A program made the translations under genes and the position numbers. Source: Sulfurovum sp. (lineage in GTDB: Bacteria; Campylobacterota; Campylobacteria; Campylobacterales; Sulfurovaceae). Taken from it: a stretch of DNA of 53,395 bases. The notes beneath the pieces were generated by a model, which searched no databases, had not been told where the DNA came from, and saw only the letters and a program-made list of their open reading frames with translations. Shown here piece by piece: positions 1 through 53,395 of the stretch. The DNA is taken from contig JAAXPZ010000060.1 in NCBI GenBank assembly GCA_012329065.1, positions 1 to 53,395 on the forward strand, given 5' to 3'. Positions within the stretch are counted from its first letter, which is position 1, and each line of letters begins with the position of its first letter.

Positions 1-42
1 AAGTATAGGTTTCAAAATGGTTACAAAAGGCAAGAGATCCTA

Positions 43-84
43 AAATGAAGCTCCTTGATTCAAGGGTACGAGGTATCTTCATTT
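43..84 (-). terminator. Putative terminator/compound hairpin after the CopD-like gene
   Basis: Arms AAATGAAG (43-50) and CTTCATTT (77-84) are complementary, and the enclosed segment contains a second palindromic stem CCTTG/CAAGG. On the minus strand the outer stem runs into TTTT. It lies just after the stop of the gene at 100-549 and could end the lepA transcript. The large internal loop makes this only moderately convincing. Confidence 0.4.
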
Positions 85-99
85 ACCTATGCGGTAGAC

Positions 100-549
100 T
101 TAAAGTATATTCCTTATCAAAATACCATAATGCATCACAAAAAGATTGAAGAACAATATAAGCATCGATGAGGCTCTTGATATCAAATGCTCTGCTCTTG
201 TTCGCTCTTTATTGTTTGTTTTGTAGGCTATTACGAAGTGTATAATAGTGACAACAGTCAGCAGTAGAACCAAGATAAATTTTTTGGTGATGGCATCTGA
301 TATGGCAACTGAGCTATCAAAGAAGAGCATATCAAAAAGAGAATATTTCACAGCCAAAAGTATACCTGTAGAGAGCAGTACTATAAGTGCACCCAATTCA
401 AACCAGCCAAATATAGGTCCTACATGGGGATAAACTTCTTTTTGTGCTTTTTTATCTCGTAGAGTGATGCCTAGTATAAACATAAATACCGATCCCCCCA
501 GCCATGAAAAAGCAGCAATCATATGAAAATGAAATAAAAATGCTTCCAA
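100..549 (-). CDS. Small four-helix membrane protein, CopD-like
   Basis: A 149-residue protein that is almost entirely hydrophobic, with about four membrane segments (roughly residues 5-28, 48-70, 88-110 and 123-147). Histidines in or near helix 1 (HFHM) and helix 4 (MHYG) resemble the haem- or copper-binding membrane proteins of the CopD/DUF families, but no diagnostic motif identifies a function. The start is TTG at 547-549, chosen because AAAGGA lies six bases upstream and no ATG gives a full first helix. It begins nine bases after the lepA stop, so the two are probably co-transcribed. The role is unknown. Confidence 0.6.
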   Translation of the reverse strand: MEAFLFHFHMIAAFSWLGGSVFMFILGITLRDKKAQKEVYPHVGPIFGWFELGALIVLLSTGILLAVKYSLFDMLFFDSSVAISDAITKKFILVLLLTVVTIIHFVIAYKTNNKERTRAEHLISRASSMLILFFNLFVMHYGILIRNIL

Positions 550-558
550 ATTTATCCT

Positions 559-2370
559 TTAATTATCTAGCTTAAGCACAGCCATAAATGCCTCTTGTGG
601 GACCTGTACTTTACCTATGGATTTCATTCTTTTTTTGCCTGCTTTCTGCTTGTCTAGTAGTTTTCTTTTTCTGGTGATATCTCCACCATAACATTTGGCA
701 GTCACATTTTTTCCCATAGATTTTACATTGGATCTAGCAATGATATTACTGCCGACACTTGCCTGAATCGCCACTTCAAATAATTGCCTAGGGATCAACT
801 CTTTAAGTTGTGCCACAAAAGCAAGTCCTCTACTTCTAGTCTTCTCTTCAGGAACAATGATAGACAGTGAATCAACTATGTCTCCAGCTACTCGAATATC
901 TAGCTTGACCAGCTTCCCAGACCTGAACCCTATAGGCTCATAATCAAAGCTGGCATATCCTTTGGTGATAGATTTGAGCTTGTCATAAAAATCCATGACG
1001 ATCTCATTCATAGGGATATCATATTCTAACAACACTCTTGTCTCATTAAGGTAATCCATTTTGATCTGTATGCCGCGGCGATCATTGAGTAGCTTGATTA
1101 GATTACCAACATACTCCTGTGGTGTCAATATCGTAGCCTTGACATATGGCTCAAAGATGCTATCTATCTTCTGTGTTTCTGGTAATTCGCTCGGATTTTG
1201 TATTTCTACCTCTTCCCCATCTGTTTTTTTAACTTTGTACACAACTGTGGGTGCAGTAACAATAAGCTCAAGGTTAAACTCCCTCTCTAGCCGCTCTTTG
1301 ATCACTTCCATATGTAACATTCCCAAGAATCCTGTTCTAAACCCAGAACCTAATGCCATGGAGCTTTCAGGCTCAAAACTAAGAGAAGAGTCGTTTAGTT
1401 TTAACTTATTAAGTGCATCTCGCAAATCTTCAAAACGGTCTGTCTCTATAGGATAAATTCCTGCAAAAACAAAAGGTTTTGCAGGCTCAAAGCCACCAAC
1501 AGGCTCTGTGGTAGGATTCCTAGCGTCAGTAATCGTATCGCCTACTTGAAGCTTATCTACAGTTTTGAGCCCCATGACCACGATACCTATCTCTCCAGTG
1601 CGTATCTCATCAGTCTTGATGGGAGCAATTGGATTTGGATACATCAGACTGAGTACCTGATTTTCTTCTTTGGAACCCATGACTTTAAGCATCTGTCCTT
1701 TTTTGATACTACCATCAAATATTCTGACAAGTGCCAATGCCCCTAGATAATTATCAAACCAACTATCATATATCAAGGCTTTGGTTGGAGCGATACTATC
1801 TCCCACTGGTGCAGGAATCTTTTCTATAATTGTATCTATGAGTTCTTTTACACCTTCTCCTGTTTTTGCCGAAACTAGACTATGTTCTGTTGCGTCTATC
1901 CCAATCGCTTCTTCTAGCTCGCCAAGTACTCTGTCTGGGTCTGCAGCAGGAAGATCAATCTTGTTGACCACAGGGAGTAACTCTAAATCATTTTCTATGG
2001 CAATATAGACATTGGCTATAGTCTGAGCCTCAACTCCTTGAGCCGCATCCACAATCAGCAGTGCGCCATCACTAGATGCCAGTGATCTACTAACCTCATA
2101 TGAAAAATCTACATGACCTGGAGTATCTATGAGATTGAGAATATAATACTCTTCATCTTTGCTATAGTCTAGCCTGACTGACTGAGCTTTGATCGTAATG
2201 CCTCGCTCTTTCTCGATATCCATTGTATCCATGACCTGCGCTGACATCTGCCTGTCAGAGACTGCACCACACTCTTGTATGATACGATCTGCTAGTGTAG
2301 ATTTTCCATGATCGATATGAGCAATGATTGAGAAATTGCGTATATTTTTCTGTGGTACTTTATCTGCCAT
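559..2370 (-). CDS. lepA: Elongation factor 4 (LepA), ribosomal back-translocase GTPase
   Basis: This 603-residue protein is full length for LepA/EF4, a translational GTPase that binds ribosomes and promotes correct elongation or initiation under stress. All GTPase motifs are visible: G1 AHIDHGKST near residue 17, G3 DTPGHVDF near residue 83, and G4 NKIDLP near residue 136. They are followed by the EF-Tu-like domain 2, the EF-G III/V-like domains, and the LepA-specific basic C-terminus rich in Arg and Lys ([18 protein letters not shown]). It is separated from prs by 59 bases and leads into the small membrane protein downstream. Nothing unusual was noted. Confidence 0.98.
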
Positions 2371-2429
2371 CTATTTCCTTGATAGTGGACAGATATTCAA
2401 TCTGCCCCTACATTATTTTTATCCTAAAT

Positions 2430-3368
2430 CTATGAGTGTAGCACGAATAGCGAATTGACGCTCTCGTTATTTTGTACTCTTCTTATTACCTCTCCAAGCA
2501 TAGATGCTGTAGAGAGCACTTTGACTTTCGGGCTCATTTTTTTGAGTGGTATTGTGTTGGCAACTACTAGCTCATCAAGCTCACCCTCTTCTATACGCTC
2601 ATATGCTGGCCCAGAAAGCACTGGGTGCGTACAGCATGCCATCACAGAAGTGGCACCAAGATTTCTGAGTGCTTTTGCACCTTTCATCATAGTTCCAGCT
2701 GTATCTATCATGTCGTCGATCAAGATTATATCTTTGCCCTCTACATCACCAATAACATTCATCACCTCTGCTTCATTTGCCTTTTCTCTTCGCTTGTCGA
2801 TGATGACCATATCAAGCTCTAGTTCTTTGGCAAAATATCTAGCTCTGGCGACCCCACCTACATCTGGAGAAGCTATGACAGGATTAGGGAAGTTTTTGGC
2901 TCTTATATAGTCCATAAAGAGGATCGCTCCATAAAGATTGTCAACAGGTATATCAAAAAATCCTTGAATCTGAGATGCATGAAGATCAACAGTTACCATT
3001 CTAGTAATGCCAGCTGTCTCCATCATGTTAGCAACTAGCTTGGCAGTAATAGGCACTCTAGGAGCTGCCTTTCTATCCTGTCTGGCATAGCCATAATAAG
3101 GTACTACAGCGGTGATAGATTTAGCTGACGATCGCTTCAACGCATCTGTCATAATCAGCAACTCCATCAAGTTATCATTTGCAGGTGCACATGTGGGTTG
3201 GACGATAAATACATCTTTTCCTCTAACACTCTCAGAAATCTGAACAGATATCTCTCCATCAGAGAACCGCTTGATAGTCACTGCAGAGAGTGGCATCTCT
3301 AGATATCTGGCTACCTCATTAGATAGTGCTCCATTTGCCGTGCCTGAAAAAAGCATATAATTACCCAT
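2430..3368 (-). CDS. prs: Ribose-phosphate pyrophosphokinase
   Basis: A 312-residue enzyme of the class I PRPP synthetases, which converts ribose 5-phosphate and ATP to PRPP for nucleotide, His and Trp synthesis. Visible family signatures include the N-terminal FSDGEISVQI segment, YYGYARQDRK, the DLHASQIQGFFD metal/ATP region, and the PRPP-binding loop DDMIDTAGT. The length matches the bacterial family (about 310-315). The start ATG at 3366-3368 is preceded by AGGTAGG. It is transcribed toward lepA and divergently from the DUF2062 gene. Confidence 0.98.
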   Translation of the reverse strand: MGNYMLFSGTANGALSNEVARYLEMPLSAVTIKRFSDGEISVQISESVRGKDVFIVQPTCAPANDNLMELLIMTDALKRSSAKSITAVVPYYGYARQDRKAAPRVPITAKLVANMMETAGITRMVTVDLHASQIQGFFDIPVDNLYGAILFMDYIRAKNFPNPVIASPDVGGVARARYFAKELELDMVIIDKRREKANEAEVMNVIGDVEGKDIILIDDMIDTAGTMMKGAKALRNLGATSVMACCTHPVLSGPAYERIEEGELDELVVANTIPLKKMSPKVKVLSTASMLGEVIRRVQNNESVNSLFVLHS

Positions 3369-3492
3369 CTACACCTACCTTATTATTGTAAAGTATGGCA
3401 TTTTACAGTATTGTTGATAAAAAAGCGGTGATTAAAACCTTATTGAAGTTGTTAATGATTAAACTGTCATCATCAAAAGACGAGCACAGCAT

Positions 3493-4005
3493 ATGATACG
3501 AAAAGTTTTTAAGAAAAACAGAGACAGACCACAAGGAAAGATAGATAGATTTATAGAGAAGTATAATCTTCCCAGAGAATATCTTTCCATCAACCGTAAA
3601 TCAATCTCCAGAGGCATATGGATTGGTCTGTTTTGGGGCTTTATTCCTATGCCGTTTCAGATGGTTGGAGTAATGGCATTAACACCATTTTTCAAATTCA
3701 ATGTCCCTATAGCCATGGCAATGGTCTGGCTCTCCAATCCCTTCACTATGCCATTTATGTACTATGCAGAATATCTCACAGGAAATCTGATACTTGGCTG
3801 GGAGCACACAAAACATATAGAGCTCACCATGCAGTGGTTTAAGACAAATTGGGACCATATTGTTGTGCCACTATATGTTGGTGCTGCATTCTACTCTGTT
3901 GTAGTCTCAACACTGATTTATTTCTTGATCAACTGGCTATGGATTCGCTCAGTAAAAGAAGAACAAAAAAATAGAATCAATAAACCCACAAAAGAGAATC
4001 GATAG
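3493..4005 (+). CDS. DUF2062 domain membrane protein
   Basis: A 170-residue protein matching the DUF2062 family pattern: a basic N-terminus, then WIGLFWGFIPMPFQM, a Trp/Pro-rich membrane hairpin with MVWLSNPFTMPFMY, and a C-terminal hydrophobic helix followed by a charged tail. Homologues are small inner-membrane proteins of unknown function, sometimes near glycosyltransferases. It is transcribed alone on the plus strand and converges on the methyltransferase gene. If the frameshift in that gene is corrected, only six bases separate the two stops. Confidence 0.85.
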   Translation: MIRKVFKKNRDRPQGKIDRFIEKYNLPREYLSINRKSISRGIWIGLFWGFIPMPFQMVGVMALTPFFKFNVPIAMAMVWLSNPFTMPFMYYAEYLTGNLILGWEHTKHIELTMQWFKTNWDHIVVPLYVGAAFYSVVVSTLIYFLINWLWIRSVKEEQKNRINKPTKENR

Positions 4006-4011
4006 AGCATA

Positions 4012-4663
4012 CTATTTATAGTTCTTATTTTTTCTAATGACAACTATATTTTTTTCATTATCTCCTATATATTTGCATCCGTGAATCTTGCACAATACTT
4101 TAAATGTCTGGGATCTGAAAAAAAACTATGTGAGTAGGGTCTTGATGATAGTACCACCTTTTAAATATATCTGAATTGTTGGGATGAAATTGTGTCTGTA
4201 TTGCCAGATATCCATGCTGTTCTAGTCTCGAAAGTAGTCTAACGAAGACTTCATCTGGTCTATGTAAATGCTCAAATACTTCTGTAGACACAATAAGTTC
4301 ATATTTTTTACTATCATATGTTGTATTGGGGTGGTATAGGGGGTCATAGTAGGTAGATTTTATATTCATATTATTTAACATATTGACCAACAGTGTACTT
4401 TTTCCACAACCAAAATCTAGTGCTGACTCTGGACTGCCCACCAGAGGCAATACAAAATCCAAAAATCTCTGATAATAGGCTTTGTAGCTCTCACTGCCCT
4501 CGTCATTATCGTGCAAATCATAACGAGCCTTCTGCTTCTCTATCGATGAATAATTTTCTAGAGATTTAAAAATATATTCACAGCCCAGACAATAATAATA
4601 GACTATACTTGTTGTTTCATCTGTAAAATATTTTGTCTTTTGACTACAAATATGACAGTCCAC
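4012..4663 (-). pseudogene. Class I SAM-dependent methyltransferase, frameshifted at an A8 run
   Basis: The N-terminus carries a CxxC pair (residues 4-7) and a second CxxC-like pair, then a class I methyltransferase core with the SAM loop LDFGCGKSTLL (near residue 82) and the post-I acidic segment. The uninterrupted frame runs 4100-4663 (187 residues) and ends abruptly after HIVFF. Removing one base from the run of eight A at 4118-4125 (T8 on the coding strand) restores about 35 more residues ending at 4012-4014, including RSQTFKVLCK and a closing NIVVIRKNK strand, as expected for the family. So the gene is either phase variable, decayed, or affected by a sequencing error. Substrate is unknown. 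It lies 12 bases downstream of selD, and a selenium-linked role is only suggested by position. Confidence 0.75.
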
Positions 4664-4675
4664 CGCTAAAGCTTG

Positions 4676-5707
4676 TTACTTGAGAACTAATTCATAGTCA
4701 CCCAAGGGCAACACTTCTCCGATAATAGAACTATAACTATAGCCCTCATCAACAAGTCGCATCCTAAGGTCATCTGCATCTTCTGGAGCCACTGCCATGA
4801 GAAGTCCTCCAGAAGTTTGTGCATCGTAGAACAAAATATCATCTTTATCAGAAACCGCGACATTTGTCTTAGGTTTTAGATAAGATTTATTTTTGTGAGA
4901 CCCTCCTGGTATAACACCCTGCTCTGCCATGATGAATGCATTGGGTAAAATAGGAATAGCATCATAGTCAAAACTTAGCGTAAAGTTTCCAGCACTCATC
5001 TCACAAGCATGTCCTGCCAAGCCAAAGCCAGTGATATCAGTGCAAGCATGTACCTCATAATCCCTCATCACTTGTGAAGCTTTCTGGTTGAGTTGAGCCA
5101 TTATTGTCGCTATTTGTACTATCTCATTGTTCTCTAGCATATCCGCTTTGATGGCAGTAGTCAGCACTCCCATGCCTAGTGGCTTAGTCAAAATGAGTAG
5201 ATCCCCTTCTCTTGGAGTATTGTTGCGATATATTCTCGCTGGATGAACCATGCCTGTCACACTCAGCCCATAAAGCATCTCAAGTGCACCCACAGTATGA
5301 CCACCCGCTATCACTCCGCCACACTCGGCTATCTTGTTTTGCCCACCTGCAAGTATCTCATCTAGGATTTTATTGCTTAGATTACAGTTATCAAAACAAA
5401 CCACATTCATAGCAGTCAGCACATCAGCACCCATAGCAAAGATATCACTAAGGCTATTGGCAGCAGCTATCTGTCCATACAGGTATGGATCATCTACTAC
5501 AGGAGTGATGAAATCTACAGTCTGCACTATCGCTCTGTGCTCATCTATTTGATAAACAGTAGCATCTTCGCTACCCTCTATACCCACTATCAAGTTCTCA
5601 TCACTGCAATCGAGCTTGCCTATGATATTGTCTAGCTCACCCGGAGCCAATTTGGCAGCTCAGCCCGCAGCTCTAACAAACTTGGTCAGTTTTGCATTGT
5701 TGTTCAT
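4676..5707 (-). CDS. selD: Selenide, water dikinase (SelD), itself a selenoprotein with in-frame UGA
   Basis: SelD makes selenophosphate from selenide and ATP, the selenium donor for Sec-tRNA. The frame continues upstream of the apparent start through a TGA at 5660-5662 to ATG 5705-5707, which has TAGGAGA upstream. This gives 343 residues, with Sec at position 16 inside the conserved active-site context G-U-A-A-K-L-A-P-G. The rest is typical: DxxxVQTVDFITPVVDDPY, AANSLSDIFAMGA, GGHT, DITGFGLAGH and a C-terminal AQTSGGLL. A hairpin fitting a bacterial SECIS lies at 5632-5650, downstream of the UGA. Annotation from the first sense start would lose the catalytic residue. Confidence 0.96.
5632..5650 (-). 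promoter_or_regulatory. Putative SECIS hairpin of selD
   Basis: Counting the U of UGA as 0, bases 12-18 and 24-30 can form a seven-pair stem including wobbles (core GCTC/GAGC) with loop CGGGT at 19-23. This is close to the place where the E. coli fdhF SECIS presents its GGUCU loop. Placement is inferred by hand and no folding energy was computed. Confidence 0.5.
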
Positions 5708-5852
5708 ATATTTTCTCCTAAGAAAAATTAACTTAATTTGGAAAATGACAGATTATGTAATGCGGAAAGGAATTTCGTATCACCAATTGTCTGCTCTATC
5801 CAAGAGTCTATTCGAAATCTAAGTGAATAATGATACTATAAATTTATTAAAG

Positions 5853-5886
5853 AAAAAGGCAACAGTAGATTATTTCTTCTGCTGCC
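5853..5886 (-). terminator. Rho-independent terminator of the small lipoprotein gene
   Basis: Arms GGCAACAG (5858-5865) and CTGCTGCC (5879-5886) form an eight-pair stem with one G-U pair. It is followed on the minus strand by TTTTT (complement of 5853-5857). It begins ten bases after the lipoprotein stop codon. Confidence 0.75.
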
Positions 5887-5895
5887 AAAGAGTTT

Positions 5896-6072
5896 TTATT
5901 GCTGTGTTTTGCTCTCTTTAGTAGTCTCGTTTTTGGGAGTCTGTGCTGTGTCTGCACTCTGATTTTGAGTTGCTTGTTTTTTCATGCCTTCGTCCGTTTT
6001 TGAGCCACCATCACAAGCAATAAAAAATATTGCTGATAGAGCCAATGCCGATTTTAAAAGTATGCTTTTCAT
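5896..6072 (-). CDS. Small lipoprotein of unknown function (58 aa)
   Basis: The frame encodes 58 residues. It has a classic lipoprotein signal: a Lys-containing start, a hydrophobic core of about 14 residues, then a lipobox ending FIAC at Cys20. The mature part is a short hydrophilic tail rich in Gln, Thr, Lys and Asp with no fold signature. ATG 6070-6072 is preceded by AAAGGAA at good spacing, and a terminator follows directly, so it looks like a single-gene unit. It is divergent from selA. Function cannot be assigned; short Gln/Thr/Lys-rich lipoproteins are common in this phylum. Confidence 0.75.
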   Translation of the reverse strand: MKSILLKSALALSAIFFIACDGGSKTDEGMKKQATQNQSADTAQTPKNETTKESKTQQ

Positions 6073-6135
6073 AGAATTTTCCTTTCGTGTGATACAATTA
6101 ATATCATCCCCATAGGATGAAACCTCACCCTTAAG

Positions 6136-6218
6136 TATAATTTAAAAGTATTACTTTACTATTAGCAGCATTTTTGCTTCATAGTAAAGGGCACCTCTAA
6201 AGCTTCATCAGATATAAT
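6136..6218 (+). promoter_or_regulatory. selAB upstream region: two -10 boxes flanking a hairpin
   Basis: TATAAT occurs at 6136-6141 and 6213-6218. Between them CTTTACTAT (6154-6162) pairs perfectly with ATAGTAAAG (6181-6189), and an inner stem AGCA/TGCT (6164-6167/6175-6178) closes a short loop. If transcription starts after the first box, the hairpin lies in the selAB leader. The second box would bypass it. Confidence 0.45.
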
Positions 6219-6267
6219 AAATCATAAAATATCCAAAAGCCGTGTGCTTTAAACAAAAAGGAACTTC

Positions 6268-7602
6268 ATGAATGTTTTAAGAGACCTTCCCAAAATTGAT
6301 AAATTTGTTACTCTTCCTGCCTTTTTTGGACTCAGTAATACTCTATTAACCCGTATCGCCAAAGACCAAATAGAGGCTTTGAGAATTCGTATTCTCTCCA
6401 ATAAAACTACTCAGATAGACCATGAGTCTCTCATCCAAGAGGTACTAGATAGCTATCATACACTACTAGCACCCTCGCTAAAACCCCTCATTAATGCTAC
6501 GGGGGTGATTTTGCATACCAATATGGGCAGAAGTCTAATAGACCCAGAGATATTAGATAGAGCTTCAAGAGTACTATGCAACTACTCCAATCTAGAGTAT
6601 AACCAATCCAAAGGATGTAGAGGTGAGAGATATGAGCATGTTAGTAAACACTTAAGAGCTCTGCTTGGTGTTGAGGATGTGCTCGTAGTCAACAATAATG
6701 CATCTGCTGTGTTTTTAGTACTAAATACTTTCGCAAAAGGCAAAGAAGTAGTAGTAAGCCGTGGTGAGCTAGTGGAGATAGGTGGTAGCTTCAGGATACC
6801 AGAGGTGATGAGCCAAAGTGGAGCTATCTTGCATGAAGTGGGGGCTACCAACAAGACCAAAGCTTCTGACTATGCCAATGCTATCAATGAAAATACCGCC
6901 ATCCTTATGAAAGTACACCGATCCAACTTTACAATAGAGGGCTTTAGTAGCGAAACAGAATATGCCGACATCAAAACACTCTCCAAGGAACATAAGCTAA
7001 TCGACTATTACGATTTAGGCAGTGGATATATCCCCACCCTGCCTTACAATTTAAGTAATGATGAACACCCTATATCTAAGGTTTTGGAGGATGAGCCTAA
7101 TCTCATTAGCTTTTCTGGCGATAAGCTCTTTGGCTCTGTACAGGCTGGTATCATAGCTGGTAAAAAAGGGTTGATAGACGAACTCAAAAAGAATCAACTG
7201 CTACGAATGCTAAGAGTGGATAAAATAACACTGAGTATTCTCGAAGAAACCATCAAAGCTTATCTAGAAGAAAGATATGATCTTATCCCTACACTCAAGC
7301 TTCTTTTCACTGATACTGATGAGCTTCAAGATAGGGCTGAGATGATGAGAAAAGAGATAGGCAGCGAAATATCTGATGTCATCAAGACAAGTACGGTCAT
7401 GGGTGGTGGAACACTGCCCAACAAAGAGTTTCCTACTATCGCCTTACATATTCATGGTAAAGCTACAAAATTAGAGAGGTATTTTAGGGCTAGGGATATC
7501 ATCGGTCGTATTGAGAGAGATATGTTCCTGATAGATCTTAGAGCTCTGGAATCAAAGTATGACCAGCAGATAATAACTGCTGCCAAGGAGTTTTTATCAT
7601 GA
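6268..7602 (+). CDS. selA: L-seryl-tRNA(Sec) selenium transferase (SelA)
   Basis: A 444-residue PLP enzyme that converts seryl-tRNA(Sec) to selenocysteyl-tRNA(Sec) using selenophosphate. Family features are INATGVILHTNMGRS near residue 76, the N-N-N-A-S-A substrate-contact segment, and the PLP-lysine region SFSGDKLFGSVQAG near residue 280. There is also a C-terminal R-x-D segment. The start ATG has AAAGGAA upstream. Its TGA stop overlaps the selB ATG (ATGA), indicating translational coupling. Length is slightly below the E. coli protein (463) but includes the N-terminal domain. Confidence 0.98.
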   Translation: MNVLRDLPKIDKFVTLPAFFGLSNTLLTRIAKDQIEALRIRILSNKTTQIDHESLIQEVLDSYHTLLAPSLKPLINATGVILHTNMGRSLIDPEILDRASRVLCNYSNLEYNQSKGCRGERYEHVSKHLRALLGVEDVLVVNNNASAVFLVLNTFAKGKEVVVSRGELVEIGGSFRIPEVMSQSGAILHEVGATNKTKASDYANAINENTAILMKVHRSNFTIEGFSSETEYADIKTLSKEHKLIDYYDLGSGYIPTLPYNLSNDEHPISKVLEDEPNLISFSGDKLFGSVQAGIIAGKKGLIDELKKNQLLRMLRVDKITLSILEETIKAYLEERYDLIPTLKLLFTDTDELQDRAEMMRKEIGSEISDVIKTSTVMGGGTLPNKEFPTIALHIHGKATKLERYFRARDIIGRIERDMFLIDLRALESKYDQQIITAAKEFLS

Positions 7603-9431
7603 GACATATTATCATAGGTACAGCTGGACATGTAGACCATGGCAAGACTGCACTCATCAAGGCTCTCACAGGCTTTGAGGGTGACAGTACTGAAGAAGAA
7701 CGCAGAAGAGGTATTACTATAAACCTAAGCTTCAGTAGTCTGAAAAACTCTGATACCAACATTGCCTTTATCGATGTTCCAGGGCATGAAAAGTTAATCA
7801 AAAACATGATTTCTGGTGCTTTCGGGTTTGATGCCAGCCTGTTAGCAATAGATGCTACTGAGGGCATCATGCCACAAACTGCTGAGCACATACAGATATT
7901 ATCTTTGGTAGGAGTGTCCAATATCATCATTGCCTTGACCAAAAGTGACTTGGTAGATGACAGTATTGTAGAAAAAAGAAAAGAAGAACTAACAAAATAT
8001 ATCGAGAGCTTCAAGAGACTTAAACTAATAGATATCCTCCCTACTAGCATCTATGATGAAAATAGTATCGAGGAACTAAGGTCAGCTCTTTTTGCTCTAC
8101 CAGAGATAAAACGAAGAGAAGATGGACTTTTTCGTTACTATATCGACCGAAGCTTTTCTATATCGGGTGCTGGAGCTGTAGTTACTGGTACTGTACTTGA
8201 TGGAGAGATAAAAGTAGGTGACAAGGTCACTGTCGCAGAATATGGCAAAGAGATACAGATAAGAAATATCCAAGTACACGATCAAGACTGCGAAATAGCC
8301 ACTGCCTCACAAAGAGCAGCCCTAAATCTACAAAGCCCAAAGATGGCACTAAAGAAGGGCTTACTCCTCACTCGTAAAGGTTTCTTGAGAGGTTTTCACT
8401 CCATTGATATATGGGTACAATCAATAGCGGGTCATGAGATACGACATGACACAACTGTGCAATTTTTCATAGGAACCAAGCAGATCGAAGCAAAAATACT
8501 ACTTTATGGCGAGAGGGAAAGTATAGAGCAAGGCTTTGCCAAGCTTAGATTCAAAGAGAAAACCTATTTGGTTTTTGATGAGCCTTTTGTATTAAGTCTT
8601 TCTGGCAGAGTTACAGCTGGAGGTCGAGTTGTAAATCCTATAGATGACCCCATAAAAAAACGACTCAAGCTTCCACTACTAAAAACACTCAAAGATAAAA
8701 ACTTCAAGCAAGCCTTTCAACTGCTCGTATCTACCCACAAGAGAGGCTTTGGTCTCATCTCTTCTAACCAACGATTTGGGCTCAACCATGATGAAGCACT
8801 TATTATTGCCAAAGAGCTAGATGATGTGTTTGTAGATGAAAAAGGACTTGTTGTTTACCCAATACAAGTCATGGGTGAACTTCATGATAGTATTTTAGAT
8901 ATCTATATAAAAAACCAATACGCCCTGCTCTCTGCCAAGTCAATATCCCTCAAAACTAGATGGGCAAGTGAGTCTTTGGTTGAGCATATATTACAAAATA
9001 TGGTGAAGGAGGATATTTTAAAATATGAGAATGGTGTATATAAAAATGCCAATATTGTTATCAATGATATTTCTACTCTTATATTAAATAATATCTATGA
9101 TATATTGGACTCTGGTGGCATTATGCCTGATGCTCCATACAACATCTATGACAGCTTGGACTTGGATAGAAAGATGGGAGATGATGCACTCAAAAAACTT
9201 ACTAAATCTCGAAAAGTTATCAGACTAGCACATAACCTTTTTGTCAGCTATGAAAGCTTGAGTTCTCTTATGAGCAAGCTCAAACAGATCATAAGAAATG
9301 AAGGCTATGTCGAGCTTGCTAACTTCAAGCAACACTTTCCTGAACTCAGCCGAAAATATCTCATAGCATATCTCGAATACCTAGACAGACAGAGCGGAAT
9401 TAAAAAAGATGGCAACAGAAGGAGTATGTAG
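7599..9431 (+). CDS. selB: Selenocysteine-specific elongation factor (SelB)
   Basis: A 610-residue translational GTPase that delivers Sec-tRNA to UGA codons marked by a SECIS hairpin. The G1 motif GTAGHVDHGKT is at residues 7-17, followed by the switch ERRRGITINLSF, G3 DVPGHE, and G4 TKSDL. EF-Tu-like domains II and III follow, then a long C-terminal region from about residue 370 with winged-helix character, which in this family binds the SECIS loop. It overlaps selA by four bases and is followed immediately by the gene at 9433. Its presence supports reading the four interrupted genes here as Sec-encoding. Confidence 0.97.
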   Translation: MRHIIIGTAGHVDHGKTALIKALTGFEGDSTEEERRRGITINLSFSSLKNSDTNIAFIDVPGHEKLIKNMISGAFGFDASLLAIDATEGIMPQTAEHIQILSLVGVSNIIIALTKSDLVDDSIVEKRKEELTKYIESFKRLKLIDILPTSIYDENSIEELRSALFALPEIKRREDGLFRYYIDRSFSISGAGAVVTGTVLDGEIKVGDKVTVAEYGKEIQIRNIQVHDQDCEIATASQRAALNLQSPKMALKKGLLLTRKGFLRGFHSIDIWVQSIAGHEIRHDTTVQFFIGTKQIEAKILLYGERESIEQGFAKLRFKEKTYLVFDEPFVLSLSGRVTAGGRVVNPIDDPIKKRLKLPLLKTLKDKNFKQAFQLLVSTHKRGFGLISSNQRFGLNHDEALIIAKELDDVFVDEKGLVVYPIQVMGELHDSILDIYIKNQYALLSAKSISLKTRWASESLVEHILQNMVKEDILKYENGVYKNANIVINDISTLILNNIYDILDSGGIMPDAPYNIYDSLDLDRKMGDDALKKLTKSRKVIRLAHNLFVSYESLSSLMSKLKQIIRNEGYVELANFKQHFPELSRKYLIAYLEYLDRQSGIKKDGNRRSM

Positions 9432-9432
9432 C

Positions 9433-10131
9433 ATGAGCTTGAATACCACTATAGACGACACTCTGCTAGAAGATGCTCTGCTACTAATAGAACAGAACTT
9501 CTACTTTCTTCATGCTGGTGAGTTTTTTGATGCAGTATCTAGGGAGACCGACCTAAGTCAACACTATAGCCCTCATATATACAAAGAATTTGAAAATACA
9601 ACTGCTTATATATTTAATCCATCTATCATACAAGAGATTATGAAAGACGCACATCAGACACCTGCCAATCAGCCTACTCTATTTGAATATTTTGTAGAGT
9701 TCAATGCTATTAGAGGAATATGTATGGCAATGATAGAGGCTATTAGACTAGAGAGTCCTTTTCGCAACTACATGAAACAAAAGCTTGGCGGGAGGTTTGA
9801 AGACTTTATAGATATCGTATCCTTCGTACGCAATGTGCTGTCGCATAATATACATGCAGAGATACGCTTGGATGAAAAGGACTTCAAAGGCACTAGAGAA
9901 CGAATAATCCGTATGAGAAGGGATCCAAATATCCATTTTACTTTTGATTATGCAAATGATTTACCAGAGATAGCTACTTCTGTAGAAGGGTATGGATTTA
10001 CCTGCTCTGTAGATTTTGCATCACTCAATGTTTACATGCCTTTTTTGGACACAATTCCACAATGGGAGCTGATGAAGCTAGGAGAACTATGTTTCAATTT
10101 TACAATAGGCTATAAGCTATCTTCGCAATAA
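9433..10131 (+). CDS. HEPN-like helical protein of unknown function
   Basis: A 232-residue protein predicted to be mainly helical. The start ATG at 9433 is chosen because AAGGAG precedes it at suitable spacing and it begins one base after the selB stop; an ATG at 9409 inside selB is also open. Residues 133-138 read R-N-V-L-S-H, fitting the R-x4-H motif of HEPN nucleotide-binding or RNase domains, within a helix-rich stretch (DFIDIVSFVRNVLSH). I do not recognise the family. Co-transcription with selAB suggests a link to Sec decoding or simply read-through. The HEPN assignment rests on one short motif. Confidence 0.55.
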   Translation: MSLNTTIDDTLLEDALLLIEQNFYFLHAGEFFDAVSRETDLSQHYSPHIYKEFENTTAYIFNPSIIQEIMKDAHQTPANQPTLFEYFVEFNAIRGICMAMIEAIRLESPFRNYMKQKLGGRFEDFIDIVSFVRNVLSHNIHAEIRLDEKDFKGTRERIIRMRRDPNIHFTFDYANDLPEIATSVEGYGFTCSVDFASLNVYMPFLDTIPQWELMKLGELCFNFTIGYKLSSQ

Positions 10132-10197
10132 ACACTGTTTCTAACGATTATTAAGTTGCCTTTTATCTTAAATGGACTATATTTACTTTTTAAAATC

Positions 10198-10272
10198 ACT
10201 CTCGGGGTGTCATATTTGGCTGAGAAGTTAACCCGTTGAACTTGAACTAGACAACACTAGCGTAAGGAAGAG
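10198..10272 (+). ncRNA. TPP riboswitch (THI element)
   Basis: The conserved thi-box landmarks appear in order: CTCGGGGTGT (about 10200), the CTGAGA core (10219-10224), ACCCGTTGAACTTGA, and the 3' arm ending near AGCGTAAGGAAG. This matches the TPP-binding aptamer. It lies about 70 bases upstream of thiM, on the same strand. The linker between aptamer and thiM has no strong GC-rich terminator, so control of translation initiation is more likely than attenuation, but this is inference. Confidence 0.92.
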
Positions 10273-10342
10273 ATTTATTGCTTATTTTACATAATCCCAT
10301 AATTCTCTTTTTTATTCTTATTAATTTTTTAAGGCAATAATA

Positions 10343-11137
10343 ATGAGTACAATAAATCCACAAGAACTATTAAAATCTATGAGAGATTCCAATCCGCTAG
10401 TGCAGTGTATCACAAACTATGTAGCTATGAATATCGCTGCCAATACTATGCTGGCAGCTGGTGCATCTCCTGCTATGGTGCACACTCCAGAGGAGTCTGG
10501 TGAGTTTGCTGCTATTGCTGGTGCATTGACGGTAAACATAGGCACACTATCGCCTATATGGGTAGATGGCATGAAAAATGCCATAAATGCCACCAAAAGT
10601 GCTGGCAAGCCTTGGGTTCTAGATCCTGTAGCACATTTCGCTACGCCTTATCGATCTTCTGTGGCAAAGGAATTGATGTCTATGAACCCAACCGTGCTGC
10701 GTGGTAATGCCTCGGAGATTATGGCATTGGCAGGTGAGCAATCATCGGGTCAGGGAGTAGATACTGGAGACAGTGTCAGTTCAGCAGAAAATGCTGCTAC
10801 AATACTGTCAAATAGGCATGATGGAGTGGTCGTAATCACAGGTGAAGTAGATTTTGTCACAGATGGCTCGCGGATAGCTCGTGTGAGTGGTGGTTCAGCA
10901 TTCATGTCTCAGATTACAGCAATGGGATGCTCTCTGACTTGTCTTATGGGTGCATTTTTGGCTACAGAAGATGACGCCTTTGCTGCTAGCATAGGGGCTT
11001 TGGCACTGTTTGCTGAAGCAGGATCCTTGGCAAACGAGACAGCTACAGGTCCTGGATCATTTTCATGGCAATTTTTAGATCAGTTAGCAGCGATTCAACC
11101 CAAAGATATAGATATATCACGAGTTACTATCGGATAA
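10343..11137 (+). CDS. thiM: Hydroxyethylthiazole kinase (ThiM)
   Basis: This 264-residue salvage kinase phosphorylates 4-methyl-5-(2-hydroxyethyl)thiazole. Family marks are [26 protein letters not shown] near the N-terminus, the GNASEIMAL segment, and the catalytic ATP/anion-hole MGCSLTC motif near residue 195. It is the first gene after the TPP riboswitch and leads a thi operon ending with thiX. Confidence 0.96.
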
Positions 11138-11158
11138 AAAGATAAGAGAGGTACATTT

Positions 11159-11968
11159 ATGATTTCTACAGCCCTTAGCATAGCTGGCTCAGACCCATCG
11201 GGTGGTGCTGGCATACAAGCTGACCTAAAAACATTTTCTGCAAATGGTGTGTATGGGATGTCTGCTATCACTGCATTGACTGCCCAGAATACAAAAGGTG
11301 TCAATAGTATACATTTGGTTCCGCCATCTTTTGTATTTGAACAAATTAAAGCTATATTTGATGATATCCGAGTAGATGCTATAAAAATAGGCATGATAGC
11401 CAATGCAAGCATAGCAAATGCAGTAGCAGATGCCTTGCAAGATCATAGAAATATCCCCATAGTGCTAGACCCAGTTATGATAGCAAAAGGTGGACATTCA
11501 TTGTTAGAAGATGATGCAGTTATTGCCTTGAAAGAACGCTTATTGCCATTAGCAGATGTATTGACTCCCAATTTGGCAGAAGCCGCTAGTTTACTAGGAG
11601 AAAAAATCGCAAGCACGAGAGCAGAGATAGAAAAGCAAGGCAAGACATTGTTGGCATTTGGCTCCAAATCTATACTTATGAAAGGGGGGCACTTAGATAG
11701 TGAAGATAGCCCTGATCTGCTAATAACAAAAAGCGACTCTATATGGCTTGAAGCCAGTCGCATAGATACTAAAAATACACATGGCACAGGATGCACTCTC
11801 TCTTCTGCCATCACAGCAGAGATTGCCAAAGGAAGCACATATGAAGTTGCAGTCAAAAATGCCAAACTATATGTGCTAGATGTCATATCAGGAGCAGATA
11901 GCTTACATATAGGCTCAGGACATGGACCAACTCACCACTTTCATTCATTGTGGTCAAATCAATTTTAA
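11159..11968 (+). CDS. thiD: Hydroxymethylpyrimidine/phosphomethylpyrimidine kinase (ThiD)
   Basis: A 269-residue ribokinase-fold enzyme that phosphorylates HMP and HMP-phosphate. Signatures are [20 protein letters not shown] at the N-terminus, [15 protein letters not shown] near residue 101, LTPNLAEA, and the catalytic [12 protein letters not shown] near residue 205. ThiM supplies the thiazole half and ThiD the pyrimidine half. No thiE was found downstream, so coupling must be encoded elsewhere. It lies 21 bases after thiM in the same operon. Confidence 0.97.
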
Positions 11969-11982
11969 AATAAGGATTTTAC

Positions 11983-12918
11983 ATGCGAATTACAACACTT
12001 TTGATGACTCTAATGCTTGCAGTATCGGTAAATGCTGGAGATAAATTTACTGTTATACTGGACTGGTTTATCAATCCAGATCACGGGCCCATTATAATAG
12101 CCCAAGAAAATGGATATTTCTCAGAAGCAGGATTGGATGTGAACATTATAGCTCCTGCAGATCCGTCAGATCCACCAAAGATGGTGGCAGCTGGCAAGGC
12201 AGATCTAGCAGTGTCATATCAGCCACAGCTACATATGCAGACAGCAGAAGGTATGCCTTTGACTCGTGTAGGAACCTTAATAGGTACTCCTCTAAACTGT
12301 CTTTTAGTTCTAAAAGATGGGCCTATCAAAAAAATATCTGACCTCAAAGGCAAAAAAGTAGGTTTTTCTGTAGCTGGTGTAGATGAGGCTGTGCTAAAAC
12401 AGATGCTAAAACACAATGGTATAAAGATGAGCGACATCACTCTAGTCAATGTCAATTGGTCACTATCTCCATCTCTAATGAGTAAACAAGTTGATGCAGT
12501 CATAGGAGCATTTCGTAACTTTGAACTCAATCAAATGGAAATCGAAGGTGTTCCTGGGAAGTGTTTTTATCCAGAACAAGAGGGGCTACCAGCATATGAT
12601 GAGCTAATATATGTTGCTAATCCTGAGAAGATGAATAAAGACAAAGTCAAACGATTCCTAATGGCAACTGAAAAAGCAGTGCAGTTCATCGTCAACGAAC
12701 CCGAGAAAAGCTGGAAAATATTTTCCGAGACTTCAAAAGAGCTACAAGATAAACTAAATGCCAAAGCATGGGTAGACACACTGCCTCGTTTTTCTATGAG
12801 ACCATCAGCTCTAGACCATGGACGATATGTTCGTTTTGAGAAATTTTTGCATACTGCTGGACTCATAAAAAAGATAAGACCAGTATCAGATATCGCTGTG
12901 GACTTGGGTGCACAATAG
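11983..12918 (+). CDS. thiY: Periplasmic pyrimidine-precursor-binding protein (ThiY-type)
   Basis: A 311-residue solute-binding protein of the NMT1/THI5-like family. It has a cleavable signal peptide of about 18 residues ending VNAGD and no lipobox. The mature protein begins with DWFINPDHGPIIIAQE, typical of ThiY proteins that bind formylaminopyrimidine or HMP. The context (ThiM, ThiD, TenA, ATPase and permease) supports uptake of thiamine pyrimidine breakdown products. Its TAG stop shares a base with the GTG start of tenA. The exact ligand cannot be told from sequence. Confidence 0.9.
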   Translation: MRITTLLMTLMLAVSVNAGDKFTVILDWFINPDHGPIIIAQENGYFSEAGLDVNIIAPADPSDPPKMVAAGKADLAVSYQPQLHMQTAEGMPLTRVGTLIGTPLNCLLVLKDGPIKKISDLKGKKVGFSVAGVDEAVLKQMLKHNGIKMSDITLVNVNWSLSPSLMSKQVDAVIGAFRNFELNQMEIEGVPGKCFYPEQEGLPAYDELIYVANPEKMNKDKVKRFLMATEKAVQFIVNEPEKSWKIFSETSKELQDKLNAKAWVDTLPRFSMRPSALDHGRYVRFEKFLHTAGLIKKIRPVSDIAVDLGAQ

Positions 12919-13607
12919 TGTCGAGCTACGGCAAAGCATTTACACTATGGCGTGAATCTGCAAAACGAAAAGAAGGAGATGCTTGGTCTGCCTATACACA
13001 TCACAGTTTTGTAGAAAGCTTGCGTGATGGCAGTCTACCTCGTGAGGCTTATGTACACTATCTGATACAGGATTATGTTTTTTTAGTGCATTTTTCTCGT
13101 GCTTGGGCTCTGGCCGTAGTCAAGTCTGAGACACTTTCTGAGATGAAATTAGCAAGCACTACAGTAAATTCACTGGTAAATCTGGAAATGCAACACCATG
13201 TTGATATCTGTGCCAAATACGGAATAAGTGAGCAGGAGCTATTCTCTGCTACAGAAGAGCCAGAAAACTTATCTTATACTCGCTATGTGCTAGATGCGGG
13301 ACTGTCTGGTGACCTAGTAGACTTGCTGGCAGCTTTAGCCCCATGTATTTTTGGTTATGGTGAGATTGGTAAACGATTGGCAGATAATTTATCTCCTGAC
13401 AATCCTTATGCAGAGTGGATCAAAACTTATGCGAGTGATGAGTACCAACAAGTATGCAATGAAGCTGGTCAGTTGATTGATGAAGCACTAGAGCGTCGCA
13501 TAGGTTCTGATTTTCAAGCCTCACCACGATGGGAGCGTTTGACAGATAGGTTTGTCATGGCTGCCAAGCTGGAGGCAGGCTTTTGGAGCATGTCCTTGAG
13601 GACATGA
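12918..13607 (+). CDS. tenA: Aminopyrimidine aminohydrolase (TenA)
   Basis: A 229-residue TenA/THI-4 helical-bundle protein. TenA hydrolyses aminopyrimidine derived from degraded thiamine to HMP. Conserved elements include YVHYLIQDYVFL in the N-terminal third, a Cys in APCIFGYGEIG (near residue 137) corresponding to the family's active-site Cys, and a C-terminal glutamate segment KLEAGFW. The start is GTG overlapping the thiY stop. It sits between the binding protein and the ATPase, as expected for a FAMP/HMP salvage operon. Confidence 0.93.
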   Translation: MSSYGKAFTLWRESAKRKEGDAWSAYTHHSFVESLRDGSLPREAYVHYLIQDYVFLVHFSRAWALAVVKSETLSEMKLASTTVNSLVNLEMQHHVDICAKYGISEQELFSATEEPENLSYTRYVLDAGLSGDLVDLLAALAPCIFGYGEIGKRLADNLSPDNPYAEWIKTYASDEYQQVCNEAGQLIDEALERRIGSDFQASPRWERLTDRFVMAAKLEAGFWSMSLRT

Positions 13608-13617
13608 AAACTCATCA

Positions 13618-14346
13618 ATGAGTACTTCTGTGGGAATTCACATAAAAGGCTCCGCCTCTATAGCAGGTAAACAACTTTTTGAGCCACTTAATATGCACAT
13701 TAAAGCTGGACAATGGTCTTGTCTGCTAGGACCGTCTGGAGTAGGCAAGAGCACTCTACTCTATCTGCTCTCTGATTTGGCTAGTCATGTGAATTTTGAT
13801 GGCACTATTGTCGCAGATGACGGCCTGCCACTGGCAGGCCGCATATCCTACATGGCACAAACTGATCTGCTCATGCCATGGCTGAGTATACTGGATAATA
13901 CCTTGATAGGACAACGCCTACGCGGAGATAAGCCAGATATAGACAAAGCGGAAAAATTACTGGCTGGACTAGGGTTAAGCGAACATAGCAAACACCATCC
14001 TTCACAGCTATCGGGTGGACAGAGACAGCGTGTTGCTCTGGCTCGTACCCTGATGGAAGAGAAGGAAATAGTGTTGCTAGATGAGCCTTTTTCTGCATTG
14101 GATGCACGCACAAGAGCTGATATGCAAGAGTTATCAGCACAGTGGTTAGAGGGTAAAACTGTACTTCATGTCACTCATGACCCAGCTGAAGCCGCTCGAC
14201 TAGGTGAGCAGATATTTCTACTAAGTGAGAGTGGCTTGAGGCAAATGGAAGTACCAACAGGTGCTATCGTGCGTCCAGTAGATGATCCTGATACTTTGGC
14301 TTGTCAAGGGCAACTATTGAAGATATTAAGAGAGGTAGACTCATGA
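13618..14346 (+). CDS. thiZ: ABC transporter ATPase for the thiamine precursor (ThiZ)
   Basis: A 242-residue ABC ATPase. It has Walker A GPSGVGKST near residue 39, Q-loop MAQTDLLMPW, signature LSGGQRQRVALART, Walker B VLLDEPFSALD, and the H-loop VTHDPAEA. It resembles the SsuB/TauB/ThiZ group that pairs with NMT1-type binding proteins. Its TGA overlaps the ATG of the permease gene (ATGA). Confidence 0.9.
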   Translation: MSTSVGIHIKGSASIAGKQLFEPLNMHIKAGQWSCLLGPSGVGKSTLLYLLSDLASHVNFDGTIVADDGLPLAGRISYMAQTDLLMPWLSILDNTLIGQRLRGDKPDIDKAEKLLAGLGLSEHSKHHPSQLSGGQRQRVALARTLMEEKEIVLLDEPFSALDARTRADMQELSAQWLEGKTVLHVTHDPAEAARLGEQIFLLSESGLRQMEVPTGAIVRPVDDPDTLACQGQLLKILREVDS

Positions 14347-15083
14347 AGTATTTTTTTCGCATATTGATATCTGCTCTACTGATAATCCTAGCCTGGCAGG
14401 CACTGGTGACTTTTGCTGATCTTCCACACTTCATCTTACCTAGCCCATTCAAGGTAGTAGATACACTATGGGAACTTAGAGAACTCATCGCTTCTCATGC
14501 CTTGGTAACCGCTATAGAGATTTTACTAGGGTTGCTTATCGGTACAGTGCTAGGTGGGTTGACTGCTATTTGGCTGGCACGATCCAAGATTGCTAGATAC
14601 TTGGTTAAACCTGTTTTAGTGTTGACCCAAGCACTTCCTGTGTTTGCACTAGCACCACTGTTTACGCTGTGGCTTGGCTATGGAATGGAATCTAAAATCT
14701 TAGTGGCAGTTTTGATAATTTATTTTCCTGTGGCTTCAGCTTTTTTTGATGGCTTGATGCAAACTCCAAAAGGTTGGCTTGATTTAGGCAAAGTAATGGG
14801 TGCAGCCCCAAGGCAACTCCAATGGCGTATACAAATCCCAGCAGCCTTGCCAAGCTTTGCATCTGGCTTGAGATTGGCTGCGGTATATGCTCCTATAGGG
14901 GCGATTATAGGAGAGTGGGTAGGAGCATCTGAAGGACTAGGATATTTGATGCTCCTAGCCAACGGGCGTGCCAAAATAGACTTGATGTTTGCAGCTTTGC
15001 TTGTATTGGCAGTAATGACTCTACTGCTACATTACGCAGTAGGTAAATTCTGTGATGTTTTAGTTAAAAAATACAAACAATGA
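14343..15083 (+). CDS. thiX: ABC transporter permease for the thiamine precursor (ThiX)
   Basis: A 246-residue inner-membrane permease with about six hydrophobic segments and the EAA-type cytoplasmic loop (KVMGAAPRQLQWRIQIPAALPSFASGL, of which the central G-A-P-x9-P pattern is diagnostic). ATG 14343 is preferred over an in-frame ATG at 14301 because it overlaps the thiZ stop by four bases and begins directly before the first membrane helix. It is the last gene of the thi operon. Confidence 0.9.
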   Translation: MKYFFRILISALLIILAWQALVTFADLPHFILPSPFKVVDTLWELRELIASHALVTAIEILLGLLIGTVLGGLTAIWLARSKIARYLVKPVLVLTQALPVFALAPLFTLWLGYGMESKILVAVLIIYFPVASAFFDGLMQTPKGWLDLGKVMGAAPRQLQWRIQIPAALPSFASGLRLAAVYAPIGAIIGEWVGASEGLGYLMLLANGRAKIDLMFAALLVLAVMTLLLHYAVGKFCDVLVKKYKQ

Positions 15084-15090
15084 TTTAGAG

Positions 15091-15273
15091 CTATTTTATG
15101 ATTTCAGCTAGCCACTTCTTAGCTTTTTTCACTGTATCAAATTTCTGTGATTTAGCCACCTGCATCTCACTCTCATAAAACCTTACTCTAATACCGTCTT
15201 GCACTTCGTCTATCTTGATGCGGGTAACTCTATCCATATTTAGATAAACTCTCTCATTTAGCTCTATAAACAT
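15091..15273 (-). CDS. Conserved small hypothetical protein (60 aa)
   Basis: A 60-residue acidic/basic protein with alternating beta-type residues (YLNMDRVTRIKID, GIRVRFYESE) and a C-terminal helix KKAKKWLAEII. It has no signal or membrane segment. It resembles small DUF proteins with an N-terminal two-strand sheet, but I cannot name a family. It converges on thiX with seven bases between the stops and stands alone before the IS remnant. Confidence 0.55.
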   Translation of the reverse strand: MFIELNERVYLNMDRVTRIKIDEVQDGIRVRFYESEMQVAKSQKFDTVKKAKKWLAEIIK

Positions 15274-15320
15274 TTTAAACCCTTTAAATTAGTTTTGTAC
15301 CGTAATACTATCATTATATT

Positions 15321-15751
15321 AGGCGGATTCGCATTTCTAACGAACACCCTGAACCACAATTCTAGCATCAATTCCTGAAAGTGCTTCAAATACCTCATAG
15401 GGTGTTTCCACTCCAAACACTTTCGTGGTCTCCTAGGCGTTCTCTATTGTTTGCTACTTCTGGATGCTCATCTATATCCATTCTATCAGGTATACCGATA
15501 TGTTTCCCTAGTCCATGATTGCGTTTACTATAGGTTTTGCCTGTATGTCTGACCTTACCTTTATTTCGTAGTATTTCTTTGGAAACGCTACCTTGTGGGC
15601 GTCCTAATGCTTTTGCAATAGCATTGATTGATGTGTCTTTTTTTACCCCTTAACTTTAGTAGTTGATTGTTTTTGGGTATCTTAGTCTTGTTGACTTAAA
15701 TACAGCAATCAATTTTTAGTCAAGGTATTCGCTTGGTATGCGAATCCGCCT
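15321..15751 (-). mobile_element. Remnant IS30-family insertion sequence with intact terminal repeats
   Basis: A 14-bp perfect inverted repeat (AGGCGGATTCGCAT at 15321-15334, complement at 15738-15751) bounds a 431-bp element. ATT abuts both ends and may be a 3-bp target duplication. Inside, the minus strand has pieces of an IS30-type transposase. An autonomous IS30 is about 1 kb, so most of the DDE core is deleted. It fills most of the 741-bp stretch without a functional gene between 15274 and 16014. Confidence 0.75.
15337..15650 (-). pseudogene. Decayed IS30-family transposase
   Basis: The minus-strand frame reads an IS30-like helix-turn-helix (SINAIAKALGRPQGSVSKEI, then LRNKG). It continues to MDIDEHPEVANNRERLGDHE, which aligns with the IDERP...RxGDWEGD region that opens the IS30 catalytic domain, then stops after GNTL. 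A second frame resumes with TPYEVFEALSG and ends VVQGVR at 15337, the usual IS30 C-terminus. The catalytic middle is missing and the join is out of frame, so it cannot be active. Confidence 0.75.
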
Positions 15752-15838
15752 ATTTTAAGCTTAAAGTATTCCGAATAAAGGGACGCTACCCTTTAACTTT
15801 ATTCCTCAGTAAAAACAAAGCCTTATACTTTAAAAGCT

Positions 15839-15938
15839 ACCTAACAAAACACTCCAGCGAACAGTCAAACGCGTCACTTTTTTCGCTTACGCAAAAAAAC
15901 TGCCACATTTGACTGTTCGCTGAGTTCAATCGTTAGCT
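15839..15938 (+). repeat. Integron attC-like recombination site
   Basis: R'' box ACCTAAC (15839-15845) matches RYYYAAC exactly, and R' box GTTAGCT (15932-15938) matches GTTRRRY with one mismatch. Between them ACTC-c-AGCGAACAGTCAAA (15851-15869) pairs with 15908-15925 over 18 base pairs. One unpaired C at 15855 corresponds to the extrahelical base that marks L'' in attC sites. The 100-bp length and the imperfect inner stem fit attC. Its orientation (R'' to R' on the plus strand) is that expected just upstream of the next cassette, which is brnTA. No integrase gene is in the window. Confidence 0.6.
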
Positions 15939-15958
15939 CCCATAAAAACTTTCAAGAC

Positions 15959-15989
15959 TTGACAAAATAGTATAATTAAAGTATACTTT
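15959..15989 (+). promoter_or_regulatory. brnTA promoter with palindromic operator
   Basis: TTGACA (15959-15964) and TATACT (15982-15987) are separated by exactly 17 bases, a near-consensus sigma-70 promoter. The -10 box is embedded in the perfect palindrome AAAGTATACTTT (15978-15989), a plausible BrnA autorepression site. Most other promoters in the window show only a clear -10 box. Confidence 0.7.
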
Positions 15990-16014
15990 TTATACTTAGC
16001 ATAAAAGGATTTGT

Positions 16015-16287
16015 GTGAAATTTGAGTATGACGAAAAGAAAAGTCGAACCAACAAAGAGAAACACAACATAGATTTTGTAGAAGCCCAAAAACTTTGGCA
16101 AGATGAAGATGCCATTGTTGTTCCTGCTAATATTGTTGATAATGAAGTTCGGTATGCTCTCATCTCAAAGATACTTACTAAATGCTTTGTCGTAATATTT
16201 ACCATAAAAGAAGACACAAACAGAATTATTAGTGTCCGAAGATGTAGAAAAAATGAGGAGAAAAATTATGAAAACAATAACAGCTAA
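16015..16287 (+). CDS. brnT: BrnT-family toxin (RNase)
   Basis: This 90-residue protein fits the BrnT family (RelE-like RNase toxins). It opens with KFEYDEKKSRTNKEKHNIDF, matching the FEWDxxKxxxNxxKHG pattern. It closes with a strand-rich segment containing the family's basic RIISVRRCRK motif. The start is GTG at 16015 with AAAGGA upstream. It overlaps brnA by 20 bases, the usual toxin-first order, and appears to be cassette-borne, lying between two attC-like structures. Confidence 0.88.
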   Translation: MKFEYDEKKSRTNKEKHNIDFVEAQKLWQDEDAIVVPANIVDNEVRYALISKILTKCFVVIFTIKEDTNRIISVRRCRKNEEKNYENNNS

Positions 16288-16528
16288 AGAGTTTGATGAA
16301 AAGTTTGATAATGGTGAAGATATAAGTGAATACCTTGATTACTCAAAAGCAACAAAACCTAATGCTCTAAAAACAGATACAAAGAAAGTAAATGTAGATT
16401 TTCCACAATGGGTAATAGAATCATTAGATAAAGAAGCAAAAAAGATAGGTGTTACAAGACAATCAATCATTAAGGTCTGGATAGCAGAAAGACTTAAGGA
16501 AGAGTCTGGACACTTACAGGTAAGTTAA
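16268..16528 (+). CDS. brnA: BrnA-family antitoxin
   Basis: An 86-residue antitoxin. The N-terminus MKTITAKEFDEKFDNGEDI matches the toxin-binding part of BrnA proteins. The C-terminal half (VNVDFPQWVIESLDKEAKKIGVTRQSIIKVWIAERL) is a ribbon-helix-helix DNA-binding domain. ATG 16268 is preferred because GAGGAG lies upstream at good spacing and it gives the usual family N-terminus; an upstream in-frame ATG at 16232 lies inside brnT. The TAA stop overlaps the R''-like box GTTAAC of the following hairpin, a compact arrangement typical of integron cassettes. Confidence 0.86.
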   Translation: MKTITAKEFDEKFDNGEDISEYLDYSKATKPNALKTDTKKVNVDFPQWVIESLDKEAKKIGVTRQSIIKVWIAERLKEESGHLQVS

Positions 16529-16577
16529 CAAAACAGAGTAGCCAATAAATTACCTAGCGGAAATTTATTGGCTATCT
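16524..16577 (+). repeat. Degenerate second attC-like fold, or terminator hairpin, after brnA
   Basis: GTTAAC (16524-16529) is followed by AAAAC, exactly as after the R'' box of the first site. Then AGA-g-TAGCCAATAAATT (16535-16551) pairs with 16562-16577, with a single unpaired G at 16538. Spacing and bulge position mirror the upstream attC-like site. A canonical R' GTT box is absent where expected (about 16584), so the site is incomplete. Alternatively it is just a long brnTA terminator, though no T-run follows. The rest of the gap to 16768 shows nothing recognisable. Confidence 0.45.
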
Positions 16578-16768
16578 TAAGTCTCAATATTAAAAATCAT
16601 CAAGTTGGTTTCGAATATTTCTATCTTCATGTTTAAATCCTTCTGTGTACAATTTTATCTAAATTGACACAGAATTATTTACACTCCCGATTTTACTACT
16701 ATGCTGCTATGCTATCACTTTTACATCTTGAACTAGGCGACCATAATGTGGTGGAACTGGACAGGTAA

Positions 16769-16787
16769 TTATGCTTAATTTGCATAA
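16769..16787. promoter_or_regulatory. Inverted repeat shared with the fdhF upstream region
   Basis: TTATGC-N7-GCATAA lies five bases beyond the tupC stop. Its core ATGCTTAATTTGCATAA matches 16 of 17 bases at 37088-37104 upstream of fdhF. It may be a binding site for a metal- or formate-related regulator; no gene on the plus strand follows it closely. Confidence 0.35.
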
Positions 16788-16791
16788 ATAG

Positions 16792-17814
16792 TCAATACCA
16801 AAATATACTCTTTGTATCTATACATACATCAACAGACTCTCCTGGGTATAGCCTGTATCTATGCATTTTTCGTAGTGGGATTGTCGTTCTTAGTAACACT
16901 TCTGCTATCAGCACCTCCACATGTATATGTTCTCCATTTTTATCAATTTGAAGTGTTTTGACGATGCCAGACAATGGTGATTTCTCTATGGATACTCTAT
17001 CATTTTTTTGATAAACTCTTATCTTGTCTGAACTCAACATTCCCACAGCATTTGAATCTTTTGCTTTGCATTTGAAAATCTTCAATCTTTGACCATCAGC
17101 AAATATCTTTTCACAATTTCCACTACTATCTGTCCTCCAAGGACCAAAGAGCAAATTTACCACTCCACTGTCTACAATCTCACCCTTAAATAGTGTAATT
17201 TTCCTATCACATGCGAGATTGAGCCAATTATGGTCATGGCTTGAAATCATAAGTGTTGTATTCCACTTTTCTTTTGCCAAGAAAGTAGCCTCTTTGATGA
17301 GCTGAGCTGAACCTACATCCACACCAGATGTAGGTTCATCCAATATGAGAACTTTTGGTTTGAGTATCAGCCTAGCAGCCAAAGCAACCCTTTGACTCTC
17401 GCCTCCTGAAAGCCTACTCCATGGTCTAGGAGCAAAATTTTTAAAAAGTCCCACCAGATTCAATGCCTCATAAACTCTCTCTTCTAGATTTACTATATCT
17501 CCTCTGACTTTCAGTCCATATGCAACATTTTCAAAAACAGATCTTTTGAGTAAATATGGATTTTGGGGAAGCATTACTATACCTCTTTTGGTCTCCATAC
17601 TTAGTTTTTTGCTCTCTATTCCATCATAAAAAACTTTGCCTTCTGTTGGAGTATCAACAAAAGAAAGAATATTAAATAGGGTTGATTTTCCACTTCCATT
17701 AGAACCAAAAAAACCTATAATCTTGCCATCATCAATAGATAGATCTTCTATGCGAAGTACACCCCTGCCGTTATATCGCTTCTCTATCTTTTCCAGTCTA
17801 AACAACTCACTCAT
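16792..17814 (-). CDS. tupC: Tungstate ABC transporter ATPase (TupC) with C-terminal TOBE-like domain
   Basis: A 340-residue ABC ATPase. It has Walker A GSNGSGKST, signature LSGGESQRVALAARL, Walker B VLILDEPTSG and an H-loop SSHD. After about residue 225 a 110-residue extension with repeated beta-strand character (SPLSGIVKTLQID, VEVLIAEVLL) resembles the oxyanion-sensing TOBE domains of ModC. ATG 17812-17814 is chosen because it overlaps the tupB stop (ATGA) and has GAGG upstream; an ATG nine bases earlier is also possible. It energises the TupAB tungstate importer. Confidence 0.88.
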   Translation of the reverse strand: MSELFRLEKIEKRYNGRGVLRIEDLSIDDGKIIGFFGSNGSGKSTLFNILSFVDTPTEGKVFYDGIESKKLSMETKRGIVMLPQNPYLLKRSVFENVAYGLKVRGDIVNLEERVYEALNLVGLFKNFAPRPWSRLSGGESQRVALAARLILKPKVLILDEPTSGVDVGSAQLIKEATFLAKEKWNTTLMISSHDHNWLNLACDRKITLFKGEIVDSGVVNLLFGPWRTDSSGNCEKIFADGQRLKIFKCKAKDSNAVGMLSSDKIRVYQKNDRVSIEKSPLSGIVKTLQIDKNGEHIHVEVLIAEVLLRTTIPLRKMHRYRLYPGESVDVCIDTKSIFWY

Positions 17815-18506
17815 CTCATCCATCCTCTTTTTAAAGCTGATAGAGATATGTTAACCATAAGTGCAATAATAAACAAAACCATTCCAAGGGCTATGCCTGT
17901 AGTAAACTCTCCCTTTCCTGTCTCTAGAGCTATAGCTGTGGTTATAGTTCTAGTGTGATATTTGATATTGCCACCTACCATCATAGAGATTCCTATCTCT
18001 GTAACTATTCTGCCGTAGGCAGCAACTGCAGCTGTCATTAAACCAAATTTAACCTCACTTAGTGTTGTCAAAAGTACCTGCTTTTGCGTAGCTCCTAAGC
18101 CGATCAAAGTAGGATAAAGTCTTTTATCTACTGATTCTACCTGAGCAGCCGTCAAAGCGACGATAATAGGTAGCCCCAAAACAATCTGACCAAATGCGAT
18201 CGCCTTAAGGCTAAAAAGCAAATCAAACTCTCCAAGAGCACCACTCTGAGAAAATAGCGTATAAGCAATCAATCCAATCACCACAGTAGGCAGTGCCAAC
18301 AGTGTATCCACAACTGTTCGAATAACCTGCTTGCCTAGAAAATTATAATACCCAAGTACAAAACCAAGAGGCATACCAAGGATCAAGCTAACTGCCAAAG
18401 ACCAACTAGAGACTGTTAGTGTAGCTGTGATAGCTGAGTAGACACTAGGGTCACCTGAAGCAAGCAACTCTATTGCCTGAGAAAAACCATCAATAAATAG
18501 ACTCAT
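17811..18506 (-). CDS. tupB: Tungstate ABC transporter permease (TupB)
   Basis: A 231-residue permease with about five or six membrane segments and an EAA-type loop (IGLGATQKQVLLTTLSE). The segment GRIVTEIGISMMVGGNIKYHTRT is characteristic of TupB/WtpB-like permeases rather than sulfate or phosphate ones. It is overlapped by tupC and follows tupA at 53 bases. It would supply tungstate for the formate dehydrogenases encoded nearby. Confidence 0.9.
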   Translation of the reverse strand: MSLFIDGFSQAIELLASGDPSVYSAITATLTVSSWSLAVSLILGMPLGFVLGYYNFLGKQVIRTVVDTLLALPTVVIGLIAYTLFSQSGALGEFDLLFSLKAIAFGQIVLGLPIIVALTAAQVESVDKRLYPTLIGLGATQKQVLLTTLSEVKFGLMTAAVAAYGRIVTEIGISMMVGGNIKYHTRTITTAIALETGKGEFTTGIALGMVLFIIALMVNISLSALKRGWMR

Positions 18507-18559
18507 GCCTTTATACCTTTTGCCAACCTATGCCGTTTGTATGCGACATAGGGTTAAAA

Positions 18560-19426
18560 TTACTTACCTGCATTAGGTACATACAACTGCTGACCTAGTA
18601 GTCTGAAGTCACCAATATCTTTTTGTGTTTTCTCGGTAACTAGCCAGTCTGTAAGCTTTTTAGCTAAATTAGTTTTGACCTTCGGACACCTCTCTTTACT
18701 AATTGTGATAACACTATACTGATTAAAAAGCCCATTGCCCCCCTCTACAGTAATCTGCATACTATTGTTATCGCCTTTTTGGGACATATACTTGATCCAT
18801 GTTGCTCTGTCAGTCATTGTGTAGCCATTTTTTTCTGCTGCCATATTGATAGTCACTAACATACCTTGTCCTGTTTGCACATACCAATCGGACTTCTCGG
18901 GTACTGCCCCTACAGCTTTTTTCCAAAGTGAAATCTCTTTTTTATTGGTTCCAGAGTCGTCTCCGCGACTAAAAAATGGATTCTTTTTCTCTTTGATTAT
19001 TTTTAGAGCTTCATTTTGATTCATCCCGCTAACTTTGGCTGGGTCACTTTTGGGTCCCACTATCACAAAGTCATTGTACATTACCTGTCTTCTATCGGCA
19101 CCAAAGCCGCTGTCCACAAATTTCCTTTCTGACGCAGGTGCATGCACAAATAAAATATCAACATCACAATTTTCACCCATCTTAAGAGCCTTGCCCGTGC
19201 CAATAGCTACCCACTTGAGGGTAACCCCTGTATCCTTCGTGAACTTAGGCCCGAGATAATCAAGTAAACCAGTATTATCTGTACTTGTTGTAGTTGCCAT
19301 CATCAAAGCACCTGCGTCAGCTGTAGAAACTACATCTGTAGTGTCCTTTGTGCCTTCTGCCTGTAGTCCTGCTACTAATAGTAGTACCGTAGATATTGTA
19401 AATATTTTCAGTTTAGCTAGTTTCAT
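18560..19426 (-). CDS. tupA: Tungstate-binding periplasmic protein (TupA)
   Basis: A 288-residue binding protein with a signal peptide (hydrophobic core LKIFTISTVLLLVAGL, cut near QAEG). The mature N-terminus ATTTSTDNTGLLDYL is the TupA hallmark, as opposed to ModA (which lacks TTTST). DSGTNKKE contributes further ligand contacts. ATG 19424-19426 is preferred over an upstream start because AAGGAG is correctly spaced. TupA proteins are highly selective for tungstate over molybdate, which suggests tungsten-pterin formate dehydrogenases here. Confidence 0.93.
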   Translation of the reverse strand: MKLAKLKIFTISTVLLLVAGLQAEGTKDTTDVVSTADAGALMMATTTSTDNTGLLDYLGPKFTKDTGVTLKWVAIGTGKALKMGENCDVDILFVHAPASERKFVDSGFGADRRQVMYNDFVIVGPKSDPAKVSGMNQNEALKIIKEKKNPFFSRGDDSGTNKKEISLWKKAVGAVPEKSDWYVQTGQGMLVTINMAAEKNGYTMTDRATWIKYMSQKGDNNSMQITVEGGNGLFNQYSVITISKERCPKVKTNLAKKLTDWLVTEKTQKDIGDFRLLGQQLYVPNAGK

Positions 19427-19467
19427 TCTTTCTCCTTCTTTCGATTCATACACTAATACTCTTTCAG

Positions 19468-19524
19468 CTATTTTACTGATAGAGTTCCTCTTGGTTGCAC
19501 ATCTTTCATTACCTTAAACCACAT
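19468..19524 (-). CDS. Possible 18-residue leader peptide upstream of tupA
   Basis: ATG at 19522-19524 opens an 18-codon frame ending TAG at 19468. AAAGGAGGAG, the strongest ribosome site in the area, lies about 11 bases upstream. The peptide (starting MWFKVMKD) has no runs suggestive of amino-acid attenuation. It may be chance; I list it because a perfect Shine-Dalgarno sits in a leader with no other gene to serve. Confidence 0.25.
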   Translation of the reverse strand: MWFKVMKDVQPRGTLSVK

Positions 19525-19549
19525 CTATTGCCAGCTCCTCCTTTACTAA

Positions 19550-19573
19550 TATGTAATTTTTGCATATTACATA
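19550..19573. promoter_or_regulatory. Palindromic operator candidate upstream of tupA
   Basis: TATGTAAT (19550-19557) and ATTACATA (19566-19573) form a perfect 8-8-8 inverted repeat between the end of the ModE-like regulator gene and tupA. ModE-type regulators bind A/T-rich palindromes before oxyanion transporter genes, so autogenous control of tupABC by the adjacent regulator is likely, but the motif is not the E. coli ModE box. Confidence 0.5.
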
Positions 19574-19591
19574 GCCCGCGACTATTGTAAA

Positions 19592-20335
19592 TCAGTCACA
19601 CTTCTTCTTGTTTCTTGGCTTCAAAAATAGCTCTTTAAACCTTTCATTTGCAAACTCCTCAATCTCTTGCTGTAGTTGCCTATACCTCTTGATATAATAA
19701 TCCGCATCAGGTGTCAGTGTAGTTCCGCTATTCTCACCCGCTCCTTTCTGAGATACTACAAGTGCATCATCAAGATTCTTTTGTAGTATTTTGATGTGCG
19801 TCCAAGCCTTTTTATAATTCATGCCTAGCATTTTGGATGCTTTTGAGATAGAGCCATGATCTCTAATCAGTTCCAGTATCTCTGTTTTACCTTTGCCAAA
19901 AAGTAGCTCCCCGCCCTCGTTTTCTATCCAGCTTTTTGTCTTGACATAAAGTCGTTTTCTTTTTTTCTCTTTAAAGCAACCAAGCTCACAATAGATAACA
20001 TCAAGCCCACCTTTTTTAATGGCAGTTCTTACTGCCTTTAGATTGGATTTTTTTGCAAGTTCTCTGGCATCCTTACAATAAGTACGGTCCTTATCATCAC
20101 AAGTCTCATGGATATCCTCAAAAACTTCTTCCCTAAACTCACCCAAAGGCTGCTTACCAAACTGCCCTAAGTCACAAGCAGAGATACGCACATCTATCTC
20201 CTTGCTTCGATTGCCAACTTCCATCGGGCTGATACGAAGTTTATGGGCTACCTTAAAGGCACTAGCACAGGTTAGCTTACCATCCTCACACTGATATTTA
20301 TCGATTAGCTCATCCAGCTCTTTTTCTTTAGACAT
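19592..20335 (-). CDS. ModE-like transcriptional regulator with duplicated N-terminal Cys domain
   Basis: A 247-residue protein. The C-terminal third (about residues 145-215) is a ModE/LysR-type winged helix with GSISKASKMLGMNYKKAWTH and GENSGTTLTPDA. There are no molybdate-binding Mop domains after it. Instead the N-terminal 121 residues hold two similar repeats: C16-x6-C23...C54-DLGxF and C79-x7-C87...C116-ELGxF. The repeats suggest a metal or redox sensing module. The start overlaps fdhD by eight bases with GGAGAG upstream. It likely regulates tupABC and perhaps formate genes according to tungsten or redox state. Confidence 0.8.
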   Translation of the reverse strand: MSKEKELDELIDKYQCEDGKLTCASAFKVAHKLRISPMEVGNRSKEIDVRISACDLGQFGKQPLGEFREEVFEDIHETCDDKDRTYCKDARELAKKSNLKAVRTAIKKGGLDVIYCELGCFKEKKRKRLYVKTKSWIENEGGELLFGKGKTEILELIRDHGSISKASKMLGMNYKKAWTHIKILQKNLDDALVVSQKGAGENSGTTLTPDADYYIKRYRQLQQEIEEFANERFKELFLKPRNKKKCD

Positions 20336-21125
20336 AGATTCTCTCCGGTACTGAGTATATATTCATCTTGTTTCCTCTCACAAAGCCAAGCAGTGTCAAG
20401 TCAAAGTGTCTAGCTATATTCACTCCTCTACAGGTTGAGGCTGTTCTTGATGCCAAGATTGGAATCTGATGCATAACAGCTTTTGCCACCATTTCTGAAC
20501 TCAGTCTTCCGCTAACCATCAAAAAACATTTTCTTACATCAACTCCAGCAAGCCTAGCCTTGCCTACTGCTTTGTCTATGGTATTATGCTGAGCTATATC
20601 TTCACCTATAAAATAAGTATTTTCATCAAAATAGACTTTGGCGGTATGTACACAACCAGTCTGTTCATAGAGTGGGCATTGAGTATAGAACTTTGCCATC
20701 TCACAGGAGAGTAACTTTGCTTTGATTCGAAGGTCTGACCTTATAATCCCTGCTTCTATCGCTTTTGGCGAGATATGAGCACTGCTAGCCCTACCGCAGC
20801 CACTCACTATGACACCCTCTAAGTCAAGCCTATCAAGGCTATCTTCAACGATACTTGCTTTAACTATGGCTTCAAAATTTTTCTCTTCTTTTTCTTTGTC
20901 TATTATCTCTATCTTTGTTATATCTTTTACATCTTTTATGATGTTTTCGCTTATGAGATAACCGACAGTGAGCTCTTTGAGGTCAACCCTGACAGCCATC
21001 ATGGCTCCAATTCTCTTGCCATTAACTATTATGGTCAGCTTAACTTCCCTGATGACATTGTCTTCAACTTCGACTTTCTTTCCATCCATTATCTTTGTTA
21101 CTTTTGTCTCAAAAATCGTCCACAT
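20328..21125 (-). CDS. fdhD: FdhD, sulfurtransferase needed for formate dehydrogenase activity
   Basis: A 265-residue FdhD family protein. FdhD passes sulfur from a cysteine desulfurase to the bis-MGD cofactor of formate dehydrogenases. Family segments are visible: LTVGYLISENII near the N-terminal third, GCGRASS, the TGCVHTA motif, AQHNTIDKAVGKA, and the C-terminal VSGRLSSEMVAKA and SRTAST. E. coli FdhD uses a CxxC loop; here the equivalent SGCGRAS has only one Cys. The gene overlaps the regulator gene. A Crp/Fnr-type site and -10 box lie upstream. Confidence 0.95.
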   Translation of the reverse strand: MWTIFETKVTKIMDGKKVEVEDNVIREVKLTIIVNGKRIGAMMAVRVDLKELTVGYLISENIIKDVKDITKIEIIDKEKEEKNFEAIVKASIVEDSLDRLDLEGVIVSGCGRASSAHISPKAIEAGIIRSDLRIKAKLLSCEMAKFYTQCPLYEQTGCVHTAKVYFDENTYFIGEDIAQHNTIDKAVGKARLAGVDVRKCFLMVSGRLSSEMVAKAVMHQIPILASRTASTCRGVNIARHFDLTLLGFVRGNKMNIYSVPERIYV

Positions 21126-21164
21126 ACTTCCAAGCCTTTCTGTATAAATTCAACTTAATATGCA

Positions 21165-21206
21165 ATTATAGCATATTTAATTTTCCTAGTTGTCATGTAG
21201 CTGACA
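21165..21206 (-). promoter_or_regulatory. fdhD promoter with Crp/Fnr-type operator
   Basis: The palindrome TGTCA-N6-TGACA at 21191-21206 is centred at 21198.5. A minus-strand TATAAT occupies 21165-21170, giving an expected start near 21158. The palindrome centre then lies about 40.5 bases upstream, the class II activator position. The same palindrome recurs before fdhF with almost the same geometry. Confidence 0.65.
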
Positions 21207-21217
21207 TTTATGTAATA

Positions 21218-21442
21218 TTATTTCTCTATCTTTTCCACTCTATCTATAGGTACATGTTTGTTCTCAAGCAACTTTAATGCCTCTGCGATATCCAAAGTAG
21301 ATAGCTTTAGGCATGATCCGCACTCTGCACTAATATCTCTAGGCACAGTTACCGCATTACAATCAATACCTGCATCCTTGAGTACATTTTCTGCCCATGC
21401 AGTATAGTTGGATGAATAGAACAGTATATAAGTGCTCATCAT
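21218..21442 (-). CDS. Se/S carrier-like protein (DUF3343)
   Basis: A 74-residue protein with the DUF3343 layout: an N-terminal strand (TYILFYSSNYTAWAEN), a middle RDISAECGSCLKLS segment holding two cysteines (CGSC), and a C-terminal helix. Pfam describes the family as putative Se/S carriers, and members often accompany selD or a class V desulfurase. It overlaps the desulfurase gene (ATGA), so the two are translated together. An inferred role is to accept Se or S from the desulfurase and deliver it to SelD or FdhD. Confidence 0.8.
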   Translation of the reverse strand: MMSTYILFYSSNYTAWAENVLKDAGIDCNAVTVPRDISAECGSCLKLSTLDIAEALKLLENKHVPIDRVEKIEK

Positions 21443-22614
21443 CTACACTTAATCTCTTTAAGTGCCTCTATAGCTTTTTCTACTTGCCATAATTCGTTAA
21501 AATAGCTGAAGCTGAACCGAACTGTCCCTGACGGGAAAGTGCCTATTCTTTTGTGTGTCAAAGGTGAGCAGTGCAGTCCCTGTCTACTCATAATATTATA
21601 TTCTTCTGACAGTATCTGAGTGATTGTAGAGCATGGGATATTTTTTATTACAAAACTAACTACAGCTCTTTTGTCTTTTGTAGTGTAAACTTTGAGTCCT
21701 TTTATTTCTCTTGCTCTACTGATAAAATATCTTTTCAGACCATCTTTTTTGTTGCCTATGTCGTTTCCATGCTCCCCTATAAAATCTATGGCTTTACCCA
21801 AAGCAGCAATAGCAGGGACATTGGGTGTGCCACTCTCAAAAATATCTGGCAAAAAAGTAGGCTGAGTAATGGCATCTGATAAGCTTCCTGTGCCCCCTTC
21901 TTTGAGGGGTTTTATTCTCCTATAGTCAAATGAATCGTTGATAATCATAGCCCCTACTCCCATCGGACCCAGCATTGATTTATGCCCAGTGAGACAGAGG
22001 ATATCTATATGTTCTTTGTTGATATCGATATCACAAGAGCCTGCTGATTGTGAGGCATCTACGATAGAAACAATATCATTCTTTCTGCACCACCTACATA
22101 CTTTCAAAAGATTTTGAGTCGCCCCTGTGACATTTGAAGCATGATTGATAACTAAAAGCTTAGTATCACCCCTTCTGGCATCTTCAAGTTCATCAATACT
22201 GATAACACCATTTCTGTTTCCTTGCAGTATATCTACCTCTATGATGCCATCATCCTGAAGCCTCATCAGTGGTCTTATAGTGCTATTGTGCTCAAGAGAT
22301 GTAGTAATGACATGCAAACCTTTGTATGCAAAGCCTTTGATAGCAAGATTGAGTACAGATGTTGCATTCATGTCAAAAATAACACGCATTGGGTTTTCTG
22401 TTCCAAAATATTTAGCTAGCTTCATTCTTGTATCAAAAAGGATTTGTCCTGCCTTGATAGAAAGCTTATGTCCTGATCTTCCTGGATTGGCAGCATAGCC
22501 AATCATACACTCTGACATGGCCTCTATCACTGATAGAGGTTTTGGAAAAGTGCTAGCAGCATTATCAAAATAAATAACATTACTCTCATGCTCTAGTGAT
22601 GAAACAAACATCAT
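21439..22614 (-). CDS. Class V aminotransferase, cysteine desulfurase family
   Basis: A 391-residue PLP enzyme. The PLP lysine is in LTGHKSMLGPMGVGAM, the substrate/PLP segment in HNSTIRPL, and the catalytic Cys in SRQGLHCSPLTH near residue 345. The N-terminus VIYFDNAASTFPKP is typical. The sequence style (SRQGLHCSPLAHKxxGT...GTVRFSF) is that of the EF2568-type desulfurases associated with selenium and molybdenum enzymes rather than housekeeping IscS. Downstream partners are the Se/S carrier-like protein and fdhD, suggesting it supplies S or Se to them. Confidence 0.88.
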   Translation of the reverse strand: MMFVSSLEHESNVIYFDNAASTFPKPLSVIEAMSECMIGYAANPGRSGHKLSIKAGQILFDTRMKLAKYFGTENPMRVIFDMNATSVLNLAIKGFAYKGLHVITTSLEHNSTIRPLMRLQDDGIIEVDILQGNRNGVISIDELEDARRGDTKLLVINHASNVTGATQNLLKVCRWCRKNDIVSIVDASQSAGSCDIDINKEHIDILCLTGHKSMLGPMGVGAMIINDSFDYRRIKPLKEGGTGSLSDAITQPTFLPDIFESGTPNVPAIAALGKAIDFIGEHGNDIGNKKDGLKRYFISRAREIKGLKVYTTKDKRAVVSFVIKNIPCSTITQILSEEYNIMSRQGLHCSPLTHKRIGTFPSGTVRFSFSYFNELWQVEKAIEALKEIKCR

Positions 22615-22671
22615 ATAACCTTTGTTTTATTTGTCACTTTATGCTTCGCTTGCTTATCAAGCAGAGCATAA

Positions 22672-22706
22672 AAAAACAATCAATCTACCGCCCAAAAAAG
22701 GCGGTA
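22672..22706 (-). terminator. Putative terminator of the selenoperoxiredoxin gene
   Basis: TACCGCC (22686-22692) pairs with GGCGGTA (22700-22706) around a loop of seven bases; a run of seven T on the minus strand follows nine bases later. It is five bases beyond the stop codon. The gap before the T-run weakens the call. Confidence 0.45.
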
Positions 22707-22710
22707 AAAC

Positions 22711-23325
22711 TTAAGACTGTATCTCTTCTAGTGTGATATAGTCACCAACTCTTCCTGTCATTTTTTCGGCATCTGTGTGCACTGGCAGTGTTTTTTTGCC
22801 AGGTCTCCAATTTGCAGGACACACCTCACCCGTAGCAGCTACATGCAAAAATGCCTCTACTTGTCTGAGGAATTCATTTACATTTCTACCTACAGGTGGT
22901 GTCAGCACCTCTTGTGCCAAGACTGTTCCCTCTGGGTTGATTAGAAACCTACCCCTGATGGCCACACCCTCTTCTTCTAGATATACACCAAAAGCTGAAG
23001 CAACTTTGCCGTTGCCATCTGCTCCCATCATCTGTGCAAAGTCTTCCATAAGCGGCTCTGTCTCCACAAATCTTTTGTGTGAAAACTTGGAGTCGCATGA
23101 AACGACCAATAACTCTACACCCAACTTTTTAAATTTATGTGATACTGCATTCACGGCAGCCAGTTCTGTGGGTCAAACGAAAGTAAAATCTCCTGGATAA
23201 AAGCAAATAGTCCACCATTTGCCCTTGTAGTCTTCACTACTAACAGTGGTATATTTTCCGCTTACTGGATCATAAGCATCAAGCTTAAATTCTGGTGCTT
23301 GTCTGGTAACTAATGTAGTACTCAT
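22711..23325 (-). CDS. AhpC-type peroxiredoxin with selenocysteine at the peroxidatic position
   Basis: Two fragments in one frame are joined by a TGA at 23173-23175. The upstream part ends FYPGDFTFV and the downstream part resumes PTELAAVN, so the UGA stands exactly where AhpC proteins have the peroxidatic Cys (FTFVCPTEL). The protein is 204 residues with Sec51 and resolving Cys169 in GEVCPANW, a typical 2-Cys layout. It would reduce peroxides with a selenol. ATG 23323-23325 has AAAGGAG upstream. A hairpin at 23144-23160 fits a SECIS. Selenocysteine peroxiredoxins are known (Eubacterium acidaminophilum PrxU). Confidence 0.92.
23144..23160 (-). promoter_or_regulatory. Putative SECIS hairpin of the selenoperoxiredoxin
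   Basis: Counting from the U of UGA, bases 15-19 and 27-31 form a stem (CTGC/GCAG plus a G-U) with loop CGTGAAT at 20-26. The position is the same as in the two formate dehydrogenase genes, though the loop sequence differs. Confidence 0.45.
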
Positions 23326-23484
23326 TATAACTCCTTTAATATAGTATAACTCAATCCTCACAATCTCAAATTGTGAGGAGCCAATTATACCTAATTAGAA
23401 TTCCCGAATGGAAACAAATCCAAACGGAAATCTTCTCACTGCAGTATTATCATAAAATACTACTTCATGGCTTTTCTAGCATTA

Positions 23485-24021
23485 TTATTTGGCTGGACTA
23501 TAAGGAAGTGATGAGTGGTGTACATTTATACGCAAATTTCCCTTGCTGTCTTTGACATACCCAAATGTGTATTCGACCTTTACTTCATCATCTGTGCCTG
23601 CTACTGTAAAAAAGTAGTTGCCCATAGCAACAGCTGAATCACTATCTGTAATGATTCCTGCACTCTCAAATCTTACTTTACTCCAAGGCTTAATCGCAAA
23701 TCCATGATCTTCTTTTTCCACACCTTTTACAAAATATGAGAGTGCATTTTTTGGTGTTTCTCTAAACTGCTTATTGGCAGCTAGTGTAGGCTTAAATAGC
23801 ACAGTACCATTCTTGTAATTATAGAGAGTGTCAAGAGTTTTTTGTGCCTCTGCTACATAATCACCTTTATCTGTATAGGCTTTGCCGATTGCGACAATAG
23901 CATTTCCCCAGCTTTTTTGTGCATCTACAACTTCGCTCTTAGTGATTCCAGACCCAGCATTCGCAACTGATAGAGTACATAAACTTAATGCTGTAACAGC
24001 TAATATCTTCATTTTCTTCAT
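23485..24021 (-). CDS. Periplasmic NTF2-like protein of unknown function
   Basis: A 178-residue protein with a Sec signal peptide cut after VANA. The mature part begins with a helix (TKSEVVDAQKSWGNAIVAIGKAY) and then alternates strands with AMGNYFFTVAGT and KVEYTFGYVKDSKGNLRI. This is the layout of NTF2/SnoaL-like proteins and the CaMKII-association-domain group found in proteobacterial periplasms. Such proteins are sometimes mislabelled phosphoribosyl-AMP cyclohydrolase. No catalytic residues can be assigned. It stands alone upstream of the peroxiredoxin. Confidence 0.7.
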   Translation of the reverse strand: MKKMKILAVTALSLCTLSVANAGSGITKSEVVDAQKSWGNAIVAIGKAYTDKGDYVAEAQKTLDTLYNYKNGTVLFKPTLAANKQFRETPKNALSYFVKGVEKEDHGFAIKPWSKVRFESAGIITDSDSAVAMGNYFFTVAGTDDEVKVEYTFGYVKDSKGNLRINVHHSSLPYSPAK

Positions 24022-24107
24022 TTTTTATCCTTTTCTATATGAAAATTTTACTTTTCTGATATAATGCTTTTGAAGTTTTAAAAACCTACTGATGGTTACT
24101 TCAAAAG

Positions 24108-24129
24108 CGACACTATTCTCGTAGTGTCG
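24108..24129. terminator. Hairpin terminator after the formate hydrogenlyase operon
   Basis: CGACACTA (24108-24115) and TAGTGTCG (24122-24129) form a perfect eight-pair stem with loop TTCTCG. Short T-runs flank it on both strands. It is the only strong hairpin between focA and the NTF2-like gene and probably terminates the minus-strand operon. The remainder of 24022-24262 shows no gene. Confidence 0.55.
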
Positions 24130-24262
24130 TTTGATATATCATGAAAGTATTTCCTAAAAGATGACATAAAATCATCAACATAAAACTAACTTCCCTAATT
24201 CAAATTATATGAATTAAAATTTTGGACTTACATCACTAATGAATGCCAAAAAAAACTAAAAC

Positions 24263-25111
24263 CTACTCTGCCATGTCTGGCTTGTGAGACATAAAGCCAA
24301 GAACACCTACAAAAAACAAACCACCAACAATATTACCCAGTGTTACGGGAACTAGATTGCTAACCAAAAATCCTTGTATATTGAGGTTACCCAACTTTTC
24401 AACAGTTGTCTTGCCTAGTTGTGCCACGCTCTCGAGAGTAGCTCCATCTATAGCAAGATAGTGTGCTTTTGCTATAAGTGCTTCAGTAATGATAAACATA
24501 TTGGCAACGCAGTGCTCATAACCAGAGCCAACAAACGCCGCTATTAAGAACATAATCCCTAATATCTTTCCAGCTGTATCTTTTGCTGCAATTGCTGTCC
24601 AGATAGCCATACAAACAAAGACATTACAAAAGATTCCTCTTATAAATGCTTCCATGAAACTCAAAGATGTTTTAGCAGCTCCAAGACCGACAAACATTTT
24701 CAATATAGCACCTTCATATTTTCCACCTGGCAATCCAGATTCATAGTACATATATGCTAGTAAAACAGAACCAACAAAGTTGAAAATAAAGACAATTACC
24801 CAATAGTTGATCATTTTTCCATATGATAATTTATGTTCTATAGCAGTAACTCCAGACAATATGGAACCAGTAAAGAGATGTCCTCCAAAGAAAACAACCA
24901 TCATAAGTCCCGTGGAGAAGGCAATACCTCCAACAAAGTTTTTAATCCCTGGGGTTTCTATACCCACAGTTGCATGTGCCCAAAATATATCGCCCATTGC
25001 GATTGATCCACCTGCCATAATAGCAAGCATAATAACACTCATCATAGGCATATTCGCCTTATGTCCAGATCCTCCTGATACCGCTTTTGCGGCTTCTGCT
25101 GGTGATAACAT
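24263..25111 (-). CDS. focA: Formate channel/transporter (FocA-type FNT protein)
   Basis: A 282-residue member of the formate/nitrite transporter family with six membrane helices. FNT features include MAGGSIAMGDIFW, the GGIAFSTGLMMVVFFGGHLFTG helix break, LYAYM-type helix 3, and NVFVCMAIW in helix 4. Start ATG has AGGAG upstream. It is the last gene of the formate hydrogenlyase operon, three bases after the protease gene, as E. coli places focB after hyf. It probably moves formate into or out of the cytoplasm for FdhF. Confidence 0.95.
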   Translation of the reverse strand: MLSPAEAAKAVSGGSGHKANMPMMSVIMLAIMAGGSIAMGDIFWAHATVGIETPGIKNFVGGIAFSTGLMMVVFFGGHLFTGSILSGVTAIEHKLSYGKMINYWVIVFIFNFVGSVLLAYMYYESGLPGGKYEGAILKMFVGLGAAKTSLSFMEAFIRGIFCNVFVCMAIWTAIAAKDTAGKILGIMFLIAAFVGSGYEHCVANMFIITEALIAKAHYLAIDGATLESVAQLGKTTVEKLGNLNIQGFLVSNLVPVTLGNIVGGLFFVGVLGFMSHKPDMAE

Positions 25112-25114
25112 ATT

Positions 25115-25582
25115 TTACTCCTCTTTCTTTTCTTTATTTGCATCGAAAATATCATCTATTTCTCTAAGCTTGTCCAGTGCCTTTACAGCTGTCTCTTTTG
25201 CTTCTTTGGAAAGCTCTGGATTGATCTCAAGTATATTTTCGATATCTACATTAAGTCCTAAAAATAGAACCGCCTCACAAAATCCTCTAAGATAACTTAG
25301 AAGTATTGGCATCGGGAGATTATGGGTTGTGTACATATAGTCCCTATCATCACTGATGTCTATTACCTCTACACTACCCACCTTCATACCAGTCATAGCA
25401 TCTGCTACAACCACTAGGTCGGGTGCATATTCTCTAATGGCATGAAATTCGCTCTCTGGCGTATCTTCTCCATATAATACTTTCCAGTCAAAATCCTCCT
25501 TTTCTATGAGATTTCCAAGATATGGTGCAACACCATCATCTCCTCTAAGTGGGTTACCTACTACAAGAATAGCTTTTTTCAT
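25115..25582 (-). CDS. hycI: Hydrogenase maturation endopeptidase (HycI-like)
   Basis: A 155-residue protease of the HycI/HyaD family that trims the C-terminus of the nickel-loaded large subunit. The N-terminus AILVVGNPLRGDDGVAPYL and the downstream DAMTGMKVGSVEVID match the family, with acidic Ni contacts at Asp in GDDG and in VVADAM. ATG 25580-25582 with AAGGAAG upstream is preferred over an earlier in-frame start. Its substrate HyfG in this operon retains the expected tail. It overlaps the preceding gene slightly. Confidence 0.92.
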   Translation of the reverse strand: MKKAILVVGNPLRGDDGVAPYLGNLIEKEDFDWKVLYGEDTPESEFHAIREYAPDLVVVADAMTGMKVGSVEVIDISDDRDYMYTTHNLPMPILLSYLRGFCEAVLFLGLNVDIENILEINPELSKEAKETAVKALDKLREIDDIFDANKEKKEE

Positions 25583-25932
25583 ATAGGCTTCCTTATAACG
25601 ATATACCCCTCTTTTAGCGAACATATAAGATCTTTTAGCTTGCTCTCATACATATCTTTTTCCAGTTTCTGAGCATGCTCTCTATATATTTCTATCTCAA
25701 AATATTTTGTCAAATTTCCTAGCTTGAATTGGGTATATTCTCCAGATTTTTTGACAACATCCATATATTCATCTTCTTCTATATCCATAACCTTCTCTAC
25801 AAAATCAACCGTTCCTATCCCATGACCCACTGAGGCACAAAAAGTTTTGACCTGTTCCAGATGTTTAGGTAACTTCTTGGAGGGGTCAATCCTTCTTTGG
25901 GTTAGTCTACAAATCTCAACTATAGACTTCAT
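25579..25932 (-). CDS. HycH/HyfJ-like formate hydrogenlyase maturation protein
   Basis: A 117-residue protein whose centre [19 protein letters not shown] parallels the YSLAIGHHLGVIDCLE region of E. coli HycH. The C-terminus EGYIVIRKP resembles its IYLMVRRL ending. HycH is needed for hydrogenase 3 maturation in E. coli, with an ill-defined role. Position between the small subunit and the protease supports this. The protein is somewhat shorter than HycH (136). Confidence 0.7.
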
Positions 25933-26764
25933 CTATCTCTTCTTGTGTGAAACATATATTTTCTTTAGTAGTATCAATATTCTTATATGTCTTTAAATGC
26001 CTAAGATAAACATCGTTGTGCATTGTCTGTAAACACTCTCTGTATCTAGGATCTGGCTCATCCTCAATAGCATCTTCGATTGCTTTTTTGCTTACAACTG
26101 GGTTATAGATATCAGTAGATTCTTTGATAGCATTTATATATTTTTTATACAGTATTCTTCCATGTAAATATGCCATCAATACTTTTGATTTAGCTAGTAA
26201 ATCTCTCTCAAAGAGTGTATTTCCAAACAGTGAACTCTCAATTTTTGGAGATTCATCTCCTCCATCAACATTCTCTTTGAGCTTTAGTCTCTGCTCTAAT
26301 ACGCCTAGTCCAGTAGCAAGCCCATAAATAGTAGTAGCAGGATGCGGAGGACAGCCTGGGATCCACACATCAACAGGGATCACCTTGTCTATGCCTCCCC
26401 ATGTGCTATAGCTATCATGAAATATGCCTCCTGTCGAACCACAAGCCCCATATGCAATCACAATCTTTGGATCTGGTGCTGCCTCAAATGCTCTTAGGAG
26501 AGGATAATACATATGCCTAGTCAAGGGACCAGTACATAAGAGTATATCAGCGTGTCTAGGGTTTGCCACAAGCTTAAAACCAAACCTCTCAGGATCCCAC
26601 ATAGGGGTAATGGAGGCAAATATCTCAATCTCACATCCATTGCAAGAGCCACAATCTATCCTATAGACAGAGAAGCTTCTCTTGATATCCTTGAGGAGCT
26701 GTAGCTTATGTTCCACCTTGTTTAAGTCAGTTATCTCTTTGGGAACTATGTATCCTTTACTCAT
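25916..26764 (-). CDS. hyfI: Group 4 [NiFe]-hydrogenase small subunit (HyfI/HycG-like)
   Basis: A 282-residue NuoB-like Fe-S subunit carrying the proximal [4Fe-4S] cluster. Ligands are in [13 protein letters not shown] near residue 40, [14 protein letters not shown] and the C-terminal PGCPPHP motif. After about residue 160 there is a roughly 110-residue hydrophilic extension ([15 protein letters not shown]...) longer than in E. coli HycG. It transfers electrons from the ferredoxin-type subunits to the Ni-Fe subunit HyfG. It overlaps both neighbours by a few bases. Confidence 0.95.
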
Positions 26765-27303
26765 CTTACAACTCCTCCTTTATAGAAATGGCCTACCACT
26801 AAGCCTACTGATTCCTCTTTTTTGCATGTTGGGCAGGTTTTTATATAAACGGCTTTGTGATCAATCTGCTCTTTGCTCCAGCCAACATTTATAAAGTTTT
26901 CAATACAGTATGCAATCAATCTTTTAGTGGTAAAATTCACATTGCATCTTACACAAGCCTGCAACTCAAGTTCACCTGTTTCTATCAAATCTTCTTTGTT
27001 AAGCCTAACCGCTGTCTCAAAATTGTCGCCCAAGGCAACTGCACCAGTAGGACAAACTTCATCACATCTACCGCAGTAAATACATCTACCGCAATCAAAT
27101 TTCCAAACAAGCTTATCTTTAGCTTCGTTTAGCTGAACATTCATAGCATTTGATGGGCAGGCAACTGCACAAGCTGTGCAACCTATACATAGTTCATATG
27201 TATACTCTGGCTTCCCCCTAAATCCCTCGGCAACTTCGTATGGAGCAAAGGGATATTCATGCGTAGCATTTCCATATTTCCTCGTCATGTCTAATAGTTT
27301 CAT
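26761..27303 (-). CDS. hyfH: Ferredoxin-type hydrogenase subunit (HyfH/HycF-like)
   Basis: A 180-residue NuoI-like protein with two [4Fe-4S] motifs: [12 protein letters not shown] near residue 41 and [15 protein letters not shown] near residue 75. Two further CxxC pairs (CVRCN and CPTCKK) appear in the C-terminal third, as in HycF. It is predicted to wire electrons from the FdhF/HyfA side to the NiFe subunits. ATG is preceded by AGGAG, ten bases after hyfG. Confidence 0.94.
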
Positions 27304-27312
27304 GCTTTGCTC

Positions 27313-29067
27313 CTATATATCTTTTAGTGGCGAATGTTTAAGAGTTTGTGAATACTTCTTAAGATCGCTATGAGTCAAGACCTTTGACCTCTTTGACTTA
27401 ACATCAACTACTGTCACCCTGTCCGTACAAGAATAACAAGGATCCATAGAACAGACGATCAATGCTGCGTCTGCTATAGTATTGCCTCTAAACTGAAATC
27501 TCAAGGATGGCCAGTTGTTGTATGTCGCCGCTCTACATCTCCATCTAAATACCTTTTGTGCACTGCCATGCTGTATCCAGTGGATATTTTCACCTCTTGG
27601 TGCCTCGTTGTTTGCTAGTGCGTAAGCTTGAGGAATGATTCTTTTGTTGTGATTTGTAATGATACTGCCAGCTGGCATTATCTCAAAACATTGTCTAATA
27701 ATAGAGATAGACTCCAAAAGTTCCTTGTACCTTACCCATTCTCTTGCGTATACATCACAGCCTTCTTCAACAGCCACTTCATACTCTATAGCATCATGGA
27801 AGTCATAAGGATGATCATATCTTGTGTCTCTTTTAAACCCTGACCCTCTGATGTTTGGCCCAACTGCTGAAAAGTCTCTAGCAACTTGCCTGTCAAGAAT
27901 ACCAACACCTTTCCATCTAGAAACCTGAGAATCATCTTCCATGACTGCTTCCCACACTTCTTTGAGCTGAGTTTCCATAGTCTGCAAAAGCTCTAGACCT
28001 TTTCTGATCTCTTTAGCAGAGATATCCCTTCGCATACCTCCCACCACAACATTGCCATAAGTTTTTCTACCACCTGAGACTAGCTGTGCAAGTTCCATGG
28101 AAAACTCACGGATTCTAAATATATGCATAAATGCATTGATATTGCCCGTAACTTCACATGCCAAACCGATATTGAGCATATGAGAGTGAAGCCGCTCTAT
28201 CTCCTGATTGATGATCCTGATAGCTTGGGCTCTTCTTGGTATCTCCATGTCTATTGCTCTCTCAGCAGCTTCTATACAAGCAGTAGCATGTGCATATCCA
28301 CAGATACCACAAACTCTCTCTGCGAGAAAGCCCATTTGATCATAACTCATCCTGTTCTCTGCTAGTTTCTCCATGCCTCTATGCTGATAAAAAAGTCTAT
28401 AATCAGCATCTATAATAGTGTCGCCATCGCAGTAAAGCCTAAAGTGTCCAGGTTCATCACTAGTGATATGCAAAGGACCTAGAGGAACATCGATCAAACC
28501 CTCTCCTTCTGGATGTAAAAACTTATACTCAGGCTCATCTGCATGATCTACAGGATCTGGTCTATAGTTATATTCCATAGCATCTTTTCTCATAGGAAAC
28601 AGATCGTCAGGCCAATCATCTGAGAGAACAAGTCTCCTAGGATCTGGTAGCCCTTCTGCGACAAGACCTAGCATGTCATAAGCTTCTCTCTCGTACCATA
28701 CAGCTGCTGGAACTAGTCTTGTGACAGATGGATAGCACGGATCAGTCGCTGGAATATAAGCCTTGACTGTTATCCAACATTTGTCTTCTGCTGGTAGCTC
28801 ATCATCATATGACATTTTGCCACCCTCCATAGAGAGTGCATAGTAAAGGGTATAATTACCGTTTATCTGCCTCTCATCATTTGGCACCATAGTTGAGAGC
28901 CATCCACCCATATCATAGTAGAGCATTCTTACAGTCTCTGGTAAGTCAGCCCTATCCACTGTAATAGTAATCTGCTCTTCTGGCATTCTACTAACATCTA
29001 ATATCTTTATTTTCTCTTTTAACTTATTTATAAAGATATCACCTTTTTTATTCATTTTATCATTCAT
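27313..29067 (-). CDS. hyfG: Group 4 [NiFe]-hydrogenase large subunit (HyfG/HycE-like)
   Basis: A 584-residue fusion of a NuoC-like N-terminal domain (residues about 1-180, PRRLVLSDDWPDD) and a NuoD-like Ni-Fe domain. Nickel ligands are in RVCGICGYAH (near residue 255) and DPCYSCTDR (near residue 545). After CTDR a tail of about 32 residues starting VTVVDVKSK matches the HycE tail that HycI removes, so it is a precursor. This is the proton-reducing catalytic subunit of a formate hydrogenlyase-type complex at the cytoplasmic face of the membrane. Confidence 0.97.
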   Translation of the reverse strand: MNDKMNKKGDIFINKLKEKIKILDVSRMPEEQITITVDRADLPETVRMLYYDMGGWLSTMVPNDERQINGNYTLYYALSMEGGKMSYDDELPAEDKCWITVKAYIPATDPCYPSVTRLVPAAVWYEREAYDMLGLVAEGLPDPRRLVLSDDWPDDLFPMRKDAMEYNYRPDPVDHADEPEYKFLHPEGEGLIDVPLGPLHITSDEPGHFRLYCDGDTIIDADYRLFYQHRGMEKLAENRMSYDQMGFLAERVCGICGYAHATACIEAAERAIDMEIPRRAQAIRIINQEIERLHSHMLNIGLACEVTGNINAFMHIFRIREFSMELAQLVSGGRKTYGNVVVGGMRRDISAKEIRKGLELLQTMETQLKEVWEAVMEDDSQVSRWKGVGILDRQVARDFSAVGPNIRGSGFKRDTRYDHPYDFHDAIEYEVAVEEGCDVYAREWVRYKELLESISIIRQCFEIMPAGSIITNHNKRIIPQAYALANNEAPRGENIHWIQHGSAQKVFRWRCRAATYNNWPSLRFQFRGNTIADAALIVCSMDPCYSCTDRVTVVDVKSKRSKVLTHSDLKKYSQTLKHSPLKDI

Positions 29068-29077
29068 ATAGATCTCC

Positions 29078-30562
29078 TTATATTCCCACTACAATTTTTG
29101 TAGCGTTGTTAAGTAGTGATATCCAGCTGTCTATGGAGAAGATACCGAAAACAATCACCAATACAGCCAGTGCGATAAGAGGGAGATTTGCACTTAACTC
29201 AACTTCTTTTGATAGAATCTCTCCTTTTGGTTCACCAAACATAATGTCGTTAAAGTGAGAAAAGATACCGATAAAGACAATAGCAAGCCCGATTATAAAT
29301 AAAGCTACTGCTACATACTGTCCAATCCCAAGTCCTGCCTTGATCATCATAAACTCACTTGCAAATATTGCCAGTGGTGGCACACCTGCCAATGAACAAA
29401 TAGCTATACCAAAAAGTACTGCTGTCACAGGTGCTACTTTTACTAGTCCACCCATTTTTCTCATATCTCTTGTCCCATATATCTTGATGATATTGCCACT
29501 TGCACAGAAAGCTAATGCTTTTGTCAACGAGTGAGTCAATGAGTGAAATAGTCCTGCAAAAATACCGAGAGGCCCTCCGATACCAAAGCCGAATGCTATG
29601 ATACCAATATGTTCAACTGAGTGATAAGCAAACATTCTCTTGACATCATGCTGTCTAAGTATAAAGAGTGCTGCCACAAAAATCGTAATCAGTGATATGA
29701 TCAACATTAGGTTTTGAACATACTCAAAGCCTACCATTGAATTGCCTACTAGCCCGTAAAATCTTATAATCGCTAACATGGCACATTTTAAAAGTACTGC
29801 TGAGAGCATAGCTGAAGCTGGAGAAGGTCCCTCCGAGTGAACATCGGGCAACCATGTATGTGTTGGAGCGAGTCCAGCTTTTGTACCATAACCAATAAGT
29901 GCAAATACAAATACCAGCTTGAGCGCATCTGGATCTATAAGCTTCGCATTGTCCATCAATGATGTCCAGAGCATCGCATTATGACCATCACCTATCACGG
30001 CATGACCTGCACCATAGAGCAAAATAGTTGCGTATAGTGCAAAAGCCAAGCCGATACTACAGATAACTATATATTTCCATCCACTCTCTGTAGATCTTTT
30101 TCCTTTATGCAGGGCGACCATAAAGACCGAAGACAGTGTAGTTGCTTCTACAGCTGCCCACATCACGGCCATATTGTTCGCCAAAACTGACAAGGTCATA
30201 GTAAATAGGAATATATGAGAAAGAACATAAAATAATTTCACATCCTTTACTCCTATATCCCCTTTTTTTACCTCCCATTGCATATACTTGACAGAATACA
30301 TATTGATAAGTACTCCAGTAACAGCAATAAGAGTCAAAAAGACACCGCCCAAAGAATCTATAAACAATATATCTCCAAAGACAAAGTATCTTTCACCATC
30401 AAGCACATTTGAAATAATCATCAACGCAACAACTGAAGAGGCAATTGAACCAATTAAATGAACCAAGCCTAGCTTCTTCTCATCAGTTGGCAAAAACCAA
30501 AGTAGTGCTGCAAATCCCAATGGTACAACAAGTACCAATATCATTAAAAACTGAATACTCAT
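29078..30562 (-). CDS. hyfF: Antiporter-like hydrogenase membrane subunit (HyfF-like)
   Basis: A 494-residue NuoN/MrpD-type protein with about 14 hydrophobic segments. Conserved features include AVEATTLSSVFMVALHK in the N-terminal half, GYGTKAGLAPTHTWLPDVHSEGPSPASAML with the discontinuous-helix lysine, and HSVEHIGIIAFG with its histidine. Such subunits may couple hydrogen evolution to ion translocation. It follows hyfE at eight bases. The closest E. coli type is HyfF rather than HycC. Confidence 0.92.
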   Translation of the reverse strand: MSIQFLMILVLVVPLGFAALLWFLPTDEKKLGLVHLIGSIASSVVALMIISNVLDGERYFVFGDILFIDSLGGVFLTLIAVTGVLINMYSVKYMQWEVKKGDIGVKDVKLFYVLSHIFLFTMTLSVLANNMAVMWAAVEATTLSSVFMVALHKGKRSTESGWKYIVICSIGLAFALYATILLYGAGHAVIGDGHNAMLWTSLMDNAKLIDPDALKLVFVFALIGYGTKAGLAPTHTWLPDVHSEGPSPASAMLSAVLLKCAMLAIIRFYGLVGNSMVGFEYVQNLMLIISLITIFVAALFILRQHDVKRMFAYHSVEHIGIIAFGFGIGGPLGIFAGLFHSLTHSLTKALAFCASGNIIKIYGTRDMRKMGGLVKVAPVTAVLFGIAICSLAGVPPLAIFASEFMMIKAGLGIGQYVAVALFIIGLAIVFIGIFSHFNDIMFGEPKGEILSKEVELSANLPLIALAVLVIVFGIFSIDSWISLLNNATKIVVGI

Positions 30563-30570
30563 AAGACCAC

Positions 30571-31215
30571 CTAACCTTTCAACTCTGATGCCTTAGAGAC
30601 ATCTAGAGAACCAAAATATTTAAAAAATCTTGTTGCAAGTATCGACATAATAATCACAGCAAATATAGCATCTGTCAGGATACCAATCTCAACAATTCCT
30701 GGTGAATTGTAAGCAGTTAGTGCCAGTGTCAAATGAATACCATTTTCAAATGTACAAAAGGCCAAAATCTGCTTAACTGCCGACTTTCTCAAAATAAAGC
30801 CAAAAATTCCCAACATAAATACTGTAATCGCAGCTATCAGAGGAATATGCTCCTGAATGAGCGAGAACTTGAGATATATAGGGTATAGGCTCATAGCTAT
30901 TGCCAAGGAAAAACCAAGTGCAATAATTGGGCTTACAAAAAACCCTGCCACAGGCTCAACTTCACTTTCTATGTCTATCTTTTTCAAAAGTCTAAATAGA
31001 ATATATGGCACAAAAAGAACCTTGGTAAACAGTGCAACTATCGCCCAAGAAAAAAGCGGTCCTGCATCATGACTGATAGATAGTGTCAAGAATATAAGAA
31101 CCAATATAAAAGCTTGTACAACATAAGCTGAAACAGCCAATTTGTAATTTCTCAATCCAAATACCGCCAACGCTACAACTATCATAGCAACGGATAAAAA
31201 ACTTAATACATCCAT
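30571..31215 (-). CDS. hyfE: NuoK/MrpC-like hydrogenase membrane subunit (HyfE-like)
   Basis: A 214-residue membrane protein with about seven hydrophobic segments. It includes FCTFENGIHLTLALTAY (the HyfE/NuoK-like glutamate region) and GILTDAIFAVIIMSILATRFF. HyfE is found in Hyf (FHL-2) complexes but not in the smaller Hyc complex of E. coli, so its presence types this operon as Hyf-like. It lies one base from hyfC. Confidence 0.9.
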   Translation of the reverse strand: MDVLSFLSVAMIVVALAVFGLRNYKLAVSAYVVQAFILVLIFLTLSISHDAGPLFSWAIVALFTKVLFVPYILFRLLKKIDIESEVEPVAGFFVSPIIALGFSLAIAMSLYPIYLKFSLIQEHIPLIAAITVFMLGIFGFILRKSAVKQILAFCTFENGIHLTLALTAYNSPGIVEIGILTDAIFAVIIMSILATRFFKYFGSLDVSKASELKG

Positions 31216-31216
31216 C

Positions 31217-32143
31217 TTACACTCCTACTATATACAATACAAGTGCTACAACAGATATACTAAGTGCTGCTGTTGCATTTGACTTAAAGCCAGAAAGAAG
31301 CTTGTATCTTGCGCCAAAATTGTCGATAAATACAGCTGCTACATAAAATACACCTGCTTTGACTAAAAATACTATCAATGCCAAGAAAGGATGCTCAAGA
31401 CCAAAGTTCCATGGCTGGAAGATAGTAATAAACAGACCTATCATAGCAAATTGTTTCAGTATAAGTGCTGCCTGAGCTATACCAAAATCACTTCCTGAGT
31501 ATTCACCCAACACACCTTCTTGAAGCTCTTGCTCTGCTTCAGCTAAGTCATAAGGATTTCTTCCGCTTTCAACATACATTGCCCAAAGGAAAGAGATAGA
31601 TGCCACTGCATATGCGGGCATAAAGAATCCAACCTCACCATTAAGAACCATCTGCTGAATAACTACTAGATTAGAAGTTCCTGCCAGTAGCATAACTACC
31701 AAAAGGCTTATAATCAAAACTGGTTCTACAAAAACACCTATCATCTGTTCCCTACTGCCGCCAACAGCCGCAAAAGGGTTACCTGAATCTATAGAGGCTA
31801 CACCAAAAACAAACTTCAAAAGTGCCGCTAGATATACCAAAACAAATATATCGGCATATCCTACAGACTCTAATCCTCCATAGGTAATCGGCATTGCTGC
31901 CAGCATTGCTGCACCTGTTGCGTATAAAAAGAATGGTGCATATGTGAAAAACCAATGTGCACACCTTGGTGCAGTCCTAGATCTCTTGTATAGCTTTATA
32001 ATATCTCTATATGTCTGGAAAAAGTCTGGTGGACCTTTTCTTGACTGGAGTCTCGCTCTCAAAACTCTTGCTATTCCATCAAACAATGGAGCAGCTAGAG
32101 CAATCATAACTACTTGAAAAATCATCCAAAATAAAATTGTCAT
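31217..32143 (-). CDS. hyfC: NuoH-like hydrogenase membrane subunit (HyfC/HycD-like)
   Basis: A 308-residue protein with about eight membrane segments. Family motifs are RARLQSRKGPPDFFQTYRDI near residue 30, FAAVGGSREQMIGVFVEP near residue 125, and DLAEAEQELQEGVLGEYSG near residue 195, the acidic loop of NuoH/HycD proteins. It anchors the catalytic arm to the membrane. It is 12 bases downstream of hyfB. Confidence 0.95.
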   Translation of the reverse strand: MTILFWMIFQVVMIALAAPLFDGIARVLRARLQSRKGPPDFFQTYRDIIKLYKRSRTAPRCAHWFFTYAPFFLYATGAAMLAAMPITYGGLESVGYADIFVLVYLAALLKFVFGVASIDSGNPFAAVGGSREQMIGVFVEPVLIISLLVVMLLAGTSNLVVIQQMVLNGEVGFFMPAYAVASISFLWAMYVESGRNPYDLAEAEQELQEGVLGEYSGSDFGIAQAALILKQFAMIGLFITIFQPWNFGLEHPFLALIVFLVKAGVFYVAAVFIDNFGARYKLLSGFKSNATAALSISVVALVLYIVGV

Positions 32144-32155
32144 AATCTGCCTCCT

Positions 32156-34120
32156 TTACTTGACATGGCTTATGCCCAAAAAGAAAAACAGGGCAACTAA
32201 GATATATGCAGTATAGAGATTTGAATTTCCATTTTGCATTTTTTCGATTTTATCTGACATCTTTGACACAAAATTGATTACTGGGGCATACAAAGCATCC
32301 CACCAGATATCTCTTGCGTGGTTAGAATATTTGACTGGCTTAAAATAACCCTGATCTTCATAATGAATATCTGCTTTAAATAGCCAATTCATAAGTCTTC
32401 TCAAGTCACCAGTAAATGGAGATGCTGTCATTTGCATCCTAGAGCTATACTTAAATCCACAGGCCCATGGGTCTGTTTTTCTTGGCTTATCTCTGTTTGC
32501 CTTAAAAACAATAAGGGTAACAAAAGGTAACATCAAAGATCCAAGAAGTATAAGTGATATAAATGGTGTAGATACTATAGATCCCAAAGGTGATTTGACT
32601 GCCATACCATCAGTAGAAACAAAGCTTCCGCCCGTAAAACCAGTCACAACACTCATGATCTGTTCAACTACCACATTTGCACCCAAACCAAAGGCAAAAC
32701 ATCCGACAACCAATATAAACATACCAGCAATCATAGAAACAGGAACTTCTCTGGCATTTTCCCAAATCTTCTCATCTCTTGGAGTTCCGCCAAATATAAC
32801 CGTATATACTTTCACAAAACACATAACAGCCAAAGCGCCCGTAAGGGCTAGTGCCACTATAGAGACGGTAAATACAGTCCTAGAACTAACACCCTCACCC
32901 ATCGCACCCTGTATCAATGCCTGATAAGTAACCCACTCACTCATAAATCCATTTAATGGAGGAAGAGCCGTGATTGCCATAGAGCCGACTAAAAATGCAA
33001 ATGCCGTATAAGGCATCTTTCTAGCAAGACCGCCTAAAACTTCCATGTCTTTTGTGTGAGTAGTGTATAAAACACTACCTGCTCCCAAAAAGAGTAGACC
33101 TTTGAAAGTAGCATGGTTAAGTATATGGAACATTCCACCTAAAAAACCAACAGCTGCCAAGACAGGTGAACCTGATGCCATACCATACACTCCAGTACCG
33201 ATACCAAGTAAAATAATTCCTATGTTTTCAACTGAAGAATAAGCCAACAATGCCTTATAATCATGTTGAGTCAGAGCATACAGAATGCCTAGAAGTGCAG
33301 AGATAGCTCCGATTGTAATAATCAAAAGACCCCACCACTCCATGACAGGAAGCCATAAGCAGAATTTTATAATCCCAAACAAGGCAACCTTGATCATAAC
33401 ACCACTCATGAGTGCTGATACATTTGAAGGTGCTGCTGGGTGAGCTTTTGGTAGCCACACATGCATAGGAAACATTCCTGCTTTTGAACCAAATCCGATA
33501 AATGCCAACAAAAAGATAGCTGTTGCCATTCCAGCTGAGAGATCTACATTTGCAAACGATGCAAAATCAAGAGAACCACTCTGTCCTGCCAGCAATAAAA
33601 ATGCCGTGAGTATCATCGCTCCACCGAGGTGAGCTATACCCATATATATAATAGTTGCTCTCATGGACTGCTTGGAGTCATTAAAGCATATCAAAAAGTA
33701 CGAAACCACTGTCATAACTTCCCAAAATATCATAAACCAGAAAACATTCGCTGCTGCAATAACCAATAACATAGAGACTATAAAAAGGTTATAAAGCATA
33801 GCCATTACAGCCAAGCTGCCTTTTTTTGCATACTCTTGTGAATACTGAATTGCATATACTGATGCTGCAAATGCTATGAGACATATAACAAACGAAAAGA
33901 AATTTCCTATGGGGTCTAGTACAAAATGGGGATTAAAAAGAAAATCATTTCCAAAATTCATTTCACTAGTAACACCTAAGTTACTAAGAAAATAAATTAT
34001 ACCGTACAAAGAAGAGACCGCAGCAATACTAAAACCAACTTTTGCTGCAAGCTCATTCTTTTTGTACAATAAGATGGAAACGACACAGCCTACTAAAAAT
34101 AGTAAATACACTTGTGCCAT
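32156..34120 (-). CDS. hyfB: Antiporter-like hydrogenase membrane subunit (HyfB/HycC-like)
   Basis: A 654-residue NuoL-like protein with about 16 membrane segments. MIFWEVMTVVSYFLICF carries the conserved glutamate of transmembrane helix 5. GFGSKAGMFPMHVWLPKAHPAAPSNVSALMSGVMIK holds the functional lysines, and SSVENIGIILLG and HILNHATFKGLLFL follow. The C-terminal WACGFKYSSRMQMTASPF segment is typical of HycC/HyfB. No HyfD homologue follows, so there are two antiporter-like subunits here versus three in E. coli Hyf. Confidence 0.93.
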   Translation of the reverse strand: MAQVYLLFLVGCVVSILLYKKNELAAKVGFSIAAVSSLYGIIYFLSNLGVTSEMNFGNDFLFNPHFVLDPIGNFFSFVICLIAFAASVYAIQYSQEYAKKGSLAVMAMLYNLFIVSMLLVIAAANVFWFMIFWEVMTVVSYFLICFNDSKQSMRATIIYMGIAHLGGAMILTAFLLLAGQSGSLDFASFANVDLSAGMATAIFLLAFIGFGSKAGMFPMHVWLPKAHPAAPSNVSALMSGVMIKVALFGIIKFCLWLPVMEWWGLLIITIGAISALLGILYALTQHDYKALLAYSSVENIGIILLGIGTGVYGMASGSPVLAAVGFLGGMFHILNHATFKGLLFLGAGSVLYTTHTKDMEVLGGLARKMPYTAFAFLVGSMAITALPPLNGFMSEWVTYQALIQGAMGEGVSSRTVFTVSIVALALTGALAVMCFVKVYTVIFGGTPRDEKIWENAREVPVSMIAGMFILVVGCFAFGLGANVVVEQIMSVVTGFTGGSFVSTDGMAVKSPLGSIVSTPFISLILLGSLMLPFVTLIVFKANRDKPRKTDPWACGFKYSSRMQMTASPFTGDLRRLMNWLFKADIHYEDQGYFKPVKYSNHARDIWWDALYAPVINFVSKMSDKIEKMQNGNSNLYTAYILVALFFFLGISHVK

Positions 34121-34130
34121 TTCTGGTCCT

Positions 34131-34709
34131 TTATCTAGTGCTACTAGCTCTGTTGTCTATGTAAGCACTCACAGAATCATGCGCCTTTTGGGAAACTACT
34201 TGCCCGTCCATTACAGATCCATCCATTATGATTAATGCGCCCGTTGGGCACACCTCTACACACGCTGGTCCACCATCTCTGCCAGTACAAAGGTCACATT
34301 TGACTGCTACACTTTTGCTGCCTATGACTGATTCTAGCCCCAGATTGTAGTCTGGAATAATTGCATAATCAATAGACGGCATGATCTCAGCTTCAGCTCT
34401 AATCGCACCGAATGGACAAGCAAGTGTACACATCTTGCAGCCAATGCAAATCTCTTCATAGCTCTCGATAAAGTCATCGCCAAATCTCAAGGCTCCCACT
34501 GGGCAAACATTAGCACAAGGAGAGTCATCACATTGACGACACTGATTTGGCATAACGCCATTTGGACTTCTAGTCACTATTAGTCTTGGTACTGCTAGCT
34601 TGCCTCTCTCAAATGCTGACTGATAACATCCAGCCATGCAGGTTGCACAACCGATACAAATATCTGGGTTTGCTATAACAAATTTGTTAATTCCTCTTGA
34701 TAAATTCAT
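34131..34709 (-). CDS. hyfA: Electron-transfer Fe-S subunit (HyfA/HycB-like)
   Basis: A 192-residue polyferredoxin with four [4Fe-4S] motifs: CIGCATCMAGCY, CRQCDDSPCANVCP, CIGCKMCTLACP, and CDLCTGRDGGPACVEVCP. It matches HycB/HyfA, which takes electrons from FdhF and hands them to the hydrogenase arm. It overlaps the fdhF stop by four bases. The N-terminus has no Tat signal, so the complex is cytoplasmic. Confidence 0.94.
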   Translation of the reverse strand: MNLSRGINKFVIANPDICIGCATCMAGCYQSAFERGKLAVPRLIVTRSPNGVMPNQCRQCDDSPCANVCPVGALRFGDDFIESYEEICIGCKMCTLACPFGAIRAEAEIMPSIDYAIIPDYNLGLESVIGSKSVAVKCDLCTGRDGGPACVEVCPTGALIIMDGSVMDGQVVSQKAHDSVSAYIDNRASSTR

Positions 34710-36970
34710 GATGACACCTCCGCTACTGGTATTGCTTGTCTTGCTTGTCTATAAAGCTCAGATGGATGCATGAGTTGATCGTCTTCGATACGAATCTCTT
34801 TAAACTCTTTTTCATCTATCTTTCTTATACCTGCTATAGTCATTTTAACTGGGTTCATTTTAGAGAACGGGCATTGATCTTCTGCATTTGCAAGTTTATT
34901 GGCATCTGCTTCAGCATAGTGGAATGTTGTAAAGATTGTATTTTCCACCATATTTGGAGTTACCAGTACTTTCGCAGCAATCTTGCCTCTTTTGTTTTCT
35001 ACAACTGCGTAATCTCCAGTTTTTATACCTGTTCTCTCAGCGATATCTGTACTTATTTCTATAACTGCCCCCATGATATCCGCACCAAACTCAAGAGCGT
35101 TACACTCTCTTGTCATAGTACCCGTATGATAATGATAAACTTTTCTACCTGTTGTCATCATACAAGGGCTTATTTTGGTTGGTTTTTCACTCATAGTTCC
35201 GCATCCTACAGGATAACCTTCTGGCATATTAAGCTCTTCTGCTGTCTTTTTCTCAAAAGCAATTCTCTCTTCTTTGCCATCAACATAGCCGATAGGAATG
35301 AGTTTGAACTTCCCGTCTGGATGGAATGATTTGAAGTCTGTATACTGTATAGGAGTTCCAGGATGCTCTTCATCTGGACATGGCCAAGCTAACAACTCTC
35401 TATTTTTAATTCTCTCATATGTGATACCGCCAAACTGAGCTGGAGCCATAAGTCTTACTTCATCCCATACTTCTTTTGGTGTACGGAAATCAAAGCCATA
35501 AAGATCTATTCTCTTGGCAATCTCACATATTACTTGCCAATCAGGCATGAGTCCTTCAGCTGGTTCTATAGCTTTTGGAAGATATTGAACACATCTTGAT
35601 GTATTTAAGAATGTACCCTCTTTTTCAGTCCAGCAAGCTGCAGGAAGCACAACATCTGCAATCTGAGCAGTCTCAGTCAAGAAAATATCTTGCACAATGA
35701 ATGTGTCAAGTTCTGAACACGCATGTATAAAGTGGTGCGTATCAGGATCGCTCATCACAGGATTTTCACCAAAGACATAGAGAAGTTTGACTTCACCTTT
35801 TTCTATATTTTCTGGCAAATCTGTCATGGTATATCCGACTTCAGAGTTCAAGTTGCATTTCCAAATATTTTTGGCTTGTTTTTGAGCATTATCTGTCATA
35901 ACCCATCCACCAGGGATAACATGTGGCAAGGCACCCATATCACAAGCACCCTGAACATTGTTTTGTCCCCTTAGTGGGTTTATCCCAGTACCAGGTCTTC
36001 CTATCTGCCCAGTAATGAGTGCTAGATTGGAGATAGCGAAGATATTTGAAGTACCATCAACAAACTGAGTCATACCCATAGTATAAGCAAATGATGCTGC
36101 TGGTACTTTGGCATAAAGTTCTGCAACTTCTCTAACTACTGAGGCTTTTATGCCAGTCTCTTCTTCAACTCTTTCAGGAGTGAAGTCTTTTACACAATGC
36201 TTAACATATTCAAAACCTACACAATTGTCATCGATAAACTTTTGATTATGCAAACCTTTTTTGATGATGTGATTCATCATAGCGTTAAGTAATGGGATAT
36301 TGTAACCTACAGGAATCTGTAAATAATAATCGGCTTTTTTGGCCATATCAGTTTTTCTAGGATCGATTACTACTAATTTCGCTCCTCTTTTCATGCCTCG
36401 TAACATTTGCATAGCAATGATAGGGTGGCACTCGCTTGTATTTGTTCCCATACAGAAAATTAAATCTGAATCTGTCGCAAACTCTGTTAAATTATTCGTC
36501 ATGGTTCCAGCACCTAATGTATTAGTCAGACCGACTACTGTTGGACCATGTCAGAGACGAGCACAGTGATCTACGTTATTTGAACCTTGTACTCTAAATA
36601 ATTTTTGGAAGATATAGTTATCTTCGTTTAGACATCTTGCTGATGAGAATCCCATGATATGATTAGGGCTGTGCTCTGCGACTACTCTTTTCATCCTGCT
36701 TGCAGCAAAATCTAATGCCTCATCCCAGCTTACTTCCTCCAATTTACCATCTTTAGAAAAAACACCTTCTTTTTTTCTAATGAGTGGCTTTGTCAATCTT
36801 CTTGGGGAATGTACATATTCCCAGCCATACATACCTTTGAGGCACAGCTCACCATCGTTGATAGGGTGTTTTTCAGTTGGCTCAGCTTTGACAATTTTGT
36901 TATTTTCAACAAAAAGGTCAATATTACATCCGGTCCCACAATAAGGACAGACTGTTTGAAACTTTTCCAT
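34706..36970 (-). CDS. fdhF: Cytoplasmic selenocysteine formate dehydrogenase H-type (FdhF)
   Basis: Two open stretches of one frame (36551-36970 and 34706-36550) are joined through TGA 36551-36553. The protein is 754 residues with Sec140, the position Sec has in E. coli FdhF, in CARL-U-HGPTV; E. coli has CARV-U-HGPSV. A [4Fe-4S] motif CPYCGTGCNI begins at residue 7. The bis-pterin domains and the C-terminal molydopterin-binding fold (GTMTRECNALEFGAD, GDYAVVENKRGKI) follow. It lacks a Tat signal. It oxidises formate and feeds the hydrogenase encoded downstream. A good SECIS hairpin lies just after the UGA. Tungsten is a likely metal given tupABC. Confidence 0.96.
36523..36537 (-). promoter_or_regulatory. 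SECIS hairpin of fdhF
   Basis: Stem TAGTC/GACTA with loop GGTCT. The loop covers bases 21-25 counted from the U of UGA, the same place and sequence as the GGUCU loop of the E. coli fdhF SECIS bound by SelB. Confidence 0.85.
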
Positions 36971-37015
36971 ATTTTATCTCCTTTCGTATTTCTGCATCAA
37001 AACTGCAGTTAATAG

Positions 37016-37058
37016 ATTATATTGGTATCAAAGAAGAAAACATGTCAGCTATGTGACA
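37016..37058 (-). promoter_or_regulatory. fdhF/hyf operon promoter with Crp/Fnr-type operator
   Basis: TGTCA-GCTATG-TGACA (37043-37058) is centred at 37050.5. A minus-strand TATAAT lies at 37016-37021, so transcription should begin near 37009. The operator centre is then 41.5 bases upstream, the standard class II position for Crp/Fnr activators. The regulator gene at 37180-37830 is immediately upstream. Confidence 0.75.
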
Positions 37059-37086
37059 AAAAAGAAGAGAATCTGTACTTTTTAAA

Positions 37087-37103
37087 TATGCATAATTTGC
37101 ATA
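37087..37103. promoter_or_regulatory. Second inverted repeat upstream of fdhF
   Basis: TATGCA-TAATT-TGCATA is centred at 37095, about 86 bases upstream of the inferred fdhF start. It is nearly identical to the repeat at 16769-16787 after tupC. Its binding protein is unknown. Confidence 0.35.
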
Positions 37104-37179
37104 ACTAAATTATTTTCGCTAATTATAACTTATGTTACATAATTATTACAACAAAAAAGTCATAAGAGCCAATGACTAC

Positions 37180-37830
37180 CTAAGCAAGCTCTCTCTTTAG
37201 TGCAACAATGTCTTTTATCAAATATTTAGTGTAGTCAATTTTATCTAGCAAGCCATCTTCCATAAGCACATGGAGTACAGCTGAGATAGTTTGTCTTTTG
37301 GAGGCTATAAAATCTGAAAGCTCGCCTATATTCATTGTTAAGTCTATGAGTATGCCATTATCCTGTTTGCTACCTACTGTATTTGCAATATCTAACATAA
37401 AAGATATAACTCTTTTTTTGCAATCGTTAAAAACAAGTGTCTTGATGATTCCTCTCTCTATCTCCAAGCTTTTCACCATAGAGGCGAGTATAAGGTTGGA
37501 AAATTGAACATTTTCAAACAGTCTAGAAAAGACTTTTGCGTCTAAGACATACAGTTCACTCTCAGAACTAAACTCTATAGTGCTATTTTCTTCCAATACA
37601 AAAATGCTATTTGCACCAAGATTATATAGTGTAAAAGACTCCCCATCATCAAAAAAAACCACTTTGGCTCTACCATTTTTGAAAATAAACAACTGGATGC
37701 CTAATGAAGGATTATAATATAGTATGTTGCCTTTTTGGAAAGTTTTTATTTTGAGTGAGTCGATAGTTTCTGGAGAAAGAATATTTTTGATATCAAAACT
37801 TTCTGGCTTAATTCGACAAGAATTCATCAT
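37180..37830 (-). CDS. Crp/Fnr-family transcriptional regulator
   Basis: A 216-residue protein with an N-terminal cyclic-nucleotide-binding-like beta roll (residues about 25-120, GNILYYNPSLGIQLFIFKNG). A dimerisation helix and a Crp-type helix-turn-helix follow, with MNIGELSDFIASKRQTISAVL near residue 170. It lacks the N-terminal Cys cluster of Fnr, so it is not a classic [4Fe-4S] oxygen sensor. The sensed signal is unknown. It sits 209 bases upstream of fdhF in the same orientation, and its product is the obvious candidate to bind the TGTCA-N6-TGACA sites before fdhF and fdhD. Confidence 0.88.
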   Translation of the reverse strand: MMNSCRIKPESFDIKNILSPETIDSLKIKTFQKGNILYYNPSLGIQLFIFKNGRAKVVFFDDGESFTLYNLGANSIFVLEENSTIEFSSESELYVLDAKVFSRLFENVQFSNLILASMVKSLEIERGIIKTLVFNDCKKRVISFMLDIANTVGSKQDNGILIDLTMNIGELSDFIASKRQTISAVLHVLMEDGLLDKIDYTKYLIKDIVALKRELA

Positions 37831-37996
37831 TTCCTTTTGTTTTGAAGATTTGCAATTGTAGTATCTTATTTCTTTGGGAATAATAAAGCAGACTAATGAG
37901 TTATCAAAAACTCATGATTTTAACTGTATTGTTTTAGGCAGAGTAGTACAAACCAGATACCCAATAATAGGCTATTTGGACTGCACAAAAAAGTGA

Positions 37997-38896
37997 TTAT
38001 ATTTTTCCTTGTTTTTTAAGTTTTTTATACCAAGAACTATGCAGTATCTTGACCTCTTCTTCCTCTTTGTATCCAGTAATAATACCGTTTACTGCACCTT
38101 TTATAGCAAATACTGCCATGTAGATATGTACAAAGAAGAGAGCGGTAATCAGCACACCGACAATATTATGTATAATCGCTGCTGCTCTAAGTATATCAAT
38201 TTGAGATAAGCCTGTTATCTCTCTAAGCATTGCAATATCAAAATCCATAAAATACATGCTTGCACCTGTCAATACCATGACTACACCACCTAGTGTTGCC
38301 AACCAATACCATGTCTTTTGACCTGCGTTAAACTTTCCAGCTGGTACTGGATTTTTCTTTCTAGACAGATATCCTCCAACAATCATTAGCCATTTGATAT
38401 CATCCCAATGTATAAACATATCTTTGACCCATATCACAAACATCGGAATAACAACGATAGCAAATGGTATTGTTGCCAAGCCATGTAAGTCCTTCATCAT
38501 TCTGACAAACTCGCCGCCTCCAAAAGTTGAGCCAAACACCATGATAAACCCAGAAGGAACAAGCACCATAAAGGAGATTGCTGCTATCTGGTGTATCACT
38601 CTTGCAAGCAAAGAAAAAGCATATATCTTTTTTCCATCATGAGAAAAAACCTTTGGTCCTATTATCAAATAGTGAATCAAAAAAACTAGCGGTACCCCAA
38701 CAAGAACCACTAAAAATGCTTTTGCAAAATAGTTGCTTTGGAGCATTGTAAATAGCGGACCTAGCTTTGTAGATTCAGCCTGTCCGTAACCCAATATATC
38801 CTCCAGTCTCATGTCGCCCCATATCTGACTATCAGCCGCAAAAGCGACTGATGTTACAAATAGAGACGAAACAAGGAACAATAGATATTTTTTCAT
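37997..38896 (-). CDS. fdhC: Formate dehydrogenase cytochrome b subunit (FdhC/FdnI type)
   Basis: A 299-residue membrane protein with an N-terminal signal-like segment (LLFLVSSLFVTSVAFA) and about four further helices carrying haem-ligand histidines (RVIHQIAA, HGLATIPF, AAIIHNIVG, FVHIYMA). This matches the gamma subunit of FDH-N-type enzymes, which passes electrons from FdhB to menaquinone. ATG 38894-38896 is chosen because AAGGAGA is well spaced; an in-frame ATG 18 bases earlier is less good. Last gene of the fdh operon. Confidence 0.92.
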   Translation of the reverse strand: MKKYLLFLVSSLFVTSVAFAADSQIWGDMRLEDILGYGQAESTKLGPLFTMLQSNYFAKAFLVVLVGVPLVFLIHYLIIGPKVFSHDGKKIYAFSLLARVIHQIAAISFMVLVPSGFIMVFGSTFGGGEFVRMMKDLHGLATIPFAIVVIPMFVIWVKDMFIHWDDIKWLMIVGGYLSRKKNPVPAGKFNAGQKTWYWLATLGGVVMVLTGASMYFMDFDIAMLREITGLSQIDILRAAAIIHNIVGVLITALFFVHIYMAVFAIKGAVNGIITGYKEEEEVKILHSSWYKKLKKQGKI

Positions 38897-38910
38897 ACTA
38901 TTTCTCCTTT

Positions 38911-39513
38911 TCACTTGCCGTATGCTGAACCCCAGCCATATGGTGATGATTGTACACCATGCCCACGAGATGCCACTCTTTTTCTATAGATATCTGCTAT
39001 AGCCTGTCCATCTCCGACAAGAAGTGCCTTAGTAGAACACATTGCTGCACATACAGGTACTTTGCCTTCAGAGATCCTATTCTGTCCATATAGCTCTCGC
39101 TCTTTGGCTGAATTTGTCTCCTCTGGTCCTCCTGCACACATTGTACACTTGTCCATAGCACCTTTTGTACCAAATGCACCATCTCTAGGAAACTGTGGTG
39201 CACCAAATGGACAAGCATAAAGGCAGTATCCACAACCTATGCATATCTCTTTGTCGTGTAGAACAATGCCGTCCTCTCTGATATAGAAGCAATCCACTGG
39301 ACATACCTGCTCACATGGTGCATCTGTACAATGCATACATGCTACCGAAGTGGAGAACTCTTTTCCAAAGATTCCCTCGTTTAGCGTAATTACTTTTCTT
39401 CTACTGACTCCTGTTGGTAGCTCATGTGCTTCTGCACATGCCACAGAGCATCCGTCACAGTCAATACACCTCTGGTCGTCACAATAAAATTTCATTCTTG
39501 CTAATTCACCCAT
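38911..39513 (-). CDS. fdhB: Formate dehydrogenase Fe-S subunit (FdhB)
   Basis: A 200-residue polyferredoxin with four Cys clusters: CIDCDGCSVACAEAHELP, CMHCTDAPCEQVCP, CIGCGYCLYACP, and the split CTMCAGG...CAAMC. This is the DMSO-reductase-type electron-transfer subunit linking FdhA to the cytochrome b subunit. There is no signal sequence, as expected for co-export with Tat-targeted FdhA. It lies between fdhA and fdhC. Confidence 0.94.
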   Translation of the reverse strand: MGELARMKFYCDDQRCIDCDGCSVACAEAHELPTGVSRRKVITLNEGIFGKEFSTSVACMHCTDAPCEQVCPVDCFYIREDGIVLHDKEICIGCGYCLYACPFGAPQFPRDGAFGTKGAMDKCTMCAGGPEETNSAKERELYGQNRISEGKVPVCAAMCSTKALLVGDGQAIADIYRKRVASRGHGVQSSPYGWGSAYGK

Positions 39514-39523
39514 GATCCACCTC

Positions 39524-42355
39524 CTATGCTTTCTCTATGTGGCATAATCCGCCTTTAGTTTCTGGAATCTGAGTGATGATGTCATAACCGTAGTTTGTAA
39601 CTGTATTTGCACTCTCTCCAACAGCATATGGTGTTGTACCTTCTGGATATTTATGTGACAAATCCTCTCCTTGAAAATGTCCAGCATAGTGGAATGGCAA
39701 AAATACCCTATCTGGACTAACACTAAATGAGAATTTTGCCTTGACCTTGATTTTGGTTCCCTCTGGAGAATGGATCCATATCATGTTGCCATTTTTAATA
39801 CCTAGATTGAACGCCAAGTCTGGATGCATGTCACAAAACATCTCTGGAGTCAAGGCTGCTAGATATTTGGATCCTCTTTCTGCCACACCAGCACCATTCA
39901 TATTTACCAAGCGCCCAGTAACAAGATTGACAGGGAAATCTTTTGACCAATCTTTCTCAGACTGCACACTAGCGTATTTCGTATCAACCCTATAGTGATT
40001 TTCCTTGTCTTTATAAGTTGGATGAGCTTTGGTAAGATCTGATCTTGGAGAGTGCAATGGCTCTCTATGTATAGGGATAGGGTCTGGGAATGTCCAAACC
40101 TTTGCCCTAGCCTTTGCATTTCCATATGGTGCTATGCCAGCCTCCATACACTTTTGGGCAATTATATTTGAAGTATCTACTTTCCAGTTTTTACCTATTT
40201 TTGCCTTTTCTTCGTCTGTCAGCGTTATACCCAAGACCTCTTCTATATTTTCAGCTGTAATCTCTGGATATCCATCAGGATTGGCTGATCCAACTGGTGC
40301 AGAACCCTTTCCAGCAAGCAGATCCACTCCCTCTCGCTCAACTCCAAATCTATTTCTAAAGCCCATTCCTCCCTCTTTGACAGGGAGACTAATGTTATAC
40401 AATATAGGGCTTCCAGAGTGCGTCTCTGTCCAGCATGGCCATGGAAGTCCATAATACTCACCTTTCATTGGACCAAATCCTCTTAAGCTGACTTTATCAA
40501 ACATATGCCAATTGTCAGTATGTTTTTTGATTCTCTCAGCCGTCCATCCAGTAAGTCCGATGGTTTTGATAATTCTTGCTATCTCATCAGTAGCATCTTC
40601 AGGGAATGTAAACTCTTTTTTGTTCTCCCTTATGAGCATACCTTTTGTATATTCACCATAAAAACCAAGTCTTTTTGCAAGCTCAAACATGACCTCATGA
40701 TCAGTTTTGCTCTCATATAACGGTTCTACTACTTTGCTTCTCCACTGTGCAGAACGATTTGTTGCAGTTACCGAACCACTTGTCTCAAACTGTGTTGCAG
40801 CAGGCAAAATAAATACATCATCCTGCTTATCAGTAAGTATAGCTGCCTCATTTACAAATGGATCAGCCAATACAATCAATTCTAAATCATCAAGTGCTTC
40901 TTTTACTTTTGCCTGCTGAGCAATAGAAGTAATACCATTACCCATAACAAAAAGTGCTTTTAGATTAGTTCCAGCATTGTGTATCTTGTCTTCTCCTGGC
41001 TTACCAGCAAGTACACCTGCATACCAACGAGATAATGAAAAACCTTTAGCACTCATCATCTTCTTATCTTTAAATCTTCCAGCTAGCCACTCATAGTCAA
41101 CTCCCCAAGATTTAGCGAAGTATTTCCATGAGCCAGCACTAAGACCATAATAGCCAGGAAGAGTATGAGAAAGGCAACACATGTCTGTTGCTCCTTGCAC
41201 ATTATCGTGCCCTCTGAGAATGTTAGTTCCTCCACCCTCTACACCCATATTTCCAAGTGCGAGTTGAATTATTGGGGCTAGGCGCGTATTTGATGAACCT
41301 ATATTATGCTGAGTAAGACCCATAGCCCAAATAAGCGTGCCAGGAGTTGACCTTGAGTATACTCTAGTTATCTGCATTAACTTCTCAACACTTACGCCTG
41401 TAACATCTTCTACTTTTTCAGGAGTCCACTTTTTAGCTTCTTCCATCACTTCATCCATAGCATATACTCTGTCATTTATAAATTTTTCATCATGCCATCC
41501 GTTTTTGAATATCAGATGAAGCATACCATACATAAACGGGATGTCAGTACCAGGTCTGATCTGTGCATATATATCAGCTTTTGCAGCTGTTTTCGTCATT
41601 CTTGGATCTACCACAATGATCTGAGCGTTATTTCTCTCTTTGGCTTTTAGAAAATGTCCGAAACCTACTGGGTGATTTACCGCAGGGTTTGCTCCAAATA
41701 TAATAATTGCTTTAGCATTTTGTATATCTCCAAGTGAATTGGTCATAGCGCCATAACCCCATGTATTCGCCACACCGGCGACTGTTGCACTATGTCAGAT
41801 TCGAGCTTGGTGATCTATGTTGTTAGTTCCATAAAATGCTACAAACTTCCTAAAGTAATACGCTTGCTCTGTACCCATTTTTGCTGAACCCAAAAACATA
41901 GTTGCATCTGGGCCATCATTTTCTCTGATGTTTTTTAGTTTGGAGGAAATTCGCTCATAGGCTGTATCCCAACTGATACGCTTCCACTTGCCACCCTCTT
42001 TTACCATAGGATGTTTTAATCTCGCTCCAGCTCTGACCATATCGATCATACCAGCACCTTTACAGCAGTGTCCACCCATACTTACAGGATGATCCTGTGC
42101 TACCTCTTGTCGAACCCATACGCCGTTTTGAACTTCTGCAGTAATACCACAACCTACAGAACAGGCTGTACATACCGTTCTTACTTTCTTTGATTCTGGG
42201 AATGGGTTTCTAATCTCTTCCTGCGTTGCTGCTCTTGTCACTCCTGTGGAGGCAAATGCACTGGTAGCTCCAAATGCTCCAGCAATTCCTGCCATTTTCA
42301 GAAATGAACGACGACCTACTTTGGTCGATAGTGCCTTATCAGTATCTGTTTTCAT
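39524..42355 (-). CDS. fdhA: Periplasmic selenocysteine formate dehydrogenase catalytic subunit (FdhA)
   Basis: The frame continues through TGA 41795-41797 to give 943 residues with Sec187 in the context ARI-U-HSATVAG. A Tat signal VGRRSFLKMAGIAG is present near the N-terminus, followed by a [4Fe-4S] motif CTACSVGCGI. The large bis-pterin domains (NPAVNHPVGFGHF, GGGTNILRGHDNVQGATD) match FdnG/FdhA. It is the periplasmic formate-oxidising subunit donating electrons via FdhB and FdhC to quinone. ATG has AAGGAG upstream. Read as two genes, the Sec residue would be missed. A MITE-like element separates it from the upstream Tat-protein gene. Confidence 0.96.
41767..41781 (-). promoter_or_regulatory. 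SECIS hairpin of fdhA
   Basis: Stem TCGCC/GGCGA with loop GGTGT, the loop covering bases 21-25 from the U of UGA, exactly the position seen in the fdhF hairpin. The loop differs by one base (GGUGU versus GGUCU). Confidence 0.8.
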
Positions 42356-42390
42356 ACCTTAACTCCTTTTTATAATTTTACTGTCCCTAG

Positions 42391-42549
42391 GAGGCTGTCG
42401 GATTCATGCATAATTGGCTGATAAACTCATCTTTTTTGCCTCTTTCTGCCTCTTTTTCGTTAAATAGCATGCTATTCTCCTCAAAATAGACAAAAATATA
42501 CTTCAAAATCTGATATTTTTCATCTCAATCAGATGAATCCGACAGCCTC
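42391..42549. mobile_element. 159-bp MITE-like element with 17-bp inverted repeats and CTAG duplication
   Basis: Perfect inverted repeats lie at 42391-42407 (GAGGCTGTCGGATTCAT) and 42533-42549, flanked by CTAG on both sides (42387-42390 and 42550-42553). CTAG fits the YTAR target preference of the IS5 group. The interior is too short for a transposase; a minus-strand frame of about 25 codons runs out at the right end. It lies inside the fdh operon, directly after the stop codon of the small Tat-protein gene, whose TAG is within the duplicated CTAG. Confidence 0.75.
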
Positions 42550-42750
42550 CTAGAGAGCAGCACTGTAATACTCATCCCATGTTTCATTTTTTTTGTAGAT
42601 GATCTCTTTTTTGGTAGATTTTCCTACCACAACACCGCCAGAACTCTGAGCTTTTTTGCTCTCACCAGCTACTGCTACAACTGCTCCTGCACCAGCTACT
42701 GCTGTAGCACCAGCCAGTTTCTTCAAAAAGCCTCGTCTCTCTTCAATCAT
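42550..42750 (-). CDS. Small Tat-signal protein of formate dehydrogenase regions
   Basis: A 66-residue protein. The Tat signal EERRGFLKKLAGATAVAGAGAVVAVAGE occupies most of the N-terminal half and is followed by a conserved tail ending KNETWDEYYSAAL. This matches the family described as the formate dehydrogenase region TAT target; its function is unknown. ATG 42748-42750 is chosen because GGGAGG is ideally spaced. It precedes fdhA, separated by the MITE. Confidence 0.85.
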   Translation of the reverse strand: MIEERRGFLKKLAGATAVAGAGAVVAVAGESKKAQSSGGVVVGKSTKKEIIYKKNETWDEYYSAAL

Positions 42751-42785
42751 GATATCCTCCCTTCGTAGTTTTATCACCTATACCA

Positions 42786-42838
42786 GATAGGCTACCCAAG
42801 GGAAGCGGAGGCAAAATACTTCCTTTGGGTAGGCTATC
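42786..42838. repeat. Long intra-operon hairpin between TorD-like and Tat-protein genes
   Basis: GATAGGCTACCCAA (42786-42799) pairs with TTGGGTAGGCTATC (42825-42838) with one mismatch, extended by GGAAG/CTTCC. It occupies most of the gap and may be an RNA processing or stability element. Confidence 0.5.
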
Positions 42839-42852
42839 ATCCTTAGCCCAAA

Positions 42853-43632
42853 TTACATATCGCTTACTCCTACTTCATCCTCAAAACTGGAATCATCCAA
42901 AGTACGGCCCTGTGCTAAAGCATCAGCAGATCTCTTGCTTCTATTTTTTGCTCTTCGTTTTGCCTCTTCGTCTGAGATAGGCTCACAGTCTTGGACTTTT
43001 CTTTCTACTAATTCTATAGGCTTTGGCTTGGCAACATCAAAATATAATCTCTCAAACTCTAAAAATGCATTCATGACAATCGCTAGAGACTTGTATGCCT
43101 CTGCACTCTTGTTTTCGTAAAGACTTGGGATAAACATATCTAAAAGAGAATTGATTACTTCATCAAACAAACAATGCTCAATAGCCGCATACGAACTATC
43201 TCCAGAGATTACAAGCTCTGTAAGCTCATGCATAAATGTCATCAAAAAGCCTACGCTGTCTTCTGAATCTTTGAAATTTATCTCATCTCTTCTTATCTTT
43301 GTTTTACCAAGAAAGTTTTTGACCTCTAATCTTTTTTTACCACTCTCCACACCCTCATCATAAAATGAAGCTGTAGTTCTGACTATGGCACTCTCTGGAT
43401 TGTGAAAAACTTCATCAAACTCCTCTGATAACACTCGGTATCCATCTTCATTCATGTATGCCAATAGTTCCTTGAGTGCTTCACCTGAATTTGGCTCCAT
43501 TGGATTGGATACCATTATCTCCAACGCTTCTCTAACACCTTCAAATCTCTCTTGAGAGTCTGAAAACACCAACATTTTGCTAAAAAGACCATAATAAAGT
43601 GACCGTGCACTATCTACTGATTCTTTATTCAT
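42853..43632 (-). CDS. TorD-family molecular chaperone for formate dehydrogenase
   Basis: A 259-residue helical protein with TorD-family features: an N-terminal ARSLYYGLFSKMLVF helix, EEFDEVFHNPES near the middle, RTTASFYDEG, and DEINFKDSEDSVGFLMTFMHEL. TorD-like proteins bind the Tat signal and assist cofactor loading of a molybdo- or tungstoenzyme, here FdhA. The Lys/Arg-rich C-terminal tail after about residue 220 is longer than in E. coli TorD. It overlaps the polyferredoxin gene by four bases. Confidence 0.88.
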   Translation of the reverse strand: MNKESVDSARSLYYGLFSKMLVFSDSQERFEGVREALEIMVSNPMEPNSGEALKELLAYMNEDGYRVLSEEFDEVFHNPESAIVRTTASFYDEGVESGKKRLEVKNFLGKTKIRRDEINFKDSEDSVGFLMTFMHELTELVISGDSSYAAIEHCLFDEVINSLLDMFIPSLYENKSAEAYKSLAIVMNAFLEFERLYFDVAKPKPIELVERKVQDCEPISDEEAKRRAKNRSKRSADALAQGRTLDDSSFEDEVGVSDM

Positions 43633-45311
43633 GCTACAACTCCTGTGCTATTATTTATTTTGCTATCCATATGAGCTTGTAGCATTACTTTTGGCTTGCA
43701 GTCTGCACAACAATAAAGCGTGCGTATCTTTATCTCATCATTTCCAAATCTTGGTGACATCATCTCGGCTATTCTCTCTATTGCTTTCTTTGTAGCAAAC
43801 TCCGCTCCACACTCAATACAGGGAAAAAGCTCATCATGGGCCATTGTATTTTTGACGAAATAACTACTATTTAAACTCAACTCATCATATACAATCTCTA
43901 CACAATCCTTCTCAGGACAAACCACCTCACAGTAGCCACAGTTAGTGCAGATTGATGGATTAAATTTAAGCGTATTGTCTTCAGGATGTGCAGTAAGTGC
44001 TGTCACATTACAGGCTCCCACACAACTCATACACAATGTACAGGAAGATTCATTTATTTTTATACTTCCATAATGTACATGCTCACCAGTATAAATCACA
44101 CCCAAATCATCATCTCCTACAAGATGCGAAAGCCTATATGTAAACACCTCTCTTTTTTTCATATCACTGTCATTGATATCAAATATGCACTCCTCTATAC
44201 TCTCAACTTGAGAAAATGCCTCTAACAACTCCTCTCTGTTCATGCAAACATGAATTGCTTTTTTATGGTATTTTCTCTCAAAAATCTCATTTATTATTCG
44301 GATAACATCGCCCGTTCCCTTAGCTATAAAATCTGTATAGAAGATTACAGCGTGTCCACTCTTCTGTAGCAACGCAAGGAAATGTGATTCATGAAGGTAT
44401 TTTCTGCCTTCTATTGCAAACGGTAGCACTTTCTCAGGCAGTGATAAGTCGTCGATTGACACCTGTGCTGGAAGTATCAGTGCTATATGATTTTTATAAA
44501 ATGAAGCGGCCTCAGAAAAGGCATCTCTTGGCATCTGCGTAAAATCCAATGCACCAGAAGGACAAACACTCACGCAACCTCCACAGCCGTGACAATCTAT
44601 ATCTGAAAAATGCAAAAGCTTATCCTCATCAGTCTTGGTAATAGCCACAGATGGGCATACATCTTCACATTTACCACAGGTCTCCGAGAGAATCCTACCA
44701 TGATATTGACAGATATTTGGATCATAGTGCACATAGTTTTTATATCTGAACTCTCCGTCATTCTCATAAAGAGCTTCGATAGCCTCTTCCCACCCTATAT
44801 CTTTAGGATCATAGACACCGCTCTGTTTCATCGCAAAATCTGGAGCATCATACCAAATGACTTGATCAACCTGCAGGTCACCCCTCATGAGCTTATTTGT
44901 ACTTACAGACAGCATGCCGATATGACCATTAATATCAGAGATATCGGCTGGAGACATTTCTATACAAGTAAATCCATCTTTTCTTAGCTTTTCAGTTAAT
45001 TCAGAGTTTTTTTCTCCTAATACGGTTAATATTTTTTTACCGACCTTTTGTGCATAATCCATATCTTGTGCTAAGTCATATACTGTAGCTCTGATATCGT
45101 AAAGTTTTTTAATATTATTGATCTGTGCAGCAATATCATCTTCTGTATTTCGAATATAGTAATCAATTTCATATGCGAATACTTCGGTATTTGCTATATC
45201 TTTATTTGCAATAATATAGTGGCTACTATTGATCTCAGAAGCAACCTCTATAGATTCGTCAAGTGGAAACTCTAGGCATTTACTCTCTAAATAAAGATAC
45301 TCTTTTTCCAT
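43629..45311 (-). CDS. Multi-cluster 4Fe-4S polyferredoxin associated with formate dehydrogenase
   Basis: A 560-residue cytoplasmic protein with at least four ferredoxin motifs: CGKCEDVCPSVAI, CHGCGGCVSVCP, CTLCMSCVGACN, and CTNCGYCEVVCP. Additional Cys pairs follow (FPCIECG and CCADCK). The N-terminal 190 residues lack Cys clusters and do not resemble a known redox domain. ATG 45309-45311 is preferred over an upstream TTG because GGAGA is well placed. Such proteins precede fdh operons in other Campylobacterota. A role in cofactor assembly or electron supply is inferred only. Confidence 0.8.
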   Translation of the reverse strand: MEKEYLYLESKCLEFPLDESIEVASEINSSHYIIANKDIANTEVFAYEIDYYIRNTEDDIAAQINNIKKLYDIRATVYDLAQDMDYAQKVGKKILTVLGEKNSELTEKLRKDGFTCIEMSPADISDINGHIGMLSVSTNKLMRGDLQVDQVIWYDAPDFAMKQSGVYDPKDIGWEEAIEALYENDGEFRYKNYVHYDPNICQYHGRILSETCGKCEDVCPSVAITKTDEDKLLHFSDIDCHGCGGCVSVCPSGALDFTQMPRDAFSEAASFYKNHIALILPAQVSIDDLSLPEKVLPFAIEGRKYLHESHFLALLQKSGHAVIFYTDFIAKGTGDVIRIINEIFERKYHKKAIHVCMNREELLEAFSQVESIEECIFDINDSDMKKREVFTYRLSHLVGDDDLGVIYTGEHVHYGSIKINESSCTLCMSCVGACNVTALTAHPEDNTLKFNPSICTNCGYCEVVCPEKDCVEIVYDELSLNSSYFVKNTMAHDELFPCIECGAEFATKKAIERIAEMMSPRFGNDEIKIRTLYCCADCKPKVMLQAHMDSKINNSTGVVA

Positions 45312-45503
45312 ACACTCTCCATTTGGTAAAGTTTTCTTAACCAAATAATAGGTTTTATTAGCTTAATAGTCTCTTAAGTGCCTTAGGGATTAGTAAAAAA
45401 TATTTTACTATGAATATATTATTGGACATACTGTTACTATTGTACACATTCTATAGCAAATTTAACAAAATATTATACTTACTTTAATCAAATTTATATT
45501 GCT

Positions 45504-45509
45504 GTATAA
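45504..45509 (+). promoter_or_regulatory. Promoter -10 box for the sensor operon
   Basis: TATAAT (about 45504-45509) lies about 50 bases before the ATG of the substrate-binding protein gene. No clear -35 is visible. The fdh operon starts in the opposite direction at 45311; the 248-bp gap therefore holds two divergent promoters and no recognisable gene. Confidence 0.5.
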
Positions 45510-45559
45510 TTGTCAGTAAATAATGTTTGTCTAAAATTCTCTTAGAGTAAAGGTCTTGA

Positions 45560-46705
45560 ATGATAAAAAAATATTTATTTATTGGTCTTATTCTATTGAC
45601 TGTTATTCTTATTTATTTATTCTACCCTTTTGCCAAAGAAAGAAAGAGCATAATTCTTGGGTCTTCCCTTCCACTTAGTGGTGTCAATAAAGAGTTGGGG
45701 CAAGAGGTATTAGAGGGTGCAGCCTCATACTTTATGCATATCAATCAAAACAAAGGCATAAAAGGAAAATCTATAGAGCTAATCTACTATGATGATAAAT
45801 ACGAACCTCAAAATACACTAAGGAACACCAAAAAACTTATAAACAAAGATGAGGTATTTGCACTTTTTGGCTTCGTAGGAACTCCTACGACTAAAGAGAT
45901 ACTACCTATAATAGATGATATACCGTTCATAGCCCCATACACTGGTGCATCCTTTCTGAGAGATCCTAACAAAAAAAATATTGTAAATTTTAGAAGTTCT
46001 TATGATGAAGAGATAGAAAACATAATAAATTATCTACATAATAACAAAGATATTAGAAAATTTTCTATCTTATATCAAAATGATGATTATGGCATAGCTG
46101 GCTATAACGCAATTATTAAGGCATTAAAACAAAGGGGCTTGACCCTTGCGGGTGAAGGGACATATAAGAGAAATACCCTCTCTATCAAACATGCCATGCA
46201 TGAAATAAAAGACTCCAACCCAGAGGCCATAATCATAGTTGGTGCATACAAACCTAGTGCAAGATTTATAAGAGATTGGCGTAACAACTATAGTAAAAAA
46301 ACACTTTTTGCTCCTATCTCATTTGTCAATGCAAATGCTCTCGTAGATGAACTTGATGGAGATGGCGACAATATATACTTTTCACTTACAGTGCCATCAT
46401 ATGGCGATACAAACCTTGATATTGCCAATGAGTATAGAGTTATACTAAGCAGATATTATCCTACCAGCAAACCTTCCTATGTCTCTTTTGAGTCTTTTTT
46501 GGCTGCAAAAGCTGTAGTGCGTGCACTTCAAAATATCAAAGGAGATATCAATAGAAAAAAATTTCTTTTTGAGCTCAAAAACCTCAATCACGATGCACTA
46601 GGCAAAATACCCATAAAGTACCAAAATGCACAGCTACTCAATAAAGTTTATATTGCTGTGTTTAGGCATGGTGAGTTTCATTTTATCGATCAAGATAAAC
46701 GATGA
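45560..46705 (+). CDS. Periplasmic substrate-binding protein of the sensor operon (LivK-like)
   Basis: A 381-residue Peripla_BP_6-type protein. An N-terminal hydrophobic segment (YLFIGLILLTVILIYLF) anchors or exports it. It then shows the family's opening LGSSLPLSGVNKELGQEV, YYDDKYEPQNTLRN and a two-lobed fold with KFSILYQNDDYGIAGYNAI. No transporter genes follow; instead it overlaps a histidine kinase gene by four bases. It probably delivers a ligand signal to that kinase. Ligand is unknown; formate or an amino acid are guesses. Confidence 0.85.
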   Translation: MIKKYLFIGLILLTVILIYLFYPFAKERKSIILGSSLPLSGVNKELGQEVLEGAASYFMHINQNKGIKGKSIELIYYDDKYEPQNTLRNTKKLINKDEVFALFGFVGTPTTKEILPIIDDIPFIAPYTGASFLRDPNKKNIVNFRSSYDEEIENIINYLHNNKDIRKFSILYQNDDYGIAGYNAIIKALKQRGLTLAGEGTYKRNTLSIKHAMHEIKDSNPEAIIIVGAYKPSARFIRDWRNNYSKKTLFAPISFVNANALVDELDGDGDNIYFSLTVPSYGDTNLDIANEYRVILSRYYPTSKPSYVSFESFLAAKAVVRALQNIKGDINRKKFLFELKNLNHDALGKIPIKYQNAQLLNKVYIAVFRHGEFHFIDQDKR

Positions 46706-48339
46706 AAAGTCTCTATCAAAAAGCAAACGAGATACTGGAGAAGATTGAATTTTCCAAAAAGACAAAGCTACTCACAGGAATTATTGCTTTTGGAATGATG
46801 GCTATTGGATTTTTCATGCTGGTTTCTATATTTGCCATCAAGTATGACTACGAAACCCTTTACCAAAAAAGAACACTCCCTCAGATCAATCTAGAAGATA
46901 TAAAAGATATATATAGTGTCAATATCCTTGACACACTTAATGATATAAAAAATAGAGAGATAGATACAGAGGACTCTATAGAAGTGATAGAATCTTCTAA
47001 AGAGATTATTCGCTCTCAGTGGACAAGCTATAATACATCTATAAACAAAGAGATATCAGGAGCAGCACAATTTGCTAATGCCTGGCTAAGTCTTTTTCTG
47101 CCTGGATACAGGATAATACATGATGACTACTATCAACAAAGCCTAATATCTAAGGTAAAAAGAAAAATAAAAGAGCTGGATAATAAAACTGCTCAAATAA
47201 TACAGTATGTCAAAGAAGATGACACAAAACATATCAATCTAGCGATTGAGAGTGTGTTGTTAGATATAAACTCAATCAACATATATCTTACAAGTCTTAT
47301 CAAATCAAACCTCAATGATGCGATTGCTGAAAAATATAGAAATGATAGAATTTTCAACACTAGCATCATCATGCTCTTTCTTCTAATAGGTTTCACTTTT
47401 TTTCTGAGCATTATTATATCTTTGATAATTACAAATCACTTCAAAAGGCTCAATGAGTCACTGGAGTCAAAAGTTATGTTTAAAACCAAAGAACTTAGAG
47501 AGCTAAACGAGTCTCTAGAAAAAAGAATTCGTAAGGAGGTAGCAAATAGCAGGAACAAAGATCAGGTGATGTTCCAGCAGGCAAAATTGGCTAGCCTAGG
47601 AGAAATGCTACAAAACATAGCACACCAGTGGAGGCAACCACTGGGAGCCATCACCATGATTATACAAAGCTTTGAGTCCAGATTTATATCTGGAAAACTT
47701 GATGAAGACTTTATAGAATCAAGAGTCAATGATGCCATGTTACTCTCTAAAAATATGTCCGACACGCTAGAGGATTTTAGAACATTTTTCCATCCACACA
47801 AAATACACAAAAAATTTGAGCTAAAGCGAGTGATAAAGAAGGCCATGGAGCTCACTAAGTATCAGCTAGATAAAGATAAAATCTCTATAGAGCTAGATAT
47901 GAAAGATGAGATTGAAATTTATGGTTACGAAAATGAACTGACACATATTCTACTCAACATTATCAACAACTCTAGAGATGCTTTTGCTCAAGCTGACCAA
48001 GTCAATAATGATAAAAAGAAAATTCTTATTTTTGTCAAAGATGCACAACAAAAAGTAACTGTCAGCATGGTGGATAATGCTGGCGGAGTAAAAGATGATA
48101 TAATAACAAAGGTATTTGAGCCTTATTTTACCACCAAGCACAAGAGTGTAGGTACTGGGATTGGATTATACATGTCCAAACAAATGGTCGAGAAGCATAT
48201 GGGTGGCACTATAGGTTGTAAAAATATTCAACACAAGATGGGTTTCAAGGAGGGCAAAATGTATCAATGTGCTATGTTTACTGTAGATATACCAAAAAGT
48301 AGTTCTATGGCAAAATTAGTGGCTGAAGGGAATCTGTGA
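46702..48339 (+). CDS. Membrane sensor histidine kinase
   Basis: A 545-residue kinase. Membrane helices lie at about residues 25-48 and 220-245, enclosing a helical periplasmic domain of about 170 residues. A coiled linker (LNESLEKRIRKEVANSRNKDQ) leads to the HisKA box GEMLQNIAHQWRQPLG. The HATPase region shows NIINNSRDAF (N box), MVDNAGGVKDD (G1), and GTGIGLYMSK (G2). It overlaps the response regulator gene by four bases. Its partner is likely the preceding binding protein. Confidence 0.93.
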   Translation: MKSLYQKANEILEKIEFSKKTKLLTGIIAFGMMAIGFFMLVSIFAIKYDYETLYQKRTLPQINLEDIKDIYSVNILDTLNDIKNREIDTEDSIEVIESSKEIIRSQWTSYNTSINKEISGAAQFANAWLSLFLPGYRIIHDDYYQQSLISKVKRKIKELDNKTAQIIQYVKEDDTKHINLAIESVLLDINSINIYLTSLIKSNLNDAIAEKYRNDRIFNTSIIMLFLLIGFTFFLSIIISLIITNHFKRLNESLESKVMFKTKELRELNESLEKRIRKEVANSRNKDQVMFQQAKLASLGEMLQNIAHQWRQPLGAITMIIQSFESRFISGKLDEDFIESRVNDAMLLSKNMSDTLEDFRTFFHPHKIHKKFELKRVIKKAMELTKYQLDKDKISIELDMKDEIEIYGYENELTHILLNIINNSRDAFAQADQVNNDKKKILIFVKDAQQKVTVSMVDNAGGVKDDIITKVFEPYFTTKHKSVGTGIGLYMSKQMVEKHMGGTIGCKNIQHKMGFKEGKMYQCAMFTVDIPKSSSMAKLVAEGNL

Positions 48340-49004
48340 TGGATAGGCGAGACCTCGATGTTCTCAATGGGTTTAATATTCTATATATTGAAGATGAAGC
48401 AGACCTCCTCAGGCATACAAAGGCTGTCTTGGAAGATTTTGCCAAAAATATATTTGCAGTAAGAACATGTGAGGAGGCAATTGATGTCTTACAGAACAAC
48501 CATATTGATGTGATCATATCTGATATTTTACTTGAAAATGAAAATGGGATAGAGTGCTTACGACATATCAAGGATGAGCTAGGAATACAGATACCAACTA
48601 TCCTGACCACTGCACATACCGATACAGAACTTTTGCTAGATGCCATCAAACTCAAGGTTGAGAACTATCTGGTAAAGCCGATTAGCATCAAGGAATTACT
48701 TAACTCACTACATGATATACTAAGACCTATGATTCAAGAAAAAGAGATAAAGCGTACCCAAAATATCATTAAAACTATATCAGTAGTAATAGATGGGAAG
48801 CAAGTAGAGTTGGTTCACTTTATTATCCGAAATCTTGATGATGAAAATATCTTGAACTACTCTTATAATGATATTATGGAGCAAACAGGAATAAGCAAGC
48901 CTACTATTATAAAGCTATTTAAACAGCTCCTTAATAAAGGGATTCTAACCAAAATACAAAATGGAAAATACATGTTTGATGAAATAAGACTAGAGTCAAT
49001 CTAA
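48336..49004 (+). CDS. Response regulator with a winged-helix output domain
   Basis: A 222-residue protein. The receiver domain (residues 1-125) has the acidic pair in YIEDEADLL, the phosphorylation Asp in VIISDILLENENG, the Thr/Ser in TTAHTD and Lys in VKPI. The C-terminal output of about 80 residues is neither OmpR nor NarL type. It reads DIMEQTGISKPTIIKLFKQLLNKGIL, a Crp- or RepL-like winged helix seen in other Campylobacterota regulators. It may control the divergent fdh operon. Its stop overlaps the 3' end of lptC. Confidence 0.9.
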   Translation: MMDRRDLDVLNGFNILYIEDEADLLRHTKAVLEDFAKNIFAVRTCEEAIDVLQNNHIDVIISDILLENENGIECLRHIKDELGIQIPTILTTAHTDTELLLDAIKLKVENYLVKPISIKELLNSLHDILRPMIQEKEIKRTQNIIKTISVVIDGKQVELVHFIIRNLDDENILNYSYNDIMEQTGISKPTIIKLFKQLLNKGILTKIQNGKYMFDEIRLESI

Positions 49005-49499
49005 TTCATATACAGCTTCAACTTCTCCTCCAGAAGTTGATCTATTTTTTAGATCAAACTTAAGTTTCTTGCCTACAATAGTACCCCTGTAGTCACTATA
49101 GCCGAAAGTGTCTAGGACTGTTAAAAGTCGTGTATTTTTGTCATATATGACTTTTGAGGCATTATATCTACTGCCATTAAGTTGTGTCAGGGTAGTATTT
49201 TGCTCCAGCGTTATAATTCCACCTTCTTGTCGTGCTTTTTTAGCGGTCATTACAAACATATCTGTTTGAAGCTTAATCTCACCAAAGGTTGTATATGTCT
49301 TATATCTAGATACATTTGAAGCCGTGATTTGACTTTGAAGTGCTGTTTTATTAACTTCTCTGAGTAAAACTGAGCTAAGCTCTATCTGCTTCTGTCCATT
49401 AGTAGAGTTAGGTTTGCTTTTGGATATTTCCATAATACTATCTTTGCTGGCAAAAATTAAAATACCTATGATTAGAGCTATCTCTAATCTACTGACCAT
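48996..49499 (-). CDS. lptC: LptC-like LPS export protein
   Basis: A 167-residue protein with an N-terminal membrane anchor (LEIALIIGILIFAS) and a periplasmic beta-jellyroll-like region (TYTTFGEIKLQTDMFVMTAKKA, GGIITLEQNTTLTQLNGSRYNASKV). Length and pattern fit LptC, the periplasmic stalk subunit that moves LPS from LptBFG to LptA. It overlaps kdsC, a usual pairing in LPS operons. LptC is poorly conserved, so the call rests largely on the neighbour and fold pattern. Confidence 0.7.
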   Translation of the reverse strand: MVSRLEIALIIGILIFASKDSIMEISKSKPNSTNGQKQIELSSVLLREVNKTALQSQITASNVSRYKTYTTFGEIKLQTDMFVMTAKKARQEGGIITLEQNTTLTQLNGSRYNASKVIYDKNTRLLTVLDTFGYSDYRGTIVGKKLKFDLKNRSTSGGEVEAVYELD

Positions 49500-49987
49500 A
49501 TCTTATGCAGCTCATCCACAAGCCCCTCTTTTTCTATAAGATAATCTATCATCTCTCTCACTGCACCATCTCCACCTTTTTTACTCAGTGCTACGGTAGC
49601 TATTCTCTCTACAGCTGGTGTAGCATCTTTTGGTACAAAGGATATAGCAACATCTTGGAGCATTGTATAGTCATTTAGGTCGTCACCGATAGCAGCTGTA
49701 TTTTCATAATCTAAATTAAGTTTTTCTAGAAGTTCTGATAAGACTTTACTTTTATCTTTGATGCCCTGATAGCAGTACTCTACATGAAGCTCCTTGGCTC
49801 GTTTTTGCACTATCTTCGAGCTTCGTCCTGTGATGATAGCTACTTTTTTCCCAAGCCTCATCCAGCTGACTATACCGAGTCCATCTTTGACATTAAAGGA
49901 TTTTACTTCGTCTCCACTCTCTGAATAGCTGATACGGCTATCTGTCATTGTGCCATCAACATCTAGTACAATTAGCTCTATGCTCAT
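49484..49987 (-). CDS. kdsC: 3-deoxy-D-manno-octulosonate 8-phosphate phosphatase (KdsC)
   Basis: A 167-residue HAD-family phosphatase that makes KDO for lipid A core synthesis. HAD motif I is LDVDGTMTDSRI near residue 8, motif II IITGRSS, and motif III GDDLNDYTML. The small size and lack of a cap domain are typical of KdsC. It overlaps hisB by four bases and lptC by sixteen. Confidence 0.93.
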   Translation of the reverse strand: MSIELIVLDVDGTMTDSRISYSESGDEVKSFNVKDGLGIVSWMRLGKKVAIITGRSSKIVQKRAKELHVEYCYQGIKDKSKVLSELLEKLNLDYENTAAIGDDLNDYTMLQDVAISFVPKDATPAVERIATVALSKKGGDGAVREMIDYLIEKEGLVDELHKIWSVD

Positions 49988-50556
49988 AGTACACCTTTTG
50001 TACTTGGTATGCCTGCTCTCTCATTCGGAGCAATAGCCCTTCTGAGAGCAACTGCCCATGCCTTGAAAGATGCTTCAATAATATGGTGTTTGTTTTTGCC
50101 TCGCTGATAAATCAAATGGAGCGTAAGTGGCATATTAGCAACCACTGCACGAAAAAACTCCTCTACAAGCTCTACATCAAACTCTCCAACTTTACCACCG
50201 ATTGGAAGTTCAAATACTAGAAAGCCACGATTACTCAGATCAATATCACAACCCACGCTTGCCTCGTCCATAACAACGGTTGCGTTACCATATCTCTCTA
50301 TCATTTTGACTGGGTATACGGCTTCACCAAGCAACTGTCCCATCACGATGCCTACATCCTCTACAGTATGGTGTGCGTCAATATGCAGATCACCCTTGCA
50401 GTCAACTTCTAAATCCATATGTGAATGTTTGGCAAACGCTTCAAGCATATGATCAAAAAATCCTACACCTGTATCTATGCTACTCTGACCACTTCCGTAT
50501 AGATTAAGTTTGACGCTAATCTGTGTCTCTTTTGTCTCTCTAGTTTTCTCTAGCAT
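49984..50556 (-). CDS. hisB: Imidazoleglycerol-phosphate dehydratase (HisB)
   Basis: A 190-residue monofunctional HisB. Two His-rich Mn-binding motifs are visible: GFFDHMLEAFAKHSHMDL and DAHHTVEDVGI near residue 62, with later GKNKHHIIEASFKAWA near residue 155. It catalyses the sixth step of histidine synthesis. It sits between rlpA and kdsC, away from other his genes, an arrangement common in Campylobacterota. Confidence 0.97.
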   Translation of the reverse strand: MLEKTRETKETQISVKLNLYGSGQSSIDTGVGFFDHMLEAFAKHSHMDLEVDCKGDLHIDAHHTVEDVGIVMGQLLGEAVYPVKMIERYGNATVVMDEASVGCDIDLSNRGFLVFELPIGGKVGEFDVELVEEFFRAVVANMPLTLHLIYQRGKNKHHIIEASFKAWAVALRRAIAPNERAGIPSTKGVL

Positions 50557-50566
50557 TTTTTCTCCT

Positions 50567-51355
50567 CTATGGTCTGACTATAATTCCGCCCTGAATATTA
50601 TTATCATTTATAAAATCTTTTGCCTCTTGAGCGGTTTTCAATCCTGTAACCCATACCCTATAAAATGGCTCATTATCTACTATTGATTTTTTAATTATTA
50701 CCTTTTTGCTACCTCCATAGACCTTATGCTTGTCTCTAGAAATAACTGCACCCTCATATCTACGGAATGCACCTACCTGTACTGCAAAATTTGTCAACAA
50801 TACTCGTGGTGTTTGTGTAGACTCTACTACCGTTGTCTTGTCTACTGGCTTTGGCTTATGGTATATTTTGCCTGCAAACCCTAAAACAGTGATCTTTACT
50901 GGTGCTATGCCAGATTTATCCAAGCCAATAGCCTTGCCAGCAGCATAAGAGCAATCTATGATCCTACCGCTTATAAATGGTCCTCTGTCATTTATCCTGA
51001 CAGTTACACTTTTGCCATTTTTAAGATTATCAACCCTTACCATAGTATCCATGGGCCAAGTCTTATGCGCAGCAGTCATAGCATGCATGTTGTATCGTTC
51101 ACCATTGCTGGTCTGCTTACCATGAAAGTTCGGACCATACCAGCTTGCCACGCCCCTCATAGTATCATTTACGCTCACATAGGTAGGGCTATAGCTTTTG
51201 CCTCTGACTCTATATGTTCGCATTGTAGCTTTATGTCTAGCAGCACTTGTATACTTGGTCGGCTTATAGTTTTTTTTCTGGGAACAGCCAGAGGTCACAA
51301 AGACAACAGGCAACATCAAGACAAAAGATAAAAGGATTTTAATCATACGGTTCAT
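50567..51355 (-). CDS. rlpA: RlpA-type lipoprotein lytic transglycosylase with SPOR domain
   Basis: A 262-residue lipoprotein with signal ending VTSGC at about residue 24. The double-psi beta-barrel domain contains GVASWYGPNFHGKQTSNGE, LKNGKSVTVRINDRGPF, and RIIDCSYAAGKAI. The C-terminus (FAVQVGAFRRYEGAV...) is a SPOR domain that binds denuded peptidoglycan at the septum. It cleaves glycan strands lacking stem peptides. Grouped with the MltD-like gene upstream, suggesting a wall-remodelling unit. Confidence 0.94.
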   Translation of the reverse strand: MNRMIKILLSFVLMLPVVFVTSGCSQKKNYKPTKYTSAARHKATMRTYRVRGKSYSPTYVSVNDTMRGVASWYGPNFHGKQTSNGERYNMHAMTAAHKTWPMDTMVRVDNLKNGKSVTVRINDRGPFISGRIIDCSYAAGKAIGLDKSGIAPVKITVLGFAGKIYHKPKPVDKTTVVESTQTPRVLLTNFAVQVGAFRRYEGAVISRDKHKVYGGSKKVIIKKSIVDNEPFYRVWVTGLKTAQEAKDFINDNNIQGGIIVRP

Positions 51356-51406
51356 AGGCTCTCATTTTTTAATATCAATTATACTTGGAGCCTGATTAAA
51401 AGCATC

Positions 51407-52516
51407 TTAGTATCTTATCATCTTCTCAAATGTATCTTTAGTTACAGGTATAACAAGAAGTTTGCCTATAGCCAACTTTTCGCTAGGCAGTTGATTGGCA
51501 ATAATCATATCTATAGGTGTTGTCTTGTATCTTCTTGCGATACTCTTGATGGTGTCACCTTTGGCTACGATATGAGAGACTAGATTGCTATAACGCTTGG
51601 TTTTAAATATCTGCTCCAGCGTTGGTGGTCTATAGAATGCTTGATAGAGTGCAAACTTATCCTGAGGTATCATCACCTGCACCAATGAAATATCTTCAGA
51701 TATCTTATAGTCAGTCAAGTGTGGATTCATATCAAAAAAATCACTCACTTTTATAAGTAGTATTTCTGCAAATTTGAGAAGATTAGCACCACCTGCAACA
51801 TTGACCAGTATCTTGCCATCTATAATCTCTCTTTTGATCTCTTTCTGCTCTTCTGTTTTTCCTGTAACTATCCTCTCTCCCATCATAGAAAGCAGTATGA
51901 TTTTTTTTAGATAAGTTCTAGTCTCCAATGGAATGTATTTAAGTTTATCATCCATCAGTGTTGAGAAATCATCCGTGCCAGCCTTGCGTATAGCCTTGGC
52001 TACTCTGCCTTCACCACAGTTGTATGCCATCATCACTAAATACCATTTACCAAACTGCTTATAAAGTATCTGGATATACTTCATAGCAGCGTTTGTTGAA
52101 GCCAGAGGATCGTATCGCTCATCTATATGCTTATTGACCTTAAGTCCGAAGCGTTGTGCTGTTGCAGACATGAACTGCCATAGTCCAGCTGCTTTCATGG
52201 GGGATTTTGCATTTGCTTGAAAGCCAGATTCGGTCATAGAGAGATAAACAAAAAGGTGACTAAGTCCATCATTGACCAGAAGGTCTTTAAACATTGGCAT
52301 GTAATCCTTGCCTCTTTTGACCGAATTTCTATAAAATCGTTTAAATCTTGCTTCGTTCTTTGCTACAAAATTCTCAAATTGTGGCTCAAATATATAAGTC
52401 TCATCAATATCAAATTCTTTGAGAACATAGCTATAGCTTGGATATTTTTCTGGAATATTTATAGCATTTATAAATAATGGCAACAGAAGCAGTAAAAAAA
52501 CTATTTTTTTCATCAT
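51407..52516 (-). CDS. Membrane-bound lytic murein transglycosylase, MltD-like, with LysM
   Basis: A protein of about 369 residues with a signal peptide (KIVFLLLLLPLFINA). The SLT domain carries the catalytic Glu in SMTESGFQANAKSPMKAAGLWQF, followed by YNCGEGRV. A C-terminal LysM domain reads HIVAKGDTIKSIARRYKTT near residue 315. ATG 52514-52516 is used because the longer frame opens with TTG inside the tatD end; no strong ribosome site is visible. It lies four bases after tatD. It makes 1,6-anhydro ends in peptidoglycan. Confidence 0.92.
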   Translation of the reverse strand: MMKKIVFLLLLLPLFINAINIPEKYPSYSYVLKEFDIDETYIFEPQFENFVAKNEARFKRFYRNSVKRGKDYMPMFKDLLVNDGLSHLFVYLSMTESGFQANAKSPMKAAGLWQFMSATAQRFGLKVNKHIDERYDPLASTNAAMKYIQILYKQFGKWYLVMMAYNCGEGRVAKAIRKAGTDDFSTLMDDKLKYIPLETRTYLKKIILLSMMGERIVTGKTEEQKEIKREIIDGKILVNVAGGANLLKFAEILLIKVSDFFDMNPHLTDYKISEDISLVQVMIPQDKFALYQAFYRPPTLEQIFKTKRYSNLVSHIVAKGDTIKSIARRYKTTPIDMIIANQLPSEKLAIGKLLVIPVTKDTFEKMIRY

Positions 52517-52520
52517 TTTA

Positions 52521-53291
52521 TTATATACCAAATAATCTTTTACAGTTGCTAGATGTGATAAGCTCTATCTCATCTCGCGTACAGTTATCAATCTCTGCCA
52601 TTTTATCTGCTACTAAAGTACAATAAGATGGCTCATTCCTCTTGCCTCTGTATGGCTGAGGAGTTAGATACGGGCCATCTGTTTCTATGAGTAGTTTATC
52701 TCTTGGTATGCCGGGATATACCTCTAGCAGTTTTTTGGCATTTTTAAAGGTAATCACTCCACCTATTCCAAAATAAAAATTTCTCTCTGAGAGCTTTAGA
52801 AGCTGATGGTCGGCATTATAGCAATGTAGCACTCCACCTACTTCTGATGCATGCTCTTCTAGTATCTCCTGTGCGTCTCTACTAGCATCTCTAATATGCA
52901 CAATTAATGGCTTATTGTGCTCTTTTGCCAACATGATTTGATCTAAAAAAACCTGTTTTTGCACTAATTTTTCAGCCTTGATCTCGCTCTCATCATCTGG
53001 CAATCTATAATAATCAAGTCCGCATTCGCCTACAGCTATACATTTTTCGTGAGAAATATAGCGATCTAACAATCTTCTATCATAACTGAGCATGTCATAA
53101 GGATGCACTCCTGCAGCAAAATAAATCTCATCATACCGCTCTGCTAGCTCAATAGCACGGGGTAGGCTCTTGGGGTCAGCACCAGGTATTATAAATTTTT
53201 CCACACCTGCATCTTTTGCTCTAGAAATTACTACATCAAAATCATCTCTATATCTATCATCATCTAGATGAATATGGGTATCTACTATCAA
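52521..53291 (-). CDS. tatD: TatD-family metal-dependent hydrolase (deoxyribonuclease)
   Basis: A 256-residue TIM-barrel amidohydrolase. Metal ligands are in DTHIHLD (residues 4-10), the Glu in AVGECGLDYY, His in HIRDAS, His in GVLHCYN, and Asp in IETDGPYLTP. TatD enzymes are 3'-5' exonucleases on DNA/RNA. The start is TTG (53289-53291), with AGGGG at longer than usual spacing. A minus-strand -10 TATAAT is at 53321-53326. Confidence 0.94.
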   Translation of the reverse strand: MIVDTHIHLDDDRYRDDFDVVISRAKDAGVEKFIIPGADPKSLPRAIELAERYDEIYFAAGVHPYDMLSYDRRLLDRYISHEKCIAVGECGLDYYRLPDDESEIKAEKLVQKQVFLDQIMLAKEHNKPLIVHIRDASRDAQEILEEHASEVGGVLHCYNADHQLLKLSERNFYFGIGGVITFKNAKKLLEVYPGIPRDKLLIETDGPYLTPQPYRGKRNEPSYCTLVADKMAEIDNCTRDEIELITSSNCKRLFGI

Positions 53292-53320
53292 ACTTTTGTC
53301 GCCCCTATATATTTCTTAGA

Positions 53321-53326
53321 ATTATA
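53321..53326 (-). promoter_or_regulatory. tatD promoter -10 box
   Basis: TATAAT read on the minus strand, about 30 bases before the TTG start of tatD. No -35 box was recognised. Confidence 0.5.
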
Positions 53327-53350
53327 TCTAAAGTTACTAAATCAATTTGC

Positions 53351-53395
53351 TATAATTAGATTAGTTTTACACAAAAGATATTGGAGTAATAGATT
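53351..53395 (+). promoter_or_regulatory. Promoter and ribosome site of the next gene, cut by the window end
   Basis: TATAAT at 53351-53356 and GGAG at 53383-53386 precede the window edge on the plus strand. The start codon must lie just outside, so the gene cannot be identified. Confidence 0.5.

Follow-up and report, generated by a model that had tools for sequence, protein, structure and literature searches.

The window (the whole 53,395-nucleotide stretch of DNA analyzed here) contains a long same-strand formate locus that ends with a ModE-like regulatory gene. This locus encodes a respiratory formate dehydrogenase (FDH) with an in-frame TGA codon (39524-42355) and a second, TGA-containing formate dehydrogenase (34706-36970) accompanied by hydrogenase-like subunits, and it further holds a formate transporter together with cysteine desulfurase-like and Se/S carrier-like proteins. 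The gene order on the minus strand is fdhD, the modE-like gene, tupA, tupB, and tupC, and the modE-like open reading frame (ORF) shares its first 8 bases with the end of fdhD. The placement between fdhD and tupABC, first proposed by a sequence-only reading of this DNA, is confirmed by ORFs and family matches. The genes and protein domains considered here are as follows.

21439..22614, minus strand: class V aminotransferase/cysteine desulfurase-like protein (PF00266, E 2.3e-73)
21218..21442, minus strand: small Se/S carrier-like protein (PF11823, E 1e-15)
20328..21125, minus strand: fdhD (NF001943, 274.7 bits, above the cut-off)
19592..20335, minus strand: ModE-like regulator with tandem cysteine domain, 247 amino acids (ORF list and homologues of the same architecture)
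19961..20335, minus strand: N-terminal tandem cysteine domain of the regulator, residues 1-125 (AlphaFold2; no confident family match)
20156..20314, minus strand: repeat 1 of this domain, residues ~8-60, with invariant C23 and C54-x-L-G-x-F-G (alignments, HHalign)
19970..20131, minus strand: repeat 2, residues ~69-122, with invariant C87 and C116-x-L-G-C-F (alignments, HHalign)
19592..19960, minus strand: ModE-type winged helix-turn-helix (HTH) and C-terminal helix, residues 126-247 (TIGR00637, 2ijl, 1b9m)
18560..19453, minus strand: tupA (NF041772, E 3.7e-104, 347.8 bits, below the cut-off of 400)
17811..18506, minus strand: tupB (NF041773, E 3.7e-82, 275.6 bits, below the cut-off of 320)
16792..17823, minus strand: tupC (NF041774, E 3.3e-56, 190.6 bits, below the cut-off of 400)

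After tupC, on the plus strand (16015-16528), lie two small overlapping genes that we take to resemble a BrnT/BrnA toxin-antitoxin pair.

The C-terminal half of the regulator is of ModE type. Residues 147-240 matched TIGR00637, the ModE repressor domain, along 94 of its 100 positions (E 6.6e-16) with a score of 58.2 bits, below the NCBIfam curated cut-off of 98.5, and the HTH-only ModE structure 2ijl was matched in the PDB with an E value of 6.2e-12. An AlphaFold2 model of the whole protein (mean pLDDT 88.5, from 30 aligned sequences) aligned to Escherichia coli ModE (1b9m) in VIA-align with a Z of 15.4 and an rmsd of 1.7 over 101 residues. A Pfam scan at E 1 found no TOBE/Mop domain in the protein, while PF03459 (TOBE) was matched in five canonical ModE proteins of relatives that served as controls. 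The description of this gene as a ModE HTH joined to a duplicated cysteine-bearing N-terminal domain, with no Mop sensor domain, is therefore upheld by TIGR00637, HHalign (below), and the TOBE control. The ModE-type HTH is matched only once in the 1.94-Mb assembly, and the sole TOBE domain of the assembly lies ~0.2 kb from modA. We rejected assignment to the LysR-type regulators, in which an HTH at the N-terminus precedes an effector domain resembling periplasmic binding proteins: HTH_1 was matched at residues 152-210 only (E 1.8e-6), in the C-terminal part, and there was no effector-domain match.

The N-terminal domain (N-domain) is a genuine internal duplication, as had been proposed for residues 10-121. 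HHalign aligned its first half to its second over 50 columns with a probability of 97.3 and an E value of 1.7e-11; C23 falls opposite C87, and C54 opposite C116. All of 100 column shuffles scored far lower (best score 18.4 versus 52.7 for the real halves). By profile, the ModE HTH has no resemblance to either half. In an alignment of 26 N-domains (15 from fused and 11 from stand-alone proteins), C23, C54, L56, G57, F59, G60, C87, C116, L118, and G119 were unchanged. Among 108 aligned homologues, C54, C87, and C116 were cysteine in all, C23 was cysteine in all 106 with a residue at that place, and C120 was cysteine in 101, with far fewer cysteines at the positions of C16 (1 of 108) and C79 (4 of 108). 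The pattern C-x6/7-C-x~30-C-(D/E)LGxF that was read twice in this protein thus holds for the window sequence, but its first cysteine (C16, C79) is not a family feature; the pattern of the family is C-x~30-C-x-L-G-x-F, twice.

AlphaFold2 predicted the N-domain alone with a mean pLDDT of 93.6 and a pTM of 0.82. In the first half of the model, three helices (residues 3-13, 23-33, and 37-46) are accompanied by one strand (51-53); the second half has three helices (69-76, 87-94, and 99-108) and two strands (84-86 and 112-115). The predicted order in the two halves is near-identical: helix, short strand, helix, helix, and strand. In VIA-align the best rows came from NuoE chains, specifically their helical part (Z 6.7, rmsd 2.3, 53 residues aligned, where values are meaningful from a Z of 8), followed closely in score by ribosomal L11 and homeodomains. 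The NuoE-type helical domain is a three-helix bundle that precedes a thioredoxin-like 2Fe-2S domain. As modeled, each half of the N-domain is an ordinary three-helix arrangement, and the likeness to NuoE is not a family assignment; no family exceeded a Z of 8 in VIA-align, from which a new fold does not follow. The sequence-only reading had allowed that the N-terminus might be a known domain with another role, and none was assigned by Pfam, NCBIfam, PADLOC, PHROGs, or the PDB. A PDB profile search gave nothing below an E value of 0.2, PADLOC and PHROGs gave nothing below 0.03, and Foldseek against the PDB and viral models had no match at 0.001. Across the 26 N-domain sequences, Pfam and NCBIfam produced scattered matches only, in at most 4 of 26 members and with no family-wide consistency. 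We accordingly set aside Homeodomain (6.7e-5, one member of 26) and DUF7645 (3.9e-4, 4 of 26 members).

We surveyed 397 Campylobacterota genomes, of which 143 contained the N-domain, 193 contained FdhD, and 111 contained TupA. The N-domain co-occurred with FdhD in 123 of its 143 genomes (Fisher P 8e-31, ignoring kinship) and with TupA in 96 (Fisher P 1e-39, ignoring kinship), leaving 20 N-domain genomes with no FdhD match and 47 with no TupA match; conversely, 70 of the 193 FdhD genomes were without an N-domain. The 66 named loci comprised 37 with a fused gene, 25 with separate adjacent N-domain and HTH genes, 3 with the HTH alone, and 1 with the N-domain alone. Of the 63 that carry an N-domain, 59 have fdhD directly upstream, and in all 25 split loci the gene directly after fdhD is the stand-alone N-domain. 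This arrangement in Arcobacteraceae and relatives, a stand-alone N-domain between fdhD and an HTH-only ModE, is, as far as our literature searches show, new here. In a tree of 106 N-domains, a single well-supported branch separates fused from split forms, with one Sulfurospirillum fragment (L088) as the exception, and a single fusion or fission event therefore suffices to account for the two forms.

Some Arcobacteraceae carry extra stand-alone copies of the N-domain. Of nine that we inspected, eight occupy a shared place in the genome and form one clade, and the ninth (L127) adjoins a second aminotransferase-like gene, after tupC. Because eight of the nine lie among genes without a link to molybdenum or tungsten (Mo/W), the N-domain is not confined to the control of these metals. 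The eight (L120-L126 and L128) retain all invariant cysteines and sit beside genes for a HAD phosphatase, an aminotransferase, or LOG-like or mla/ttg2-like proteins (all names but HAD were given by eye). A protein of ~320-340 amino acids is also conserved after the HTH gene in Arcobacteraceae (L087 6699-7673, L127 4968-5984, L131 6642-7640), and in L131 and L127 it directly follows the stand-alone N-domain with no HTH gene between; two of the three tested had no Pfam match, and the third had a weak class V aminotransferase match. A second, diverged HTH-only ModE-like gene follows tupC in L072 (11665-12018) and L087 (11494-11856).

Four Campylobacter lari-like genomes (G058, G086, G189, and G165, with loci L132, L133, L135, and L137) have the fused gene directly 3' of fdhA-fdhB. 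These genomes contain fdhC, a TGA-split fdhA, and fdhB and have no FdhD match, and in them the fused gene precedes yedF- and selD-like genes (named by eye). A record named Campylobacter jejuni GP013 (L057/L139) keeps the fused regulator at a place where the fdh genes and FdhD are absent, and its genome (G114) gave no FdhD match. The N-domain had no match on plasmids and no relative on viral contigs. Genome contigs were scanned with patterns from the query protein only, and we do not claim a restriction of the N-domain to Campylobacterota.

The fused genes are followed by palindromes that approach a common form, AATATGC-N7-GCATATT, and the window contains three sites of this kind.

21156..21178, no strand assigned: putative operator upstream of fdhD-modE, consistent with autoregulation (no mismatch)
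19547..19569, no strand assigned: putative operator TAATATG-N9-CATATTA upstream of tupABC (one mismatch to AATATGC-N7-GCATATT)
37084..37106, no strand assigned: weaker, tentative operator-like site upstream of the operon of the second formate dehydrogenase, which is FdhF/formate hydrogenlyase-like (two mismatches, matrix score 19.8)

A palindrome noted earlier at 19550-19573 is present, but the conserved element is shifted from it by 3-4 bases, to 19547-19569, and the better copy is the one at 21156-21178. The earlier form, ATGTAAT-N8-ATTACAT, was found 14 times with up to two mismatches against 11 times in the control and is thus not a recurring element in this genome. The site at 21156-21178 is the only exact operator copy in the 1.94-Mb assembly, and with up to one mismatch the assembly contains only this site and 19547-19569, which flank fdhD-modE. 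With two mismatches there were 29 sites against 4 in the control, many of which belong to a different palindrome. A matrix search of the window and the 66 named loci, using nine seed sites, returned 116 matches in 762,848 bases versus 2 in the reversed sequence, a test that is partly circular since the seeds come from the same material or close relatives.

Across genomes, the site tracks the N-domain. We searched 20 N-domain genomes and 8 TupA genomes without an N-domain, leaving out G173 and evaluating the remaining 19 of the former, and counted sites up to 300 bases ahead of tupA or up to 9 kb ahead of the N-domain gene. In 15 of the 19, a site preceded tupA or the fdh/N-domain operon; G079, G097, G131, and G135 were the genomes without one. 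Sites upstream of the N-domain gene lay mostly at 6.2 to 6.7 kb, corresponding to the head of the fdh operon where inspected. None of the eight TupA genomes without an N-domain had a site upstream of tupA, the only position testable in them. Matrix scoring of the stretches upstream of tupA gave a site in 9 of 10 genomes with the N-domain versus 0 of 5 without it, with G401, whose match lies ~480 bases from tupA, scored as a miss. The matrix found no operator around modA in this genome (L184). The same operator stands beside formate dehydrogenase genes in a Desulfopila locus (L062) that encodes an HTH-only ModE and no N-domain, suggesting that the HTH can probably serve without the N-domain.

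We abandoned the notion that C. jejuni-type genomes lack a site at the fdh operon, which rested on 0 of 7 genomes at a threshold of 11, yet a degenerate site occurs in the genus of the C. jejuni GP013 record just before the first fdh gene in all five operon-bearing genomes. These degenerate sites scored 6.3 to 10.4 and were the best or second best in the surrounding ~10-kb stretch; that they are real operator copies is suggestive only, and direct control of fdh would on this basis be possible in the C. jejuni-type genus too.

This kind of regulator is not new, since its apparent orthologue by sequence, C. jejuni ModE (Cj1507c), has already been published. The L057 protein, from the record titled C. 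jejuni GP013, shares ~49% identity with the window protein over residues 2-242, and C. jejuni-type ModE has the same fusion, the same lack of Mop, and fdhD directly upstream. The tupABC genes of C. jejuni presumably lie elsewhere in the genome than modE, and tupA was far from the N-domain in the related genomes that we searched, whereas the window gene stands directly before tupA. In the parts of PMC7011364 available to us, Cj1507c is described as a ModE repressing both mod and tup operons without a metal-binding domain and as regulated by Mo/W transport status (from a 2009 paper cited there), and it is considered as a possible DNA-binding subunit of a complex, with mention of a protein-protein binding site. 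Deletion of C. jejuni modE abolished FDH activity, which was restored by complementation and from which the authors infer a role beyond repression, according to the available portion of PMC11237541. E. coli ModE (1b9m, 1o7l) shares the winged-helix DNA-binding domain, but its HTH is N-terminal with two Mop domains behind, while in the window protein the HTH is C-terminal with the cysteine domain in front; its consensus, ATCGCTATATANNNNNNTATATAACGAT (as quoted in the portion of PMC2700814 that was accessible), differs from the window operator. HTH-only ModE proteins (2ijl of Agrobacterium and that of Desulfopila in L062, the latter 68% identical to the window protein over residues 129-237) have the HTH in common and neither kind of sensor domain. 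In TunR, the tungstate-responsive regulator that controls tup genes in sulfate reducers, a Mop-type sensor is combined with a DNA-binding domain of another kind, an arrangement opposite to that of the window protein. Our literature searches, mostly of openly readable papers, returned no description of the cysteine domain, its stand-alone form, or the operator, and as far as these searches reach, what is known is the regulator, through C. jejuni, with those three features undescribed.

We consider it probable that this Campylobacterota form of ModE, equipped with a cysteine-based input domain, controls tungsten uptake and formate dehydrogenase, and the conserved operator beside tupA and fdhD supports control of both sets of genes. 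The C-terminal winged helix would bind AATATGC-N7-GCATATT before tupABC and fdhD-modE and, in many relatives, also ahead of the operon for formate dehydrogenase. In place of the Mop domains, the tandem repeat at the N-terminus would serve as the input module. Its cysteines may hold a metal, sulfur, or a cluster, and its state would change in response to a signal linked to the supply of Mo/W or cofactor. ModE would then repress tungstate uptake (in C. jejuni molybdate uptake too) and would probably support expression of the formate dehydrogenase genes, presumably by activation at fdh.

An unlikely alternative in our judgment is that the N-domain is an FDH maturation factor that works with FdhD, handling sulfur, metal, or cofactor, and that the fusion both builds FDH and reports its assembly status to the tungsten uptake genes. 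The place of the stand-alone gene directly after fdhD in every split locus is what such a factor might be expected to show, as are the adjoining cysteine desulfurase-like and Se/S carrier-like genes in the window and the position of the fused gene after fdhA-fdhB in C. lari-like genomes with no FdhD match. The C. jejuni mutant without any FDH activity, read by its authors as beyond repression in the available part of PMC11237541, points the same way. However, a simpler account of that mutant is the operator upstream of the fdh operon, of which the C. jejuni-type genus has a degenerate copy in 5 of 5 operon-bearing genomes: direct activation would explain the phenotype plainly and leave a maturation role possible but unneeded. 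The N-domain is moreover absent from more than a third of FdhD-bearing genomes (70 of 193) and is kept in L057/L139, at a place that has neither FdhD nor fdh genes. For much the same role in combined form, we hold it improbable that the N-domain is an undescribed sensor that also helps to build formate dehydrogenase, making the protein a maturation factor and repressor that couples FDH assembly to tungsten uptake; Mo/W, a pterin cofactor, or sulfur might, for instance, be held between two pseudo-symmetric cysteine pairs.

We also doubt that the N-domain is a structural or complex-subunit module. Split genes in Arcobacteraceae and relatives imply that both parts are able to work as separate, probably interacting proteins, the available text of PMC7011364 speaks of a protein-protein binding site, and the model places a three-helix core of a common kind in each repeat; yet a cytosolic domain of bacteria that are mostly anaerobic or microaerobic has long kept four to five cysteines, which suits a functional site equally well or better. 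The same cysteines, four invariant plus C120, would also suit a redox switch based on Fe-S or thiols, with an effect like that of FNR or OxyR, linking the tungsten and formate genes to oxygen, and the formate dehydrogenases of the locus are selenoproteins (in-frame TGA) that are expected to be oxygen sensitive. We regard this as quite unlikely, because the C. jejuni orthologue is reported to be regulated by Mo/W transport status (PMC7011364, in the part available) and neither the sequence nor the fold of the N-domain matched any known redox switch, although the latter is weak evidence.

The available portions of PMC7011364 and PMC11237541 leave open how C. jejuni ModE responds to Mo/W without a metal domain and why FDH is lost in the mutant. 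The invariant cysteines, the stand-alone form, and a concrete operator make both of these questions experimentally simple. If the N-domain binds Mo/W, a cluster, or sulfur, the regulator would represent a sensing route distinct from Mop/TOBE.

Another palindrome, AATATGTCAATTTGACATATT, recurs with close variants in several copies on assembly contigs C2, C6, C17, C25, and C31 and looks like the operator of another regulator. Copies of the tup/fdh operator itself were also seen in other genomes (L182 ~1041-1126, L183 ~1180-1270, L188 ~1659-1806), where they precede genes identified by eye as encoding a xanthine dehydrogenase-type enzyme and a second formate dehydrogenase; these sites would extend the regulon to other Mo/W enzymes.

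Follow-up and report, generated by a model that had tools for sequence, protein, structure and literature searches.

A CooA-related regulator and probable class II operators at formate hydrogenlyase genes of Sulfurovum and other Campylobacterota

Results

We analyzed a stretch of 53,395 nt from Sulfurovum sp. (contig JAAXPZ010000060.1), referred to as the window, that carries a formate hydrogenlyase cluster on its minus strand. The cluster begins with fdhF (34706–36970), encoding formate dehydrogenase H with an in-frame TGA for selenocysteine at codon 140 (36551–36553), and continues with hydrogenase-4-type genes (25916–34709) in the order hyfA, B, C, E, F, G, H, I, lettered by order and by similarity to known hyf sets. 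A hycI-like hydrogenase maturation protease gene (25115–25624), named from similarity and place, is followed by the final gene of the cluster, which encodes a formate channel of the FocA/FNT family (24263–25111). Downstream of the channel gene, positions 23485–24021 gave a match to metal-independent carbonic anhydrase at 134.7 bits, below the cut-off of 350; a candidate CO2-handling enzyme would make sense beside a CO2-releasing complex. The window also holds selD, selA, selB and a cysteine-desulfurase/selenocysteine-lyase-like gene (4676–9431 and 21439–22614), and thus has these together with the selenocysteine gene fdhF. On the other side of fdhF, and on the same strand, lies the gene for a Crp/Fnr-family protein of 216 aa (37180–37830), here called the regulator. 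A second minus-strand locus comprises fdhD (20328–21125), encoding the sulfurtransferase needed for formate dehydrogenase, an overlapping gene for a ModE-like molybdate/tungstate-responsive regulator (19592–20335) and, downstream after a gap of 138 nt, tupABC for a tungstate transporter (16792–19453).

A pattern search of the window for TGTCA-N6-TGACA returned two exact matches and no others. One, TGTCACATAGCTGACA, precedes fdhF/hyf (37043–37058, minus strand) and the other, TGTCAGCTACATGACA, precedes fdhD (21191–21206, minus strand), both as reported in the initial annotation. A TATAAT -10 box lies 21 nt past the first (37016–37021, minus strand) and 20 nt past the second (21165–21170, minus strand). 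With starts predicted at the usual 7 nt past the -10 box (37009 and 21158), the operator centers fall at -41.5 for fdhF and -40.5 for fdhD, which agrees with the placement of about 41 bases, and the class II activator geometry, that had been proposed. Class II promoters of E. coli CRP and FNR have a dimer site near -41.5 and no separate -35 box. The same layout, relative to predicted starts, is seen at the window sites: neither promoter has an independent -35 box 17 nt from its -10 box, and the promoters therefore look activator-dependent. When up to two mismatches were allowed and TAnnnT was sought at 20–22 nt, the only window sites upstream of genes were again those of fdhF and fdhD.

As a bare motif, the palindrome is close to chance. 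Six exact copies occur genome-wide vs. four of a reversed control pattern; three of the six are intragenic and one precedes an unrelated pair of small genes. For one-mismatch matches in the window, at least three were reached in 47 of 100 shuffles, making the window count uninformative. Since the bare motif is not enriched, conservation must decide on the operator. We therefore turned to other Campylobacterota, taking 13 fdhF/hyf promoters that represent about ten genera, and in an unbiased scan scored every five-base inverted repeat (1,024 in all) at each of 13 spacings (13,312 combinations). Over these promoters, which come from related genomes and so are not fully independent, TGTCA at a spacing of 6 ranked first of the 13,312, being exact in 8 of 13 and within one mismatch in 11 of 13; the runner-up combinations were AT-rich repeats with at most 4 exact occurrences. 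The exact palindrome lies between the regulator gene and fdhF/hyf in Sulfurovum, Arcobacter/Malaciobacter and Sulfurospirillum, and palindromes with one or two mismatches take this place in a divergent Sulfurospirillum-family genome (G233) and in Nautilia types (our reading of family f4), where the sites are degenerate. In Campylobacter-type genomes, the palindrome stands in front of hyfA, without mismatch in G326 and G467, with one in G275 and two in G376.

The distance to the -10 box is constrained as well, the box beginning exactly 21 nt past the palindrome in nearly all of these promoters. When 22 sites were aligned on the palindrome, agreement with the -10 box showed a sharp peak at 21 nt, with a mean of 4.5 of 6 letters, whereas shuffles reached a mean of no more than 3.41 at any offset; TAnnnT stands at 21 nt in 18 of the 22. 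A combined pattern of palindrome, 21 nt and TAnnnT, searched in 15 genomes, gave exact matches in two settings only, the fdhF/hyf locus and the region upstream of fdhD, with one hyf-locus match (G293) facing the regulator gene itself; the window fdhD site, having a 20-nt spacer, is outside this pattern by design. The concern named in the initial annotation, that the motif might be equally common in non-promoter DNA, is justified for the bare palindrome; it is conservation and geometry, and not the count in one genome, that give the operator its statistical support.

Sites at other genes differ among lineages. The fdhD palindrome recurs in Sulfurovum sp. NORP77 (G069; L121, 2034), which belongs to the same family as the window genome; it was not found in the other regulator-bearing genomes, with none outside Sulfurovaceae, or in three same-genus genomes that lack the regulator. 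In a Nautilia-type genome (G177), sites at 9426–9441 and 13238–13253 of L205 precede wtpA, for a WtpA-type tungstate transporter, and a formate channel gene; at both, the -10 box follows after exactly 21 nt. In a Campylobacterales MAG, the regulator gene itself carries an exact site in its promoter, followed by TATAAT after 21 nt, and adjoins a molybdate/tungstate-type transporter. The pairing of formate hydrogenlyase with metal supply thus recurs through different genes in each lineage, and therefore supports a real regulon. Two Arcobacter-type genomes share an identical exact palindrome, TGTCATTAGTATGACA, between a PAS-domain sensor gene and dcuB, which encodes an anaerobic C4-dicarboxylate transporter (L128, 2027–2042; L129, 1990–2005). 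Toward the sensor gene, this palindrome lacks the 21-nt/-41.5 layout, and we left it uncounted as a regulon site.

Within Sulfurovaceae, orthologues of the regulator were present in 2 of 175 genomes, the window genome and NORP77, and the same two of 175 have a full-length HyfG orthologue. Orthologues on contigs were recovered with an alignment query; a single-protein query gave none. In a phylum sample of 397 genomes, the regulator was found in 52, Hyf in 75 and both in 48, leaving 27 of the 75 Hyf-bearing genomes outside the regulator set. The regulator adjoins fdhF/hyf in Arcobacter/Malaciobacter, Sulfurospirillum, Nautilia-type and Campylobacter-type genomes. That the motif tracks the regulator across genomes, a check named in the initial annotation, was borne out at fdhF/hyf, where sites occur with the regulator, and at fdhD, whose site is missing from the regulator-less members of the genus. 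In the Sulfurospirillum family, matches from regulator-less Hyf genomes are at the level of the second HyfG copy seen in S. diekertiae; the regulator is linked to the putative fdhF-hyf type and not to every Hyf. Two types of Hyf were observed, one near fdhF and/or the regulator and a second copy 72–73% identical to the window HyfG. Sulfurospirillum diekertiae (G372), G528, G334 and G467 have two HyfG genes each, and many Sulfurospirillum-family genomes have the second copy only and no regulator. This second copy may be the one meant in published claims of a Sulfurospirillum Hyf without formate proteins.

The regulator has a C-terminal Crp-type helix-turn-helix (PF13545, 36.8 bits; cut-off 27). 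Its N-terminal beta-roll of the cNMP type scored 20.1 bits with PF00027, below the cut-off of 27.5, but the AlphaFold model (pLDDT 86) matches the CooA and Crp folds. CooA is the first fold match; TM-scores to CooA and Crp are only about 0.5 and rmsd is high, consistent with a different domain orientation. From the single sequence, the closest solved relatives are CooA proteins (2.7e-18, vs. 3.6e-9 for NtcA), and a family profile gave CooA at E = 1.1e-33 vs. 2.5e-13 for the next family, CprK. A small tree with few, long-branched outgroups joined the Campylobacterota regulators and CooA with support of 90/90. By sequence, profile, fold and tree, the regulator groups with CooA and not with generic Crp/Fnr proteins. 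The recognition helix (SKRQTISAVL in the window protein) reads R-Q-T/S in the regulator family and in CooA, and R-E-T in E. coli CRP. A CooA-type operator pattern, TGTC(A/G)-N6-(T/C)GACA, fits the window sites; the published CooA consensus is TGTCGGCNNGCCGACA (PMC545781).

The heme ligands of CooA include His77, the N-terminal Pro2 and, in the ferric form, Cys75. In the ferrous form, a histidine and Pro2 serve as ligands (PMC9670170). The window protein has no heme histidine: the position of His77 is Glu, that of Cys75 is Val, and residue 2 is Met and not Pro. At the His77 position, nearly all hyf-linked orthologues have Glu or Asp and one has Asn; only two, both of the Nautilia type, keep His, and the MAG orthologue beside the transporter has Tyr. 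The Cys75 position is Val or Ile. The protein's only cysteines are Cys5 and Cys137, neither of them universal among orthologues, and the four-cysteine [4Fe-4S] set of FNR is absent, as the initial annotation had noted for the Crp/Fnr-family protein beside fdhF. Nautilia-type genomes also have a second CooA-like branch adjoining a rhodanese-like gene (L049, L051, L052, L057), some members of which have cysteines close to where the heme ligand would be. In G179, the predicted start of the divergent gene is overlapped by an exact palindrome.

Other control systems were sought in the genome. No sigma-54 activator was found, the best AAA+ matches being to frames about the size of Clp proteins and not exceeding 33 bits, and no -24/-12 element was found before fdhF. 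To the extent that the assembly is complete, FhlA-type control can therefore be ruled out in this genome, which upholds the proposal of control in place of FhlA/sigma-54. Two further Crp-type helix-turn-helix proteins have recognition helices TVRHVVDRHI and TPETLSRILT, neither with RQT. CO dehydrogenase was not detected in the genome, which has no match to PF03063 (prismane/CO-dehydrogenase family), and control of CO dehydrogenase genes, a mark of CooA, thus has no counterpart here. In relatives, PF03063 matches are frames of 444–516 aa; CO dehydrogenases are longer, and from frame length we take these matches as putative hybrid-cluster proteins.

Discussion

We consider it probable, at roughly 85%, that both palindromes are class II activator sites of the CooA-related regulator, which would switch on formate hydrogenlyase and FdhD. 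From the sites, their geometry and conservation, the co-occurrence, the CooA kinship and the loss of the heme histidine, all read in the sequence, we infer binding, activation and operon extent along the following lines. The active regulator dimer would bind TGTCA-N6-TGACA at 41.5 (fdhF/hyf) or 40.5 (fdhD) bases before the start, cover the -35 position and bring RNA polymerase to a promoter with a -10 box but without a separate -35 element. Recruitment would turn on formate hydrogenlyase, comprising the selenocysteine FdhF, the Hyf hydrogenase and the formate channel, and in the window lineage FdhD as well, possibly with the ModE-like and tungstate-uptake genes behind fdhD. The earlier proposal of a formate hydrogenlyase regulon under the adjacent Crp/Fnr protein is, at the level of sequence, strongly supported by co-occurrence, conserved adjacency and the fixed -41.5 geometry. 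To it are added the regulator's CooA membership, a fdhD site common to one other Sulfurovaceae genome only, and the Nautilia-type sites at formate channel and tungstate transporter genes.

Crp/Fnr proteins can also act as repressors, and a regulator bound across the -35 position could block polymerase until a signal releases it, as the overlap of the site with that position would allow. We regard repression as unlikely, since the center is fixed at the class II activator position of -41.5 in nearly all promoters, the promoters look activator-dependent in having no independent -35 box 17 nt from the -10 box, and the regulator's own promoter in one MAG shares the layout. Lower still stands a true CooA that controls formate hydrogenlyase as a working CO sensor through heme. 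CooA is the nearest relative and the operators are alike (PMC545781), and Nautilia-type orthologues keep the ligand histidine; against this, the window protein carries Glu, Val and a residue other than Pro at the three ligand-associated positions, and a prismane/CO-dehydrogenase family protein was not found in the genome. The missing heme ligands and the missing CO dehydrogenase together make CooA-type CO sensing via heme unlikely in the window organism. It is slightly more improbable again that one of the two further Crp-type proteins binds the sites and the neighboring gene is a bystander, given that the helices of those proteins differ and that the sites follow the neighboring regulator from genome to genome, being absent at fdhD where it is absent. 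Chance palindromes, or TGACA as a plain -35 box, can be dismissed in spite of a motif count near chance, because both half-sites are conserved across genera and TGACA ends 21 nt from the -10 box, where a -35 box would leave a gap of about 17 nt.

Taking activation by the CooA-related regulator as our reading, we see about even odds for a wider history. A CooA branch in Campylobacterota may have lost the heme-ligand histidine and gained a signal other than CO (formate, redox state or lack of an electron acceptor), while keeping the operator type and the link to an H2-evolving hydrogenase. With the fuel changed from CO to formate, it may now be dedicated, throughout the phylum, to regulating formate hydrogenlyase and its tungsten/molybdenum supply.

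In Sulfurospirillum, ArcAB and Fnr are reported to be absent, and the hyf cluster of S. multivorans was described without a formate-sensitive regulator (PMC5357620). A review has called for more data on the control of respiration in Campylobacterota (PMC6682613). In the open-access literature, we found no published formate hydrogenlyase regulator or CooA relative from this phylum. For the control of H2-evolving hydrogenases in Campylobacterota, the analysis supplies a candidate regulator, its operator and a precise promoter layout that is testable in culturable species such as Sulfurospirillum diekertiae and S. arcachonense. CooA relatives, some of which keep the heme histidine while others lack it, also form a natural series on how a gas sensor's signal can change while its DNA site is kept.

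Among known systems, CooA of Rhodospirillum rubrum, Carboxydothermus hydrogenoformans and Desulfovibrio has the same RQT helix, a 16-bp operator of the TGTC-N8-GACA kind as at the window sites (PMC545781), and control over a membrane-bound H2-evolving hydrogenase, as proposed for the window regulator. In contrast to CooA, the regulator's proposed targets are formate hydrogenlyase genes and not CO dehydrogenase, the histidine ligand is replaced by Glu or Asp in most members while Cys75 and Pro2 are absent, and the fifth half-site base is mostly A, not G. HcpR is likewise a Crp/Fnr-type regulator of anaerobic metabolism that often adjoins its target (PMC545781), but its operators are of the TTGTGA-N6-TCACAA or TTTGACC types and its targets are others. 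FhlA with sigma-54 in E. coli controls the same type of enzyme (FdhF with hydrogenase-3/4), whereas here a one-component Crp-type protein would do so, with no sigma-54 activator and no -24/-12 box. The promoters of E. coli CRP and FNR resemble those of the window in placing the dimer site near -41.5 with no separate -35, but their half-sites are TGTGA or TTGAT vs. TGTCA here, the helix is RET vs. RQT, and the regulator lacks the Fe-S cysteines.
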